DNA of 64,000 nucleotides. Origin: Haliclona indistincta (taxonomy: Eukaryota > Porifera > Demospongiae > Haplosclerida > Chalinidae). Under the pieces are notes generated by a model. It did not search any database, was not told where the DNA came from, and saw nothing but the letters and a program-made list of their open reading frames with translations. The position numbers and the translations under genes were made by a program. Positions 1 to 64,000 of this stretch are shown one piece after another (the stretch's first letter is position 1; each line of letters opens with the position of its first letter). The stretch covers positions 4,445,152 through 4,509,151 of the forward strand of contig OZ024784.1 of NCBI GenBank assembly GCA_964017065.1, read 5' to 3'.

Positions 1-651
1 TCGATTCCAAACTCTCCCTCGTATTACACACAAAATCCTCCTATACAACTAGGCAAAGAGGATGACCCGCAATCTATACTGTTCCGACAACATCTCACAT
101 CTCTGAAGAAGTCAAGACGCAAGTCACTGGTAGAGAACTGGATGCAAGACACACACTCTTTTTGGGAGAGTAGACCATCATCCAACATCCCACCGCCACT
201 TCAACATACGAACCTCCCGCCTATTCCTATGGCTATGGATACAAGGTCCAGCCGACCACCACAGCCATATAGAAGAAAGGAACACTTTTATGAAGATCCA
301 GATGTCGTGATGTCATCACCTTCCTCTCCAACCTCTCCTCCTCCTGCCGGTCATGGCACCTTTTTTGTACACACATCGACTACTGGTCCAGAGAGAGTCG
401 TTCAAGTAGACAATATTGCACCCTATGCTGTTGTCAACAAGACTACGGTCAAACGACAACAGCCAACACAGCAACCAGCATATCCCGCACAACAGCCAAT
501 GACAGTCAACCGACAACAGCCATCACAGCAGCCAGCATATCCTGCACAACAGCCAATGACAGTCAAACGACAACAGCCATCACAACAACCAACATATCCT
601 GCACAACAGCCGGGATTTTCAGCACAACAGCAATTTGCCACCGATGTCTAA
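1..651 (+). CDS. C-terminal exon of an unidentified Pro/Gln-rich protein (5' end outside window)
   Basis: Frame 1 is open from base 1 to a TAA at 649-651, giving about 216 residues with no convincing internal start, so this is the final exon of a gene entering from the left. The first third is basic and hydrophilic, with an LKKSRRK stretch. The middle is Pro/Ser-rich. The last third holds three copies of a 19-residue unit containing RQQPxQQPxYPAQQP, encoded by a 57-bp tandem repeat at about 439-615. There is no signal peptide, membrane segment or recognised fold. A disordered C-terminal or cytoplasmic tail is the most I would infer, and I do not recognise the family. A candidate AATAAA lies at 833-838. 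The gene is convergent with MSL1. Confidence 0.6.
   Translation, partial: SIPNSPSYYTQNPPIQLGKEDDPQSILFRQHLTSLKKSRRKSLVENWMQDTHSFWESRPSSNIPPPLQHTNLPPIPMAMDTRSSRPPQPYRRKEHFYEDPDVVMSSPSSPTSPPPAGHGTFFVHTSTTGPERVVQVDNIAPYAVVNKTTVKRQQPTQQPAYPAQQPMTVNRQQPSQQPAYPAQQPMTVKRQQPSQQPTYPAQQPGFSAQQQFATDV
439..615 (+). repeat. 57-bp coding tandem repeat, three copies
   Basis: Three near-identical 57-bp units each encode 19 residues (RQQPxQQPxYPAQQPxxxx). They keep the reading frame, so copy number can change without breaking the protein. Confidence 0.8.
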
Positions 652-1031
652 CAGGAACAGTACACGTATTAGCAAAGTATAATTATTATTAAAACCGCTA
701 TCTCTTATAAATTTTTATCATAGTGTCATATTAATTTTTACAAGATAATTTTTATGCCATTTACCGCATACTTGAGAATAAGAAAATAATGAATCAAATA
801 GTTGTAGGCAGGATACAGTAAATGGATTATAAAATAAAGCTGCCAAAAAATGGTGCTTGAAGAATAATATTGAAATAAAATAATAGTGATTGCTCATTGC
901 CACTACCAGCACATGCGCTCTAGGCTCTGCCAAGAATAGATCAGAAACTGTTCACTTCTTTAATAACGTCATTAGCTGCACAGAATAGAGAACAAAGTGA
1001 AAATAAATCACTAGCGATTAGTGGTGCAATT
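652..1031. other. Convergent intergenic region
   Basis: This A+T-rich stretch lies between two converging genes. It should hold both 3' UTRs. I see a candidate AATAAA at 833-838 for the left gene and no further coding signal. Confidence 0.5.
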
Positions 1032-3478
1032 TTACAAAATGTACCTTTCACTAGAACCATTCCCAGTGGATCCATTGGTAGAGAGACGCGTTCTACTCCT
1101 GTTACGAGTCAGTCTATGACACTCAACCTCCTCTAAGTGATCATTCGCAGGAGGAGTAAAAGGACTAGAGAGGAAAATAGGTCAGGTTCTCTCTCTCTAT
1201 CACTGCTGCTAACCTTGGTGGGATGATTGGCAATGGTCTTCCAAATGCACTCACAACAACAGAGCTTGTAATTAGGATGGATTCCACTAGATTAAAAAAA
1301 TATATAAAAGCTTGTCACTGCTTGACTATCAAAAAGAGAGATCACTTACAATCATCCAGCTTGGGAATAAGTGTATCTAGTTTGTCTTTCTTCTTCTCTT
1401 GTGTAGGTAAACTGCCTTCCTTCATCATGTACTTTTTGAGTAGCTGATCATGATGAAACTTTTCTCGTGTCCGTTGTGCATCCCACCTTTAGGATAAGCA
1501 ATCATCACAACAAAACTTATCAGTAGCTAAAGGCTAAAAGTACTAGTTTCACTATTTGAACCCCATCTACCAGTTTTACAATTACAATACAGCAATATTA
1601 TTATTCGTCACCTCTTTCTTCTCTTCTCGTCTTGTTCTAACTTGTTGTGTCTCTTTAGAAACACTTCGTCTGACAAATCCTAACCAGAAAATCAATAAAT
1701 TAAAGTTATGCAGTGAAAGACTATGCACAAAAATTTTTTGTGAAGCACAAGGAGTAAAGAACAAACCATTCTCAATACTGTTCATGCACTATGGCGTAAA
1801 ACTATCAACCAAAAATCTTTTACAAGGTGATAAATTTGCACTTGGATACACAGCAATGAAATGGATGGGAGAAATTTTTTTCCAGTTTCAGCTAAATCAC
1901 ATCCTTGCATAGCTAAGACAGCATGTGTCAAACCCATGCAGCATCCTGTGCATGACAGGCATTAAACATAGGGCTTGTCTGACATTGCATAGCGCTGTTC
2001 ATTGCGCTATCGGTACAAACACTGACAAGAAGGTATTATAGCAACTTGCGATTAATACCTCCTTTGCAGTGTTAAACTGAATGAACAATGAACAAGAAAT
2101 GTGGAGAGACTACCTCAAGATCTGTACTGGAAGAGTGCTTCTGTGAACGATTAGTCGATACTTTTATTTCTTTCCACGAAGGGACTAGAGTAAATGATGA
2201 AAATACACTCTTGACTGACAGTCCAATATACCTTTAATAATATCTACGCTTTTCTCTAATGTCTGTGTACTATCACTGTCCTTCCCTCCTCCACTCCACT
2301 TGGTCCGACAGGGTAGCAGTAATCCTAGTCCACTGTAACCTGATGCTACAACCATTATCGAGTCTTCTTCGACTAGTTTAGACGATGTTCTGGATCTCTT
2401 AGTAGGAGTGTGATGATTGTGGTCCTCACTGAGGACCCGCTTACTGGGAGGAGCTCTCTGTGAGACTTCAAGAGAATTTTGAGGAGTATGAGCAGATTTT
2501 GATCTTGGAGTTTTCACAGGATCTACTGATGAGCTGCGGCTGCGTGAACGCCTTCTACGCCCCTCGGATTGAGCAACACGAACGAGACCGTCATGTTTAG
2601 CATAGCGAGGATGCTCGGGAGTAGTTTCATCTTGCTGATCGTCATTATCACGAGAGCGTCTCTGTAGAATACTCAATCTTCTCTCCATACGATCTAACCT
2701 TGCCTGAAGCTACAGACATAATAATAAGAGTTAAGTTAAAGACTGGTTTACAAACATGATGCAAAGAATTGCACTAGTGCAAGCCACATAATGGTGATCA
2801 GTACATGAATGGCACAGCAATCATAATTATGCATGCTCTGTTAAAAATTGGCGCGCAATTTTTAATAACAAAATAATAGTGGGGCATCCTCTCTCTAGTT
2901 ACCTGTTCTTTATCTCTTCTTGCAGAGCTCAGTTCAACGTCTCGCATGTGTACCTGCTCCTGTAGATCGTGTATAAGAGTGGCCTGCAGATCTACTACTT
3001 CCCGCAGGTGTCTCGAGATACTCGCGTCTGCTGGTTCCAACAGCTTCTGTCGCGTCGACAACAACATTTGGTGACAGTCAAGAAGGGCATCCTTTAGAGA
3101 AGAACCTCCTAGATTTCTCTGAGGCCTACGCGCTGTCGTCGTATTGCCAGTAGCTTCCTCTAGTGCTTGGACTGCTCTTTCAGCGTTTGCTTCAGTAGAA
3201 ATTCGCAGAATTGTCGGGGTGAGTTGAGCGAGCTCGCTTCGCTCAGGCACACGGTCGTAGTCATGTTCTTTGGTTACTAGCACGGCTTTTTCACACTCCA
3301 GTAGACCAGGAACAGTCTCTTTGCTGGTCAATAGACTTAGCAGAGGAGAGAATGGTGTCTCAGCGGCTGCTGTGGGTTCATTGGCCTCCAGACTAGGACC
3401 GTCTTCCCTACCGTGGGCCTTGTCGGCGGTGGAACGCATCGCCATAGTCCGAATGTGTCCTCTTGCCGTCTCTCTCAT
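1032..3478 (-). CDS. MSL1: MSL1, scaffold of the MSL histone H4K16 acetyltransferase complex
   Basis: Seven exons join in phase into 511 codons: 3478-2903, 2709-2232, 2184-2114, 1679-1612, 1486-1350, 1286-1214 and 1164-1032. An in-frame TAG lies just upstream of the ATG. Residues about 150-215 form a coiled coil ending LQARLDRMERRL across the first junction, matching the MSL1 segment that binds MSL2. A basic Arg/Ser stretch follows. The short 3' exons build the PEHE region: VPSWKEI, then VFLKRH-x-LE-x-DEKRRKRWD-x-QR-x-RE, then FGRPLP. In known complexes PEHE recruits the MOF acetyltransferase and MSL3. Each exon alone looks like noise, and the call rests on their order and phases. It shares a roughly 150-bp divergent promoter with METTL6. 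Confidence 0.9.
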
Positions 3479-3632
3479 CGACTACTTTGTAGCTGAGCCG
3501 CCTGAACGGGTCTCCTAACCGGACTCAAGCTAAAAAGCTCACAGGTGCCATCTTTGATCACACATGCTTTGGACTTTAGTTGCCGCGCCGGTGGTTGCGG
3601 GCATGAATATCATTAATTTCTACACGTGTCCA
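3479..3632. promoter_or_regulatory. Shared divergent promoter of MSL1 and METTL6
   Basis: The two start codons (3478 on -, 3633 on +) are head to head, 154 bp apart. Both 5' UTRs and the core promoters must fit here unless there are far upstream noncoding exons. I see no TATA box. Bidirectionality is inferred from geometry only. Confidence 0.5.
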
Positions 3633-4961
3633 ATGGCCGCCTCCTCTTCGCGGGAAGGTCATGAAGCCAGGGATCTTACCAGGGAAGAAATAGAGGTGCT
3701 AGAAAGTGATAAAGAGTGCGTGAGTGATTTTAAAAGAAATAAACTAGAAACTGAAGCACGAAAAAACTGGGATTTGTTCTACAAGCGAAACACAACAAAC
3801 TTTTTCAAAGACAGACGATGGTTAACACGGGAATTTCCGGAGTTGTTGCAGGCAATTACGGAGGCAAGCTGCAGCATGCACAATGAACATTGATTATTCT
3901 AATCTCTGCTCACTAATAGTTGTCAGCTAGTGGGGTGGAAAGGCCTATTCTCCTGGAGGCAGGCTGTGGGGTGGGTAATACACTGTTTCCTCTGCTAGAA
4001 GAGAACAGTCATTTGTTTATCCATGCTTGTGACTTTTCACTGCGGGCAGTGGAATTTGTAAAGGTTAGTAAATAATCACTACCACTCAAAACCAAATTTT
4101 CACTGTGAAGTGTGTATGAATAATCCTGAAACTAAAACATTTACAGAATCCTATGAACCTCATATTGTAAACACTTTCTCTTTTAGTCTAATCCAGCATA
4201 CAGTGACAGCAGATGCTCTGCATTTCAATGTGACCTCACAGCAGACCAATTGACCTCTTCTATTTCTCAGTCCTCTGTTGATCTTGCCTCACTCATCTTT
4301 GTTCTGTCCTCAGTTTCACCTGAGAAAATGTCTACTGTAATAGAGAATATAACAAAGGTCGCCGCCATGTCAATGTTGGTGATTTTTAGCATTAATTTTA
4401 TGTTTAGGTCCTTAAGCCTGGGGGTCTGGTGTTATTCAGAGACTATGGACTGTATGATCATGCAATGCTCAGATTTAGCAAGGGACACAAAATATTTGAA
4501 CATTTCTATGTTCGACAGGACGGCACTCGTGCTTATTACTTCACATGTGGTAAGAATAATTGTTATGAGTACAGTGGAACCCCTCTTAGAGGACACTTAA
4601 TGAATCCCAAATATAACCCACATAATGTATAATAAACCCCTGACCAGAGGACACCCTCTTGATTTTTTGTTGGTCCCAATGGTGTCCGCCTTAGAGAGGT
4701 TCCACTGTACCATGTGACGTAAGAAACTATTAGTTAGGTACTTATTTTCAGCAATTTTGTGTCCTATCTCTAAATCAATGTTTCACTTTAGAAGAAATTG
4801 GTGAGCTATTTGAGAGAACTGGTTTCAAGGTGATTGAGCTACGGTATGTCCAACGGGAGACAGTGAATCACAAGGAGAACATTCATGCACAGAGAATCTT
4901 TGTTCAGGGAAGATTTCAAAAGAGAACGCCAGATTGTTTACAATCAAGATCTTTAGAATAA
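3633..4961 (+). CDS. METTL6: METTL6, tRNA-Ser 3-methylcytidine-32 methyltransferase
   Basis: Five exons (3633-3863, 3920-4063, 4187-4357, 4408-4549, 4792-4961) give 285 residues, almost the length of animal METTL6. The N-terminal WDLFYKRN...[12 protein letters not shown] block is the family signature. LEAGCGVGN is the SAM-binding motif I loop. [21 protein letters not shown] and [13 protein letters not shown] follow in the expected order. The family methylates C32 of serine tRNAs, working with seryl-tRNA synthetase. I chose ATG 3633 (context ccaATGgcc, protein MAASSS). An in-frame ATG at 3564 would add 23 unconserved residues. Intron 1 appears to be GC-AG (GAG/gcaagc), and intron 4 carries a MITE. 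Confidence 0.93.
4572..4707. mobile_element. Mariner-type MITE in METTL6 intron 4
   Basis: The 136-bp element begins CAGTGGAACC and ends GGTTCCACTG, with imperfect inverted repeats running inwards through TCTTAGAGGACAC and GTGTCCGCCTTAGAGA. TA dinucleotides at 4570-4571 and 4708-4709 fit the target duplication of Tc1/mariner elements. It has no coding capacity. Confidence 0.85.
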
Positions 4962-5142
4962 TTATGTGTAGATCATGTGTCGTTGTATGTGCAGGTCACA
5001 TGTCAGTAATACAAACAGTTATAGGTACTTTAAACCAAAATGGGCAGCAAAATAATAATACAAACCGTAAGTGTGATATACAGACATACAGCAAAGCTTA
5101 TGTTAAATAAGTCTAGGACAATCTCTCTAAAAGGATTGGATG

Positions 5143-7002
5143 TCAATGCTCAACGAAACCAGCTAGTCCGTTCCCCGTGTCGTCGTCATCATCGTCATAA
5201 TCGTGCATTGATCTGGATGCATAACCGTAACTTGGTCTGGCACTGTTGTACATTGGATCGTCGATCTCTTCTCTGTGCCTTGACCTACCACCGAAGCTTT
5301 GTGCAGGTAGTTGGCTTTGTGGCGCTGAACGCTGGGCTTGTTGTGCAAGTCGTCGTTTGTTTGGTGGAATGACTCTATCAGGAAGGGTCTCTGGAAGGTC
5401 ATTGTCATTGAGCTTGTGATCTATGAGGAACATTGCCACTGCAAACTCATCACGATCCAGCAAGCCATCCCCATCAATGTCTGACATTGCCCAGATACGA
5501 CGAAGAACTGAGTTTGGTAATCTTGATTTTACCATTTCTTGACGTGCCACAGCACCTGTATAGTGAGAAATGAGTGGTTAGATAAAGATTCATGGCAAAA
5601 TCTTACCTGAAACCTTTCCGTCTGCATTAGGACCAAGCCTGTCAAAAATGGCATCGTATTTTACAGCATCTGGGCTGACCACCCATCCATCATCAGCTGT
5701 GCCCATGGGCTTGTTGAGATCTGTCTTCCTCGAGAAAGGATCTGTGCCTTCAGAGTAGCCAAAGACACCTCCCTTGATCCGCTTGTCCTTAACTTTCTGT
5801 TCTTCATTTGGCAGCATCTTCATCACTTTGTTGAGATCCCTAGACAGCATGATCTCAACAGCATCGATCAGAGCCATGTTGAGCTTTGGGAACCGTGTGA
5901 AATCACTATCTACCAGCTGCCCTTGCATACGCTTGATGGGTGGAAAGTCACCCACTGGAATATTCCGGCTCTTGTGTATGATGTGGAAGACATTAGCCAA
6001 GTTGTCAATCAGCTCGTCTTTCTTTGACTGCTTCCCCCATAGGGACGGCATCTCTGATCGAAGGTGAGAGAGGATGTAAGCATGGACTTTAGCTAACCGA
6101 GCACGTTTGATGAGCTCATTCAGCTTACGGACAACTGCAGTACGAGGAAGAGATTGGATATCGGCAAACAAGTCTTCTTGCTCAGCCTCAAAGAGTGATT
6201 GGTTTTCAATGAAGTTCAGCGGTTTGTCCCAGAAAGATCCAATGAACACTCGTACGACCTCTGGTGTTCCCATGACCTTCCCCAAGGACCACATGAGAGC
6301 ACCATAGACTCTCATGAGCTGCTGAGTGGTAATCATGTCGGCCTTGTTGAGCACGATTCTCATCTTTTCTTGGTTGCGCTTGATAGAGTGGATCACTCGC
6401 TGGAATTCATCCGAGATGTCGAGCTTGTGAGCATCAAAGAGGAGGACAATCATATCAGCTCGATCAGCAAACCACTCTATAACTGCTTCAAAATCATAGC
6501 CTCGATGGACTCGCTGCTTCTCTCCGGAGAGAATACCAGGTGTGTCAACCAGAGTGATGCTTTCGAGCACTGGGCTGGGCAGAAAGGATCCTTCTAGTCG
6601 ACTCAGAAACGCATTGCCGTATTTCTGTAGAGCTCTGAACTGGAAGTCAGGATTCACTGCTAGGGCGTTCCCTGGAGTACTTTGCTCGTGTTCTCCGTGC
6701 ATAATAGCTACGAAACGATCGGTAGTGGGCTCTGGACCGATACGTATGCCTGGGAAATCCCGTTCTAGAAGATACCGAATGAACGTGGTCTTCCCTGTAG
6801 AATACTGACCGATCAGTAGCACCATAGGTTTGGCGTTGAAGTCTCCTTCGTTGAGCAGAGGAGAGTGAAATTCTCCGTACTTGTACTCTCGCTCTAGCGG
6901 GAGGAGTTTCTGGCGGTACATGTCTTTCAGGCCCTCCAGCACAGACTGGTACGTGGCTGTTTGTTCCTGACGCTTGGCATCTTTGCGTAGCCAGGAGAAC
7001 AT
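5143..7002 (-). CDS. EHD1: EHD-family dynamin-like ATPase (EH-domain containing)
   Basis: Two exons (7002-5607, 5555-5143) encode 602 residues. From about residue 65 comes the P-loop GQYSTGKTT, then DTPGILSGEKQR, the LNKADMITTQQLMRVYGALMW block and the helical region. A C-terminal EH domain contains the EF-hand loop DIDGDGLLDRDEF near residue 493. EHD proteins form rings on endosomal tubules and bind NPF-motif partners through the EH domain. I chose ATG 7002 because MFSW matches the family start; 34 upstream codons are unlike any EHD. About 70 residues beyond the EH domain form a disordered tail with FGGR and a run of aspartates, longer than in vertebrate EHD1-4. Which vertebrate paralogue is closest cannot be told by eye; a single pre-duplication EHD is likely. 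Confidence 0.95.
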
Positions 7003-7195
7003 TTTGATGGTGGCTTGGTAAAGTAGATTGTGTAGAAGGTCCCTTAAATCGAGCCTCAAATGATGATGGCGCCACTCCCAGCTGAAGATCAGAGCTCGTG
7101 ACAAAAAGAACCCAGACTAAGCCACGCCTTAACCTTACTTACACGTGCGCACGTGATTATTGGCGGCTGGAAGAAGGCGAATTTCTTCAGAAAAA
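7003..7195. promoter_or_regulatory. Shared divergent promoter of EHD and gamma-tubulin, with a double E-box palindrome
   Basis: The interval between two opposed start codons contains CACGTGCGCACGTG at 7142-7155. This is a perfect 14-bp palindrome made of two CACGTG E-boxes two bases apart. It is followed by ATTGG at 7159-7163, an inverted CCAAT box. In other animals CACGTG is bound by bHLH-zip factors (Myc/Max, USF, MITF), and CCAAT boxes are common in bidirectional promoters. Confidence 0.6.
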
Positions 7196-10100
7196 ATGCC
7201 CAGAGAGATCATTACAGTTCAGTTAGGACAATGTGGCAACCAAAGTAAGCTACACAGCACCGCTAGAAATTACTGTCTCTATCTCTAATATTCAGTCGGT
7301 ATGGAGTTCTGGAAGCAGCTCTGTGCTGAGCATGCCATCAGTCCAGGTATATTGTTGCCTAACACACGTATACGTCTCTCATATATTCTTCAGAGGGGAT
7401 ACTGCAAGATGCAGCAGTGGAGGGTATTGATCGTAAAGATGTGTTCTTTTATCAAGCAGACGACGAGCACTACATACCAAGAGCAGTTCTACTGGATCTA
7501 GAGCCCCGTGTGATACAAGGCATACTGAACTCTCCCTACGCCAAACTATACAATCCTGAGAACATATACATATCAGAGGATGGTGGTGGTGCTGGCAATA
7601 ACTGGGGAAGTGGCTTCTCTCAAGTAAGCAACATATACACTCCAGTCTCGACCAGTCATGTCTGCACATTTGTTTTGTTCATCAGGCCGACAGATTGAGT
7701 GAGTCTGTATTTGATATTTTGGACAGAGAAGCAGACAACAGTGATAGTCTTGAGGTGGGTAGCTGTCTGCATATGTGCATCAAACAGTCTTTCCTGGCGG
7801 TAGGGGTTTGTGCTGTGTCACTCCATTGCTGGAGGGACTGGATCAGGAATGGGCTCATATGTACTGGAGCGGCTAGGGGACAGGTACTTATGAAATGCAA
7901 CAGCACGTTGGTTTTATCTGTGGTTTAGATATCCAAAAGCTCTTATTCAGACATATTCAGTTTTTCCTAATCTGGTATGGTCTAGCATGTTTGTTTTGAC
8001 GGTTCCTTCATTCCACTCTCTTTCCTTGTTCATTCATTCATTCACTTGCTTCCTCCTCAATCAGGGGAGTCTTGGTGATGTGGTGGTTCAGCCGTACAAC
8101 TCAGTGCTCACACTCAAGAGACTCAGTCTTCATGCTGATTCAGTGGTGAGTGTATATCATTAAATAAGAGTTGATCCAAGTGTTTCACACACTGGCTCTT
8201 CTAGGTGATATTAGATAACACTGCTCTCAATCGTATTGCAGCTGAGAGGCTTGGCATAGCCACTCCCACATTCTCACAAGTCAATCAGTTGGTAAGTTCA
8301 GACAGTTTGGAAATTAAATCCAATAATTCTAGTGCCAATAAGTTTAAACTCTTCTATTTCTGTGAAGTTGTACTTGCGTTGTGTTATTTTCTCTGCTAGG
8401 TATCCACCATAATGGCTGCCAGCACTACAACTCTTCGTTATCCAGGCTACATGAACAATGACCTGATTGGTTTGATTGCCTCTCTCATTCCAACCCCTCA
8501 ACTTCACTTCCTCATGACTGGCTACACTCCACTCACAACAGACACACAAGTCAGCACTGACTATCAACAAATTCATCATGTTGGTTGTGTTGCTTTAGGT
8601 AGCAAGTGTGCGTAAAACAACAGTACTGGATGTCATGAGAAGATTGCTACAAGTGAGATTTATCTTTTAGCACAAGTTATTTCAATTTCTCTCTCTCTCT
8701 CTCAGCCTCAAAACATCATGGTGTCCACACCAAGAGAGCGTCGTGATGACATTAAACACTGCTATATTTCCATTCTCAACATCATCCAAGGAGAGGTTGA
8801 TCCCACACAAGTCCACAAGAGTCTTCAGCGTATTCGAGAGAGAAAACTGGCTCAGTTCATACCATGGGGTCCAGCAAGTATTCAGGTGATTTGTCTGTTA
8901 GTGAGTTGTGCAGTTCCTCCATGTGTTGTTGCAGGTTGCTCTCTCACGTAGACCTCCTCACATACAGTCAGCTCATCGTGTCAGTGGTCTCATGTTAGCC
9001 AACCATACAAGCATATCAACAGTGAGTATTTTAGATGAAATGGCAAATCGACAAGGTGCACACAGAGCAGTAGACAAGTCGCCAAAAGAAACACTTGTGA
9101 TATTGCACACATTACTTTGACTAAATATATCCAGTCAAAGCATAGACTGTACTCCGTTCAAATAGTGATAAGGTGTGGTACCAGAGAGAGCAATGACGAG
9201 GTGCACAAAGCAACAAAGTTGATCGAGTGTAGTTGTGTTGCAGCAAGATTTTGTTTTAGTCAACAAAAGATGGATTTATTTTCAGCCAAGGTAACTCACA
9301 ATAGACAACAGGAGTTTCTTTTTCAGCGAATTATCTTTTGCTCTGTGTGACATTGCCAATTGCCTTTTCATCACATGGCAGAGTTTTATCTATAATACCA
9401 TCACAACATGTTTATACAATGTATAAGTTTTCTGTTTGTTTTTAGTTGTTCAAGAGAACATGTGAGCAGTTTGATAAATTATTTCAACGTAAAGCATTTT
9501 TGGAGCAGTTTAAAAAGTTTGAAATCTTTAGAGAAGATCCTGACCTCTCAGAGATGACAACATCCAAGTGAGTGCATGTTTAATGGGTAGGGTGAGGCTT
9601 TGTGACCTTTGACCTTCAGAGAGGCAGTGATGCAGCTGGTGGAGGAGTACAGAGCAGCGACAGGACCTGACTACATCAGCTGGGATCCTAGCAGACATCG
9701 ACCAACCACTTCCTCTGATACTGTAAGCAAGAGATACACACATACATTATAGAATGGAAAATCTTGCTTGTTAACACTGGCAAAAATTTTATAATAGCAA
9801 ATTTTGTTGCTGTAATTATGCAAGGAAAACACTGCTGTTCAGGCGGCATTTACACTACAATGATTGGATAAAATTAATTTAACACCAGTGTTTTTACTTT
9901 GACGTAGCTGGTTTTGGTAGTTTAAAATTGATACCAGTGGAAGTAAATTAGCAAATTGAATGTGAGCAATAGAGCATATCGTTTTCAGGCAAGAGCCTGC
10001 TGGAATGTACAACTAACAAGGTTTTTACAGTCTTGTTAATATTCTCTGCAAGTATGAAGGCTGAAGTCAAAAGCATGAATTTTTTGGGTGTTTACTTGTG

Positions 10101-11072
10101 CGTTGGAGCATTTTATATTTTAAACGCTGCTTCAGTATTGCAGTTAGTCTAGCGCGCTTTGACCCTCTCCCGCAAAAGAAAAAAGGGGGCGGGTCAGATG
10201 CGGGAGAGGGTCTAGCCAAACTTGCAAGATAATTAGTTCATTACCCGAATTTCGGTTAACTATATTCACGGTAATTATTACGTCAACAGACGTAAATGCA
10301 ATTGTCACGTGAACGCGCTACGACAAATGATGGCAGCGATCTGCAGGTACTGCGCTTCTACGACGATTTGCAGAAGCGGTTTGCAGCAGGCTCGTATCCC
10401 ACAGCCTCCAAAGTGAACTAGGCACCCCGTGGTAATATCATAAAGACTAGAGACTTGCCATACCACGCCTGAGTCGAAGAAAGTCTCTCTTCCACCGAGA
10501 ACTGCACTAACAACGTTTTCCGAAGAGGCGCAAGATTTGATAGCCCAGAGAGAGCGTGCAATGGCGTTATTGCACTGTAGTAGCTCGTCACAGCGTGTCG
10601 ATTGCATTTCTACACTATGCAAGAACGGCCGCCATGTTTATTCTGTGACAGAGGAAGTATGTTGACGTAATAATACCGTGAATAACATTACCCGAAATTC
10701 GGGTAATGAAACTAATCATCTTGCGAGTTTGGCTAGACCCTCTACCGCGCTTGGCCCCTCCCCTTTTTCTTTCGCGGTTGAGGGTCATAGCGCGCTAGAC
10801 TATATTGCAGTGTGAAGCCCAAGTATACCAAATGTACAAAATAAGCTAAAATGTGATTAATTTAAGAGTTCACACAACTAATTGGAAACCCAAATGTTTA
10901 TCTGCCCTTCGTAGCTTTGTTTTTTTTACTATACGTCATCACTGTAAAGACCTGTTGACTAATCTTTATACTGAAAGTACATAAAGTTTACTATCTTCTG
11001 ATGATCTGTGTATTGTGTCGGTAGTTTATGATTTATCTGTTGTTTCAGGTCGGTGGATCATCTAGACCTTGA
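7196..11072 (+). CDS. TUBG1: Gamma-tubulin, microtubule nucleator
   Basis: Fifteen exons join in phase into 470 residues: 7196-7244, 7296-7346, 7394-7623, 7686-7754, 7804-7883, 7929-7974, 8065-8145, 8205-8291, 8400-8549, 8599-8652, 8706-8885, 8935-9021, 9446-9567, 9620-9722 and 11049-11072. The start MPREIITVQ and the GTP-binding loop AGGTGSG are diagnostic, as are [26 protein letters not shown] and [14 protein letters not shown]. Gamma-tubulin nucleates microtubules within the gamma-TuRC at centrosomes. The last exon adds only VGGSSRP and a stop, and follows a 1.3-kb intron holding a foldback element. Reading through instead would add ten residues, so the extreme C-terminus is uncertain. Candidate AATAAA at 11205-11210. 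Confidence 0.96.
10145..10802. mobile_element. Nonautonomous foldback element with long inverted repeats and 9-bp target duplication
   Basis: The element starts TAGTCTAGCGCGCT and ends with the exact reverse complement, AGCGCGCTAGACTA. It is flanked by the direct repeat TATTGCAGT at 10136-10144 and 10803-10811. The arms remain similar for about 145 bp (left to about 10288, right from about 10660) and share CCCTCT, AGGGTCTAGCCAAAC, GCAAGAT and ATTACCCGAA. A 9-bp duplication with long terminal inverted repeats is typical of Mutator-like elements. The roughly 370-bp centre has no transposase. It lies in the last gamma-tubulin intron. Confidence 0.85.
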
Positions 11073-11290
11073 ACTACCATTTTGATCAGAACGGAACACT
11101 TATCATTCAACACATCACGCGATAGCACTCATTGAGACTCAGTGTGCTGTGCAGTCCCTCCCTCACCAGATTCACAAAAAAATGTTGATAACACAAAACA
11201 AAATAATAAACACTTGTCTTCATGCTACAGCACAGTAAGGGTTCCAAGAGCATGATATACCGATCTCTGTGTCTCAGACCGCTTTTACTA

Positions 11291-12935
11291 TTACTGATCT
11301 CTGTGTCTCAGACCGCTTTTACTATCACTGCCAGCAAGCCCTCCCTGAGGGGTACTAGAGTCAACAGGTTGTCTCTCCCAATCTATCAAGTGACTGCTGT
11401 ATGGAGGAGGGGGTCCCATTCCCATGTAGTTTGGTACAGGGCTCGGAATCTCACTGCCTGCTGTACTATTGTTTTGTGCAGTAGAAGCATCATCGTCCTC
11501 GGATAATGGATCAAAGTCTATGAGTGGTGGGGCAGCCTCTGTACCAACTTCTGTTTCATGTATGGATTCAAGAGAGGTAGGACGACTGTCGGGTGGTAAA
11601 GTAAGCGAGGGATTGTCTTCTTGTTGGAAAAATGAGTTTATTGACATGAAAGAAGCTTGTGGTGGAGTGAATGTAAGAAGAGAATCCATTGGATTGTCAG
11701 CTGGATCTGCAGGAGGCAGAGAAGAGATGAATAAGAGGAGCGAGTATCCAGCCACACTCACCAAAAGGAGGCAAGGTCATTGATGGATCGATGTACTGAG
11801 GGTTATAGGGAGGTTGTCTTGAGGATGGTTGATTAGAACCATCAGGTGTTCCTCTTGGGTCTAGCTGAATATCAGCATACTCCTCTTCAGGAGGTGGACT
11901 CACTGGGGAAAGATATACAGAAGGTAGGGAAGAAGATATGTTGTGGGAACATACAGAGAACTTTTGTCCGGTGATAAAGCCGAGTGACTCTGTCAACCCA
12001 TGCTGGATATGACTGCCGTATAGCTGTGTTAGTCCTTCCTAACAGATCATAACGGATAACTGCTGGAGCAACAAGGACTGTCATTACTGGAGAGAGAGAG
12101 AAAGTTTGACTCCAAAAGTGTTTCTGCTTACCAATAATGTACAGTAATGTGGTAAATGAAATGAAGTAACCAACAACAGCAAATACTGCTCCCAGAGATC
12201 CGACTAGAATAGAAAACTGCAAGACACGCCCATAACATGATACATGCAGTAAAGTGTCAACTGACCAGAAAAGGTTGCTGTGATGACCAGTGATATAGAG
12301 CAAGCTTCAGGTAACCAAGCCACACTTGAATCTCAGCCAGTTTGAGGCACACTACTTCATAAGGGATCATCTCGTGTGGTCTGAGTGTTTAGTGCCACAT
12401 CATTCAAAGACACTGCAGCTGCATTACTTACTCGAGTACACACTGAGACATCTGGTACGCTTCACCTAATGACTTGTACTGCTCAGCTTCTCTCCTGCCT
12501 TGTCTCCAGGGCATTCGATCACGAAGCCTGGAAGCTACTGATCTATTTCCTTGGTTCACTTCCTCTACCATCTTCTTGTTGGCGGCCATCCAGAATGCAT
12601 CAGCAAGCAGCAACCAGAAGATGACATTAGCAATCAATGTCAGTAAGGTCTCTTCAGTGCTACCTATATACCTGTAGAGCGAGATAGTACTTAAACAGCA
12701 GTTACCATACTCCTCACCATAGTGCCATATGTATAGTTATCATCAAGCCTATTGATACCAAGGGTTTTCTCCACAACAACACTTGCTGTGAATATTCAAT
12801 GGCGTCTTTGAATGGACAGAAAACACGACATGTCTTTGAGTATCGATCATTTAGTCGCCGTATGAATTCTTCTTGTTGCTGTTGTTGCTGCAGTAGCAGC
12901 TGACGCTGCCTGTGTCTCTCCTGCAGATCAGACAT
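11291..12935 (-). CDS. RETREG/FAM134-like reticulon-homology ER-phagy receptor
   Basis: Seven exons (12935-12718, 12671-12432, 12380-12266, 12216-12132, 12086-11955, 11902-11762, 11706-11291) encode 448 residues. After a Gln-rich start, two hydrophobic hairpins are separated by a charged linker: residues about 54-110 (VLLWRKPLVS... VIFWLLLADAFW) and about 180-225 (FSILVGSLGAVFAVVGYFIS). This is the reticulon-homology layout of FAM134, including the conserved segment before hairpin 2 (LAEIQVWLGYL, compare LAESW in FAM134B). The long tail is disordered and acidic. It contains IDFDPLSEDDD at residues 373-383, a good LC3-interacting motif (F375-x-x-L378), and PPPPY, a WW-binding motif. Known relatives curve ER membrane and link it to autophagosomes. 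ARL6IP1 shares the hairpins but is far shorter and lacks this tail. Confidence 0.75.
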
Positions 12936-13097
12936 GTTTTGAAGTGGGCGGATCGCGGACTTACTAGCTATAGTCCCACGCCCTCATACTGACGTCACGT
13001 CTATAAAACGCGCGCGCTGTGCGTACAGTACAGTGCATTATGCAGTTCAAACACGAGTACTTGTAGAAGTTTCAGCAAACACTTGCTGTTTGCAAAA
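12936..13097. promoter_or_regulatory. Shared divergent promoter with CRE and TATA box
   Basis: The 162 bp between opposed start codons contain the full palindromic CRE TGACGTCA (12990-12997). A TATAAAA (13002-13008) is oriented for the + strand gene, about 90 bp before its ATG. A GC-rich CGCGCGC follows. Confidence 0.6.
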
Positions 13098-15125
13098 ATG
13101 ACAGAGTCGGAGTATTCGCTGTCTACTATCAAAAACTACTTGAAGGGAGTAAGTAACAGTTCTGTAATGTGATGCATTGCATTGTGTGTCAATACTGCAG
13201 TATCAACATCCTAATTTGGCTGCTAATGATGTGCACAAAGCCATCTCTATGTTCACTACATTGAGACCGGCTATTGAGCGAATTTGTGAGTAAATAGCAC
13301 TGTACATGTACATTTATTTATTCACAATTATATCCAAAGCACATGAGTCTAAATCTGGAGAATCTCAAGTTCTGTTTCAGTTAAAAGGCACAGTAAAGCT
13401 GTGTCTCATCGGTGAACATAATGTCTTCAATAGTTCACACAATACTATTCTATAACTACAGAGGGATCCTGTGATCTTCCTGTTGTTATTTGGCTACGCA
13501 GACCTCATCCTGATTCTCGACCTATTGTCTATATCAAGCAGTCTTCAACTGTTACAGTCAACCCATCCGGGTTTGTTGACACACGAGGGAAACTCAGCCT
13601 TCCTTATTTAGAAAACTGGAATAAGGTACATGACTACATGTGTATATTTTATAATTGAATTGTTGTATTCTAATCTTGCCCTCCCTATAAGAAGAAATCT
13701 GATATCACAACTTTAGTGAAAGAAATCATTCTCACATTTTCTAAGATCGTTCCAGCCCAGCTGAAAGATCACAGATCTTCTACATCGTCTCCTCCACCAA
13801 CTCATTCAACACAACCCTCTTTTACACTCTCTCCACAAACTTCTACTCCGCCTTCTACAACTCACACGTCTTTTGATGCAAACTATCAAGCACAACCCAT
13901 GGTTACTACGCCGCCTTATAGAGGGTACAATCTTCCCTCTCAAGCACCCCCACTGGCATATCAGGGCTACTATCAGCCACCTCAACAACCTTATTCTCCA
14001 TACAATCCTCCTCTTCCTAGATATCCACCTGTTAGTATGAGTATTGCTCCATCTTACCCTCCACCGTCCTATTTACCTTCTCAACAAGTTCAATCACTGG
14101 AAGAAGAAGTCTCACAGTTGAAAGAGAAGCTCAAGGATAGAAATAGAGAGATTGAAGACCTCAAGAAGAAGCTAACAGAGGCAGAGCATCACACTGCAGT
14201 AGCTCTTATCAAGAAAACAGAAGATTCTGAGAGGTTAGAAGAAGAGTGGAAGAAGAAGCTTGAAGACGTTACCAGTTCTCTCAACTCTGCATTGAAGATG
14301 AATGATGCAAATAGTGCAGATGATGTAAGCTTCTGGGAAGTGGACAGGACAGAGGTGGAATCGACACCTACTGTCATTGGTGAAGGAGCATGGGGGAAGG
14401 TGATTGTAGGTTGGTTCAGGGGTCAAAAGGTCGCTTTAAAACAAATGCACCAGTTGATTGTCTCTTCAAACACAATTACTCTAATCCGTCGAGAGATTCT
14501 TCTGATGGCTAGGGTCCGCCATCCTAACCTCCTCCTCTTTATTGCAGCTGTTCTCGACCATCCAGGTGGACCGATTATCATTACAGAGCTATTAGATATG
14601 TCACTGAGAACTGCATACACAAAAGGCAAGCTTACTAGCAATCCAGCTCGCCTGTCTATCATGAGAGATGCTGCATCAGGACTTAACTATCTACATCTTC
14701 AAAAGATACCAGTTATCCACAGAGATATCAGCAGTGGCAATGTGCTTCTTGAGGTAATGCCTAATAACAATTGGAAAGGAAAGATTTCTGATTTTGGATC
14801 AGCAAATGTTGCCCAGATGGCCATGACTCCAGGCCCAGGTGCCTTGGCATACGCAGCTCCTGAGGTCTATCGAGAAGCTCGTGAGTATCAAACAACAAAA
14901 ATAGATGTCTACAGCTATGGTGTGTTGTTCTGTGAGGTACTCAATAATCAGTTTCCATTCCAAGATATATTTCCCACTATGCTGGAGAAAGTGCGTGAAC
15001 AATGGGCAATGATGCATGAAATGATACTGTCCTGTACTGCTAAGAACCCAGCAGATCGTCCTACAATGTCAGACATTGTTGGCACTCTTAATAGTAAGTT
15101 TTTCAAGAAGAACAGATACTGTTAG
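13098..15125 (+). CDS. TSG101-like UEV domain fused to a TKL protein kinase
   Basis: Five exons (13098-13148, 13201-13285, 13340-13411, 13462-13625, 13692-15125) give 601 residues. Residues about 15-145 read as an inactive-E2 UEV domain (LKGTV, LPVVIWL, VNPSGFVDTRGKLSLPYLENW), matching TSG101 segment by segment. A Pro/Tyr-rich linker (about 150-255) and a coiled coil (about 257-328) copy the TSG101 order, but a kinase replaces the steadiness box. Kinase landmarks: glycine loop GEGAWG (354-359), VALK (K374), helix-C E392, HRDISSGN (from 467), DFG (491-493), APE (513-515). All catalytic residues are present, so activity is predicted. TSG101 Y63 and Y68, which bind PTAP, align with Leu and Cys here. 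The exon 3 acceptor (aaag) has a weak pyrimidine tract. Substrate and pathway are unknown. Confidence 0.85.
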
Positions 15126-16688
15126 GATAAAATTAATTATCATTGTTATTTTGTGAAGCTGTATTACGTGTAATTAACCTAACTGATATGTAATAACACC
15201 ATGACAATGGTTTCAAGTTATTGTAACCATACATGTAGATATAGTCTCTAGTGTCTGTTGTAACAAAGTAAATACACATTATAGTCAGGAAATTCGCACC
15301 AAACTTTGTATATTTATTCACTAGTACATATCAAGTAATTCCATGGTAGGTATCACTTCTGAAAGAATTCTTAACATAAGGAGAATAATTCATAATAATT
15401 ATTAAAAATTGCATCGTCAACAAATTTTTAATTACTCTATAGTCTAAGAAACAACTCAACAGAATTTAGTATACAATCTATGTGTTGCAATTTCAGCTAC
15501 ACAGCTCTGTACAGTTCCACTGGGCTTTCTAACATGAACATCTTGCACCACAACCCTTGTCACTCTTGCAGCCACATTTTATCAGTTTACTGCAGGCTGC
15601 AGAGGAGAGTGGCAGTGTGTACCAGGCCCAATTTTCACCATTTCATTCCGTTGCGTTTTGGCGTTGCGAAAATTTGGCCAGGGGATTAAAGGTTGGTTGT
15701 AGCCCTGTTTTTTTTTTGAGATGTCGAAATACTTTTTTTTTTACTATAACAATAATGGCAAAAAATAGTTAATACAGGTTAGTGAGGATAATAAGAAGCA
15801 AAAAATTTAAAAGTTCAAACTGAGAAGGAGAGAAACCTGGTAGCCCTGGTAGGCTGCTGATCCGAGTTTTATATGTATTCTCACCCGTAAACCACGGTTC
15901 TTTATGTCAGAGCTGTCCAGACTCCTCTGACCCGTAAGCTAAGCCGGGGTGTTGAGGTGTGCCAGCACCAGACGCACCACTACTTCAGTAGAGGTCCTCG
16001 CCTAGTGTCTTGCCACTACTATTAAGTAGAGGGCCTTGCCAACATACTAGCTCTATGAGCGTGTAGGCAGGGTGGTTTTTTTTGCCACCAGAACCCAGCA
16101 GATTGTCCCACAAATTGCTGGGCCACTTAACTATTGTCCTTGGAGAGTCCTTTGACATGATGGTAGTTTATTCTCTTCATAGTGTGTGTACATAATATAT
16201 AGTCAGTACATAAATTTGCTTATGAACTGGACAATAAGTAATAGCAGTAAAGTAAATACTCAAGGAATGGTGGTTTGATGCTGCAGAGGATGTGGTGTTC
16301 AAGCCATTTCAGAAATTTTGACAGGCTGGCACAATAATTTATTATTGAATAGGAGCTACCTAAAAGTCTGCTAAAGCTGGTCCCTTTCTACTGGTTCTCA
16401 TTTTCTTTTTCATTCTGTTGATGCCACCAGAACCCAGAAGATGTCTGCTAAAGTCGGCCTCTTTCTACTAAGTCCACTAAACTTTGCATATCAGTCACAT
16501 TGAGTAGCAATGGGTTACTTATTGTGACTAGTTTATTGATTGCAAACTAGAAAGGAGGCAGTAACATGTTTATCTTGTTAGCACATACATGAGTAGTAAA
16601 AATAGTTGTAGGGTGGTGTTCCAAAATAATTAATGCATGTTTAGTTGGTAAACATCATGGGGGGTGTGTTAGACATACTACGTGAATT
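15126..16688. other. Convergent intergenic region with repeats
   Basis: Both 3' UTRs lie here. About 15840-16150 is GC-richer than its surroundings and looks like an unclassified dispersed element. From about 16255 the sequence resembles that downstream of gene C (from about 25832), so it belongs to the duplicated block. About 16370-16480 holds an imperfect direct repeat (GTCTGCTAAAG...CTTTCTACT twice). A short stretch near 16085-16110 resembles the kinase codons for NPADRPT, but it is too short to call a pseudogene. Confidence 0.4.
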
Positions 16689-19600
16689 TCAATTTATGTC
16701 AAAGTGTTCTTTAATACTTTTCACTGTGCGCTCATCCATCTCAACTTTCTCCATTGCATCAGTAAGATCACTCCATTTACAATCTCCAGTATCGAGCCAA
16801 TTTCTCAGAACAACACGAACAAATTGATCCTTGTCTTTATTGCTGTCATGCAGTCCATGAACTTTTCCTCTATCCTTCAACAGCAAGTGAGCAAAATCAA
16901 TGCACTGGGGTTCAGGATTTGATGCAATGAATCGAATAACGGGCAATGAGCTGCCATTCTTCAGCTTAAGATGTATCAGATCGCTCATTTCAGGACAGGC
17001 TATGGCTGCTGATACAACTATGATTACAAACAGCAATCAGTGTATTAGTGTATAAACTGTATTAATACCTTTTGGAACTGTACGCTCTTTTTCTTTCTGC
17101 TCCAGTTCATATGACTGAGAAGAAATGAGTTCTCTTTTTTTCTTCAGTTCATCATTTAGATCTACAATATGCTTTTGAGCAACACTAGCAACACGCTCTT
17201 TCTCTGCCTCAAGTTGCTCTATTATAGCCTCTAACTGCCTTCTCTTCTCCACCTCTGCTTCTAGAGCTGCCTCAAATTCTAATACGCATGATAACTATGC
17301 ACAGAGGATTATACAACAAGTAATGAATACCTGCAGTACTCTTAGAGGCCGATGGTAACGATGCTGGATTTCCAGACTCTAAGAGATCCGCTGTGATTTA
17401 AAATTATACATACTTACTGACATTTACCAACCGTTCTCTTCAAGGAACTTCATCACATCAACACGCTTCCTCTTCTTTGCAACATCTAGTGGAGTCAGCT
17501 GTTCCTATAGTATTATTATGGAACAGTTGCTGGTGTGCAGATATCAGATGACTCACTTTGTTCCTTCTCTTTAGTGATGCTCGTTTCTGTACCAGCAGCC
17601 TGACAGTATCAAGGTGACCATAAGCAGCAGCATTGTGTAGAGGAGTGTTGCTATCCTGCATATAAACACATAACTAGATAATTGCCCTTAGCTACATTAG
17701 GACTAGGAGCTTATAGTGTTAAGGACCGCACAATTAATAGCGCTATATAGCTGCTTGCACTTAAGTATTAATTTTATCAAAGTGTGTAGTGTGTTAGTGT
17801 GTAGCTAGCTGATCACGATGAAGGACAAACCTCATCAACAGCATCCACATCAGCTCCTGCATTAAGGAGACTCTCAGCTGCCTCAGCACGACCATAACTA
17901 GCAGCAAGATTAAGTGCAGATTCCTGTTAATGAAAAATTCATATCATTCATAATTATTACAAGAAAATAAAAAGATTTCTAACGAAATCAAAAGGATGTA
18001 GGGATAAAGAAATCTGCTACTGGTCCACAATGTAAACCAACAAGGAGCAAGCATGGAATGGTAACACGATTGACTTGCTAACAGACCATAGATCCCTACA
18101 TCAGTGGCTGTACATAACATTTTGACTATACTATAATTATTTTGTCACAAGCTAACCAATGCATGTCAGGTGTCAGTCAATAGCAACTAGCAGAACTGCT
18201 GTAGTCAGCCACTGATGTAGGGATCTATGGTCTGTTAGCAAGTCAATCGTGTTACCATTCCATGCTTGCTCCTTGTTGGTTTACATTGTGGACCAGTAGC
18301 AGATTTCTTTATCCCTACATCCTTTTGATTTCGTTAGAAATCTTTTTATTTTCTTGTTTGTGTCCTTTTTTCTTTTACAGTGAGTTTCAAATTTTTGGTG
18401 CAGTTCGAATTCGGCAAGATAATGTATCTCTTTTTTGTTTCCATCATTGGTTTGGTTTGCTTTTCTTGATAATTGCTTTTTAACTTGTAGCTCCTAAATG
18501 GTGAAACTAGCTCATGCATTCATGCATGCTGCAGCCTGGATGCACAGCATACGAGCCCCGCCCACTCTGGTTTAGAATTTTCTGTATGGCTGTGATACTA
18601 TCTGGCAAGCAGCAGAACGGTGATACTACACGACCTTACTCTGTGAGTTGTTCTTCGAAGACTCCAGACGCCAATATGCGCTCTCCATATGGCGATACTC
18701 TACATGTGTGTTTGGTCACGTGCGTATTACGTAATCACAATAATGGCGTCAAACACTTAGCTAGCTGACAACTGTTCGTGATCGTGAGCTCGTCAAATGT
18801 ATATCGTCGTTTCGCTAAAAAGTAAGTTCAAAAGGCACATGCCAGGAGAATTTCACGACTGTTCGTGGGTGTTTTGGCCTTGACACTGCTCGCGTAAAGG
18901 CGCTAGGCGAGTGGAAGAAAGAAGAATAAGAAAACGAAGATGACGAAAGTCGATTTTCACCGTTTCCAGGTTCGTCACTTTAGTAACAATTTCGAGCAAT
19001 CTCCTTGCTACTGTAAGATGGGGCAACGCCAGAGAGCAGATCTAAGTGTCTTTGGACGTATAAAATTTATCACCAGGCGAAATATCAGCGTTTGAACGCT
19101 AATACATTGTATGTAGCCGCCATCTTGTTTTCTCGTTCATCCCTACATAGGGAGACACTACCGTGTCTCCCTAATAAGCAGAAACAGTATAGCACAAACC
19201 TTTACTTGATCCACATTCTCCAGTAAGATTTTCTCTGCTTCAGTGTGGTTGCAGAAGACAGCAATTTCAAGGCAAGAAAAGTTCTTTTACACAAAAAATA
19301 TTATCAGATATACAACCCATGCTCTTTACATTATGTTCTTCATTTTTCCAGTTTTGATTAGCTCCCTGTGACAATGCAGTGCGAATTTGATCCTTTTTAT
19401 TTTCATAGCATGCTTCCCATAGTGTCTTATCGATAGACTGCAAATGATAATACACGATAGCAATGCTCACCATCTGTGATATTGATTACCTGTGTACGTG
19501 GTAGAGGATCTTCTTGCATAAAGCTGCGCTGTTTGGACAACTGTGTCAAAAAATAAAGAATCATACAGTGCATGCAGAGCAAAGTACATGTTATATAATA

Positions 19601-21271
19601 TACCGGTGATTTTCTATTGAGGACAGCTTTTGTCATCTGATGATTGTTTTCTTTAGCTAGCTGAACTGGAGTTTTTCCTTCCTATGCATGTAAATAGAAA
19701 GTGAGCGAGATAAATGCCAATATTTTACCTTGTTCTGTATGTTCAGCTTAGCTCTATGGTTTACTAACAGTTGAACTATATGAACATGACCTTTTCTGGA
19801 GGCTAAGTGAAGTGGTGTATCACCATCCTATTGCACACAATTATTGATCTGCATTGCATAATCATTATCATACTATAACCTGATTGAGTTTGTCCAAGTT
19901 TCCTTCAACTACAAGTAGCTTCACAACCTCCAACTGAGCTTGATCTGATGCAAAATGCAGCGCTGAGTTGCCTTCCTATAAAGACAAAATGCAATTGTGC
20001 TCTATAGTTGATCAATATAATGCTTACAGGTCCATTTTGGAACAAACCAACTTTTCTACCATGAGATGAATTCCACTGTAATAGCTGTTGAACTATTTCT
20101 CTTGAGCCACTTTTAGCAGCAGAAATTAGTGGAGAATAACCATTCTATATTGGGGATAAAGTACACTTTGATGAGCAGATGAACTGTACTAGCATAAATA
20201 TTTATGGTGAACTGTTCTGCAAAACTATAATTTCAGCATACTTTACATTTGTCAGATTTAGAAATAAGACAATCACTAGAATGGATACAATCATACCTCG
20301 GAAAGAGTGTCAGGTTTAGCTCCTTTATCTAAAAGCAATTCAATCACTCTTGGATGGTTGTGTATGGCAGCACAATGAAGTGCAGTGTACCCAATCTGTT
20401 ATATTATGATAGCGAAACTACATAGTATCAAATTTTTACTGTATTTTTTTCATTGATATTAGCTTTCTTGCTGATAAGGTAATGAATCATTTCAGTGTGT
20501 CCATGTTTAGCAGCCACATGCAGAGGAGTTTCATTTGCCTATGTAAATAAATACATGTAGTAGCAAATTAGTTGGTCAAAATGAATATGAACCTTGTTTC
20601 CTTTGTCAACATTAATTACTTTGGCAGTTAGTAGTAGTTTAGCAATTTCCTTCTTATCATATGCTACAGCTACGTGAAGGGCACTTTCAGCCTAAGCAGA
20701 TAAAACAAAACCACAAAATTAATGTGACAATGATGTTGCAAATAACTTACTGTGCCATCAAGATCAGGTTTTGCACCATGATCTAGGAGAAGATCAACAA
20801 GATTCCTGGAACCTTTCTCACATGCAGTCATCAGTGGTGTATATCCATCGTCCTACAGACCATGCAAATGATAAAATAATTACAAACACGTATACCGACA
20901 CAAAGTACCTCTGAGATTGTGTTAGGGTCAGCATCGTGATCTAGCAGCACTTTTACAACCTGCTCATGCTCACAGTAAGTTGCAACATGAAGAGGAGTGT
21001 GCAGCTGTATATGCATTGCAATAAAGTTTGATAAGTTTTACCATAATTATTTCTACCTCATTGTTTTTCCAATTCAAATCAGCTCCTTTCCTAAGAGCTT
21101 CGTTTACAGCAATCAAATCACCATCAACACAAGCCTGCCACAACTTTTGATCCTGTGGTGGGTTTGATTTTCATTTCAATCTTTGTGCATGCAGCTAAGT
21201 TACAGCAGTTTTCGATTGCAGCTAAACCAATAGCTACTTACCCATTCAATATCTTTCTCCAGCGATGCCAT
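16689..21271 (-). CDS. Ankyrin-coiled-coil-Death protein, copy A
   Basis: About 20 small exons run from ATG 21271 (MASLEKDIEW, donor after 21242) to the stop at 16689, about 700 residues. Nearly every middle exon encodes one ankyrin repeat (consensus TPLHxAAxxGHxxxVxxLL). There are two blocks, each opened by a related module: KLWQAC...EALRKGADLNWKN and TLWEACYE...LSQGANQNWKN. A coiled-coil exon rich in QLEAEKE follows (about 17065-17275). The last exon is a Death domain with CIDFAHLLL, VLRNWLD and WSDLTDAMEK. No signal peptide or membrane segment, so it is probably a cytosolic adaptor or sensor. One intron carries a 1.2-kb insertion absent from copy B. Confidence 0.8.
17954..19173. mobile_element. 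1.2-kb foldback insertion in copy A intron
   Basis: Against copy B, whose intron reads straight from CATTCATAA to GCAGAAACAG near 22940, copy A has 1,220 extra bases. They are flanked by ATAA at 17950-17953 and 19174-19177. Inside are two near-perfect inverted arms of about 151 bp (17960-18110 and 18206-18356). The right end is a hairpin, GGGAGACAC/GTGTCTCCC (about 19150-19170). ATCCCTACAT or its complement recurs five times. No transposase is visible. Confidence 0.8.
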
Positions 21272-21687
21272 GGATTCTTCCCAGAACCTCCGAAACCAAT
21301 CGCCCCTTCCCGGCCTTTCGCTGGTTTTGATAAAAATCCAGATCGCCGGGCCCTTTTCATTCTTCGCCCCTTTTCAGATCGCCCCTTTTTCAGATCGCCC
21401 CTTTTTCAGATCGCCCCTTTTTCAGATCGCCCCTTTTCATTCATTGTCGCTCGCCAATGATATAGGGATGATCTTTCTACTAAGTCCACTAAACTTTGCA
21501 TATCAGTCACATTGAGTACCGAACTAGAAAGCAGGCAGTAAATGTTTTATCTTGTTAGCACATACACGAGTGGTAAAAATAGTTGTAGGGTGGTGTTCCA
21601 AACAATGTGAGCTAAATGCATGTTTAAAAGTGTTCAGTAGGTAAACGTAATAGGTGCGTATATACTGTTAGACATACTACGTGAATT
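21272..21687. other. Spacer between copies A and B with an 18-bp tandem repeat
   Basis: Upstream of A is a short array built on CAGATCGCCCCTTTTT, about four units at 21375-21440. The equivalent place upstream of B (about 25300-25345) has only degenerate pieces. The left part of the spacer resembles the region downstream of A and C. Confidence 0.65.
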
Positions 21688-24600
21688 TCAATTTATGTTA
21701 AAGTGTTCTTTAATACTTTTCACTGTGTGCTCATCCATCCTAGCTTTCTCCATTGCATCAGTAAGATCACTCCATTTACAATCTTCAGTATCGAGCCAAT
21801 TTTTCAGAACAGCACGAACGAATGGATCCTTGTCTTTCTTGCTCTCATGCAGTCCCTGAACTTTTACTCTTTCCTTCAACAGCAAGTGAGCAAAATCAAT
21901 GCACTGGAATTCAGGATTTGCTGCAATGAATTCAATAATGAACAATGAGCTGCCATTCTTCAGCTTGAGATGGATTAGATCATTCATTTGAGGACAGGAT
22001 GGAATTGGAGGAACTGTAAAAAATATGTTATACTGTATACCAATAGTGGTATCTTAAGTACCTTTGGGCTTTGCTATCTCTTTGTCTCTCCGCTCCAGCT
22101 CATACGACTGAGAAGAAATGATTTCTCTCTTTTTCTCCAGTTCTTCATTTAAATCTGAAATACGCTTCTGAGCAACACTAGCAGCACGCTCTTTCTCTGC
22201 TTCAAGTTGTTCTAGTCTAGCCTCTAACTGCCTTCTCTTCTCCACCTCTGCTTCAAGAGCCATCTCAATTTCTAACAAGCATATTATTAACTATGTACAG
22301 AGGATTGTACAACAAGTATTGAATACCTGCAGTACTCTTAGAGGCTGATGATAACGATTCTGGATTTCCAGACTCTAACAGATTCACTGTGATTAAAATT
22401 ATACATACATACTGACATTTACCAACCGTTCTCTTCAAGGAACTTCGTCACATCAACACGCATCCTCTTTCTTGCAACTTCTAGTGGAGTCAGCTGATCC
22501 TATAGTATTATTATGGAACAGTTGCAGGTGTGCAGATATCAGATGACTCACTCTGTTCTTTATCTGTGGTGATGCTTGTTTCTGTACCAGCAGCTTGACA
22601 GTATCAAGGTGACCATAAGCAGCAGCATTGTGTAGAGGAGTGTTGCTATTCTGCATATAAACACAACTAGATAATTGCCCTTAGCTACATTAGGACTAAG
22701 AGCTTATAGTTTTAAGGAACGCACAATTAATAGCTTTAGCTGCTGCACTTAAGTATTAATTTTATCAAAGTGTGTAGTGTGTTAGTGTGTAGCTAGCTGA
22801 TCACGATGAAGGACAAACCTCATCAACAGCATTCACTTCAGCTCCTGCATTAAGGAGACTCTCAGCTGCCTCAGCACGGCCATAACTAGCAGCAAGATTA
22901 AGTGCAGATTCCTGTTAATGAAAAATTCATATCATTCATAAGCAGAAACAGTATAGCACAAACCTTTACTTGATCAACATTCTCCAGTAAGATTTTCTCT
23001 GCTTCAGTGTGGTTGCAGAAGACAGCAATTTCAAGGCAAGAAAAGTTCTTTTACACAAAAAATTAATAATCAAATATACAACCCATGCTCTTTACATTAT
23101 GTTCTATATTTCTCCAGTTTTGATTAGCTCCTTGTGACAATGCCGTGCGAATTTGATCCTTTTTATTTTCATAGCATGCTTCCCATAGTTTCTTATCAAT
23201 AGACTGCAAATGATAATACACGATAGCAATGCTCACCATCTGTGATATTGATTACCTGTGTACGTGGTAGAGGATCTTCTTGCATAAAGCTGTGTTGTTT
23301 GAACAACTGTGTCAAGAATCATACAGTGCATGCAGAGCAAGATACATGTTATATATACCGGTGACTTTCTATTAAGTACAGCTTGTGCCATCTGATGATT
23401 GTTTTCTTTAGCTAGCTGAACTGGAGTTTTTCCTTCCTATACATGTAAATAGAAAGTGAGCGAGACAAAATAATGCCAAGATTTTTACCTTGTTCTGTAT
23501 GTCCAGCTTAGCTCCACAGTTTACTAACAGTTGAACTATATGAACATGACCTTTTCTGGAGGCTAAGTGAAGTGGTGTATCACCATCCTATTGCACACAA
23601 TTGGATGGTGCATGCATAATCATTATCATACTATAACCTGATTGAGTTTGTTTAAGTTTCCTTCAACTACAAGTAGCTTCACAACCTCTAACTGTGCTTG
23701 ATCTGATGCAAAATGCAGCGCTGAGTTGCCGTCCTATAAAGTCAAAATGCAATTGTGCTCTATAGTTGATCAATATAATGCTTACAGGTCCATTTTGAAA
23801 GAAACCAACTTTTCCACCATGAGATGAATTCCACTGTAATAGCTGTCGAACTATTTCTTTTGAGCCACTTTTAGCAGCAGAAATTAGTGGAGAATAACCA
23901 TTCTATATTGGGGATAAAGAACACTTTGATGAGCAGATGAACTGTACTACAGCGGTTTTATTACTCCTTGCAAGGAAGATTTGAGTGTAAAGCGTCACCT
24001 TGCAGTCACTAATGTGTCAAGTCACTAGTATTTATTCACACAGTGGAGCATGATCAAAGACTTAATGGCATTTTAACGCATTAGTGCTCCACGCTTTACG
24101 GTCTACGCTCTACGGTTTACGCTTTACCCTTGCAAGAAGTAATAAAACCGCTGTAGCATAAAATATTTATGGTAAACTGTTCTGCAAAACTCTTTGACAC
24201 TATAATTTCAGCATACTTTACATTTGCCACATTTAGCAATTAAGACAATCACCAGATATAGTCATACCTCAGAAAGAGTGTCAGGTTTAGCTCCTTTGTC
24301 TAAAAGCAATTCAATCACACTTGGATGGTTGTGTATGGCAGCACAATGAAGTGCAGTGTACCCAATCTGTTAAATTATGATAGCGAAACTACATAGTATC
24401 AAATTTTTACTGAATTTTTTCCATCGATATTAGCTTTCTTGCTGATAAGGTAATGAATCATTTCAGTGTGTCCATGTTTAGCAGCCACATGCAGAGGAGT
24501 TTCATTTTCCTATATAAATAAATACATGTAGTAACAAATTAGTTGGTCAAGATCAATATGAACCTTGTTTCTTTTGTCAACATTAATTACTTTGGTAGTT

Positions 24601-25237
24601 AGTAGTAGTTTAGCAATTTCCTTCTTATCACATGCTACAGCTACATGAAGGGCACTTTCAGCCTGAGTAGATAAAACAAATCCACAAATGTGACAATGAT
24701 GTTGCAAATAACTTACAGTGCCATCAAGATCAAGTTTTGCACCGTGATCTAGGAGAAGATCAACAAGATTCCTGGAACCTTTCTCACATGCAGTCATCAG
24801 TGGTGTATATCCATCGTCCTACAGACCATGCAAAACATAAATAGTTACAAACACGTATACCGACACAAAGTACCTCTGAGATTGTGTTAGGGTCAGCATC
24901 GTGATCTAGCAGCACTTTTACAATCTGCTCATACTCACAGTAAGTTGCAACATGAAGAGGAGTGTGCAGCTGTATATGCATTGCAATATAGCTTGATAAG
25001 TTTTACCATGATTATTCTACCTCGTTCTTTTTCCAATTCAAATCAGCTCCTTTCCCGAGAGCTTCGTTTACAGCAATCAAATCGCCATCAACACAAGCCT
25101 GCCACAACTTTTGATCCTGTGGTGGGTTTAATTTTCACTTTAATCTTTGTGCATGCAGCTACACATGTAAGTTACAGCAGTTCTCGATTGCAGCTATAGC
25201 TACTTACCCATTCAATATCCCTCTCCAGCGATGCCAT
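21688..25237 (-). CDS. Ankyrin-coiled-coil-Death protein, copy B
   Basis: This is a near-identical tandem paralogue of copy A, with the same exon order, phases and intron sequences. It starts at ATG 25237 (MASLEKDI again) and stops at 21688 after the Death-domain exon (CIDFAHLLLKE, VLKNWLDT, WSDLTDAMEK). The coiled-coil exon (about 22060-22265) has EVEKRRQLEARLEQLEAEKE. All exons I compared are open and keep their splice sites, so it is probably functional. It lacks the 1.2-kb insertion of A but carries its own 204-bp MITE in another intron. Amino-acid differences from A are scattered over both ankyrins and Death domain. Confidence 0.8.
23950..24153. mobile_element. TA-flanked MITE in copy B intron
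   Basis: The 204-bp element begins CAGCGGTTTTATTAC and ends GTAATAAAACCGCTG, an exact 15-bp inverted repeat, with TA at 23948-23949 and 24154-24155. Copy A has the empty site with a single TA (near 20199), so insertion followed the A/B duplication. Confidence 0.93.
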
Positions 25238-26210
25238 GGATTCCTCGCAGAACCTCCGAAACCAATCGCCCCTTCCCGGCCTTTCGCTGATTTTGATGAA
25301 AATCCAGACCACCCCTTTTCATTCTTCGCCCCTTTTCATTCATTGCCGCTCGGCAATGATTATGTATACATTTCTACTGCATTTTAACTATCTCTAAGTG
25401 AATTTGAAGTGTAAGCGCTTGTAAGAAGTCAATAAAAGTAGAGCAAGCCACCAATTTTCGACCACCATCTATAATCGGACACTCGCACGTAGACTCTACT
25501 GTACACTTGCAAATACGCTACACAGATCAAACTTGACCGACGTATAGACACACACTTCCTCTGCCTGCATTGCAAATTTTTAGCTCTCGACTGCTTCTTT
25601 GTCTACTGTGGAGACGAAGAAAGTGGGTAGCCCAAAAATGTATTATCGGCAAAAGTACATGTAATCGATCTTCGGACACCAGCCCTAGTGACTGATAGAC
25701 GAATAGGGCGGGATTGCAAGTCAGTACCTTCATCCATCAGCATTACAACGTCAACGAGCTACAATTGAAAAGCTCTCGTCTTGCCGTCCGGATAATTTTC
25801 TTTTCCAAAGACCCCGGGATCGAGCAATCTATGTTCAAGGAATGGTGGTTTGATGCTGCAGAGGATGCTGGTGTGAGTTGAGTAAGCCATTTCAGAAATT
25901 TTGACAGGCAGGCACAATATTATTAAATGTGAGCTAGCTAAAAGTCTGCTAAAGCTGGCTCCTTTCTACTAAGTCCACTAAACTTTGCATATCAGTCACT
26001 GAGAGGCTATGGATTACTTATTGTGACTAGTTTATTGATTGCAAACTAGAAAGCAGGCAGTAAATGTTTTATCTTTTTAGCACATACATGAGTGGTAAAA
26101 ATAATTGTAGGGTGGTGTTCCAAAACAATGTGAGCTTAATGCATGTTTAAAAGTGTTCAGTAGGTAAACATCATGGGTGTGTATATACTGTTAGACATAC
26201 TACGTGAATT
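25238..26210. other. Spacer between copies B and C
   Basis: It holds the promoter of B and the 3' flank of C. From about 25832 it resembles the 3' flank of copy A (GGAATGGTGGTTTGATGCTG). About 25380-25800 is unique sequence in which I see no gene. Confidence 0.5.
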
Positions 26211-29200
26211 TCAATTTATGCTAAAGTGTTCTTTAATACTTTTCACTGTGCGCTCATCCATCCTAACTTTCTCCATTGCATCAGTAAGATCACTCCATTT
26301 ACAATCTCCAGTATCGAGCCAATTTCTCAGAACAGCACGAACAAATGGATCTTTGTCTTTATTGCTGTCATGCAGTCCCTGAACTTTTCCTCTATCGTTC
26401 AACAGCAAGTGAGCAAAATCAATGCACTGGAATTCAGGATTTGATGCAATGAATTCAATAATGGACAATGAGCTGCCATTCTTCAGCTTGAGATGGATCA
26501 GATCATTCATTTCAGGACAGGATGGAATTGGAGGAACTGTAAAAAAGTAAGTTATACTGTATACCAATAGTGGTATCTTAAGTACCTTTGGGCTTTTTGT
26601 CTCTCTGCTCCAGTTCATATGACTGAGAAGAAATGAGTTCTCTCTTTTTCTCCAGTTCATCATTTAGATCTGAAATACGCTTCTGAGCAACATTAGCAAC
26701 ACGCTCTTTCTCTGCCTCAAGTTGCTCTAGTCTAGCCTCTAACTGCCTTCTCTTCTCTACCTCTGCTTCAAGAGCCATCTCAATTTCTAACAAGCATAAT
26801 TTTTATTAACTATGTACAGAGGATTCTACAACAAGAAATGAATACCTGCAGTACTCTTAGAGGCTGATGGTAACGATGCTGGATTTCCAGACTCTAAGAG
26901 ATTAATTGTATTAAAATTATACATACTTTACATTTACCAACCGTTCTCTTCAAGGAACTTCGTCACATCAACACGCATCCTCTTCCTTGCAACTTCTAGT
27001 GGAGTCAGCTGTTCCTATAGTATTATTATGGAACAGTTGCAGGTGTGCAGATATCAGATGACTCACTCTGTTCCTTCTCTTTAGTGATGCTCGTTTCTGT
27101 ATCAGCAGCTTGACAGTATCAAGGTGACCATAAGCAGCAGCATTGTGTAGAGGAGTGTTGCTAGCCTGCATATAACACATGAAATAGATACTTGTCCCTT
27201 TAAGCTACATCAGGAATTAGCCAAGGAACTTAAAACTTCCGATAGCACAACGTTAATATTGTTTTTCAATAGGTCTTTACATCAATTCTGCTGCTCAGCA
27301 TAAGATTGCAAAAGGGCTTGTTACATGCATCATGATGCATGTACAGCAAGAGTAAGATGCTAGTGTATAGCTAGCATGAAAGACAAACCTCATCAACGGC
27401 ATCCACATCAGCTCCTGCACTAATGAGACTCTCAGCTGCCTCAGCACGACCATAACTAGCAGCAAGATGAAGTGCAGATTCCTGTATTACAAGAAGCAGA
27501 CTATCTACAAAGCTACAGTAACACACACCTTTACTTGTTCCACATTTTCCAGTAATATTTTCTCTACTCCAGTGTGGTTCCAGTAGACAGCAATATCAAG
27601 ACAAGAGAAATTCTTGAACACAATAGAAATCATAATTACATGAAATAATATATCTCAAGCTTACATTGTGTTCTCTATTTTTCCAGTTTGGATTGGCACC
27701 TTTTGATAAAATCTTGCGAATTTGATCTTCTCTGTTGTCATAGCATGCTTTCCATAATGCCTCATCATTGGACTGCAAATGAAACATACAGTAAAGATGC
27801 TGACTCATTCATAATGTGTTATGCATGTCATTGCGGTATAAGGAAAGAAGACTAGGTAAAGTTTGCTGCCATGTAGATGCTTTTGATTATGAAAAATGAA
27901 GTTGCTATGTGATTTTTCTATTACAATTATATGTGCAGTCAAAATCTGGAAGAGAGGGTTCATATCTATAATTATAAAACTTACTAACCACATTTTTTGA
28001 TAGATTTGCATATTACAAAGTTTACCTAATTTCCTGCTTTGCAGTAAAAAATTTGTTACCTCTGGCTCTGGCTGAGGGTCTTCTTGTTTAAAGCTGGGTT
28101 GTCTAGACAACTGCATCATGATTAAGAATTATTTTTAACAGCGTAGAGGAAAGGTATACTCGTTATAAATACCTGTGACTTTCTAACAAGTACAGATCTT
28201 GCCATTTGATGATTATTCTCTTTAGCTAACTGAACTGGAGTTTTTCCTTCCTAAAAAAATGATGGCATGCTGTTAGAACATCATGGTCTGTTATTCTAGA
28301 AATTGTTTGTTATTTGCCACATCTTATGTACATATTTTACACTGAAGAATAATTATGTATGGTACTCCAATACAGTTTATTGATAGTTTTACCTTGTTTG
28401 GTATGCTCTGCTTAGCTCCAAATTTCACTAATGTTTGAATTACGTGAACATGACCTCTTCTGGATGCTAAGTGTAGTGGTGTATCACCATCCTGTTAAGC
28501 AAATAAATTTATTAGACTAGCTTACTGGACCCCCTCCCGGCTCTCCCACTGAGCGAGAGAGACTGGGAAGAGTCTTAGCAAGCTAGACTAGACAACACAA
28601 ATTATTAACCTGATTGAGTTTGTCCAAGTTCCCTTCAACTACAAGTAGCTTCACAACCTCTAGCTGTGCTTGATCTGATGCAAAATGCAGCGCTGAGTTG
28701 CCATCCTACCAAAGTGATAACACATCATTGTGTCAATTTTTAGCTTTGTGCTTACCGGTCCATTTTGAGACAAATTAATTTTTTGACCATGAGGTGATGA
28801 CCACTGTATCAGTTGTTGAACTATTTCTCTTGAGCCACTCTTAGCAGCAGAGATTAGCGGAGAAAAGTCATTCTACAAAAAGTGGTACATGTAGTAGTGA
28901 AATGCAGTGGTAGTTATAATGATCAACTAATGAGGGCAATACTGAAACATGGAACAAAGTATTGGAGCACACAGAATTATTTAGGAAATACTCTACAGCA
29001 TAGTCATGGGAGACTCATGAGAATGCATAGTGAGTAATTGTTACACAGATCAGAGTTCTATTATTACGCATGCAGTGTCTTGTCTACTCATGTGTAACTA
29101 TGTGAGTATACCTTGGAAAGAGTATCTGGATCAGCTCCCTTATTTAATAGCAGTTCAACAACATCTGGATGGTTGTGTATGGCAGCATAATGAAGTGAAG

Positions 29201-30218
29201 TGTAACCAATCTAAAATTATACATGCTAATAAAAATATCTATCATAAATAATTTACTGACCTTGTTTGTTGCATCAATGCTAGCTTTTTTGTTGATAAGC
29301 AATTGAATCATATCGGTGCGTCCATTTTTAGCAGCAGTCATTAAAGGAGTTTCGCTCTCCTATTATTACATGTATTAAGGCGTGGTGGGTTAGCAATATC
29401 AGAAACCTTGTTCTTTTTGTCTATGCTTGCATTGGCAGCTAGCAGTAGTTTAGCGATGTCCTTGTCATTACATGTCATAGCTAGATGAAGAGCGCTTTCA
29501 GTCTGGCAAATAGACAATAACAAGTGGTTGAGAATAACAACAAGTACATGAATGCAACTATACAAGTCAGTTATTGTGGTGACATTCTGGTCTAACTTAC
29601 AGTGCCCTCAAGATCAGGTTTTGCATCATGTTCCAAGAGAATTTCAACCAGGACCTTGGACTCCATCTCACATGCAGTCATCAGTGGTGTATATTCCTCC
29701 TAACAGTATAATACTCTTACATGTTATTATGGAAAACAGTACATGTACCTCTGAGATTGTGTTAGGGTCGGCGTCATGTTCTAGTAACACTTGCACAATC
29801 TGTTCATGCCCAGAGTGAGTTGCAACATGAAGAGGAGTATACAGCTGCATAAAAATGCTTTATTATGAAGAGTATTCTGTGCATACTAAATTTTACCTGT
29901 TTGTCAGGATTTCTCCAATTGAAATCAGCTCCTTTCCTCAGAGCTTCGTCAACAGTGTCTGACTCACCATCAAGGCAAGCTTGCCACAATTTTTGAGTCT
30001 ATCCAGAATGTAGCATAGACTAGTTAAAGTATGGTAGGAGTGCTGCGCATCGGGATTACATGACTGCACAAGCTTTAGGCGTTTCCATGTACGGTACCAG
30101 TAAATATGCAGTTTTGATGGCAGTACAGATACAGTTTGTTAACCCGACGTTTATAGATCTAATCTTCAGTTCTAGTGATCTGGCTTACCAATTCAAGTCG
30201 GCTTCGCTCGCGATCCAT
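26211..30218 (-). CDS. Ankyrin-coiled-coil-Death protein, copy C (more diverged)
   Basis: It has the same exon plan as A and B but clearly older divergence. The first exon is MDRERSRLEL (ATG 30218, donor GTAAGC), the second begins TQKLWQACLDGE. One-repeat ankyrin exons follow: TPLHVATHSGHEQIVQVLL, SALHLAMTCNDKDIAKLLL, TPLMTAAKNGRTDMIQLL. Then come the second block (ALWKACYDNREDQIRKIL), the coiled-coil exon (about 26585-26785) and the Death domain ending at 26211. Introns differ in length from A and B; one (about 28498-28607) has an extra small palindrome. It is the outgroup of the three, so A and B arose from a later duplication. Function is inferred only from domains. Confidence 0.78.
28513..28590. 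repeat. Small palindromic insertion in copy C intron
   Basis: About 78 bp with imperfect inverted ends (TAGACTAGCTTACT and AGCAAGCTAGACTA). The left end continues GGACCCCCTCCCGG and resembles the end of the foldback element at 10145 (TAGTCTAGC...GACCCTCTCCCGC). It may be an internally deleted relative. Confidence 0.5.
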
Positions 30219-30865
30219 GATATTACCGCGACAAATTCGGGAGTTGCTTGATGCAGATTAGGCCAACAAAAATTAAGTTGCGGTTTACAAAAATTTAGGC
30301 GATGTAAAAATCATGTAAGTCGAACACTGACTTACTTTGTGTGTGATAATAATGTACTGCGTATTTTTGTTGCAATGGAAGTCTTTTCTGCAGAAAATAA
30401 CTATACCTTACAACCATCTCGCAGATTTGACATGGTGGGCATACCAGCAGTGAGTGAGTGAGAGAACCTGAGACAGAGAATGTGTTGACCCGGACTTCAC
30501 ATTATGATAATTAAGCAGTTTAATTTCACAAGTAAATTTGCCTCAATAATCGTTGCAACATGTCTGTAACCAGGCATGGTCAAGTATTATTATCTATGAA
30601 TCTTCAGTATACATATGAACCCATAAACATTATTAATAGCTGCTACAAAAATCAGAGAGAGGTATAAATGTGAGGAATGAACTTCATGTGTGTGTATATC
30701 AATAATGTATAATGGATAAAAACTGGAGTTGCTTAAAATTTTTTGAGAAGATATACTTATACATACACGATACAGGTGTGATGAGTTAAAGAAGAAATTT
30801 CACTAGAATTCGTTGTTGTGTCTACAGTTAACAAAGGTGATGATTGATGGCTGGTGCTTGATGAG
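30219..30865. other. Intergenic region between copy C and integrin alpha
   Basis: It should hold the copy C promoter on the left and the 3' UTR of the integrin gene on the right. I see no open frame or repeat of note. Confidence 0.4.
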
Positions 30866-33671
30866 CTAAATTTCTGTTTCAACTTGATCTTCATCGTAGT
30901 ACTCAGCTTTAGGTTCAAGAAACTCTGCCAACTGTTTGCTGGCTTCCTTCTCTTGTTCTGCTAACGCCTCATCTTGTTTCTCTGCTTCAGCCTGAGATGA
31001 AAGAAAGACAGTGTATTGACAGAGACATGGGAATAGGGCTGTGATCTGAAAGCATTTGCTAATGGCTTCCTTCACATCCTGTGTATACTCAACAATTAGT
31101 GGGTGCCATAGATACCCACTAATTGTGCTTAGAGACTACTAAGGCTTAACGAGATGAAGCCACTACTAACACACCTCTTTCTCTAGTTGTGATGATGCAA
31201 AGGCACCTAGAAGAATTCAATGAAGTCAGTCACCACATGTTATACTTTGGTTACTAACCTTGAGGAGGTATGGTGCGAGCAGTTGGCATGATCAGAGAAG
31301 GATTATGGTGGGCTACACCGTTGCCACCAGAATCGGTTTGCTCCTGTTTCTGTCTGAGGTCTAGTTTCTGCTGTCGCAGGTTGTACTGATCGCGACCAAA
31401 CTTGCCAAACTGAGAGAACAAAGTGAGTGACAAGGTGAGTGCTATTCATTAGTTGCAAACCATAGTGAGTATGAGCAGAATGAGCAGTAGGAGCAGCAGA
31501 CCACCCACTATGCCGATGATGATGACCCAGCCCAGGAAACAATTGACAGCAATCTCTTGCACTGCTGGTAAGAGCGTTATCGTCTGAGCAAAATAATTAT
31601 ACTTAATAGTAGCAGAAAAAAAAAATCTAAACTTACTGTTGCTCGATTAGCAGTGGAGTCAGTGATAGTTGGATACTCAGTGCTACTCTCAATGGTAGCA
31701 TACACATCCACAGTATACATTCTTCGTACTGATGGGCTCTGGAGTGAGAGGATCTGTAGCTTGTATCAAGCGTTATAATTACTAACCCATAGACGTGACA
31801 GTATAATGATCGTGGATGGGATGACAGGAGTATCAGCCGAGCTAGGCTGCAGTGTCTCGATGACACACTGTATCACACCACAGCTGATGTTTGATGCATT
31901 GCTGCTCATACAGTTTCTCTAGAGACAAAACAGATCGGTCTACATAGTTACAATGTGTTGTCTTCACACCTGTATAATATCCAATCTAGACACATTGGCA
32001 GGTAGCTGAGGAATATTGCTGTCATACTGTTCCAGTCTCAGCAAATTTCTTGGTATTGCTCCAAGCTCTCTACAAGCAGTGTTAGCACCAACATTGATCT
32101 AAAACACAACAAGACTAATGAAATCCAGCAAATACGTGTACTACTAAAGCTTAAATAATTTAGTTCAATGCTTACCCTCTCAGGGACCAGGAGGGGAGAT
32201 CGAACTCCCTGTTGATCTATGAAGACAGAGGGCCAAACAATGGTGACCACAGTACGAGGAATAGGACTGCCGTCCGTGTCGTTACGAGAGTTGGTGACTG
32301 TGATCTGATAGGTCAGTTCTGGACCGATAGAGGAAATGTGAGAGGTGGATGTGTTGATGGATGGTGTGATACGCATGGCTTGTACCATATTAGAACCAGT
32401 ACTGAGCAAGATAGAACAAAGAGATGACAGTTAAAGTTGTGAAAATTGAAAGTGGAATATGATGTGAACTTAGAAATAACTAAGGAACAATGATGATGGG
32501 CTTCGAGGTTGGAAAAAATCTTTGTAGAATTAGAAGATAGAGAGTAAATCCATTACCTAGTTATGAAGCTATAACTGGCTCTTGATTGGGTGCTGACAGT
32601 CAGATTGGTGGAAACAAGTGCTGTTTCATTAGCTCCAACAGTGAAGTTCACCGTCACTTGCTTCAAGCTAAGTATTCCTGGATCACCTGCTATGTTAGGA
32701 CGGAATGTGAGTCGAAGTCTTATCTGGAGAGAGAGAGAGGTACAAGAATTGATACATTATGCATAGATATACATTACCGTTTCTCCAGAGAAGATTGGAT
32801 TCTTCAACATGCATCGGTTAGAATCACATCGTCCAGTAGCCAGTGCAGATTGTGTAAGTGATTCCTACACAGTACAACAATACCACTACTAGCTAGCTAG
32901 CTAGCACAAACAGTATACTTACAGCACGATCCAGAATGAACACAGAAGGTGTCACCACGTCAAGGTAGGCAGTGAATCCTGCCTCGTTGGTGTTACTGAT
33001 GGTCACATCATAGCTGAATCGTTCTCCTGCTGCCAGAAACACTTTATTCCTAATAATAGTATTATACCTAATACACAAGTACGTACTACCAGTAGTGGCT
33101 TACATTGAGCCATCCAGCTGTGCATCAATGGTATAGTTTGGATCACATACTGAGTCATTACCACATGACACTGTAAACTCTGTTGTTGCCTAGGAAATAC
33201 AGTTTGATAATAACAGATGAGTGCAAACATGGTTACCATGGTCATAGCTGTGAGGGACAGTGGGGTACTCCCACTGGAGAATCGCCTGAGGACAGGATGA
33301 AGGGCTCCACCAAACTGCTCAGAGTCTGGAGTAGAGATACTGATGGGGTTGGGAACAGAGGACACGGTCAGATTGATGGGAAATGGATCCGTTGTAGTAA
33401 AATCAGACTAAGAAAAGACAATATGAAACCAAAACACACTTTACTATTAGACTATGCAACCCAAACAACTGTTTATCAATTTAAAATAATGTTTTAATCA
33501 CAATGATTGCTGACTTACTCTCAATGCAAACTCTAGCGGGGCAGCACAGGTTCTTTCTGAGCCGTTGGTTATTGTTACACTCTCCTCCACTCTGAACGGA
33601 CCAATACCAGAGACACTGTACAATCCAACTCTTCTGAATACACTGTCTACTGTCAGTGTAAACTGTATAGC

Positions 33672-33747
<76 letters not shown>

Positions 33748-36638
33748 TATGTAAATGAGTGAGTGGGCAAGTAAGTGAGTTGTGAGCATGTGTGATACTG
33801 CAGTGCATACTAACCAAACTGAGGTACATATCCGGTCACTGTTGTGTATCGGAAACACGGCACTATTTGAAAGCTGGAGAAAGATACAAATAATAGTATC
33901 AAAATAGGAAAGATAAAGAAACACATTATGTCAGAGACTCAGAGTGCCTACCATGCTAAGGAGACGCCATTCACTGTACAATTCCTATCAGCTGAATTGA
34001 TGGTGATGTTCTCCTCCATGAAGCTTGGTATGACAGTCACCATAGGAGCAGACCTGGTGAGAAAGAGTCACAACCAGGTAAGACAGTTACTAATCAAAGA
34101 GTACCTGATGCTGGTGACTAGACCTCCGCCACTTGAACCAACAGTGATGTCTGGGAAGCATAGTAAGATTTGTTCTCATAAAGTGCAAAATGAAGCTCAC
34201 CAGCATATCCATTGTTGTCTAAGTCAAGTCCGCCTGCAAGTGAGTATCCAAATCCACTGTTGTCAGGATATGAGGTGGGAGGTCTAATAACCTGCAGAGA
34301 ATATTACAATGTGACAATAGTTATTTTCTAACAAATTCTACCTGATATCCGTCCAACATGAGACCACTCTGGGTCCCTCTGAAAATAAACACTGCTCCAT
34401 TGTCTCTGAAGGGGGCTCCAACCGCAATGTCGTCAAATCCATCTCGATCAGTGTCACCAATGTTTTCCACACTCAGACCAAACCACGCCCTCTGTTGCCC
34501 TGGTAGCCTGAATTCCTGAGTGAGATTAAGCTGGGGAAAGAGATTAGATAAATTTGTTGGAGACAAGTAAAAAGAGTATTCTAGTATGGTTAAGCTTACT
34601 GGTGCAGCATTGTCCCCTGTATGTAGATAAACAAGAATGGCTCCCCTGTCTCTATTGCATAATGGGCAACCCACAACCACACTGTGCCGGCTGAAAGGAA
34701 GAGAGAAGGAAATTGAAAATGATGCTGTAAATATTATTGATTACCCATTTGCATTTTTGAAATCAATCACTGCAAAGTCAATTCCGAAATACGTGTCAGC
34801 CTGGGAAAGAGACAAAGCATTTTATGAAAAACATGGAAGAAGATTCATTTTACCCCGCCTGGTCCAGTGAGCCTTTGAATAGACAGAAATGATCCAGGCG
34901 CAGAGTTTGGAGTATTTAGAATTGTAATCTAACAAAAGAAAGGGAGATAAAACTAGAACAAAAAGAATTAAGAGAACACACCGTTCCTTGATGGTCGGCT
35001 GCTCGAGGGGCACTAACAATAACCTCTTCAAACGATCTTCCTGTGAAGTTACCAGTTTCGATATGATAACCTAATGAGACGGAAGAGGATAAAGACAGCT
35101 ATCTAGTGAGAGAAGACCTCCTTACCCAAGTACTCATCAACATTGAGACCAGACTGGGACGTAAAAGTATATTGGTCAGTGTAGGGATTTAGTTGACCAT
35201 ATCTAATCACACCAGTGGCTACCTCACCACCACGAAAATCTCCAGTACCTGATTGCGAAAAAATATTTCCAACAATGATGTTTGGTTCAGTGCCACTATC
35301 CAGCTAAAATAGTCAGAGAAGGAGCATATTAATGATTGAATAAAATTACATGACAAACCCTTCCTCTTCCAAGACCAACTCCAGAAAGAGAAAATGACGC
35401 TGTAGGAAAAATGTAATGTAGTTCCTGTGAGCACTATGTAGGCCACACATTTACTGGTGATTTATAAAACATGACAAAAAAAGATAAATTGTGTGCAAAA
35501 TTTCACACGCGCATTATTTGCAGAACAAAAACATGTTGGACAAGTAAACGAGAAAAGTCTAAACGGTGTTGTAGAAACTAAGTATTAACTTTCATACTCT
35601 GATTGAGGTACCCGTCTTCCTGAATAGCTCATTCATGCGTGACAACGTGCAATTATTAGATCGCACAAGTTTCATTTGTCCTGTACTGTATTCACGATTG
35701 TAAATTAATTTTACAAGCTCAGTATCTACTGCCAAATGTGTCTACAAAATTTCATCAAAGATTGTACTGTCCTATGAAAGAAATGTACTCACAATCAATA
35801 AACTGATAGGGTGTAGTTGAACTGTTAAAGTCTTGAGGTAAGTCTACACAACGTCCACTGGTTACTGACTCATCTGCATCACTTGTGAGCATAGTAGTCG
35901 AAAACACAAATAATGGAGCACATGCCTGAAGAGAGAGAGAGAGAGAAAAGTGAGCATGTGATTGAGAAACTAAACATACCACAACTCGATCTTCAAAGCT
36001 TCTGATGTTAAATCCCATCTTTTGACCAACATAAAATTTGTCTGCTTGCGCTACCACTTTACTTGATATTGGAAAAAGATTCATAGCTGAAGCTGAAGAG
36101 AGGAATACTCATTAAGTTTAAGTTATTAAACCAGTATATACTGTCAGTAATTAGTTAGAAGGACTGGGTGTGGCTACACACAAGAGTAATTGGTCGACTG
36201 AACTAAATGGCAATTTCCATGGTTTTTAGTCATACAGCAGTTTTATTACTTCTTGCAATGGTAAAGTGTGAACCGTACGTAGAGCGTAGACCAACACATG
36301 GATCACTAATGTGTTAAAATTCCATTAAGTCTTTGATCATGCTCTATTGTGAGTATAAATATCAGTGACTTGAAAACCGCTGTACCATGGAAATTGCTAG
36401 AACCTTAACCTCATACCAGATCCAATGGACTGATTTTCACTTGATGAGTTAATGATGGTTTTCACTTGAAACTTGTTCATGCAGAACACTACAAGTACAT
36501 TCGCTAATTTGTGCTCACTATTACGAGAGTTGAATGCTAGTTGTCTTGTGCAGTTAGCTTGATGCTGCAATGGACACTCCCATACTGATCCCTGTACAAT
36601 ACCAGCTACTGTGTCTTTTGGAGCTCCAGCAAGAACGC

Positions 36639-36720
<82 letters not shown>

Positions 36721-37496
36721 TACTTGATTGGATTATAATGTAAGTCTGTCAACACACAACAGACAAGCATTATCGAGACAAGCTGTGAGCAAGTGTTGTG
36801 CAACAGTAGCCACTGAACTGCATATCATCACTTGGCTTCTAGAACACACATCACACATTCCACACTAGCCCTGCACTGCTATATTACCACAGGAATCCAC
36901 TACCAAGCAGCAATGACACAGATGAATAAATATGACATTGGTAGATAATTATGTCATATAATGGTAAAGGCATACCACTAACATGGCATGCAGCATGTAC
37001 ACACAACCACCCACAACCAACTGGCACACACTGACACTAGTATCTACACAGCAAAGCAGCTCTAGTCATAACAACAGCCCTTATACTAGGTGAGACAGTG
37101 ACTGAATGTGACAACACACAATCATTAGATCAAAATGACATGTCTTATACACCCTACATGTGAAAATATACACGTTAGTCTAATCATAGTTTTGATCTCT
37201 GCAAGCTACAATTCCTCATCACTCCAACTCCTCATTTGTAACAGTATTGAAGAAAATTTGGGGAACACTTATCGATACTGCATGAATTGATGTACACGAT
37301 GTACAGGCATGGCTCACATTTTTCGTCCATCAGAGAACTCGTGTTGTTCTACAGAGAATCCAAACAGCGCATCTGTAGGTAGTCCGCTCTCTACTATAGT
37401 CGGCACTAGAGTGTCCAGGTTATAGCAGTAAGTCGACGAGAACCATACAACCATTGCAAACAGCAGAGAACTAATCAGATGACTCAGGAACGCCAT
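30866..37496 (-). CDS. Integrin alpha subunit
   Basis: A many-exon gene starting at ATG 37496 with a signal peptide (MAFLSHLISSLLFAMVVW) followed by YNLDT, the usual mature start. FG-GAP beta-propeller repeats follow, with VLAGAP, ACAPLFVF, VIVSAPRAAD, DTDRDGFDDIAVGAP and DLDNNGYADITVGSSG; the last two carry calcium-binding loops. Thigh/calf-like exons run through about 31600-34100. A membrane helix (WVIIIGIVGGLLLLLLILLI, about 31450-31530) precedes a Gln/Glu-rich tail of about 90 residues ending at 30866. The usual GFFKR after the helix is not recognisable; the sequence there is MFGKFGRDQY. No I-domain is seen. Exon joins between about 35440 and 35830 are unresolved, so a small exon may be missed. 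It would pair with a beta subunit for matrix adhesion. Confidence 0.85.
33674..33744. repeat. (GA)n microsatellite, CT on the gene strand, at an integrin splice acceptor
   Basis: About 70 bp of pure GA ends directly at an exon. On the gene strand the (CT)n tract runs into CCAG/CTATACAG and acts as the polypyrimidine tract. Confidence 0.85.
36235..36382. mobile_element. Second copy of the CAGCGGTTTTATTAC MITE, in an integrin intron
   Basis: The 148-bp element begins CAGCAGTTTTATTACTTCTTGCAA and ends AAAACCGCTG, with TA at 36233-36234 and 36383-36384. Its interior shares ATGATCAAAGACTTAATGG-like sequence with the copy at 23950, partly deleted and in the other orientation. Confidence 0.8.
36641..36718. 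repeat. (GA)n microsatellite at integrin exon 2 acceptor
   Basis: About 78 bp of uninterrupted AG/GA. On the gene strand it is (CT)n immediately followed by TTAG and the exon encoding VLAGAP. Confidence 0.88.
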
Positions 37497-37804
37497 GACG
37501 ATCACAACAACTCGCAAGAAGAATCGGTACCCACCTGCACTCGCGCCTCCCTGTATAATTGCACTACTAAAAATACGATCCAATGAAATTAGGAGTTGAG
37601 CAATGAATATAATTACAAATCGCGCGCTGGGAATAAACACATGCGTTTTGTGATAACTGTTGCATTGCTTCGTACAATAGAAAGAGACTGTGAATAATAA
37701 TTATAATATAGATTGAAGCTAGTTAATAATTCTAAACAGATGCAGGCTTGGTTTCAATATTCTATGCTCTGATGTGAAAACATCATGTACAGCTGGAGGA
37801 TTAG
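37497..37804. promoter_or_regulatory. Short spacer between golgin 3' end and integrin start
   Basis: Both genes are on the minus strand, so 308 bp must hold the golgin 3' UTR and the integrin promoter. No TATA-like motif stands out. Confidence 0.35.
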
Positions 37805-40800
37805 CTATGACGGAAATGCTGAGTTCAGTTCTCGTTTTTGTTCGTCAGTGAATCGTGCTAGAGCAGCGATGACCTTCCTGAGCTGAAACTGCTGTTTTCC
37901 CATCATGTACTGGAAGAGAACATTGCGGAAGAACTACAGAAGAGAGAGGAGAGAGTTATGACCTCTCGAATCACAACTACTATAGTACAAACTCACAGAA
38001 TACACAATGAGTGGGTTGAACATGGATATGTTGATAGAGCAATACTTGTTATTTTATTGCTAATTAAAGAAACACTGCCAATACCAGGTCTGTTGGCACA
38101 GAAGCACTGAGAAAACTCGTGCGTCGCTACTGTATATGGATAGTGTTTTCAGGTTCTACATGCATGTATTATTTTCAGGATCATTAGCTATTATGTGTAT
38201 ATAGCAGTGTTTACTACTGTAAATCTATACAGCATTGGTTTGTAGTAAACACTCAAGGTTAATCTTTGATTGATCACTTTCACAAACTTTTCATTAAGTG
38301 ACATACCAACATTTGGTCGGCTACTTCAGAGACAAGATATAGTGTCGCTTGTTAACAGACAAGGTAGTAAGTATCCTTTATAGAAAGGTGTCTGAGATCA
38401 TGAAGCTAACATGCAGTTCATAACAGATAAATATGTGTTATATGTGTTCACATGGACTAGTTACAAAGGCTCATCATGGTTACTACCAATAGACCACCAT
38501 TTCCATAGCCAGTGAGTAATTCAATAGCTATGGCAATAAGTCATGAATCCAGTATCAACTGGTTTCCTGTTATGTTGCTTCATTCCAGTTCCTTACTACA
38601 CCCATTACTTAACCCGCCACACCCATATAACTTGGCTAGCAGTGCATTATACTGTGACACAGACTAAACAAAGGGACTGTTTGAAGCACATGCAAGAGTG
38701 TGATTCCATACAAAATTCTAATGCACAAAATAAATATGATTTCATACAGTAGTACCAAGAATACACAAAATATGCATTAGGAATTAACTACATGTATTAG
38801 CTGTGTAATTAGACTACAGTAATAATGGCTTCATGAGTGAAACCTCACAATGCAGGTGGTCATGTTGTAAGTACTTGTTGTGTACAGTTGGACATGTCAT
38901 TACTAACCTCAAACTCTGCCCCATGTGGTTCCTGTTCTAATGTAATGTCTTTAGAAGGTGTATCTGGCAAAGGAGGCGCATACTGTCTGGTTGGAGTAAG
39001 AGGTGTGCTGGGGGTGGTTTGGGACTGCTGTGGGAAAAAATAAACAACTTTCATCTGTCACCTCAGTCTCACCTGCAGGTTCTTTATTTCAAGGTGAAGC
39101 TTTTCTTTCTCAGACTCACTGCTCTTCAATGCTTGTCTGTACTCACACACGATCCCTTCTAATCTAAAATGAAAGACAAACACTAGTATGTTGGCATAGT
39201 TGCCAGTGTCTAGCTTGTGTTGAACACATGTATTCACCATACACAGATTATACGTATAGTGACTGTACTGTGCACTTCCCAAGTCAACATTATGTACCTT
39301 TGTCCCAAACAACTAATGACCTTGTTTAGTACAGGGAAGGTATTACAGTTCCCACCCTCTCCCTCTTACCTTGCAATGCCTTCACGTGATGCACCAGCAG
39401 TACATGTATCTGTTGACTCTTCAAGCCTCTTCAACTCTGCTCTATGCTTTTCTTTCACATCCTCCATCTCCTTGCAGTGACTTGCCACAAGCTCTGCCTT
39501 TAACCTCTCCCAATTATTGCTAGCATGGGATCGTTCTTCTTGCTCTATTTGTTGTCTCACTGCCTCCATTTCTATCTCATGCCCGTGCTGCAACTGAACA
39601 AGCTGTTCCTCTAGTCTCTTCATTTTGTCTCCTTCAGCTAGAGCACTATCACGAGCAGCCTGGGTCTTAGCTTTTGCTGCATTTAATGCTTTTTTCATAG
39701 AGGCCATGTTAGAGGTGTATTGCTGTTCTGCAAGAGATAGTTCCTCTTGATGGGAAGAAATAAGGCCCTCACTCTTTGCAGCCAACTTAGCAGAATCTTC
39801 CATGATCTGTTGGCGTTGTTCAGCTAGGCGCTGCTCTATTTCCATCTCCTTTTCTTGCAAAGCAGCTTGATGTTCCTTTACAACTGACCTCAACTGATCT
39901 TGTGCTTCTTTCTTTACTGAGGCAATGACCTGTTCATTGTTTTCCTGGGTCTTAGACACGTGACTTTCAAGCTCAGATATTCTGACATTTCCATGTTGCT
40001 TTTCTCTGTTCCTTTCTTCTTCCATTGAAGCAAGCTGCTGCTGCAGTTGTTCAATCTGTGAGGCAAGTTCCTCGAGGCGTGTCTTCAGTGATGCTTCTCT
40101 CTCTTCACACATCTTCATTTCTTGGCTGTGATCTTCGACCAGCTTTCCTCTCTCTGTGTTCATTGTCCACAGCATCTCCTCTAGTTTAGTTCTCCACTGC
40201 TCCTCTGTCCTGTTTTGTTTTTTCTCAGCTGATCTTAGTTTCTTCTGGAGAGCATTCACCTCCACAAACTGCTGATCATCAAGTGCAGACAACTTTTGCT
40301 CAACCTCAGCTTTGGCAGCTTGTAAATCAGAAACTTCGGACCTTAATTCTTCTTCTCTTTCACTACTTTGTTGAGTAAATTTTTCGTGCTGAAGTTGATG
40401 TTCCTGTAGATTTCTCTCAAGAGATTCTATCTGATGCAACAAGGATTCCACCTTCTCTGCAAGTTCATCTCTCTCTTGAGTAATGGATGACACCTGCTGC
40501 TTGGTCTCAGACAGGTTGGACTGTAGTCTGCTAGCCTCTTCCTCTGATGCTCTTAGCTGTGCTTTGTGTTTTTCCTCAATCATTGTTTTACTGGCTTGTA
40601 ATCGAGTAACTTCAAGTTGAGCGGATCGAAGTTGTTTTCGTAAGTCATCTTTTTCGGTTGCAATAGAATGAAGGGTTTGCTCAGATTGTTTCTGTGCTTC
40701 CAAAGCATCTACGGCAGTCTTTCTCTTTGTCTCTGCCTCTTCAAGCTGTGCTGTTAGCTGTTTCTTCAAAGCAGCTAGTCTAGTTTCTGCTCTTTTCTTG

Positions 40801-43800
40801 ATCTCAGCTCGAATTGATGCCTTCTCTTCATCTAATGAAGCTACTTTTGCTTGAAGAGCTTCATCTTTCTCTCTCACCAACAGCTCTAGTTCTTGTTTTC
40901 TTGCTGTTTCACTATGAAGAGAAGTCTGCAGTGTCTCACACTTTTTCTTCCACTCGTTCTCAGATGCTTTACTGGCTTGGAGAGAGGATTCATGTTGCTG
41001 TAGCTGAGCAGATACAGCTGAAGAATTATCTTTTTGTGCTAGTAATAGATTCTGTTGTTTTTGCTGCAGTCCTTCAATTTCTTTCTTAAGTTGACCTCTC
41101 TCAGAGCTCAGCTCTTGAAGCTCGGACTCAAGCTTATCTACTTTCTTCTGGCATGCTCCCTCGACCTCTCTGAGGTTTTGTTCATGGTGCTTTTTAGTTT
41201 CTATGGTGGTTTCATTGTGCTTCATATCCACCGTCTTAAGTTCTTCCTCGTGACCTGCCTTTAACTGGACCAGCATTTCTTTATGCTCAGCTATGGTTTG
41301 AGCTAGTTTCTCATCCATAGTAATTTGAAGTTTTTCGATCTTTGCTGACCATTCTTTTTGAAGCTCCTCCTTCTCGGATTTTAGTCTGTCAGCTGTGGAT
41401 TTTACCTGCTCCTCTGTTTGTGCAACTGCTACTTCGTGTTTACTCTTAAGCTGCTGAAGCTTCTCTGAAAATTTTTTCTTCAAAGTACTAGCTGTCTCCC
41501 TTTCTGAAGTTAACTCCTCAGCATGCTTCTCCTTCATACGATTCAGTTCCTCCTCATGGGAGAGCCTGACCTGTTCCAACTGGCTTCTACTAGTTTCTTC
41601 AACTTGCTTAACCTGTAACTCTAAATCTTGTACCTGTTTCTGAAGACTTTGAGTAGATAGTGATTGCTCTGTATTTAATTTAGAAATACGATCATTTTCC
41701 TCCTCTTTTAGCTTTCTAGTAACTTCGTTCACCATCTTCTGCCCTTCTGCCTTCAAAGCTTCCTCGTGTGCCTTCAAAGCTTCCCCATGTGCTTTCAACG
41801 CTTCCTCGTGTTCATGCTTCATTTGCTGTAACTTTTGAGTGTATTTCTTTCTCAAAATTTCTGAAGTCTCTTTTTTGGTCTTCTCTTTTGCAGTCTCTAC
41901 CTCCTTTTGTAGTTGAGTCATGTGCTCACTCTGAGCTTGTCCAAGTGCTGACCTGTGTTGAGCAGTTTCTGCTTTCATAGACTCTTGAAGCGTCTGTGTC
42001 TCGTTGACTAACTGTTCATTTTGTGTTTTTAAAACTGCTAGCTGAGCTTCTAGACTTACAAGTTGTTCTACCTGTGCTTTAAACTTGCTAATCTGCCCAT
42101 TCATTTCCTCTAGTTGCTGCTGGTGGATGTGTGATGCTGCAGATGCATCGTCAGAAAGCTGAATAACTCTTTCTTTTTCATGCTGCAATTGGCGAAAAGA
42201 ATCTTCAAGTTCAGCCTGGTGCCTGTTTTTCAACTGAGCTATTTCCTCGCTCTTTGTCTGCAAAAGCTCTCTTTCCGTCTGCTGCTCAGCCTTGGATACA
42301 GACAGCAACTCATTGAGTTCTTTGTTCTTTTCTGCTATTTGTAGGTTAGCCTCTTTTAGTTTACCAGCCTGCTGCTCTAATTGAATAACTTTATCTGACT
42401 GAGTTTTCACTTGACTAGATAGCTCTTGCTGGTGAGATTTTTGGTCTTTTTCAGCCTCCTGTAATCGAGTTTGCAAAGCCAATAGCTCATCTTTCTGTTG
42501 TTTGTGAGTAGTTTGTGCCTTCTTTAAGGCGCTTTCTACATTGTTCTTAGCTGCCGACAACTCCTCCAGTTGAGATTTAAGCTCAGCTATGGTCTGATGT
42601 GAGCTTGCTCTTTCTTGTTCCATGTCTTGTTTGTGCTTTCTTTGAACCTTCTCTTGCCAAGAGGTAAGCTCCTCTTTGTGCCTAGTTAAAGTTGCCTTGT
42701 GTTCAGCAACCAATCTTTGATGTGTGCTGCTCAGAGTGTCATGCTCTGCTTGCAGCTGACCATAGCGATCATGCTGTGAGTCTAGTTGAGATCTCAACTC
42801 TGCTGTCACTTTCCCTACTTCTTCAGCCTTACCTGAGCTCAGAGCATCCACTTCAGCTTGGTGAGAATGAAGTGCAGATTGGTACTGGTTCTGAAGTGCT
42901 TCTAAACGAGATGTGAGCCCAGTAACCTGATTCTTCAGCTCGCCAATGTTTTCCTCCAGTACTGATTCTGCTTGCTTGGCCTCTGTAGATACCTTCTGCA
43001 GCTTATGTTCATGGTCATCAGCCATCGACTGCAGTGCCTTCGCATGGGCTTCTCTCATCTGTTGCTGTTCTGATGTTCCTGCTATCTTCAAAGAATCGAC
43101 CTCTTTTTTGTGAACCTCTTGCAAGTTGGCAAGCTCTGTGGCATGGGTCGAGTGTAGTGATTCCTCCTGCTGCTGTAGCTCTCTCTTCAAACTCTGACAC
43201 ACATCATTAACTCTTTGCAACTCTTGTTGATGATGTGTTTGAACCTCTTCCAACCTTGCCTCCGTAACCTTCAGCAATTCTTCTGTTTTTGTCTTTTGGT
43301 CAGTAGCGTCAGCTAAAGCTGTCCTTGCTGCATCAATGCTATGTGATGTTTCTGTCCGATCTTTTGATGCAGCTTCCTTCTCTGCCTTGAGTGCTTGTTG
43401 AAGCTGCTTTAGTTTAGCAACCAGTTGCTTCTTGTCGGCAGTTGCTCGATCCATTAGTGCCTTGTGTTCTACTATAAGCTTTTCCTCCTTTGCATTTTGT
43501 TCTGAACGAAGCTTAGCTAACTCTTCTTGGTGTGATTGGACGGCAGTGGTTAGCTTTGTTTCTGATTCAACAGCCTTCTCTTCCAGACTACGTGACAAAG
43601 CTTTGTGTTTATCTGTCATATCTTGTAGCTGACTTTTGAACTCAGCTACAATTTCTGCCTTTTGAGTTTCTGCATCAGAAAGTTTGGCTTGGCAAGCCTT
43701 TATTTGTGTTGCCAGGCCATTGTTTGTTTTCTCGATTTCCCTCAATTTTTGTTCTGCTTGTTGCAGTTTGTCATACTGAGACCCAGTGTCACTCTTAAGA

Positions 43801-46800
43801 GCACTATGAGCAGTACGCAATGTCTCTACTTCAACCATTGCTGTTTTCTTCTCTTTCTCCATTGATGCAATTTGATCATTGAGCAAACTAACTTCCTTAT
43901 CGAGCTGCCTCTTGGTCTCCTGCAAGTGTTGTAGCTCAGTGTGATGCTCTTTTTGTAAATCTGTAACTTGTCGAGAGTAACGTGACAATGCCAACTCCTG
44001 CTCTGCCATCTTGGACTTCAGCTGCTTCATCGCATCCTCAGCAGTCACCAACTTCTTTTCCTTGCTAGCTACCTGACTATGAAGCTCTTTTGTTTCTTCA
44101 ACATGACCACTAAGAGCTGCTTTGAGGTCTGCATTCTCAGATTTCAAGGTCTCAATAGTCTCAACTTGTTTTCTAGATGCAGTTTTTGTAGTATCAAGAA
44201 GTTGCGATAGCTTTAGTAGTTCTTTTTGTTTTTCTTCAAGTTGTTGAGAGAGTTGCTCATTGGTGCCATCTGTCTGTTCCTGATGAGACTGTACAGCAGC
44301 AGCAGTAGGAGATGAGGAAGAGGATGACTCTGTGTTAGTCTGATGAAAATACAAATTATAAATAATATTAACCAGGATAAGAACAAATTCTATGAATTTA
44401 TCATAACACATAAACAAACTGATTTAATACCCAATACATCTATATCAGAGTCCATTAAGACACAAACCTACTAACTAGTTGTCTATCTACACTACCAATC
44501 ATTAGCTGTTTCCTGTTCCCACAAACCACCAGTCAAGAACATTAGTCTTTGTAAACTCAGAGTTTACTCTCCTCTACCACAACAGCCAACAAACACAGCT
44601 TTATCAATACCATAAAATCCATCAAAACAACATTATGGCACCAGAAGCACTCAAGAGACTAACTATAGACCATTATCAATGTAAACATGTAACATCAATG
44701 GGTCGCTTAAACTGAAGGCAACATGACATTATGACCTGCTCACAGATAACAGAACACTGCCATTAGACATTATTCTATTGTACTATAATATACTAAAATT
44801 AGTAGTTTGAGGAGGTCACACTTTGTTCATGTCTAGACAATCAAAGAGTGTTTGCTTGTGCACAATCACAGACAAACACAACATCTGGAGGAAAACTGAT
44901 GAGCAACCCAACACAGCACTTCCCTACCAGCACTAGTTTACTATTACCATTATTGACGCTTGTACAAACTGCGACTGTTAGTATGGTCCGTCAATACAAA
45001 CGCAAAACAATGTTGTGACATGTCGAGGAAGAAACAACACACAATACATGTACATTGATTTATAACACTGACCTTATCGTGCACTGCACGTTTCTTCAGT
45101 TCTCGATTCAAGAGAGCCTTCTCTTGCTGCAGCTGTTGTATCTTCTCCCTCGCCAGCTTCAGCCAATCCTTGTACTTTACGAGGTTAGCTTCAAGCGTTG
45201 TGACCTAGTGGATTGATAAAATCAGTTGACGTGGATGTTCCAATATACATTTCAATCACTCCATCACCCATTACAATTCCTTATAGCTGACTAAGCTAGG
45301 GCAAATTATATAATGAGTACGCAGTCTTGTAGTTGCTTGTAGTCACAGTGTCTACACACTTCTTCTGGTTGATACTTTGTGTTGCACAACCACTTGACAA
45401 GGTTAGCTGACAACTGAAACACAGCAGCTACCACCTTTAGTTTAGGAGTGAGAGATAGATCAACTAGGAGTTGCAAACTGACGGAACAGTTTAGCAGCAC
45501 ATAAGATGCACCCAAACATAGTTGGCAATGTCTTATGCTAATGTGACCTCAATCCAAAAAGCAACACCTGACCTAATAGGCTTGTGACATCATGCCCAAA
45601 ACAAAATGAACATCAAAAGACTTCCAAAGAAATGACCAATTTATCAGAAAAATCAAGACTATGAATATGATTGTGTGCATGAATATCAGATCATAAAGTA
45701 TTGGATCATGCTTCCAGCTAAATAAAATATTTAGAGTCAAGCAACTCAAGAAGACCAGACAGTATTTGTAGTAAACATTACGGAAACAGTCCAAACAGAA
45801 AATCAGACAAAACAAGATTCTTGCTTCTATGTTAGAACTGTATTAAGTTGATGCATCCAGTATCTAGCTAGCAAAATGTTCACATTTTGAATTCCATGGT
45901 ACAAATTTGTGCTACAACAGGCAAAAATCATGCTTAGAGTGGGCACGCCCAATTCTTCATGCACAAAATTTTTACATCTCTTATAAAGTATCACATATCA
46001 AAGAAGGCAATTAGACCACACAGATTCACTACTCTTTGATGCAGTGTCAACAGGCACTTACTATGCATGCATCAAAGACAGTCATTCCCTAAATTGCACA
46101 CAACCAGCAAGCTTGGCTATTATGTGCTTTAGAGTGAGTGAGTGAGTGAGTGAGTGAGTGAGTGAGTGAGTGAGTGAGTGAGTGAGTGAGTGAGTGAGTG
46201 AGTTAGTGAGTGTGCATAGCTGTGCTTACTTTAGCACTGCTCTCAGACTCCAGGTGGGCATGTTGTCCCTCTGATTAGAAAAAGACAGAAAACAGAAGAC
46301 AGCTGGTAAACCAACATGCAACATAGTGTCACAGACAATCATTCATCAAATTCGGACCCAAAACAAATAGACATGTTTATTCTATTATAGAACTCCAACA
46401 TAGACTATCATATGACCAATGGAGTGAATAGGATGTATACAGACCATCAAATCAAAACACTACCACCCCTGTAAACAGAAAGAAGCACATTTTATTATCA
46501 ACAGCTACTGTACATGAGCTGCCGATATTTCTATACATGGAAAGCAGCTCATTAGCAAGTGTAGTGGTGTCAATTTACAGACATTCTGATAATTGGTGAT
46601 AGGGACAGTTAAGGCATAATCACAGAGAGTAGTGGATTGCTGCTTTGGGTAAACCAGTCCTTATAAATTTGAAGACCACTTTATTCAATGCGCGGTTGCC
46701 AACAACTGGTTGTACCCACTAATGATGACTGCATGCATGAAGCGCAGCAAGCCCAGAGCATGCACATGTCTCATATTCGAGCACTAATATCATTGCAATG

Positions 46801-49800
46801 ATACTGTATGTAGGGATAACTGCGAATTAAGATGGCGGCTACTCATGTGCGAAAATCAGTTATTGCACATAATTATTATAATAAAGTATAAATCAAACTA
46901 AGCTGATTATCATAAGAAGCATCAGCATGACACCAAGTGTCATAATTGGTCAGTCCTTTAGCTACATCACACATTAGTCTCACACTACACACTGTGATAC
47001 TTAGCACAGACTGTGAACTCCACAAACAAGATTACAACTGACAGTCTAGCAGGACAAAGTACTTAGAGAAGAGAGGAACACATTAATTACACAATTAAAT
47101 TATGAGACTTGACTATAGACATCCAAATGTAGTGTCTAGAAGGAATAACTCTAGACAAGTCTGTATTTCAGAGGCTATACAAACATAATGACAAAGGGAA
47201 GGATTAGGGAAATAGACTAGTTGATAGAGGAGAGGTATACCTTTCTGTGAGTGGGCTTGTGATGCAAACCGCTCTTTCAGTAATGATACCTTGGAGAAGA
47301 AAAAGGAAGAGAAAAGGAGTGGGAGAATGAATCAAAGAGTAACACACTTCAGTGTACATGAAAAAGAAACATGCAATCTATTTCCTAAATGACGTTGACA
47401 CAAAAAGTGAAAGTATAAAGAAATAGCAAAAATGCATCTTTATAGCTACATACTTTTTAAAGAGAGAAAGTGGAAGAGCTAGTGCAAGAGAGAAAATGAA
47501 CAGGACATGAAAAACTGTACAGTCATATTCTGAAACAACAGGATATTCACTATAGGCTAAAAAATGACAAGAAGACAACCAGATAACATGAATATTTGAC
47601 CCAATATAGCTACAGAACAGTTGCCGGCAGCTACACACATGCTGATCTCAACATCAGACACCAATTCTTGCATCATCGAACATACATGAACAACACACAT
47701 ATTATACCATACGTAGCTTCCTAACACCTCCAGAACAGCAAATAAATTTCAAGCATGGTAATCAGTACATGCAAAGTATAGAGTATTTTCCTTGTACACT
47801 AATGTGCTCAATCTGTGCAGACACTGTTATCTTTATTTACATGAAGATAACACCTTGCTATAGCATTACAAGAAGCTGGCAACAAATAAAGCTTGCAAGA
47901 GAGTATAGCTTGAGCAATAAATCTACTTAGATGGCATGAGGTCCTGCCTCTATCTTTATCAAGAATGCTTTGATCAGTGAAACACCAAAATCAACAATAA
48001 CACTCTCAGAACTAAACCAACTGAGGTTTATATGGAGACAACCAAGCCTCTGATCAAAGTCAGTTACATAAACAAGCACACACTTGCAGCTATCAATATT
48101 CTGACTGGCCCTCTTCCTGTCAACAACAACAATTCTCAGACTGTGCCATTAGCTACTGTAGGGTTTTGAGAGAAAAGAAAAACAGGAAACACAAAGCTCA
48201 CAGGAACTAAAGACTAACCACCACTGACTGGCAAGATAGGTTCTTCCCAGCCCCTGGAGATTGAGGCTTTTTTGATGTGTACAATAAGTTCTTCTGAGAG
48301 TTACATACTAGCTGCATAGATCTATTCCCTTTATCAAACATGATACCAAGAACAGATGATTTTCACAACAGTTATTGATGCCTTTCGTATCTAGCATAAC
48401 ATACATGTACACACAGCTGCATGCATATGCATGGTACATGCAAACTGCCCAACAAACTTCCCCATAAAGTCACTTTTCACAGTTGAGTCAAGGTTAGAGG
48501 TGAGGAAACTATGAGAAATAGATTCTTAGTGAGGAAGTTGTTTAAAGAACTGCAAACACAAGTCAGCAAGCAGACACATGTGTCAAGTCACTTCCACTAG
48601 GTAGACTGTGCAGTGCTGAAGGAACTTACAGTTACTAAAAGAGTGCAAATAACCAGTTCCCCAGACACAAATGTGCTATCATATCCTGGTTGCATCACTT
48701 CCCATGTCACATGCACCCACTAAGCAATACAGTCAATTTCAATACAGTCTTGCCTTCCTTTCAGAGATGTCATCAAATTTTTGTAGAACATTCCGTTGTT
48801 GTTCTAGACCGACACCATCTAGTCCCTATACTCACTTGAGTTTGTAAAACATTGATTTTTTCGTCCTTCTCTTCCAGTGACTGACGGAAGACTTCTTCCA
48901 AATGTGCTTTTGCCTGTTTTTCCAATTCTTGTACCTAAAGAGCAGAGCAGTAGATGGTGATAATTACAAACAAATAACACTCCACCTCGTTCAACTCAGC
49001 GATCTTTCTCTGTGCCTTCTTTTCAGTACTGACAACGGAAGACTAAGAAGATATGCAAATAGTCACAGCAACAAATCATGAGAATATGCTCACTTGAATT
49101 TCCTCATTTTGGTTCTCGAGTTTCTTATAGGCTTCCATCAACTATGAGTCATGGGAGAGTATATTGAGAAGTGATGTCATGCAGACATTGTTTATTACTT
49201 AATCAATATTCCAGTTACCACCATCAGTGATAATTAGAGTACCCTTTGGGAATGAGGAAATTAAAAGGATGGTCCTATCAGACCTCATTAGAGCTTTGTG
49301 CTGTGAAAATAGTTTCACATTTTAGTAAGAGATTTAGTTCATTAAGATAACTTCCTACTTGTTCAGTGATTACGAAATTGGGTATTTTGCGATGGGTGAG
49401 GTCAAAATGCGATTGTCTACTATCAAATACAAGCATTATATACACACTCAGGCTAGACTTGAGACTGTACAGGGTGTACTCAAATAGATTCAAGAGATAT
49501 AGAAGTTTGCTGAAAATGTCCATTTTACAGTAATTACATCTAAATAATAATAATTATTGCAGTGCAATACAACACCAATGCAAAATAAATTCGAATTTCA
49601 TTGTCAGCAACAGGTGCAATGTCATTATCATGAACACCTGGACACACTGCCATAGACTGCCTGGCACTTGGTCATAATGGTGGCAACAAGACTTGACACA
49701 ATCATGAAGGAAATGAAGCCAGCAATAGAAGATAGTTGGAAAGATATCGCCTAGTCAGTGAACTAGTTGAGAACATAATGTGACAATTTTCTGGGCTGTT

Positions 49801-50870
49801 AACCAATTTATGCAAATGTGTGAGAGAAGTGAGACCATGTGTGTTATGCTAAGTACATCAAGCGTACAGTAGTTGCAAAGGTGAGGGCAGTGCCCTCAGA
49901 GTAAAGCTTGTCTGTAGGTTTAAAGTCTACTGGAACACTGACCCACCCGTACATGATGTGTGATCAACAGTAATCCAAATACATATATTATGTGTACCTC
50001 AGTGAAGCGTCCTTTGTAGCGAGCAGCTACCTGCCGCTGTTTGAGCAACATGGCAACTATGTCTTCATGAGGAATGCTGCTCAGATTAGACAGGTCCTCT
50101 TCTGTGAGTACTGTTCTTGTTGTGGTGGGTGTGACTGGATCCTAAGACAAGTATCAATTTTTCACAGAGCATTATAGCACTGACATACCTTGGTTTTACC
50201 CACTGGAGATGCAGGCTCTTGTTGCTGTTGGTTACCAGAAGCTACTACCATTTTCCTTAGACGACCAAACATGCTCCCCCACTGTCCTCCTCCGCTACCA
50301 TCGGATGCACCGTCAACTTCCTCTTCCTTGCTCTTTCCAGGCTCTTCCTTCCGACTTTTCTCAGCTTCTTCCTGGAATGAAGCCTTGGGGGAGGGTACTT
50401 GTTCTGATGCAGCTGTAGGGGGCTGTTCGTGAAGTTCCACATGACTGGTTCCAGTAACGATGTCTTGTAGAGATGGTTCGATCTTTGGTTGAGCATCATC
50501 TTTGACAGTTGCTGATACTGTTGCTGGCTCTTGAACAGTGGTAGTATTAGCTACAGGAGATGATGGGCGTGGTTCAACGGAAGGTGTGGTCTCTCTGGAG
50601 CTGGTTTCTTTTATTTGGCTAGAGTTCCTTGTTCCAGTCTGTCCTAAAAGCTGTTTTTCTTGATTCTGGAGGTGAAAAGTCTACTAATATCCATGGTCTT
50701 ACAACATGCACAATGAACATGGTCTACCATCATGTCTACACAGTCACACACAGGCCAGATTTCGAACCAGCGTTACTATTAACCTTTGCCTGTCGTTGTT
50801 CTTCAGACAAACTTCGAGGAGAAGCAGGCTGCTTCTCCTCGAGAGTCTTCTGCTTGAGCTTAGCAAACAT
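37805..50870 (-). CDS. GOLGA4: Golgin-245/GOLGA4-type GRIP golgin
   Basis: Thirteen exons (50870-50784, 50665-50189, 50141-49998, 49141-49094, 49042-48986, 48934-48836, 47289-47241, 46270-46230, 45204-45073, 44339-39370, 39163-39073, 39027-38908, 37933-37805) join in phase into 2,147 residues. The start MFAKLKQK, the early YKGRFTEL...RKIAELNE...SLEEKDEKINVLQTQVSLLKERF segment and the overall length match human GOLGA4. One 4,970-nt exon encodes most of an almost uninterrupted coiled coil. The last exon is a GRIP domain (RNVLFQYMMGK), which in relatives binds Arl1-GTP at the trans-Golgi network; the protein tethers incoming vesicles. The invariant GRIP tyrosine (EFEYLRKVLF in human) is Phe here, across an exon junction. 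Several introns exceed 1 kb. Confidence 0.92.
46133..46212. repeat. (GAGT)n tetranucleotide repeat in golgin intron
   Basis: About 18 nearly perfect GTGA units lie just downstream (gene sense) of the donor of the short exon 46270-46230. Confidence 0.9.
46804..46850. repeat. Fragment related to the end of the 1.2-kb insertion
   Basis: TATGTAGGGATAAC...AAGATGGCGGCTAC closely matches the reverse complement of the right end of the element at 17954-19173 (about 19105-19150). This suggests a dispersed family. Confidence 0.55.
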
Positions 50871-51423
50871 AGACGCGATGGGCAAGGACAAACAGTACTA
50901 CTCCATAACACAATGAGGGTAACTCCTGTAATCATGAGAGTTAATTACTGCTGGTAATGTGCAACCGAAACTGCAATGCAATATCTTCTAAACACTGATA
51001 TCTTTACAGCTCAAGATAAACTCTAAACGTTTGTTTTCGAAAGCATTTCCTTACTGGTCAGTAAACAACCATTCCCCAATAACAAACTTGTATGTATAGG
51101 ATTGAAATTTCTTTCTTGTTGTATAATACACTGTACATAAAATCAGTTACAGAGACATTGAATATGTACAACAAAAACTAAGTGACTTGTTGGAAATCTG
51201 TGTGAGCAGCTGCAATGAGAGCAGCACAGTAGATGCTGTACACAAAATGAAATTGTGATAAATGATCAGTTGAGAACTCATAGAACTGTCAGTAAATCTT
51301 GCTGTTTGAAACTTTGTGAAAAACTGAGAGAAAAATGATACATAAGTGATTTGTGATACCTGTATCAGTCTGTAAGAGCACACGAAAAAATACGAAACAA
51401 AACGAAAAAACATGAACCATGTT
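50871..51423. other. Spacer between the p35 gene and the golgin gene
   Basis: Both genes run leftward. The stretch should hold the 3' UTR of the Cdk5 activator and the golgin promoter. I see no open frame or repeat of note. Confidence 0.4.
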
Positions 51424-52221
51424 CTAGTGAGAAAAGCGGCCAACACTTTTTAGAGTACTGCGTTTTAGTGCATAAAAGTCATTGTCTTGGTTTAATCTGA
51501 GCATGTCACTGCTGGAAGAGAGAGATAGTTCTATACATTTGCTCCAGAATGAAGCACGATCCTGTTTCACTAGAAACGGTCTGAGAGGGTAGCTGATCTC
51601 GTTTGCATTGTAAGTGTAAGAGATGTATAGACACATTAGAACAAGTTCCTTGATGTCAGCTAGTGTACGACAAGTGTACTTGCTTAGAGCCCTTTCGAGT
51701 AGCATGAAAGTGAAGACGACATGCGATTCCAGGAGAAAACAGTTGACTGTCCAGCCGTTCAACTTGAGAGCTTTGTCAGAGCAATTTACCCACGAGGCGA
51801 TATCGTGAACAGATGGCTTCATGGGAACATCTGCACAATGGAGACGAACGTAAGCTCCTAGGCACTGCAGGTAGTCGTACAGTGTCCATTTCTTTGCAGA
51901 GGGCACGCGTGTCGCAGCGATTACATCTGGCGGTAGCTGCCGTTTCCCACTGGAAGGAACGGTTGCCGGCACACCGACTCGTGAGATGACCTCTTTGGTG
52001 GTCGTTCTGCTTTCTTCCTCGTTTCTTGACTCCTGATCCTTTGCAAGCTTTTGCTGTTGCAGCTGCTTTTCTTTCTTTTCCTTTTCTCCCTTGCTTTTCT
52101 TTGGGTGCAGTCTCAGTCTTGAGGCAGCACTAGTGAGCTTCTTTACATCTTGAGCGAATTTACTCTTAACGTCCATTTGAGTAGTGGAAAACTTTCTGTC
52201 TACACTCATTCCAGCTCCCAT
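51424..52221 (-). CDS. CDK5R1: Cdk5 activator, p35 type
   Basis: One uninterrupted frame of 265 residues. The start MGAGMS fits an N-myristoylation signal (Gly2, Ser6), as in p35. A Lys-rich N-terminal third follows (KKSKGEKEKKEK). The cyclin-fold domain covers about residues 110-255, with CLYISYTYNANEISYPLRPF and DRASFWSKCIELS matching vertebrate p35/p39. Relatives activate Cdk5 at membranes in neurons. A neuron-free animal would use it elsewhere, which is an open question. At 265 residues it is shorter than human p35 (307), mostly in the linker. It lacks introns in a neighbourhood where every other gene has many, so an old retrocopy or intron loss is possible. Confidence 0.93.
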   Translation of the reverse strand: MGAGMSVDRKFSTTQMDVKSKFAQDVKKLTSAASRLRLHPKKSKGEKEKKEKQLQQQKLAKDQESRNEEESRTTTKEVISRVGVPATVPSSGKRQLPPDVIAATRVPSAKKWTLYDYLQCLGAYVRLHCADVPMKPSVHDIASWVNCSDKALKLNGWTVNCFLLESHVVFTFMLLERALSKYTCRTLADIKELVLMCLYISYTYNANEISYPLRPFLVKQDRASFWSKCIELSLSSSSDMLRLNQDNDFYALKRSTLKSVGRFSH

Positions 52222-52715
52222 GGTAGTTTAAAGTAAGAAGACTTTGCGATGCTCGAAGGTGGGAAGTTTTTAGCAATTTAGCGTGAAGGTATCCAAGATA
52301 CGTAGTAGTGTTAACTAAGGACGAATTAACAGTATGCTGTTGACTTCAACTGCAGGACTTAAATATGGAAAACAGTCCAAAAGTTTTCAAAATCTGCTTG
52401 GCACAAACATGCGGTTCTGACGGTGTAAATCAGCCTTTATAGTCTCGATCGATATCAAGAGGAAGTAGATACGATAACACTACGACGGAAAATTGAACAC
52501 CGCAATCACATTGTCGGCGCTTTGATCTAAGCTACTGCACGTCACGGGACGTGACGTACACTGGTGCACAATGCATGCATCGATGACTTCAGCTCGCCTC
52601 ACAGGTGCCCCAACTGACGAAAATATACAGAAATGAGTCTTACAAACATCACAACTCATGTACCATCAAAATTAATACTAACACCTAGAACTGTTCGAAA
52701 TAATACTATTGTTGT
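52222..52715. promoter_or_regulatory. p35 upstream region with palindromic CRE half-sites
   Basis: ACGTCACGGGACGTGACGT at about 52539-52557 is an inverted pair of ACGTCA-type half-sites, some 320 bp upstream of the p35 ATG. The right part holds the myosin 3' UTR. Confidence 0.45.
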
Positions 52716-55700
52716 TTAGTATGCTGCTATTGGCCAGTAGAGCAAGTACCCACTGCCGCCGTTTTTCTTCACAAGCGGATGCGGTACTCTGTCATCTTGG
52801 CAGACTAATTGTCTCATTTTTCCGCTCACACTGTACGAAACTGGATTGGAAACATTGACTTTGAGTGTAGTACCATACTTCCTGCATAATTAAGGAATGG
52901 ACAATGTGTGAGAGAGAAGGGGGAGAAGGAGATCATGTAGCAATATCAACAACTAATACTACATGCAGGACAACCCAAATGTATCCCAGCAGCAGGAACA
53001 TGACTCCTCAGGTCCCTCCTACAAGAGGTCAGTCAACCAAAGAATGTGCTAGCACAATGGTAAAACCATCAGTGGTCAGCTAGTAACACTAGCACAAAGC
53101 AGATTAAATTTAGAAATCACTCAGCCATCAAAAGCAACATCCCACATAGCCCTCCTCTGCAGACTAAAGTATTGGACAAGGTTCAACTTGTGGCAGCCAG
53201 GACAACCACTTGGTATTGTGATGAAAAGAACCAAAGGGCAACCTTAGACTTTCAAGTTGAAGACTGACTCAGTTTAGAAAACCAATGTCAACAGTACAAA
53301 ACTACCATTTACTATGACACTAATTATACCATACCGTTGACAGATTTGGCAGAGAAGTGCAACCAGCTCTGGGACCCTGTTCTCACTTCGTGGTACCAGC
53401 ATGTAGCAGACGAGGTCGTTACCGCCTTTCAAATAGATGACGAATCCCTGATCGACGCCTGGACTCAGCCCTACACCAGTTATATCCTGGATTGCGACTG
53501 GGACCTTCTTGCGTTGGTAACCCTTATTAGGGTCCAGTTTGAATATGTAGTTGTCCGAAACAAGCAAGGCTCTGTACTGCACTCGACCTCGCTTGTTTAT
53601 CTACAGACAAAAATCATTCTGTAACTCATATGCTCCTGTTGACAATGGAGCAAGAGATTGTCTACTGCCTATTTTGTATAAACAGTCTCAATTAGACTGG
53701 GAAGCTACATGCCCCATTGAACATTGTACAATAAGGGTAAACATAGGAAACCAAGATAGATTGCACCATAATATACACATGTCTACCTGTCTTTATTGAA
53801 TAGCAGGTATCACAACATTCCTACTATTGTCTATTCGCTAAGCCAGTGTGCCTTTCCTCCCCATCCCATTATCCCACACACAACCCTTTGTCTGACAATC
53901 CACATTATACACTGTTACTTCTCACTTGCAGCATCACACCCTTGTCACGCTACATGTTATGTACATGCACATACAGAGCACTGTCTGCAATACCATCCTC
54001 AAAGCCAAGCTGACAAAGCAAGCAGCGTCAAAAATTCCCTTCTAGTACAAAGATATCCTCTGAGATCATAGCTTCGGCTCCTGAGGCTCAATCTATCAGT
54101 GACATTACATCCAGGCAAGCCTGAGACAAAAGCTAGACGTATCCTATGCTAAACAAGGATGTTTATCTAAAATGATGATAATATGATAGTTATAATATCA
54201 CTCTAACCTTCATTACTTCACATGAAAACACAACTCGCTCAAATTCATGAGCTCGTTTCAGATGATTCAGTGAAGTCTCAAATGATGCAACACGAGAATT
54301 CTCATCCTGTGAAAATTGATTGCATGGCATCATTCCATCTATAGGAGATTCCAAGTGTCGACTTACTGATCTGATTAAGTAGTTCCCTTCCCATTTGCGC
54401 TGGAATCCCCAGTCCTTCCTTCGTTTCTCTAGCACATCAAATGCGAGACACTTGAGCTGAACCTCTGGACGGTCACGTACAGGTATGCGCAGCAGTATCT
54501 GCTCTCCTCGCCACCTTATACCAAGAAACAACAATTACAAATAGTTGGAGAGGAGGAGGAAGGTATGTGATAGGAAGAGGAGGAGGAGAGGGAGTAGATA
54601 TTTGGTGTAAAGGAAGTATCGGGTAACACCCGAACAGAGATAGCTACTAAATAATATACTAGAACATAAACAGACATTGAAGTACAGCAACCAGCTGTTG
54701 TTGAGTGGTAACCATCTTACTAGATCACAACAAACTATGAATAATATAATAATCAAATCACCTTGGTCAACAACAATCTCTAACCATGAATATCATTACA
54801 TAATAACACTTTTATGGTAGCTTGTCCAAAACTTCTGAGACACAGGAAGACATAGAACAACAGTGTCTCAAAAAAGAAGTGTAAGCCAGTCACATGGCAG
54901 GGACTAGACACTAATTAAGCATGGAGACCAATTACTCAGGCCTATAATATCAAAATCAGCAGATGGGTTCTTACTCTCAAGCACAGCTGTGTGTGCATGC
55001 ATACACACATGCAGGAAGACCACACAACATTATCCATTACTGTACACATTATGTAAACCAGTCCACCTGAAGTGCTTTGATAGCTTTTTGATATCACACC
55101 ACTAGTGTCTTAGTAGTTGATGAAACAACTGAGTCACTCAAAGCTAATGCAGGGGAGGACTGGGATGAAAGACCAGATAATGCCCAACAGATTTGAGGTA
55201 TCTTTACCATGGAATGCCTTTACACTTAGCCAGGCTGTAGCTGGAATGAATCACCTTGTACACATTAACTTCCTCCTCCTTTGAAGAGGAATGTAGAATT
55301 GGTCTTATGTGAGGAATGAGGTAGTGACTAAGTGTAATGGTTTAGCAGCACAGTAAGCTGGTGCATGTATGATAGTGACAGACAGTGGGAGGAATGATGG
55401 AGGCAGGTCCAATGACCATGATCTAATCAGTGGTTATGAAATGAATGATGAATTAATGATAAATTCAGGTCTCCACTAGATCCCCTCATCACCATGGTGA
55501 CTCAGGGCCTCCCCAGCTATCATCACTGCTCCCAGCTATCATCACTGCTCCCAGCAAGCCTACTATACAGATACCACACAATTCACCTGACATCAGCATC
55601 CCATATTGACTACACAAGGGATACAGGTGTGCTCTTACACAATCCTGTTGCTAGGCAATACTATAGTAACAAGCAGCTGGTAATCTAATTGAAGATACCT

Positions 55701-58700
55701 TTGATTCTGCATAATGAATATGAGCTATCAGGTAAACCCTGAGTCAGCTTACAAAATAGCCTATGTCATTTTGCAGAAATTGCCCAATTTATCCATATCA
55801 TTATATTAGATGATGTCACACGATTGCTAAATAAACCATGCAAGACAACAACTAGGCAGCTAACGTGCCATCCAGCAAATACATGAGTGACATGAGTAAT
55901 TAACCACATCAGCATTTGGGTGCTGCTGGGGAACTAACCTACAAGACTGACCTGGCCGACAAGGACTACATGTACGACCTATTTCAACATGCAGTGCAAT
56001 TATTAATGTTATTAATAAGTTCCAAACTATCAAAGTACAATTGTAGACAAAGAAGATGAAATCATACAAGCATCCTATGTTGACTGAACATCAAAGAACT
56101 AAGGCAAGCAGTTAAAATGAAATTGATAGCTTAAAAGATAGGTCAGTAGCAGGTGACACTAGTTGTGTCTTGCAGAGGTCAAAAGGTCAGTAAGTCTGTT
56201 CTATATTCATGACTAAAATGTGGTGTAAACTAGCTATCAAAGTGAACTTAAACCATTGTTTATGGGTATATCCTTGCACTGGTAGACGCACACATACAAT
56301 TCACCTTGTCCAAGGTCTTCCTGTTGACTGACAAACTGAACTGAAGCATGATCACATGTACATCCTCCATTACACATGTGCACATGTATGTGTGTGTGTG
56401 TGTGTTATACACTAAGCACTATGCATGTGATAGTATGTGCAAGCAACTTGAAGCTTTCAGTGCTTATGTACACATCGTCAAATGTCTGAAACATAGTATT
56501 GATGCATAGTCGCAGTTATACATTAACCACACGTACTGCATACTTTATGCACAGTATAACGTACTATAGTGTGTATTAGACTTGTTTACAGTGAAGTTGT
56601 ATTGAATGAAACAGTTGACTATAGCAGAATGTAACCGTTTTTGAAAAACAAACAATTCACAGTTAGCAACACAAGTAAAAGTTTGCAATACTCACACCTG
56701 GTCTGTACACACATGCTGCATCATGTGTCCATATCCATCAGACACAAAGAGATAACGTCAACACACTTTGAACTTCAGTAAATTCTTTATAGTCCCTATA
56801 CACATACACCATGTATAAGGTCAATGTGATGAACATACAGGTATTGCCAAATGCACTCACTGCCAAGAAGCTAATTTTACACAGCCATCATTGCAAGCAC
56901 ACCATTGTTACTACCTCCATAGCAGATCTGATTAAAAACATGTCCTCCTCTTTTGTGAGCAAGCACTACGTAACCATTGTTCTCAAGTGTCTTCCTTCCT
57001 CCACTATCACCATCATTATGAGAGATGAATATGAGAATATCCCTGTAATAATTCCTAGAAAGCCAAGGGCCCTCATCTTCCTAATTGAGTCATACAATAC
57101 CGGTATCACTCTTACTTCCTTCTGCCCGACTATTCTTATAAATGCATGGCTTGCCCTTCCTTGAGTCATTGCAGAGAACAACACGATGACATAGCTAGTT
57201 TATCTCCTCCATGACTGTATTTTCAAATCAATTAGTAACACACACTAATGATACGTGACACATCAGCACATCAATGGAAACAAACAATTATATCATACAT
57301 CATTGTGTACGTGACTACTGGTCTCTTTTAGTTGGTTGAATAGATGGATCATGAATGGAAACATGTGTGTACCCATGCAAAACTGACTGCCATAGCCATG
57401 AATAAAATGATTTTCTGATTCACAACATTGAATACCATCATTGTGAAATCAGACACCCACAAACACTGTGACAGACAGACAAGCAGACAAACAAGCAAAA
57501 ACTGGAGACAGACAAACAGAAAGCCAGCAGACAGGCAAACAGGAACCAACTAGACAGACTAACAGATGTACACAAATATGCACCACAGTACATGCAGACA
57601 AGCTTGAAGTCTCTACCTCTAAGGACAAATAAATGTAGGTTCCTAAATAAGGGAAGAGCAAACATGCCAAACATGACTAACAGGCCCGAAGGACACATTT
57701 TAATAACTATCAAATCTAACTAACTGAAGCGTAAAATAGAATATCAAGAGTGAGCGATAATAATATACACAATGTAGCTCATCTTGTTGCAAACAGAGTT
57801 GAAAAGAGAATATGATATTGATATATTACCTGAATACCAGTACAGTAATACTGTTGTAACACCCTCATCAAATCCGCTCAGTACTATTGGTACTATTATT
57901 ATTGAAGATCACCAGATATCGTGTTATTAAGTAGGTAATGGAGTTGTAATTGAATATAACAGAGTTGTGGAACTGACGTAATGTGAGACGAAGGAGGAGT
58001 TGATGTGTGTGTACACATACAATAATCAATGGTAATTCATGCCCAACCAAAGAAGTGAGTTTCAAAGAGACTGTAATTAGCTTGGTAGGCAAGATGTATG
58101 AAGGAGGAGGAGGAGGAGGGATTGAGGGGAGGAGATCAGAAATATTACCAACCTATTGTGGATTTTCTTCAAGTACTCAATGAATTGTGCAAGTACAGGT
58201 GGTGGAGTAGGCCATTGTACGTTCTTGCCGAAGTCTGGCATGTTCTTTACATTACTAGAAGAAAGATTATAGAAAAAACGATGAAATGTATTTTAGCACA
58301 TATAAAGTATACATTATATTACTATACACATGCCATGTGCATATTATGTGTAGATGTTTACGAGTATAACAATCACAACATTCCAGCAGAAAATGTTAGA
58401 AAACAGTACACGAAATGAATGAGGAAAGGAGTAGTGAGTCAGGATAAATAATATCATAACATGTACCAGGTATGTCCACTAGTCAGTACTAACTGTGGTC
58501 ACTTGCTTCACACAATATGTGACAGAGCTAGTAATAGAGGAATCATTACAGAACACCAACATGGTGACTACAGCGTCACCTTGTTGACGTGCATTAGGCA
58601 TCTTGACCGCATTGAAGTTATACAGCTACTTATGTGGTCTTAGCGGACATACCTTGAACTTTCTCAATGACATAAACACAAGACTCTCATTTGAATGCAA

Positions 58701-61700
58701 TACTTGCACGAACAAAATATACACAGTATTACCAGCACCAACAAGGTGGCTAGGACAGCTGTCTCTAAAAACAACTAGTAAAGAGGAAGAACTTGTCTGA
58801 GTTCATTGTCCCACTACATGTGACAATGTGCATATGTAATAAAGTCACTGTCACTTATTACTTTTCAATATTCTGCTTAAACTTGTATAAACTTTTTTAC
58901 CCAAAGTCATTTCAGTCAAACCACTGTATCCTGAGTCAATGCCTTAGGTCAAACCACTGTGACTTCACTGGACAGTGAGGTTATGGTTACTATGGAGCAT
59001 CCTCCATGGCAACACCATGCAACAATGTGCATCACAGTAACCATGGTAAACACAAGAGGTGTTGAAAGGGCACAAACAGCAATTACTGAGTGAACACATT
59101 GCTAACTACACTTGTTAATGTTAGCAAAGAAGCAACAAAAGCAACAACTTTACCGATTAGACAAGTCAATTTGCGTCATATTGAGCGTACGTACACATTG
59201 TGTCAATTTGTGTCATATTGTACGTACGTACACATTGCATATAAAGTACACGCGAGCATACTGAGCACTTTCAGTTGCTGTGGTAACCATGTTTATATAC
59301 CCACTATATTACCGACAGACTCACAGTAAAACTAACGTATGCTGTTGCCAATTTCCTACAGCAAAAACTTGTACTTACGCGTCAGACTGACAGACACACA
59401 AAACTATGCACACGCATTAGTTGCTGTAGAAACTAAGCTTCAATGTGTAGTACATGTAGGACAGTCCTTATATGGAGTAAGTGCTCTTGTTTGTGTGAGG
59501 AAAACAGGATAAAGAACAAGCTATTAACTTGATGGCTACAGCCAAAGCATCACGCAGCTGCAGCTATGTGTATTCATGCTCTCAGCTAGCACAATACATA
59601 CCTTATGTGACTTGATAAACAGCAATTGAATACACTACATACTATGCAGCTATAAATACCAGTACGGTTATGTGTTATCATAAACCTTGGTTGAATATGG
59701 CAACATAACACCATTGATGCCCTATACACTTTATCAATGTGCAATAAATAACAATAATTATTAATACCATTCAGAAACGCACACCACTATCAAATACAGC
59801 TACGTAGTGTAACATGACAGGGAACTCATATTCGCTGTTGAGAATGTGCTTACAGACAAGAAAAAAAAACATATATCACGAGAAGATTGGGAGTGTGTGC
59901 AACATAATTATGCAAACAAACTGGTGAGCAAAGGACATGTAATGTACACACTCAGTTGGTAGTTTTCAAATATTTTACATGCTTGTGGTGTTTCTGCTGA
60001 ATTCTACTAGGCTATATGCTTTCATGTACATGTAACAAGTTAATTCGAATTCTTCAATGTAATAGGAATTTAAAAGAGAGACGCAACAGCCATTTTGAAG
60101 CGACACTTTGACACACGGCAGCTGTTACATAACAACAAACAAGCAGCATAACAATGTTGTGCTATCAAGGGCTTAGTAGAAATTGTTTCTCTCTACATGC
60201 ATGTGAGCCATACACAATCTGATTATACCTGAATAGACTGATGATGGATTGTATGAAATTTCTCATTTTGTATCGTCTGAAGAATGATAGAATAACCTCC
60301 TTCGCCTTTGTCTTCCTTCTTCTGTTCCTCACTAAGAATCCTCGAGTAAACTATTGGAACAAAAGAGAGCCTAATAAACACATGTATTCAATAAAGCTAT
60401 TATACACATGTGTTCAATAATGCTATTTTCTGTATTCAAAAGGTGTTTATTATTACGTGACAAGTCTACATGGTGTTGTCAATTGAGCAATTGTGAACAG
60501 AGCTAGGAATGGGAGGCTGTTTGTTACACAAGTTGCTAGTGAGAAACAGAGATCTTCAAAGCGAGTATTAATGTCAGATCTATTAGTTTGAACTAGCCCA
60601 GCTGCACTCTCAAATTCAGCCCCTGTATAAACATCAAAGAATGCTAACTGCATTACTAACGACATTAGTGAAATGGTGATTCATAATAGGTAAAAATAAC
60701 AGTGACTTCAGAAGCGACATATCTCAGTAGCTTCCTCTGAAACTCTTCCTTCTCTTTGCTTCCCTTCCCTTATGTAATATTCCCATTATTTATCACTTGA
60801 TCTCTCCACAATGCTCAAGTGACTGCGTTGTGTGTATATAGAGCAAGAGTTACATAAGTGTATTGTTAGTTGGCTGTGCTCATTAATAGTGATACGTGAT
60901 TGCCATGGGTTACCAACATGGTGATACATGTTTGTCACATTGTGAAACAACACCAAGCATGCAGTCGTCCAGGCACCATTACATAACTGCCTTTGCTACA
61001 ACAATTAGTCCAAACTGGCTTTGTTTTGTTGCCTCGGTGACACTAATGCATTATACTTGTACAAAGGTACGCATACCATGCACTTGGCTAGACACTAGCT
61101 TACAAATAACAAAAACATCCTAGATCCCAATGTCATGAAAGACCTGATCTAGTGTTCTAACACAAACATCATAATCATGAACAACTGCTGGTCACTATAC
61201 AAATGTGACCAATACAACACCACAAGCATATGTGGTGTATACAGTAGCAAACCAGAAGTAACTGTTTCAGACATAATCTTTTAAAATTTTGTTCCACTCA
61301 TGGACGCACACACCATACTATAATTACACCAATATACAAACACACTTGTTACAACTATTGATAGACAATTGGGTCTATTGAAGCAATGACATCAGAATGT
61401 GTGGGAGCACTACTTTATGGCTGCAAGTCATTGAGAAGATGCCAAAACCATTTCTAGACTAATGGAAGGGCAGATACGTGACAAACATGCATACCAACCA
61501 TGACTGGTACAACTTGACTATAGCTCACTATGCTCCATTCTGAACTTGAACTAAGAAAGGAACATTCTTCAATGAGGCTAACTCAGCATGCAGGCAACAA
61601 ATCGGCACTAATGGTATAGGCTGAATTATACTGTAGTTATGCTAGTATGCTATGTCGCCAATAGTCTGAACAGTGTTTGGAGGATATAATTATTTTATTG

Positions 61701-62366
61701 AACACAAATCAATCATTATTATTGGCAGCTGTTACGTAATAGCTCGATTAAACAAACCGCTCTTCATAAACTATTTGACGTAGACAAAGCAAATCTTGAT
61801 ATTATCATTTTGCCTCAGGGTTCACACTAACCTTCTGGAGTATCACAACAATTGAAGGAATAGCATCTGCTCTCCTGCGTTCAAGAGCTGTTAGTGTTTG
61901 AGGACTGCGAATGAACACTTTAGTGTGACCGAATTCCATGTCATATGCAAGCTTGACTTGGTTGAAAATGATGCCAGTAGCTTCTCTCGCAGTGCCATTG
62001 TAACTGGGCCATGTGGTAGGGCACATTAGCTTGTAACTTCAGAGATGGAAAGAAAAAAGAATGAAGTTTATGAAGTAGGTTTGATATCAAAATAATTTAC
62101 CGTGAGACAAATCTCTCATAAGGTTGTCTGTTTGCAAAGCCTGCTCTTCTGACTCTGACATTCTCCAGCAGTCCAAGATAGCCAACCTAGGCACATCAAT
62201 AATCACTACCCTGTCTACATTCTTACTAATAGCTCCTCTTATTCAAATTACATTCCTCCTCCTCCTCCTCCTCTCTCTCTCTCACCTGGTGGCCAACTCG
62301 GTCATCAGCAAAGACAATCGGAGATTTGATTTCATTAGGTTTAATGCAACGTACATAGAATGGATC
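52716..62366 (-). CDS. MYO1D: Class I myosin, C-terminal 424 residues (5' exons beyond window)
   Basis: Nine exons (62366-62286, 62186-62101, 62036-61832, 60350-60229, 58254-58153, 54514-54367, 54306-54208, 53600-53335, 52881-52716) join in phase. The first gives the end of the motor: [12 protein letters not shown], then [16 protein letters not shown] and [13 protein letters not shown]. An IQ-like neck follows ([15 protein letters not shown]). The tail ([48 protein letters not shown]) is a TH1 domain that binds acidic phospholipids. There is no SH3, so it is a short-tail myosin I. The [17 protein letters not shown] neck is closest to MYO1D/MYO1G. It links actin to membranes. I could not find the next upstream exon in 62367-64000, so it probably lies beyond the window. 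Confidence 0.9.
54515..58152. other. 3.6-kb myosin intron with simple repeats
   Basis: It contains a short (TG)n at about 56388-56405, a GACA/CAGA-rich tract at 57468-57550, and a (GGA)n stretch near 58098-58118. The longest frame (56811-57164) has no family likeness. Confidence 0.5.
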
Positions 62367-64000
62367 CTATAGAGAGAATGATAACCAATAATAGCAGCCA
62401 GACAGGTGGGATAGATTGGGATGCCAAAAATATTAATACAGACAATAAAGGATCAAGCTGTACTCAAGGAGTTGGACAATTATTGAGTAATCTGACCACC
62501 AGTAAAATGGCTTCTTTGCAAATGAAAGGTTGCATATTGTACCCGAACATGAATGGCGCTGATATTTCCCTTAGTTACAAGAGGAAAAACTCTTCCTCTC
62601 TGGCATAATAGTTAAACACACTATTAATCTGTTCCTTGTGCAGCCCCAAAACACTCCCCTGTACATCATTAATCAAGGGAAAACATGTATTAGTAAACTT
62701 ATGCCCAGTTTTCTATCGATGGGGTAAACCAGTGATGAAGCTATTCCTTCCTTTAAAGGAAACCACTTCCTCCCCTCCAACTAGCATACCGGCAGACAAG
62801 AGGGCATACTGAGAGTGAGTGCGGTAAAGAGACAGGAGAATGACACTCTCACACATTTGATTAAAAATCGGGACTCCACACATAATGGACATGTTTCTAA
62901 AGTTAGACTAGTGATGGCTGACAATAAACGTACATCAGTTACGTATTGGCTGGAACTTGGCAGTCAGAGGTATCTGGAGGTAAGCAACAGCTTGTAGAAG
63001 CTTTCTGTACTCTCGATGATTCACAACAGCTGTAGAGAACCACCATGACGGCCCACGATCACAGATTCTACTCTTGTCTCGCTTTAGCAGTGTCTACTCG
63101 AGCTAGCAGACAAGGATGATCGTCTAGGGATAGCAAAAAGCTGCTGCTTACCTTCTAGAAGTCCAGTTCCAGCCAATACAAAACTGACGTACACGTACTG
63201 TCAGCCATGATCACTAGTCTATCTTTAGAAACACATCCATCATGTGTGGAGTTCCAACTTTTAATCAAATACATGGGAGAGTTTACCTCTTTACCTCTTT
63301 ACTGCGCTCACTCTCATTATGCACTCCAGCGGCACATTGTCAAGCTTAGTAGCTAATGTAAAATTTTCCGTTTTGAAAAGTGTGTAACTTGTGAAACCGT
63401 AATAATGCACCAGTACAAGAAAGCTGAGTTTTTGAAACAACTTTACACTTTGACCTCTATGCTTCTTGTCTTTCATACTAGCCAATACATCAACCTGGTT
63501 GTTTGTGCTTGTGAGCAAAAGCTATACTCACCATGACTCTACAGACATACTAGCTACACGACATGTTTAAGATAGAAAGCAAATTAGACTTTATTAATTG
63601 ACAGCTAATATTCCGCAGATGAAAAATTTCGCAATTTTCAAAATTCATCGTTGAAATAATAATACGAACATAAAAAATTGAGTAATAGGCTACAGTTCTG
63701 GCACTCAAATGAAATTAATTTGTTTTTGCAAACTATAATTTTTTGCAGTCAAGTTCTTAAAATATTCAGCCTTCTGATAATATACAGGGGAACCCGTCTA
63801 ATTTGAACACCCAAATGCAGTCCCACATTATAGTGTATATAGAGTAAATAAATGATCTTGGTTCTATACTTTATGCACACTTTTAAGGTGGCGGTATACC
63901 CGTTTTTATGAATATTAATGAGCGACTTTCTTTTATCTGCAGCTCGTGACAGAGCAACGCTAGCAGCGTGAAACTCGCTCTGATGCATTAATGAGTGTGT
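62367..64000. other. Myosin intron or upstream DNA reaching the window edge
   Basis: No myosin motor exon could be recognised here. The main feature is the inverted repeat at 62811-63315. The remainder is A+T-rich and holds no convincing coding signal. Confidence 0.5.
62811..63315. repeat. Long inverted repeat (foldback element)
   Basis: A left arm (62811-63000) and a right arm (about 63139-63315) are diverged inverted copies. They share GAGAGTGAG, TTTGATTAAAA, ACTCCACACAT, ATGGCTGAC and GTATTGGCTGGAACT. A roughly 140-bp loop separates them. I find no clear target duplication and no protein. This may be a nonautonomous DNA transposon. Confidence 0.75.

Follow-up and report, generated by a model that had tools for sequence, protein, structure and literature searches.

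A sponge gene joining a TSG101-like UEV domain to a TKL-type kinase

Gene model and domain layout

The window analysed here, a 64,000-nucleotide stretch of Haliclona indistincta DNA (contig OZ024784.1, positions 4,445,152 to 4,509,151, assembly GCA_964017065.1), carries on its plus strand a five-exon gene that specifies a UEV domain followed by a kinase. All four introns have GT..AG borders, with phases 0, 1, 1 and 0, and the spliced frame stays open for 601 codons before a TAG, giving a protein of 601 aa. The acceptor of intron 4 may lie at 13692 or 13695 (a 3-nt ambiguity), and both choices keep the frame. Exon 5, of 1434 nt, is a single open exon of 477 codons that runs unbroken from the end of the UEV to the kinase. 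The frame and borders bear out the coordinates, the four introns and the residues given in an earlier annotation made from the letters of the DNA (the sequence-only reading). The exons and the parts of exon 5 are as follows.

13098..13148, plus strand: exon 1, with the start codon, the first residues of the UEV (1-17) and a donor in phase 0 (splice-site reading)
13201..13285, plus strand: exon 2, 85 nt, UEV (splice-site reading)
13340..13411, plus strand: exon 3, 72 nt, UEV hairpin and beginning of the PTAP-pocket stretch, containing Leu68, the Y63 equivalent
13462..13625, plus strand: exon 4, 164 nt, UEV core, containing Cys73, the Y68 equivalent
13692..15125, plus strand: exon 5, stop included, one open frame with the last UEV helix, Pro-rich linker, coiled coil and kinase
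13692..13760, plus strand: final helix of the UEV (residues 125-147), the same at 23/23 positions in P0001 and P0002
13761..14063, plus strand: Pro/Ser/Thr/Tyr/Gln-rich linker, residues 148-248, 25 Pro in 101, with one PPxY motif (PPSY, 248-251) at its end
14079..14315, plus strand: one unbroken helix predicted by AlphaFold2 from exon 5 (residues 254-332), presumably a coiled coil
14352..15122, plus strand: TKL-type kinase domain, with GEGAWGKV at 14379, VALK at 14430, HRDISSGN at 14718, DFG at 14790 and APE at 14856

The protein is thus laid out as a UEV, a Pro-rich linker, a predicted 79-residue helix and a TKL-type kinase. The sequence-only reading had made a profile match the test of its UEV call, and Pfam returned one above cut-off (PF05743, residues 26-145, E 1.4e-24, 86.8 bits against a cut-off of 27, profile positions 3-120 of 121), together with a Pkinase match (PF00069, residues 352-587, E 1e-34, 120.6 bits, cut-off 31.7). 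Pfam found no steadiness box (Vps23_core) within the gene and no lactate/malate dehydrogenase domain in the protein, and an NCBIfam scan gave nothing above cut-off, only rows below it. Phage_scaffold, PUMA_CC and similar sub-cut-off Pfam rows were dismissed as coil composition. AlphaFold2, run on exon 5 alone with a 23-row alignment, produced a model of modest quality (mean pLDDT 62, pTM 0.48). In it, a 26-residue helix at the end of the UEV is followed by a linker modelled with low confidence, then by 79 residues of helix and a kinase-like fold; block pLDDT of the long helix (residues 254-332) was 72-84 over most of its length and 51 at its end.

The locus is one gene, because the last UEV helix, the linker, the coil and the kinase lie in one exon and because two open reading frames on ENA contigs of 9.3 and 10.9 kb, P0001 (388 aa, 13 member sequences) and P0002 (465 aa, one), keep this order. 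Both resemble the fusion from the exon-5 border on, and the UEV helix is identical at 23 of 23 residues in each. Over exon 5, which is the part this comparison covers, identity to the fusion was 68/96 (P0001) and 38/99 (P0002) in the linker, 74/90 in both for the coil, and 107/119 and 190/209, respectively, in the kinase (~90%). The P0002 linker and the P0001 C-terminus look frame-shifted, so the figure of 38/99 cannot be read as evolution. Exon 5 is conserved in other assemblies, and the UEV end is conserved at least as well as the kinase. Three further sequences, P0007, P0008 and P0009, cover coil and kinase only (kinase identity 199/259, 194/261 and 157/257).

A mis-spliced model or a pair of adjacent genes, the first a truncated copy of TSG101 and the second a coil-kinase gene in its own right, would find some support in P0009, a 61% relative. 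Its coil-kinase exon seems, on a protein reading, to open directly with the coil, preceded by an acceptor-like stretch. The parts can, on that example, occupy separate exons; in addition, the host kinase paralogues lack a UEV, and the genome's UEV loci are the fusion and one on contig C10 only. Against this stand the single 477-codon exon and the 23/23 helix of P0001 and P0002, on which grounds we reject two separate genes and hold this account as a whole very improbable. Divergence of the UEV from the host TSG101 (37% identity in exon 4) would also fit a functionless locus, either a recent pseudogene or an assembly chimera. With all splice sites intact, 601 codons open and a similar exon 5 in other assemblies whose kinase is ~90% identical, that explanation is scarcely credible.

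Upstream of the fusion, a minus-strand frame at 12714-13097 has a possible ATG at 12935, ~160 bases from the start of the fusion, and the two possibly share a promoter. The minus strand of the window also carries an EHD-type GTPase exon (5596-7116), an FG-GAP (integrin-alpha-like) exon (34327-34740), a CDK5 activator exon (51427-52227) and a myosin TH1 exon (53277-53600), and the plus strand a tubulin exon (7363-7695); the FG-GAP, EHD and CDK5-activator exons are consistent with animal DNA. Three similar tail exons (16692-17036, 21691-22053 and 26214-26663, minus strand) lie near an ankyrin exon (24513-24818) and are death-domain-like by eye; the two that were scanned (16692-17036 and 26214-26663) had no Pfam match at E 0.001. 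A 1685-codon open frame on the minus strand (39369-44423), coiled-coil-like by eye, had no Pfam match at the same threshold.

Descent and binding surfaces of the UEV half

In the genome (144 Mb, 46 contigs) we identified two UEV loci, the fusion and the locus on contig C10. Used as a query against the whole genome at E up to 10, exon 4 of the fusion returned these two loci and one chance-level match. The C10 gene, which we rebuilt, is the host TSG101, with both PTAP-pocket tyrosines and the steadiness box present, and no other locus in the 144-Mb genome gave an above-cut-off match to Vps23_core. That the fusion lacks a steadiness box, as had been read from the sequence, is confirmed by the absence of a Pfam match in the gene and by this sole match at C10.

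The first five exons of the host TSG101 measure 39, 85, 66, 164 and 384 nt, against 51, 85, 72, 164 and 1434 nt in the fusion. Introns 1, 3 and 4 have alignment column and phase in common in the two genes. The phase of intron 2 agrees as well, and its column matches too if a two-residue gap is set after it, a placement we chose because exon 2 has the same length (85 nt) in both. All four introns of the fusion correspond to host TSG101 introns (phases 0, 1, 1, 0), and exon 4 is 37% identical between the two genes. This agreement of four out of four introns in position and phase therefore provides strong evidence that the UEV half descends from TSG101 by DNA duplication and subsequent exon joining. 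Among PDB sequences, the UEV part matched TSG101 UEVs best (human TSG101 UEV, E 2.3e-18).

Tyr63 and Tyr68 of TSG101 are PTAP-pocket residues. We take these positions, in the numbering of the human protein, to map onto Leu68 and Cys73 of the fusion, and the alignment has Tyr at both in the host TSG101; the Leu and Cys named in the sequence-only reading were thereby recovered. The pocket stretch reads CLIEGSC in the fusion, SYRGATY in the host TSG101 and PYRGNTY in the human protein. Given Leu and Cys in place of the two tyrosines, P(T/S)AP binding by the fusion UEV would be unlikely. The vestigial E2 active site presumably falls within the aligned stretch SGFVDTRGKLSLPYL, which contains no Cys, and there is no catalytic Cys. 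The hairpin stretch of the fusion is longer than that of TSG101 and little conserved, with the Trp75 equivalent retained. According to the available text of PMC9944984, TSG101 contacts ubiquitin through hairpin residues 40-50 and close to its vestigial active site. The TSG101 residues that PMC5680296 calls C73 and W75 fit the register of our alignment.

The TSG101 ancestry of the UEV, together with a Pro-rich linker bearing a PPSY motif that P0001 also has, might point to a regulator of ESCRT, in which the UEV takes the kinase to endosomal cargo or ESCRT for phosphorylation or competes with TSG101 for ubiquitylated cargo. We consider this role unlikely, as the fusion has no steadiness box and both PTAP-pocket tyrosines are lost.

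The kinase and its coil

By sequence, the best PDB matches to the kinase among the 60 listed were TNNI3K, CTR1 and MLK1 (MAP3K9), then LRRK2 and TAK1, all of which we take to be TKL kinases; CSK, AMPK and others stood lower in the same 60. Foldseek, run on the exon-5 model, ranked TNNI3K, B-Raf and MLK1 with its zipper first, at TM-scores of 0.50-0.60 to the listed targets and rmsd 6-9. Assignment of the kinase to the TKL type is supported by these nearest solved kinases, in sequence and in Foldseek.

According to the sequence-only reading, the kinase has every catalytic landmark. This held for the G-loop (GEGAWGKV), the VALK Lys, the helix-C Glu, the HRD Asp, the Asn, the DFG Asp and the APE motif, and failed for the catalytic-loop Lys, at whose canonical position the fusion has Ser (HRDISSGN). 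We retrieved 30 host loci, namely the fusion and 29 paralogues, whose catalytic loops read HRDVSSAN in 27 and HRDVNSAN in one, with HRDISSGN in the fusion; the last, L034, is interrupted by a stop early in its kinase match. Ser or Asn in place of the catalytic-loop Lys is the rule in the host TKL family, and TNNI3K, an active kinase, has HRDLNSHN. The Ser could be taken as a sign that the UEV and coil are functional and the kinase is a pseudokinase, making the protein a catalytically dead scaffold. Retention of the VALK Lys, the helix-C Glu, the HRD Asp, the Asn and the DFG Asp, and the family rule itself, with Asn also in TNNI3K, make a dead scaffold a decidedly poor prospect, and on these residues we take the fusion kinase to be probably active.

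The genome contains 145 kinase matches, of which 59 besides the fusion score at least 236 bits at 49-63% identity. Counted by hand, 43 of these 59 close paralogues are clustered, with 28 on C7 (0.58-0.89 Mb), 10 on C8 (7.59-7.67 Mb) and five on C1 (13.27-13.54 Mb). The fusion kinase belongs to a TKL family that is much expanded in the host, and 28 of the 29 paralogues retrieved have a heptad-like stretch (by eye) in frame with the kinase. In a kinase tree of 39 rows, which carries a long-branch warning with P0009 included, the fusion clusters with P0002 (99/99) and, more widely, with P0007, P0008 and P0009 (97/98), separate from all 29 host paralogues.

The C7, C8 and C1 clusters form a big tandem expansion of TKL kinases with HRDVSSAN loops, and many of the copies have LQQDN-like heptads in variable number. 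In the relatives P0056, P0118 and P0119 a coil is flanked by two kinase-like domains, the first of which has HCNLSSRN or HRNLSSRN, not HRD, and looks like a pseudokinase.

Residues 254-332 of the coil matched P0008 (2e-16), P0007 (2e-10) and P0009 (1e-9); the best host paralogue (E 0.035) and the host TSG101 (E 0.41) were not good matches. A longer query reached host paralogues down to 4e-6 because it held kinase-adjacent residues that the paralogues share. Sequence comparison is not decisive by itself, and we consider it probable that the coil came with the kinase, not from TSG101, because coil and kinase share one exon in the fusion and in the paralogues, because the P0009 exon seems from its protein reading to begin at the coil, and because the coil of the host TSG101 sits in exons 3' of the Pro-rich one. 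The earlier claim that the protein keeps the TSG101 order is correct for the order itself and goes no further, the coil being more probably the kinase family's own.

Related architectures and a proposed role

HMM matches, exon-intron structure and orthologues all support a UEV-linker-coil-TKL fusion that is without the steadiness box and has lost the PTAP-pocket tyrosine pair. To find a UEV-kinase elsewhere, we searched proteins with residues 1-340, which gave three matches from 5592 candidates, one of them the fusion itself. With the kinase region as query, none of the best 120 of 2100 matches (3662 candidates) had PF05743, and with the UEV of the host TSG101 (103 candidates) the six matches were three UEV plus RING and three UEV plus Vps23 core proteins, none with a kinase. 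These are weak negatives, since the protein entries are mostly intron-ignoring ORFs with few named eukaryotic proteins. A viral contig search with the fusion gave no match, and the single match of the genome-contig search, a bacterial locus with 29% identity over linker and coil, was rejected as compositional. No UEV-kinase protein was found in keyword searches of the literature, within which we claim its absence, or in the available text of the calpain paper PMC3563603. The novelty proposed in the sequence-only reading survives in the proteins and papers searched, where eukaryotes are poorly covered: the UEV-TKL kinase layout is new within these searches, and its parts, like the route by which they were joined, are known.

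UEVs joined to other modules are known, in vertebrate UEVLD and protist calpains, or were seen here, in amphioxus. TNNI3K, MLK and RAF, which provide the best sequence and structure matches to the fusion kinase, carry ankyrin, SH3/zipper and RBD modules, respectively, and no UEV. The host coil-TKL kinases of C7, C8 and C1 resemble the fusion in combining a heptad-like stretch and a kinase in one frame (28/29 retrieved) and in having Ser or Asn for the catalytic-loop Lys; they differ in being without a UEV locus and in coils not recognisably like that of the fusion. TSG101/VPS23 of ESCRT-I has the N-terminal UEV, Pro-rich stretch and coil in common with the fusion, and the host TSG101 has the same four UEV introns, whereas the fusion has a C-terminal kinase and neither the steadiness box nor the PTAP-pocket tyrosine pair. 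In the host TSG101 the Pro-rich exon precedes those that encode the coil; in the fusion a single exon holds both. The amphioxus proteins P0122-P0124, one of them named TSG101 in a source, are another UEV capture. Like the fusion they join a TSG101-like UEV to a C-terminal signalling module, with no Vps23 core listed, but that module is a RING finger and not a kinase, and the UEV stretches number two (P0122 and P0124 scanned).

Unicellular eukaryotes have calpains that carry UEV and Vps23 domains, according to a table in PMC3563603, and these too combine a UEV with an unrelated enzyme, in that case a protease. In UEVLD (UEV3) of vertebrates, as in the fusion, an enzyme domain follows the UEV, and the available text of PMC2926785 describes that UEV as the product of exon joining after a duplication of TSG101, intron positions and phases being identical. 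The enzyme of UEVLD is a lactate/malate dehydrogenase, where that of the fusion is a kinase. UEVLD adjoins its donor TSG101, which for the fusion lies on another contig (C10). The UEV of UEVLD is 56% identical to that of TSG101 (accessible part of PMC12513931), compared with 37% for exon 4 of the fusion and the host gene. Four of four TSG101 introns make this a likeness of origin, not membership. Fusions of GPCRs to kinases in choanoflagellates and sponges are described in the available text of PMC12716839.

We favour, with a probability of about 0.6, the reading that the locus is one functional exon-joined gene for an oligomerising, cytoplasmic TKL signalling kinase that uses a non-PTAP UEV for targeting and is not an ESCRT-I subunit; in it, expression, activity, oligomerisation, the origin of the coil, the UEV ligand and the pathway are what we infer. 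The gene would have arisen when duplicated 5' exons of TSG101, encoding the UEV with its last helix and perhaps the Pro-rich stretch, were placed before a coil-TKL kinase gene. The coil would oligomerise the protein, allowing the kinase domains to activate each other. In RAF and MLK dimers, kinase domains activate one another. The UEV and the Pro-rich linker, with its PPxY motif, would recruit the kinase to a partner, for example a ubiquitylated protein or an E3-ligase complex, and the partner of the UEV would be other than the P(T/S)AP proteins bound by TSG101. Recognition of ubiquitin or of trafficking signals may in this way be coupled to phosphorylation.

As a more tentative proposal, the fusion could be a conserved, lineage-specific signalling protein whose TSG101-derived domain senses ubiquitin or an E3 and gates the TKL kinase directly, so that a ubiquitin or trafficking signal becomes phosphorylation within one polypeptide. 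It would then be a further independent capture of the TSG101 UEV by an enzyme beside UEVLD. TSG101 UEV exons captured by an unrelated enzyme follow the route published for UEVLD, here with a kinase whose TKL family has expanded greatly. The ordinary TSG101 of the host provides a built-in control for what the captured UEV has lost, including both PTAP-pocket tyrosines, and for what it has retained. Should the UEV still recognise ubiquitin or an E3, the protein would form a natural connection between ubiquitin and phosphorylation in a single chain.
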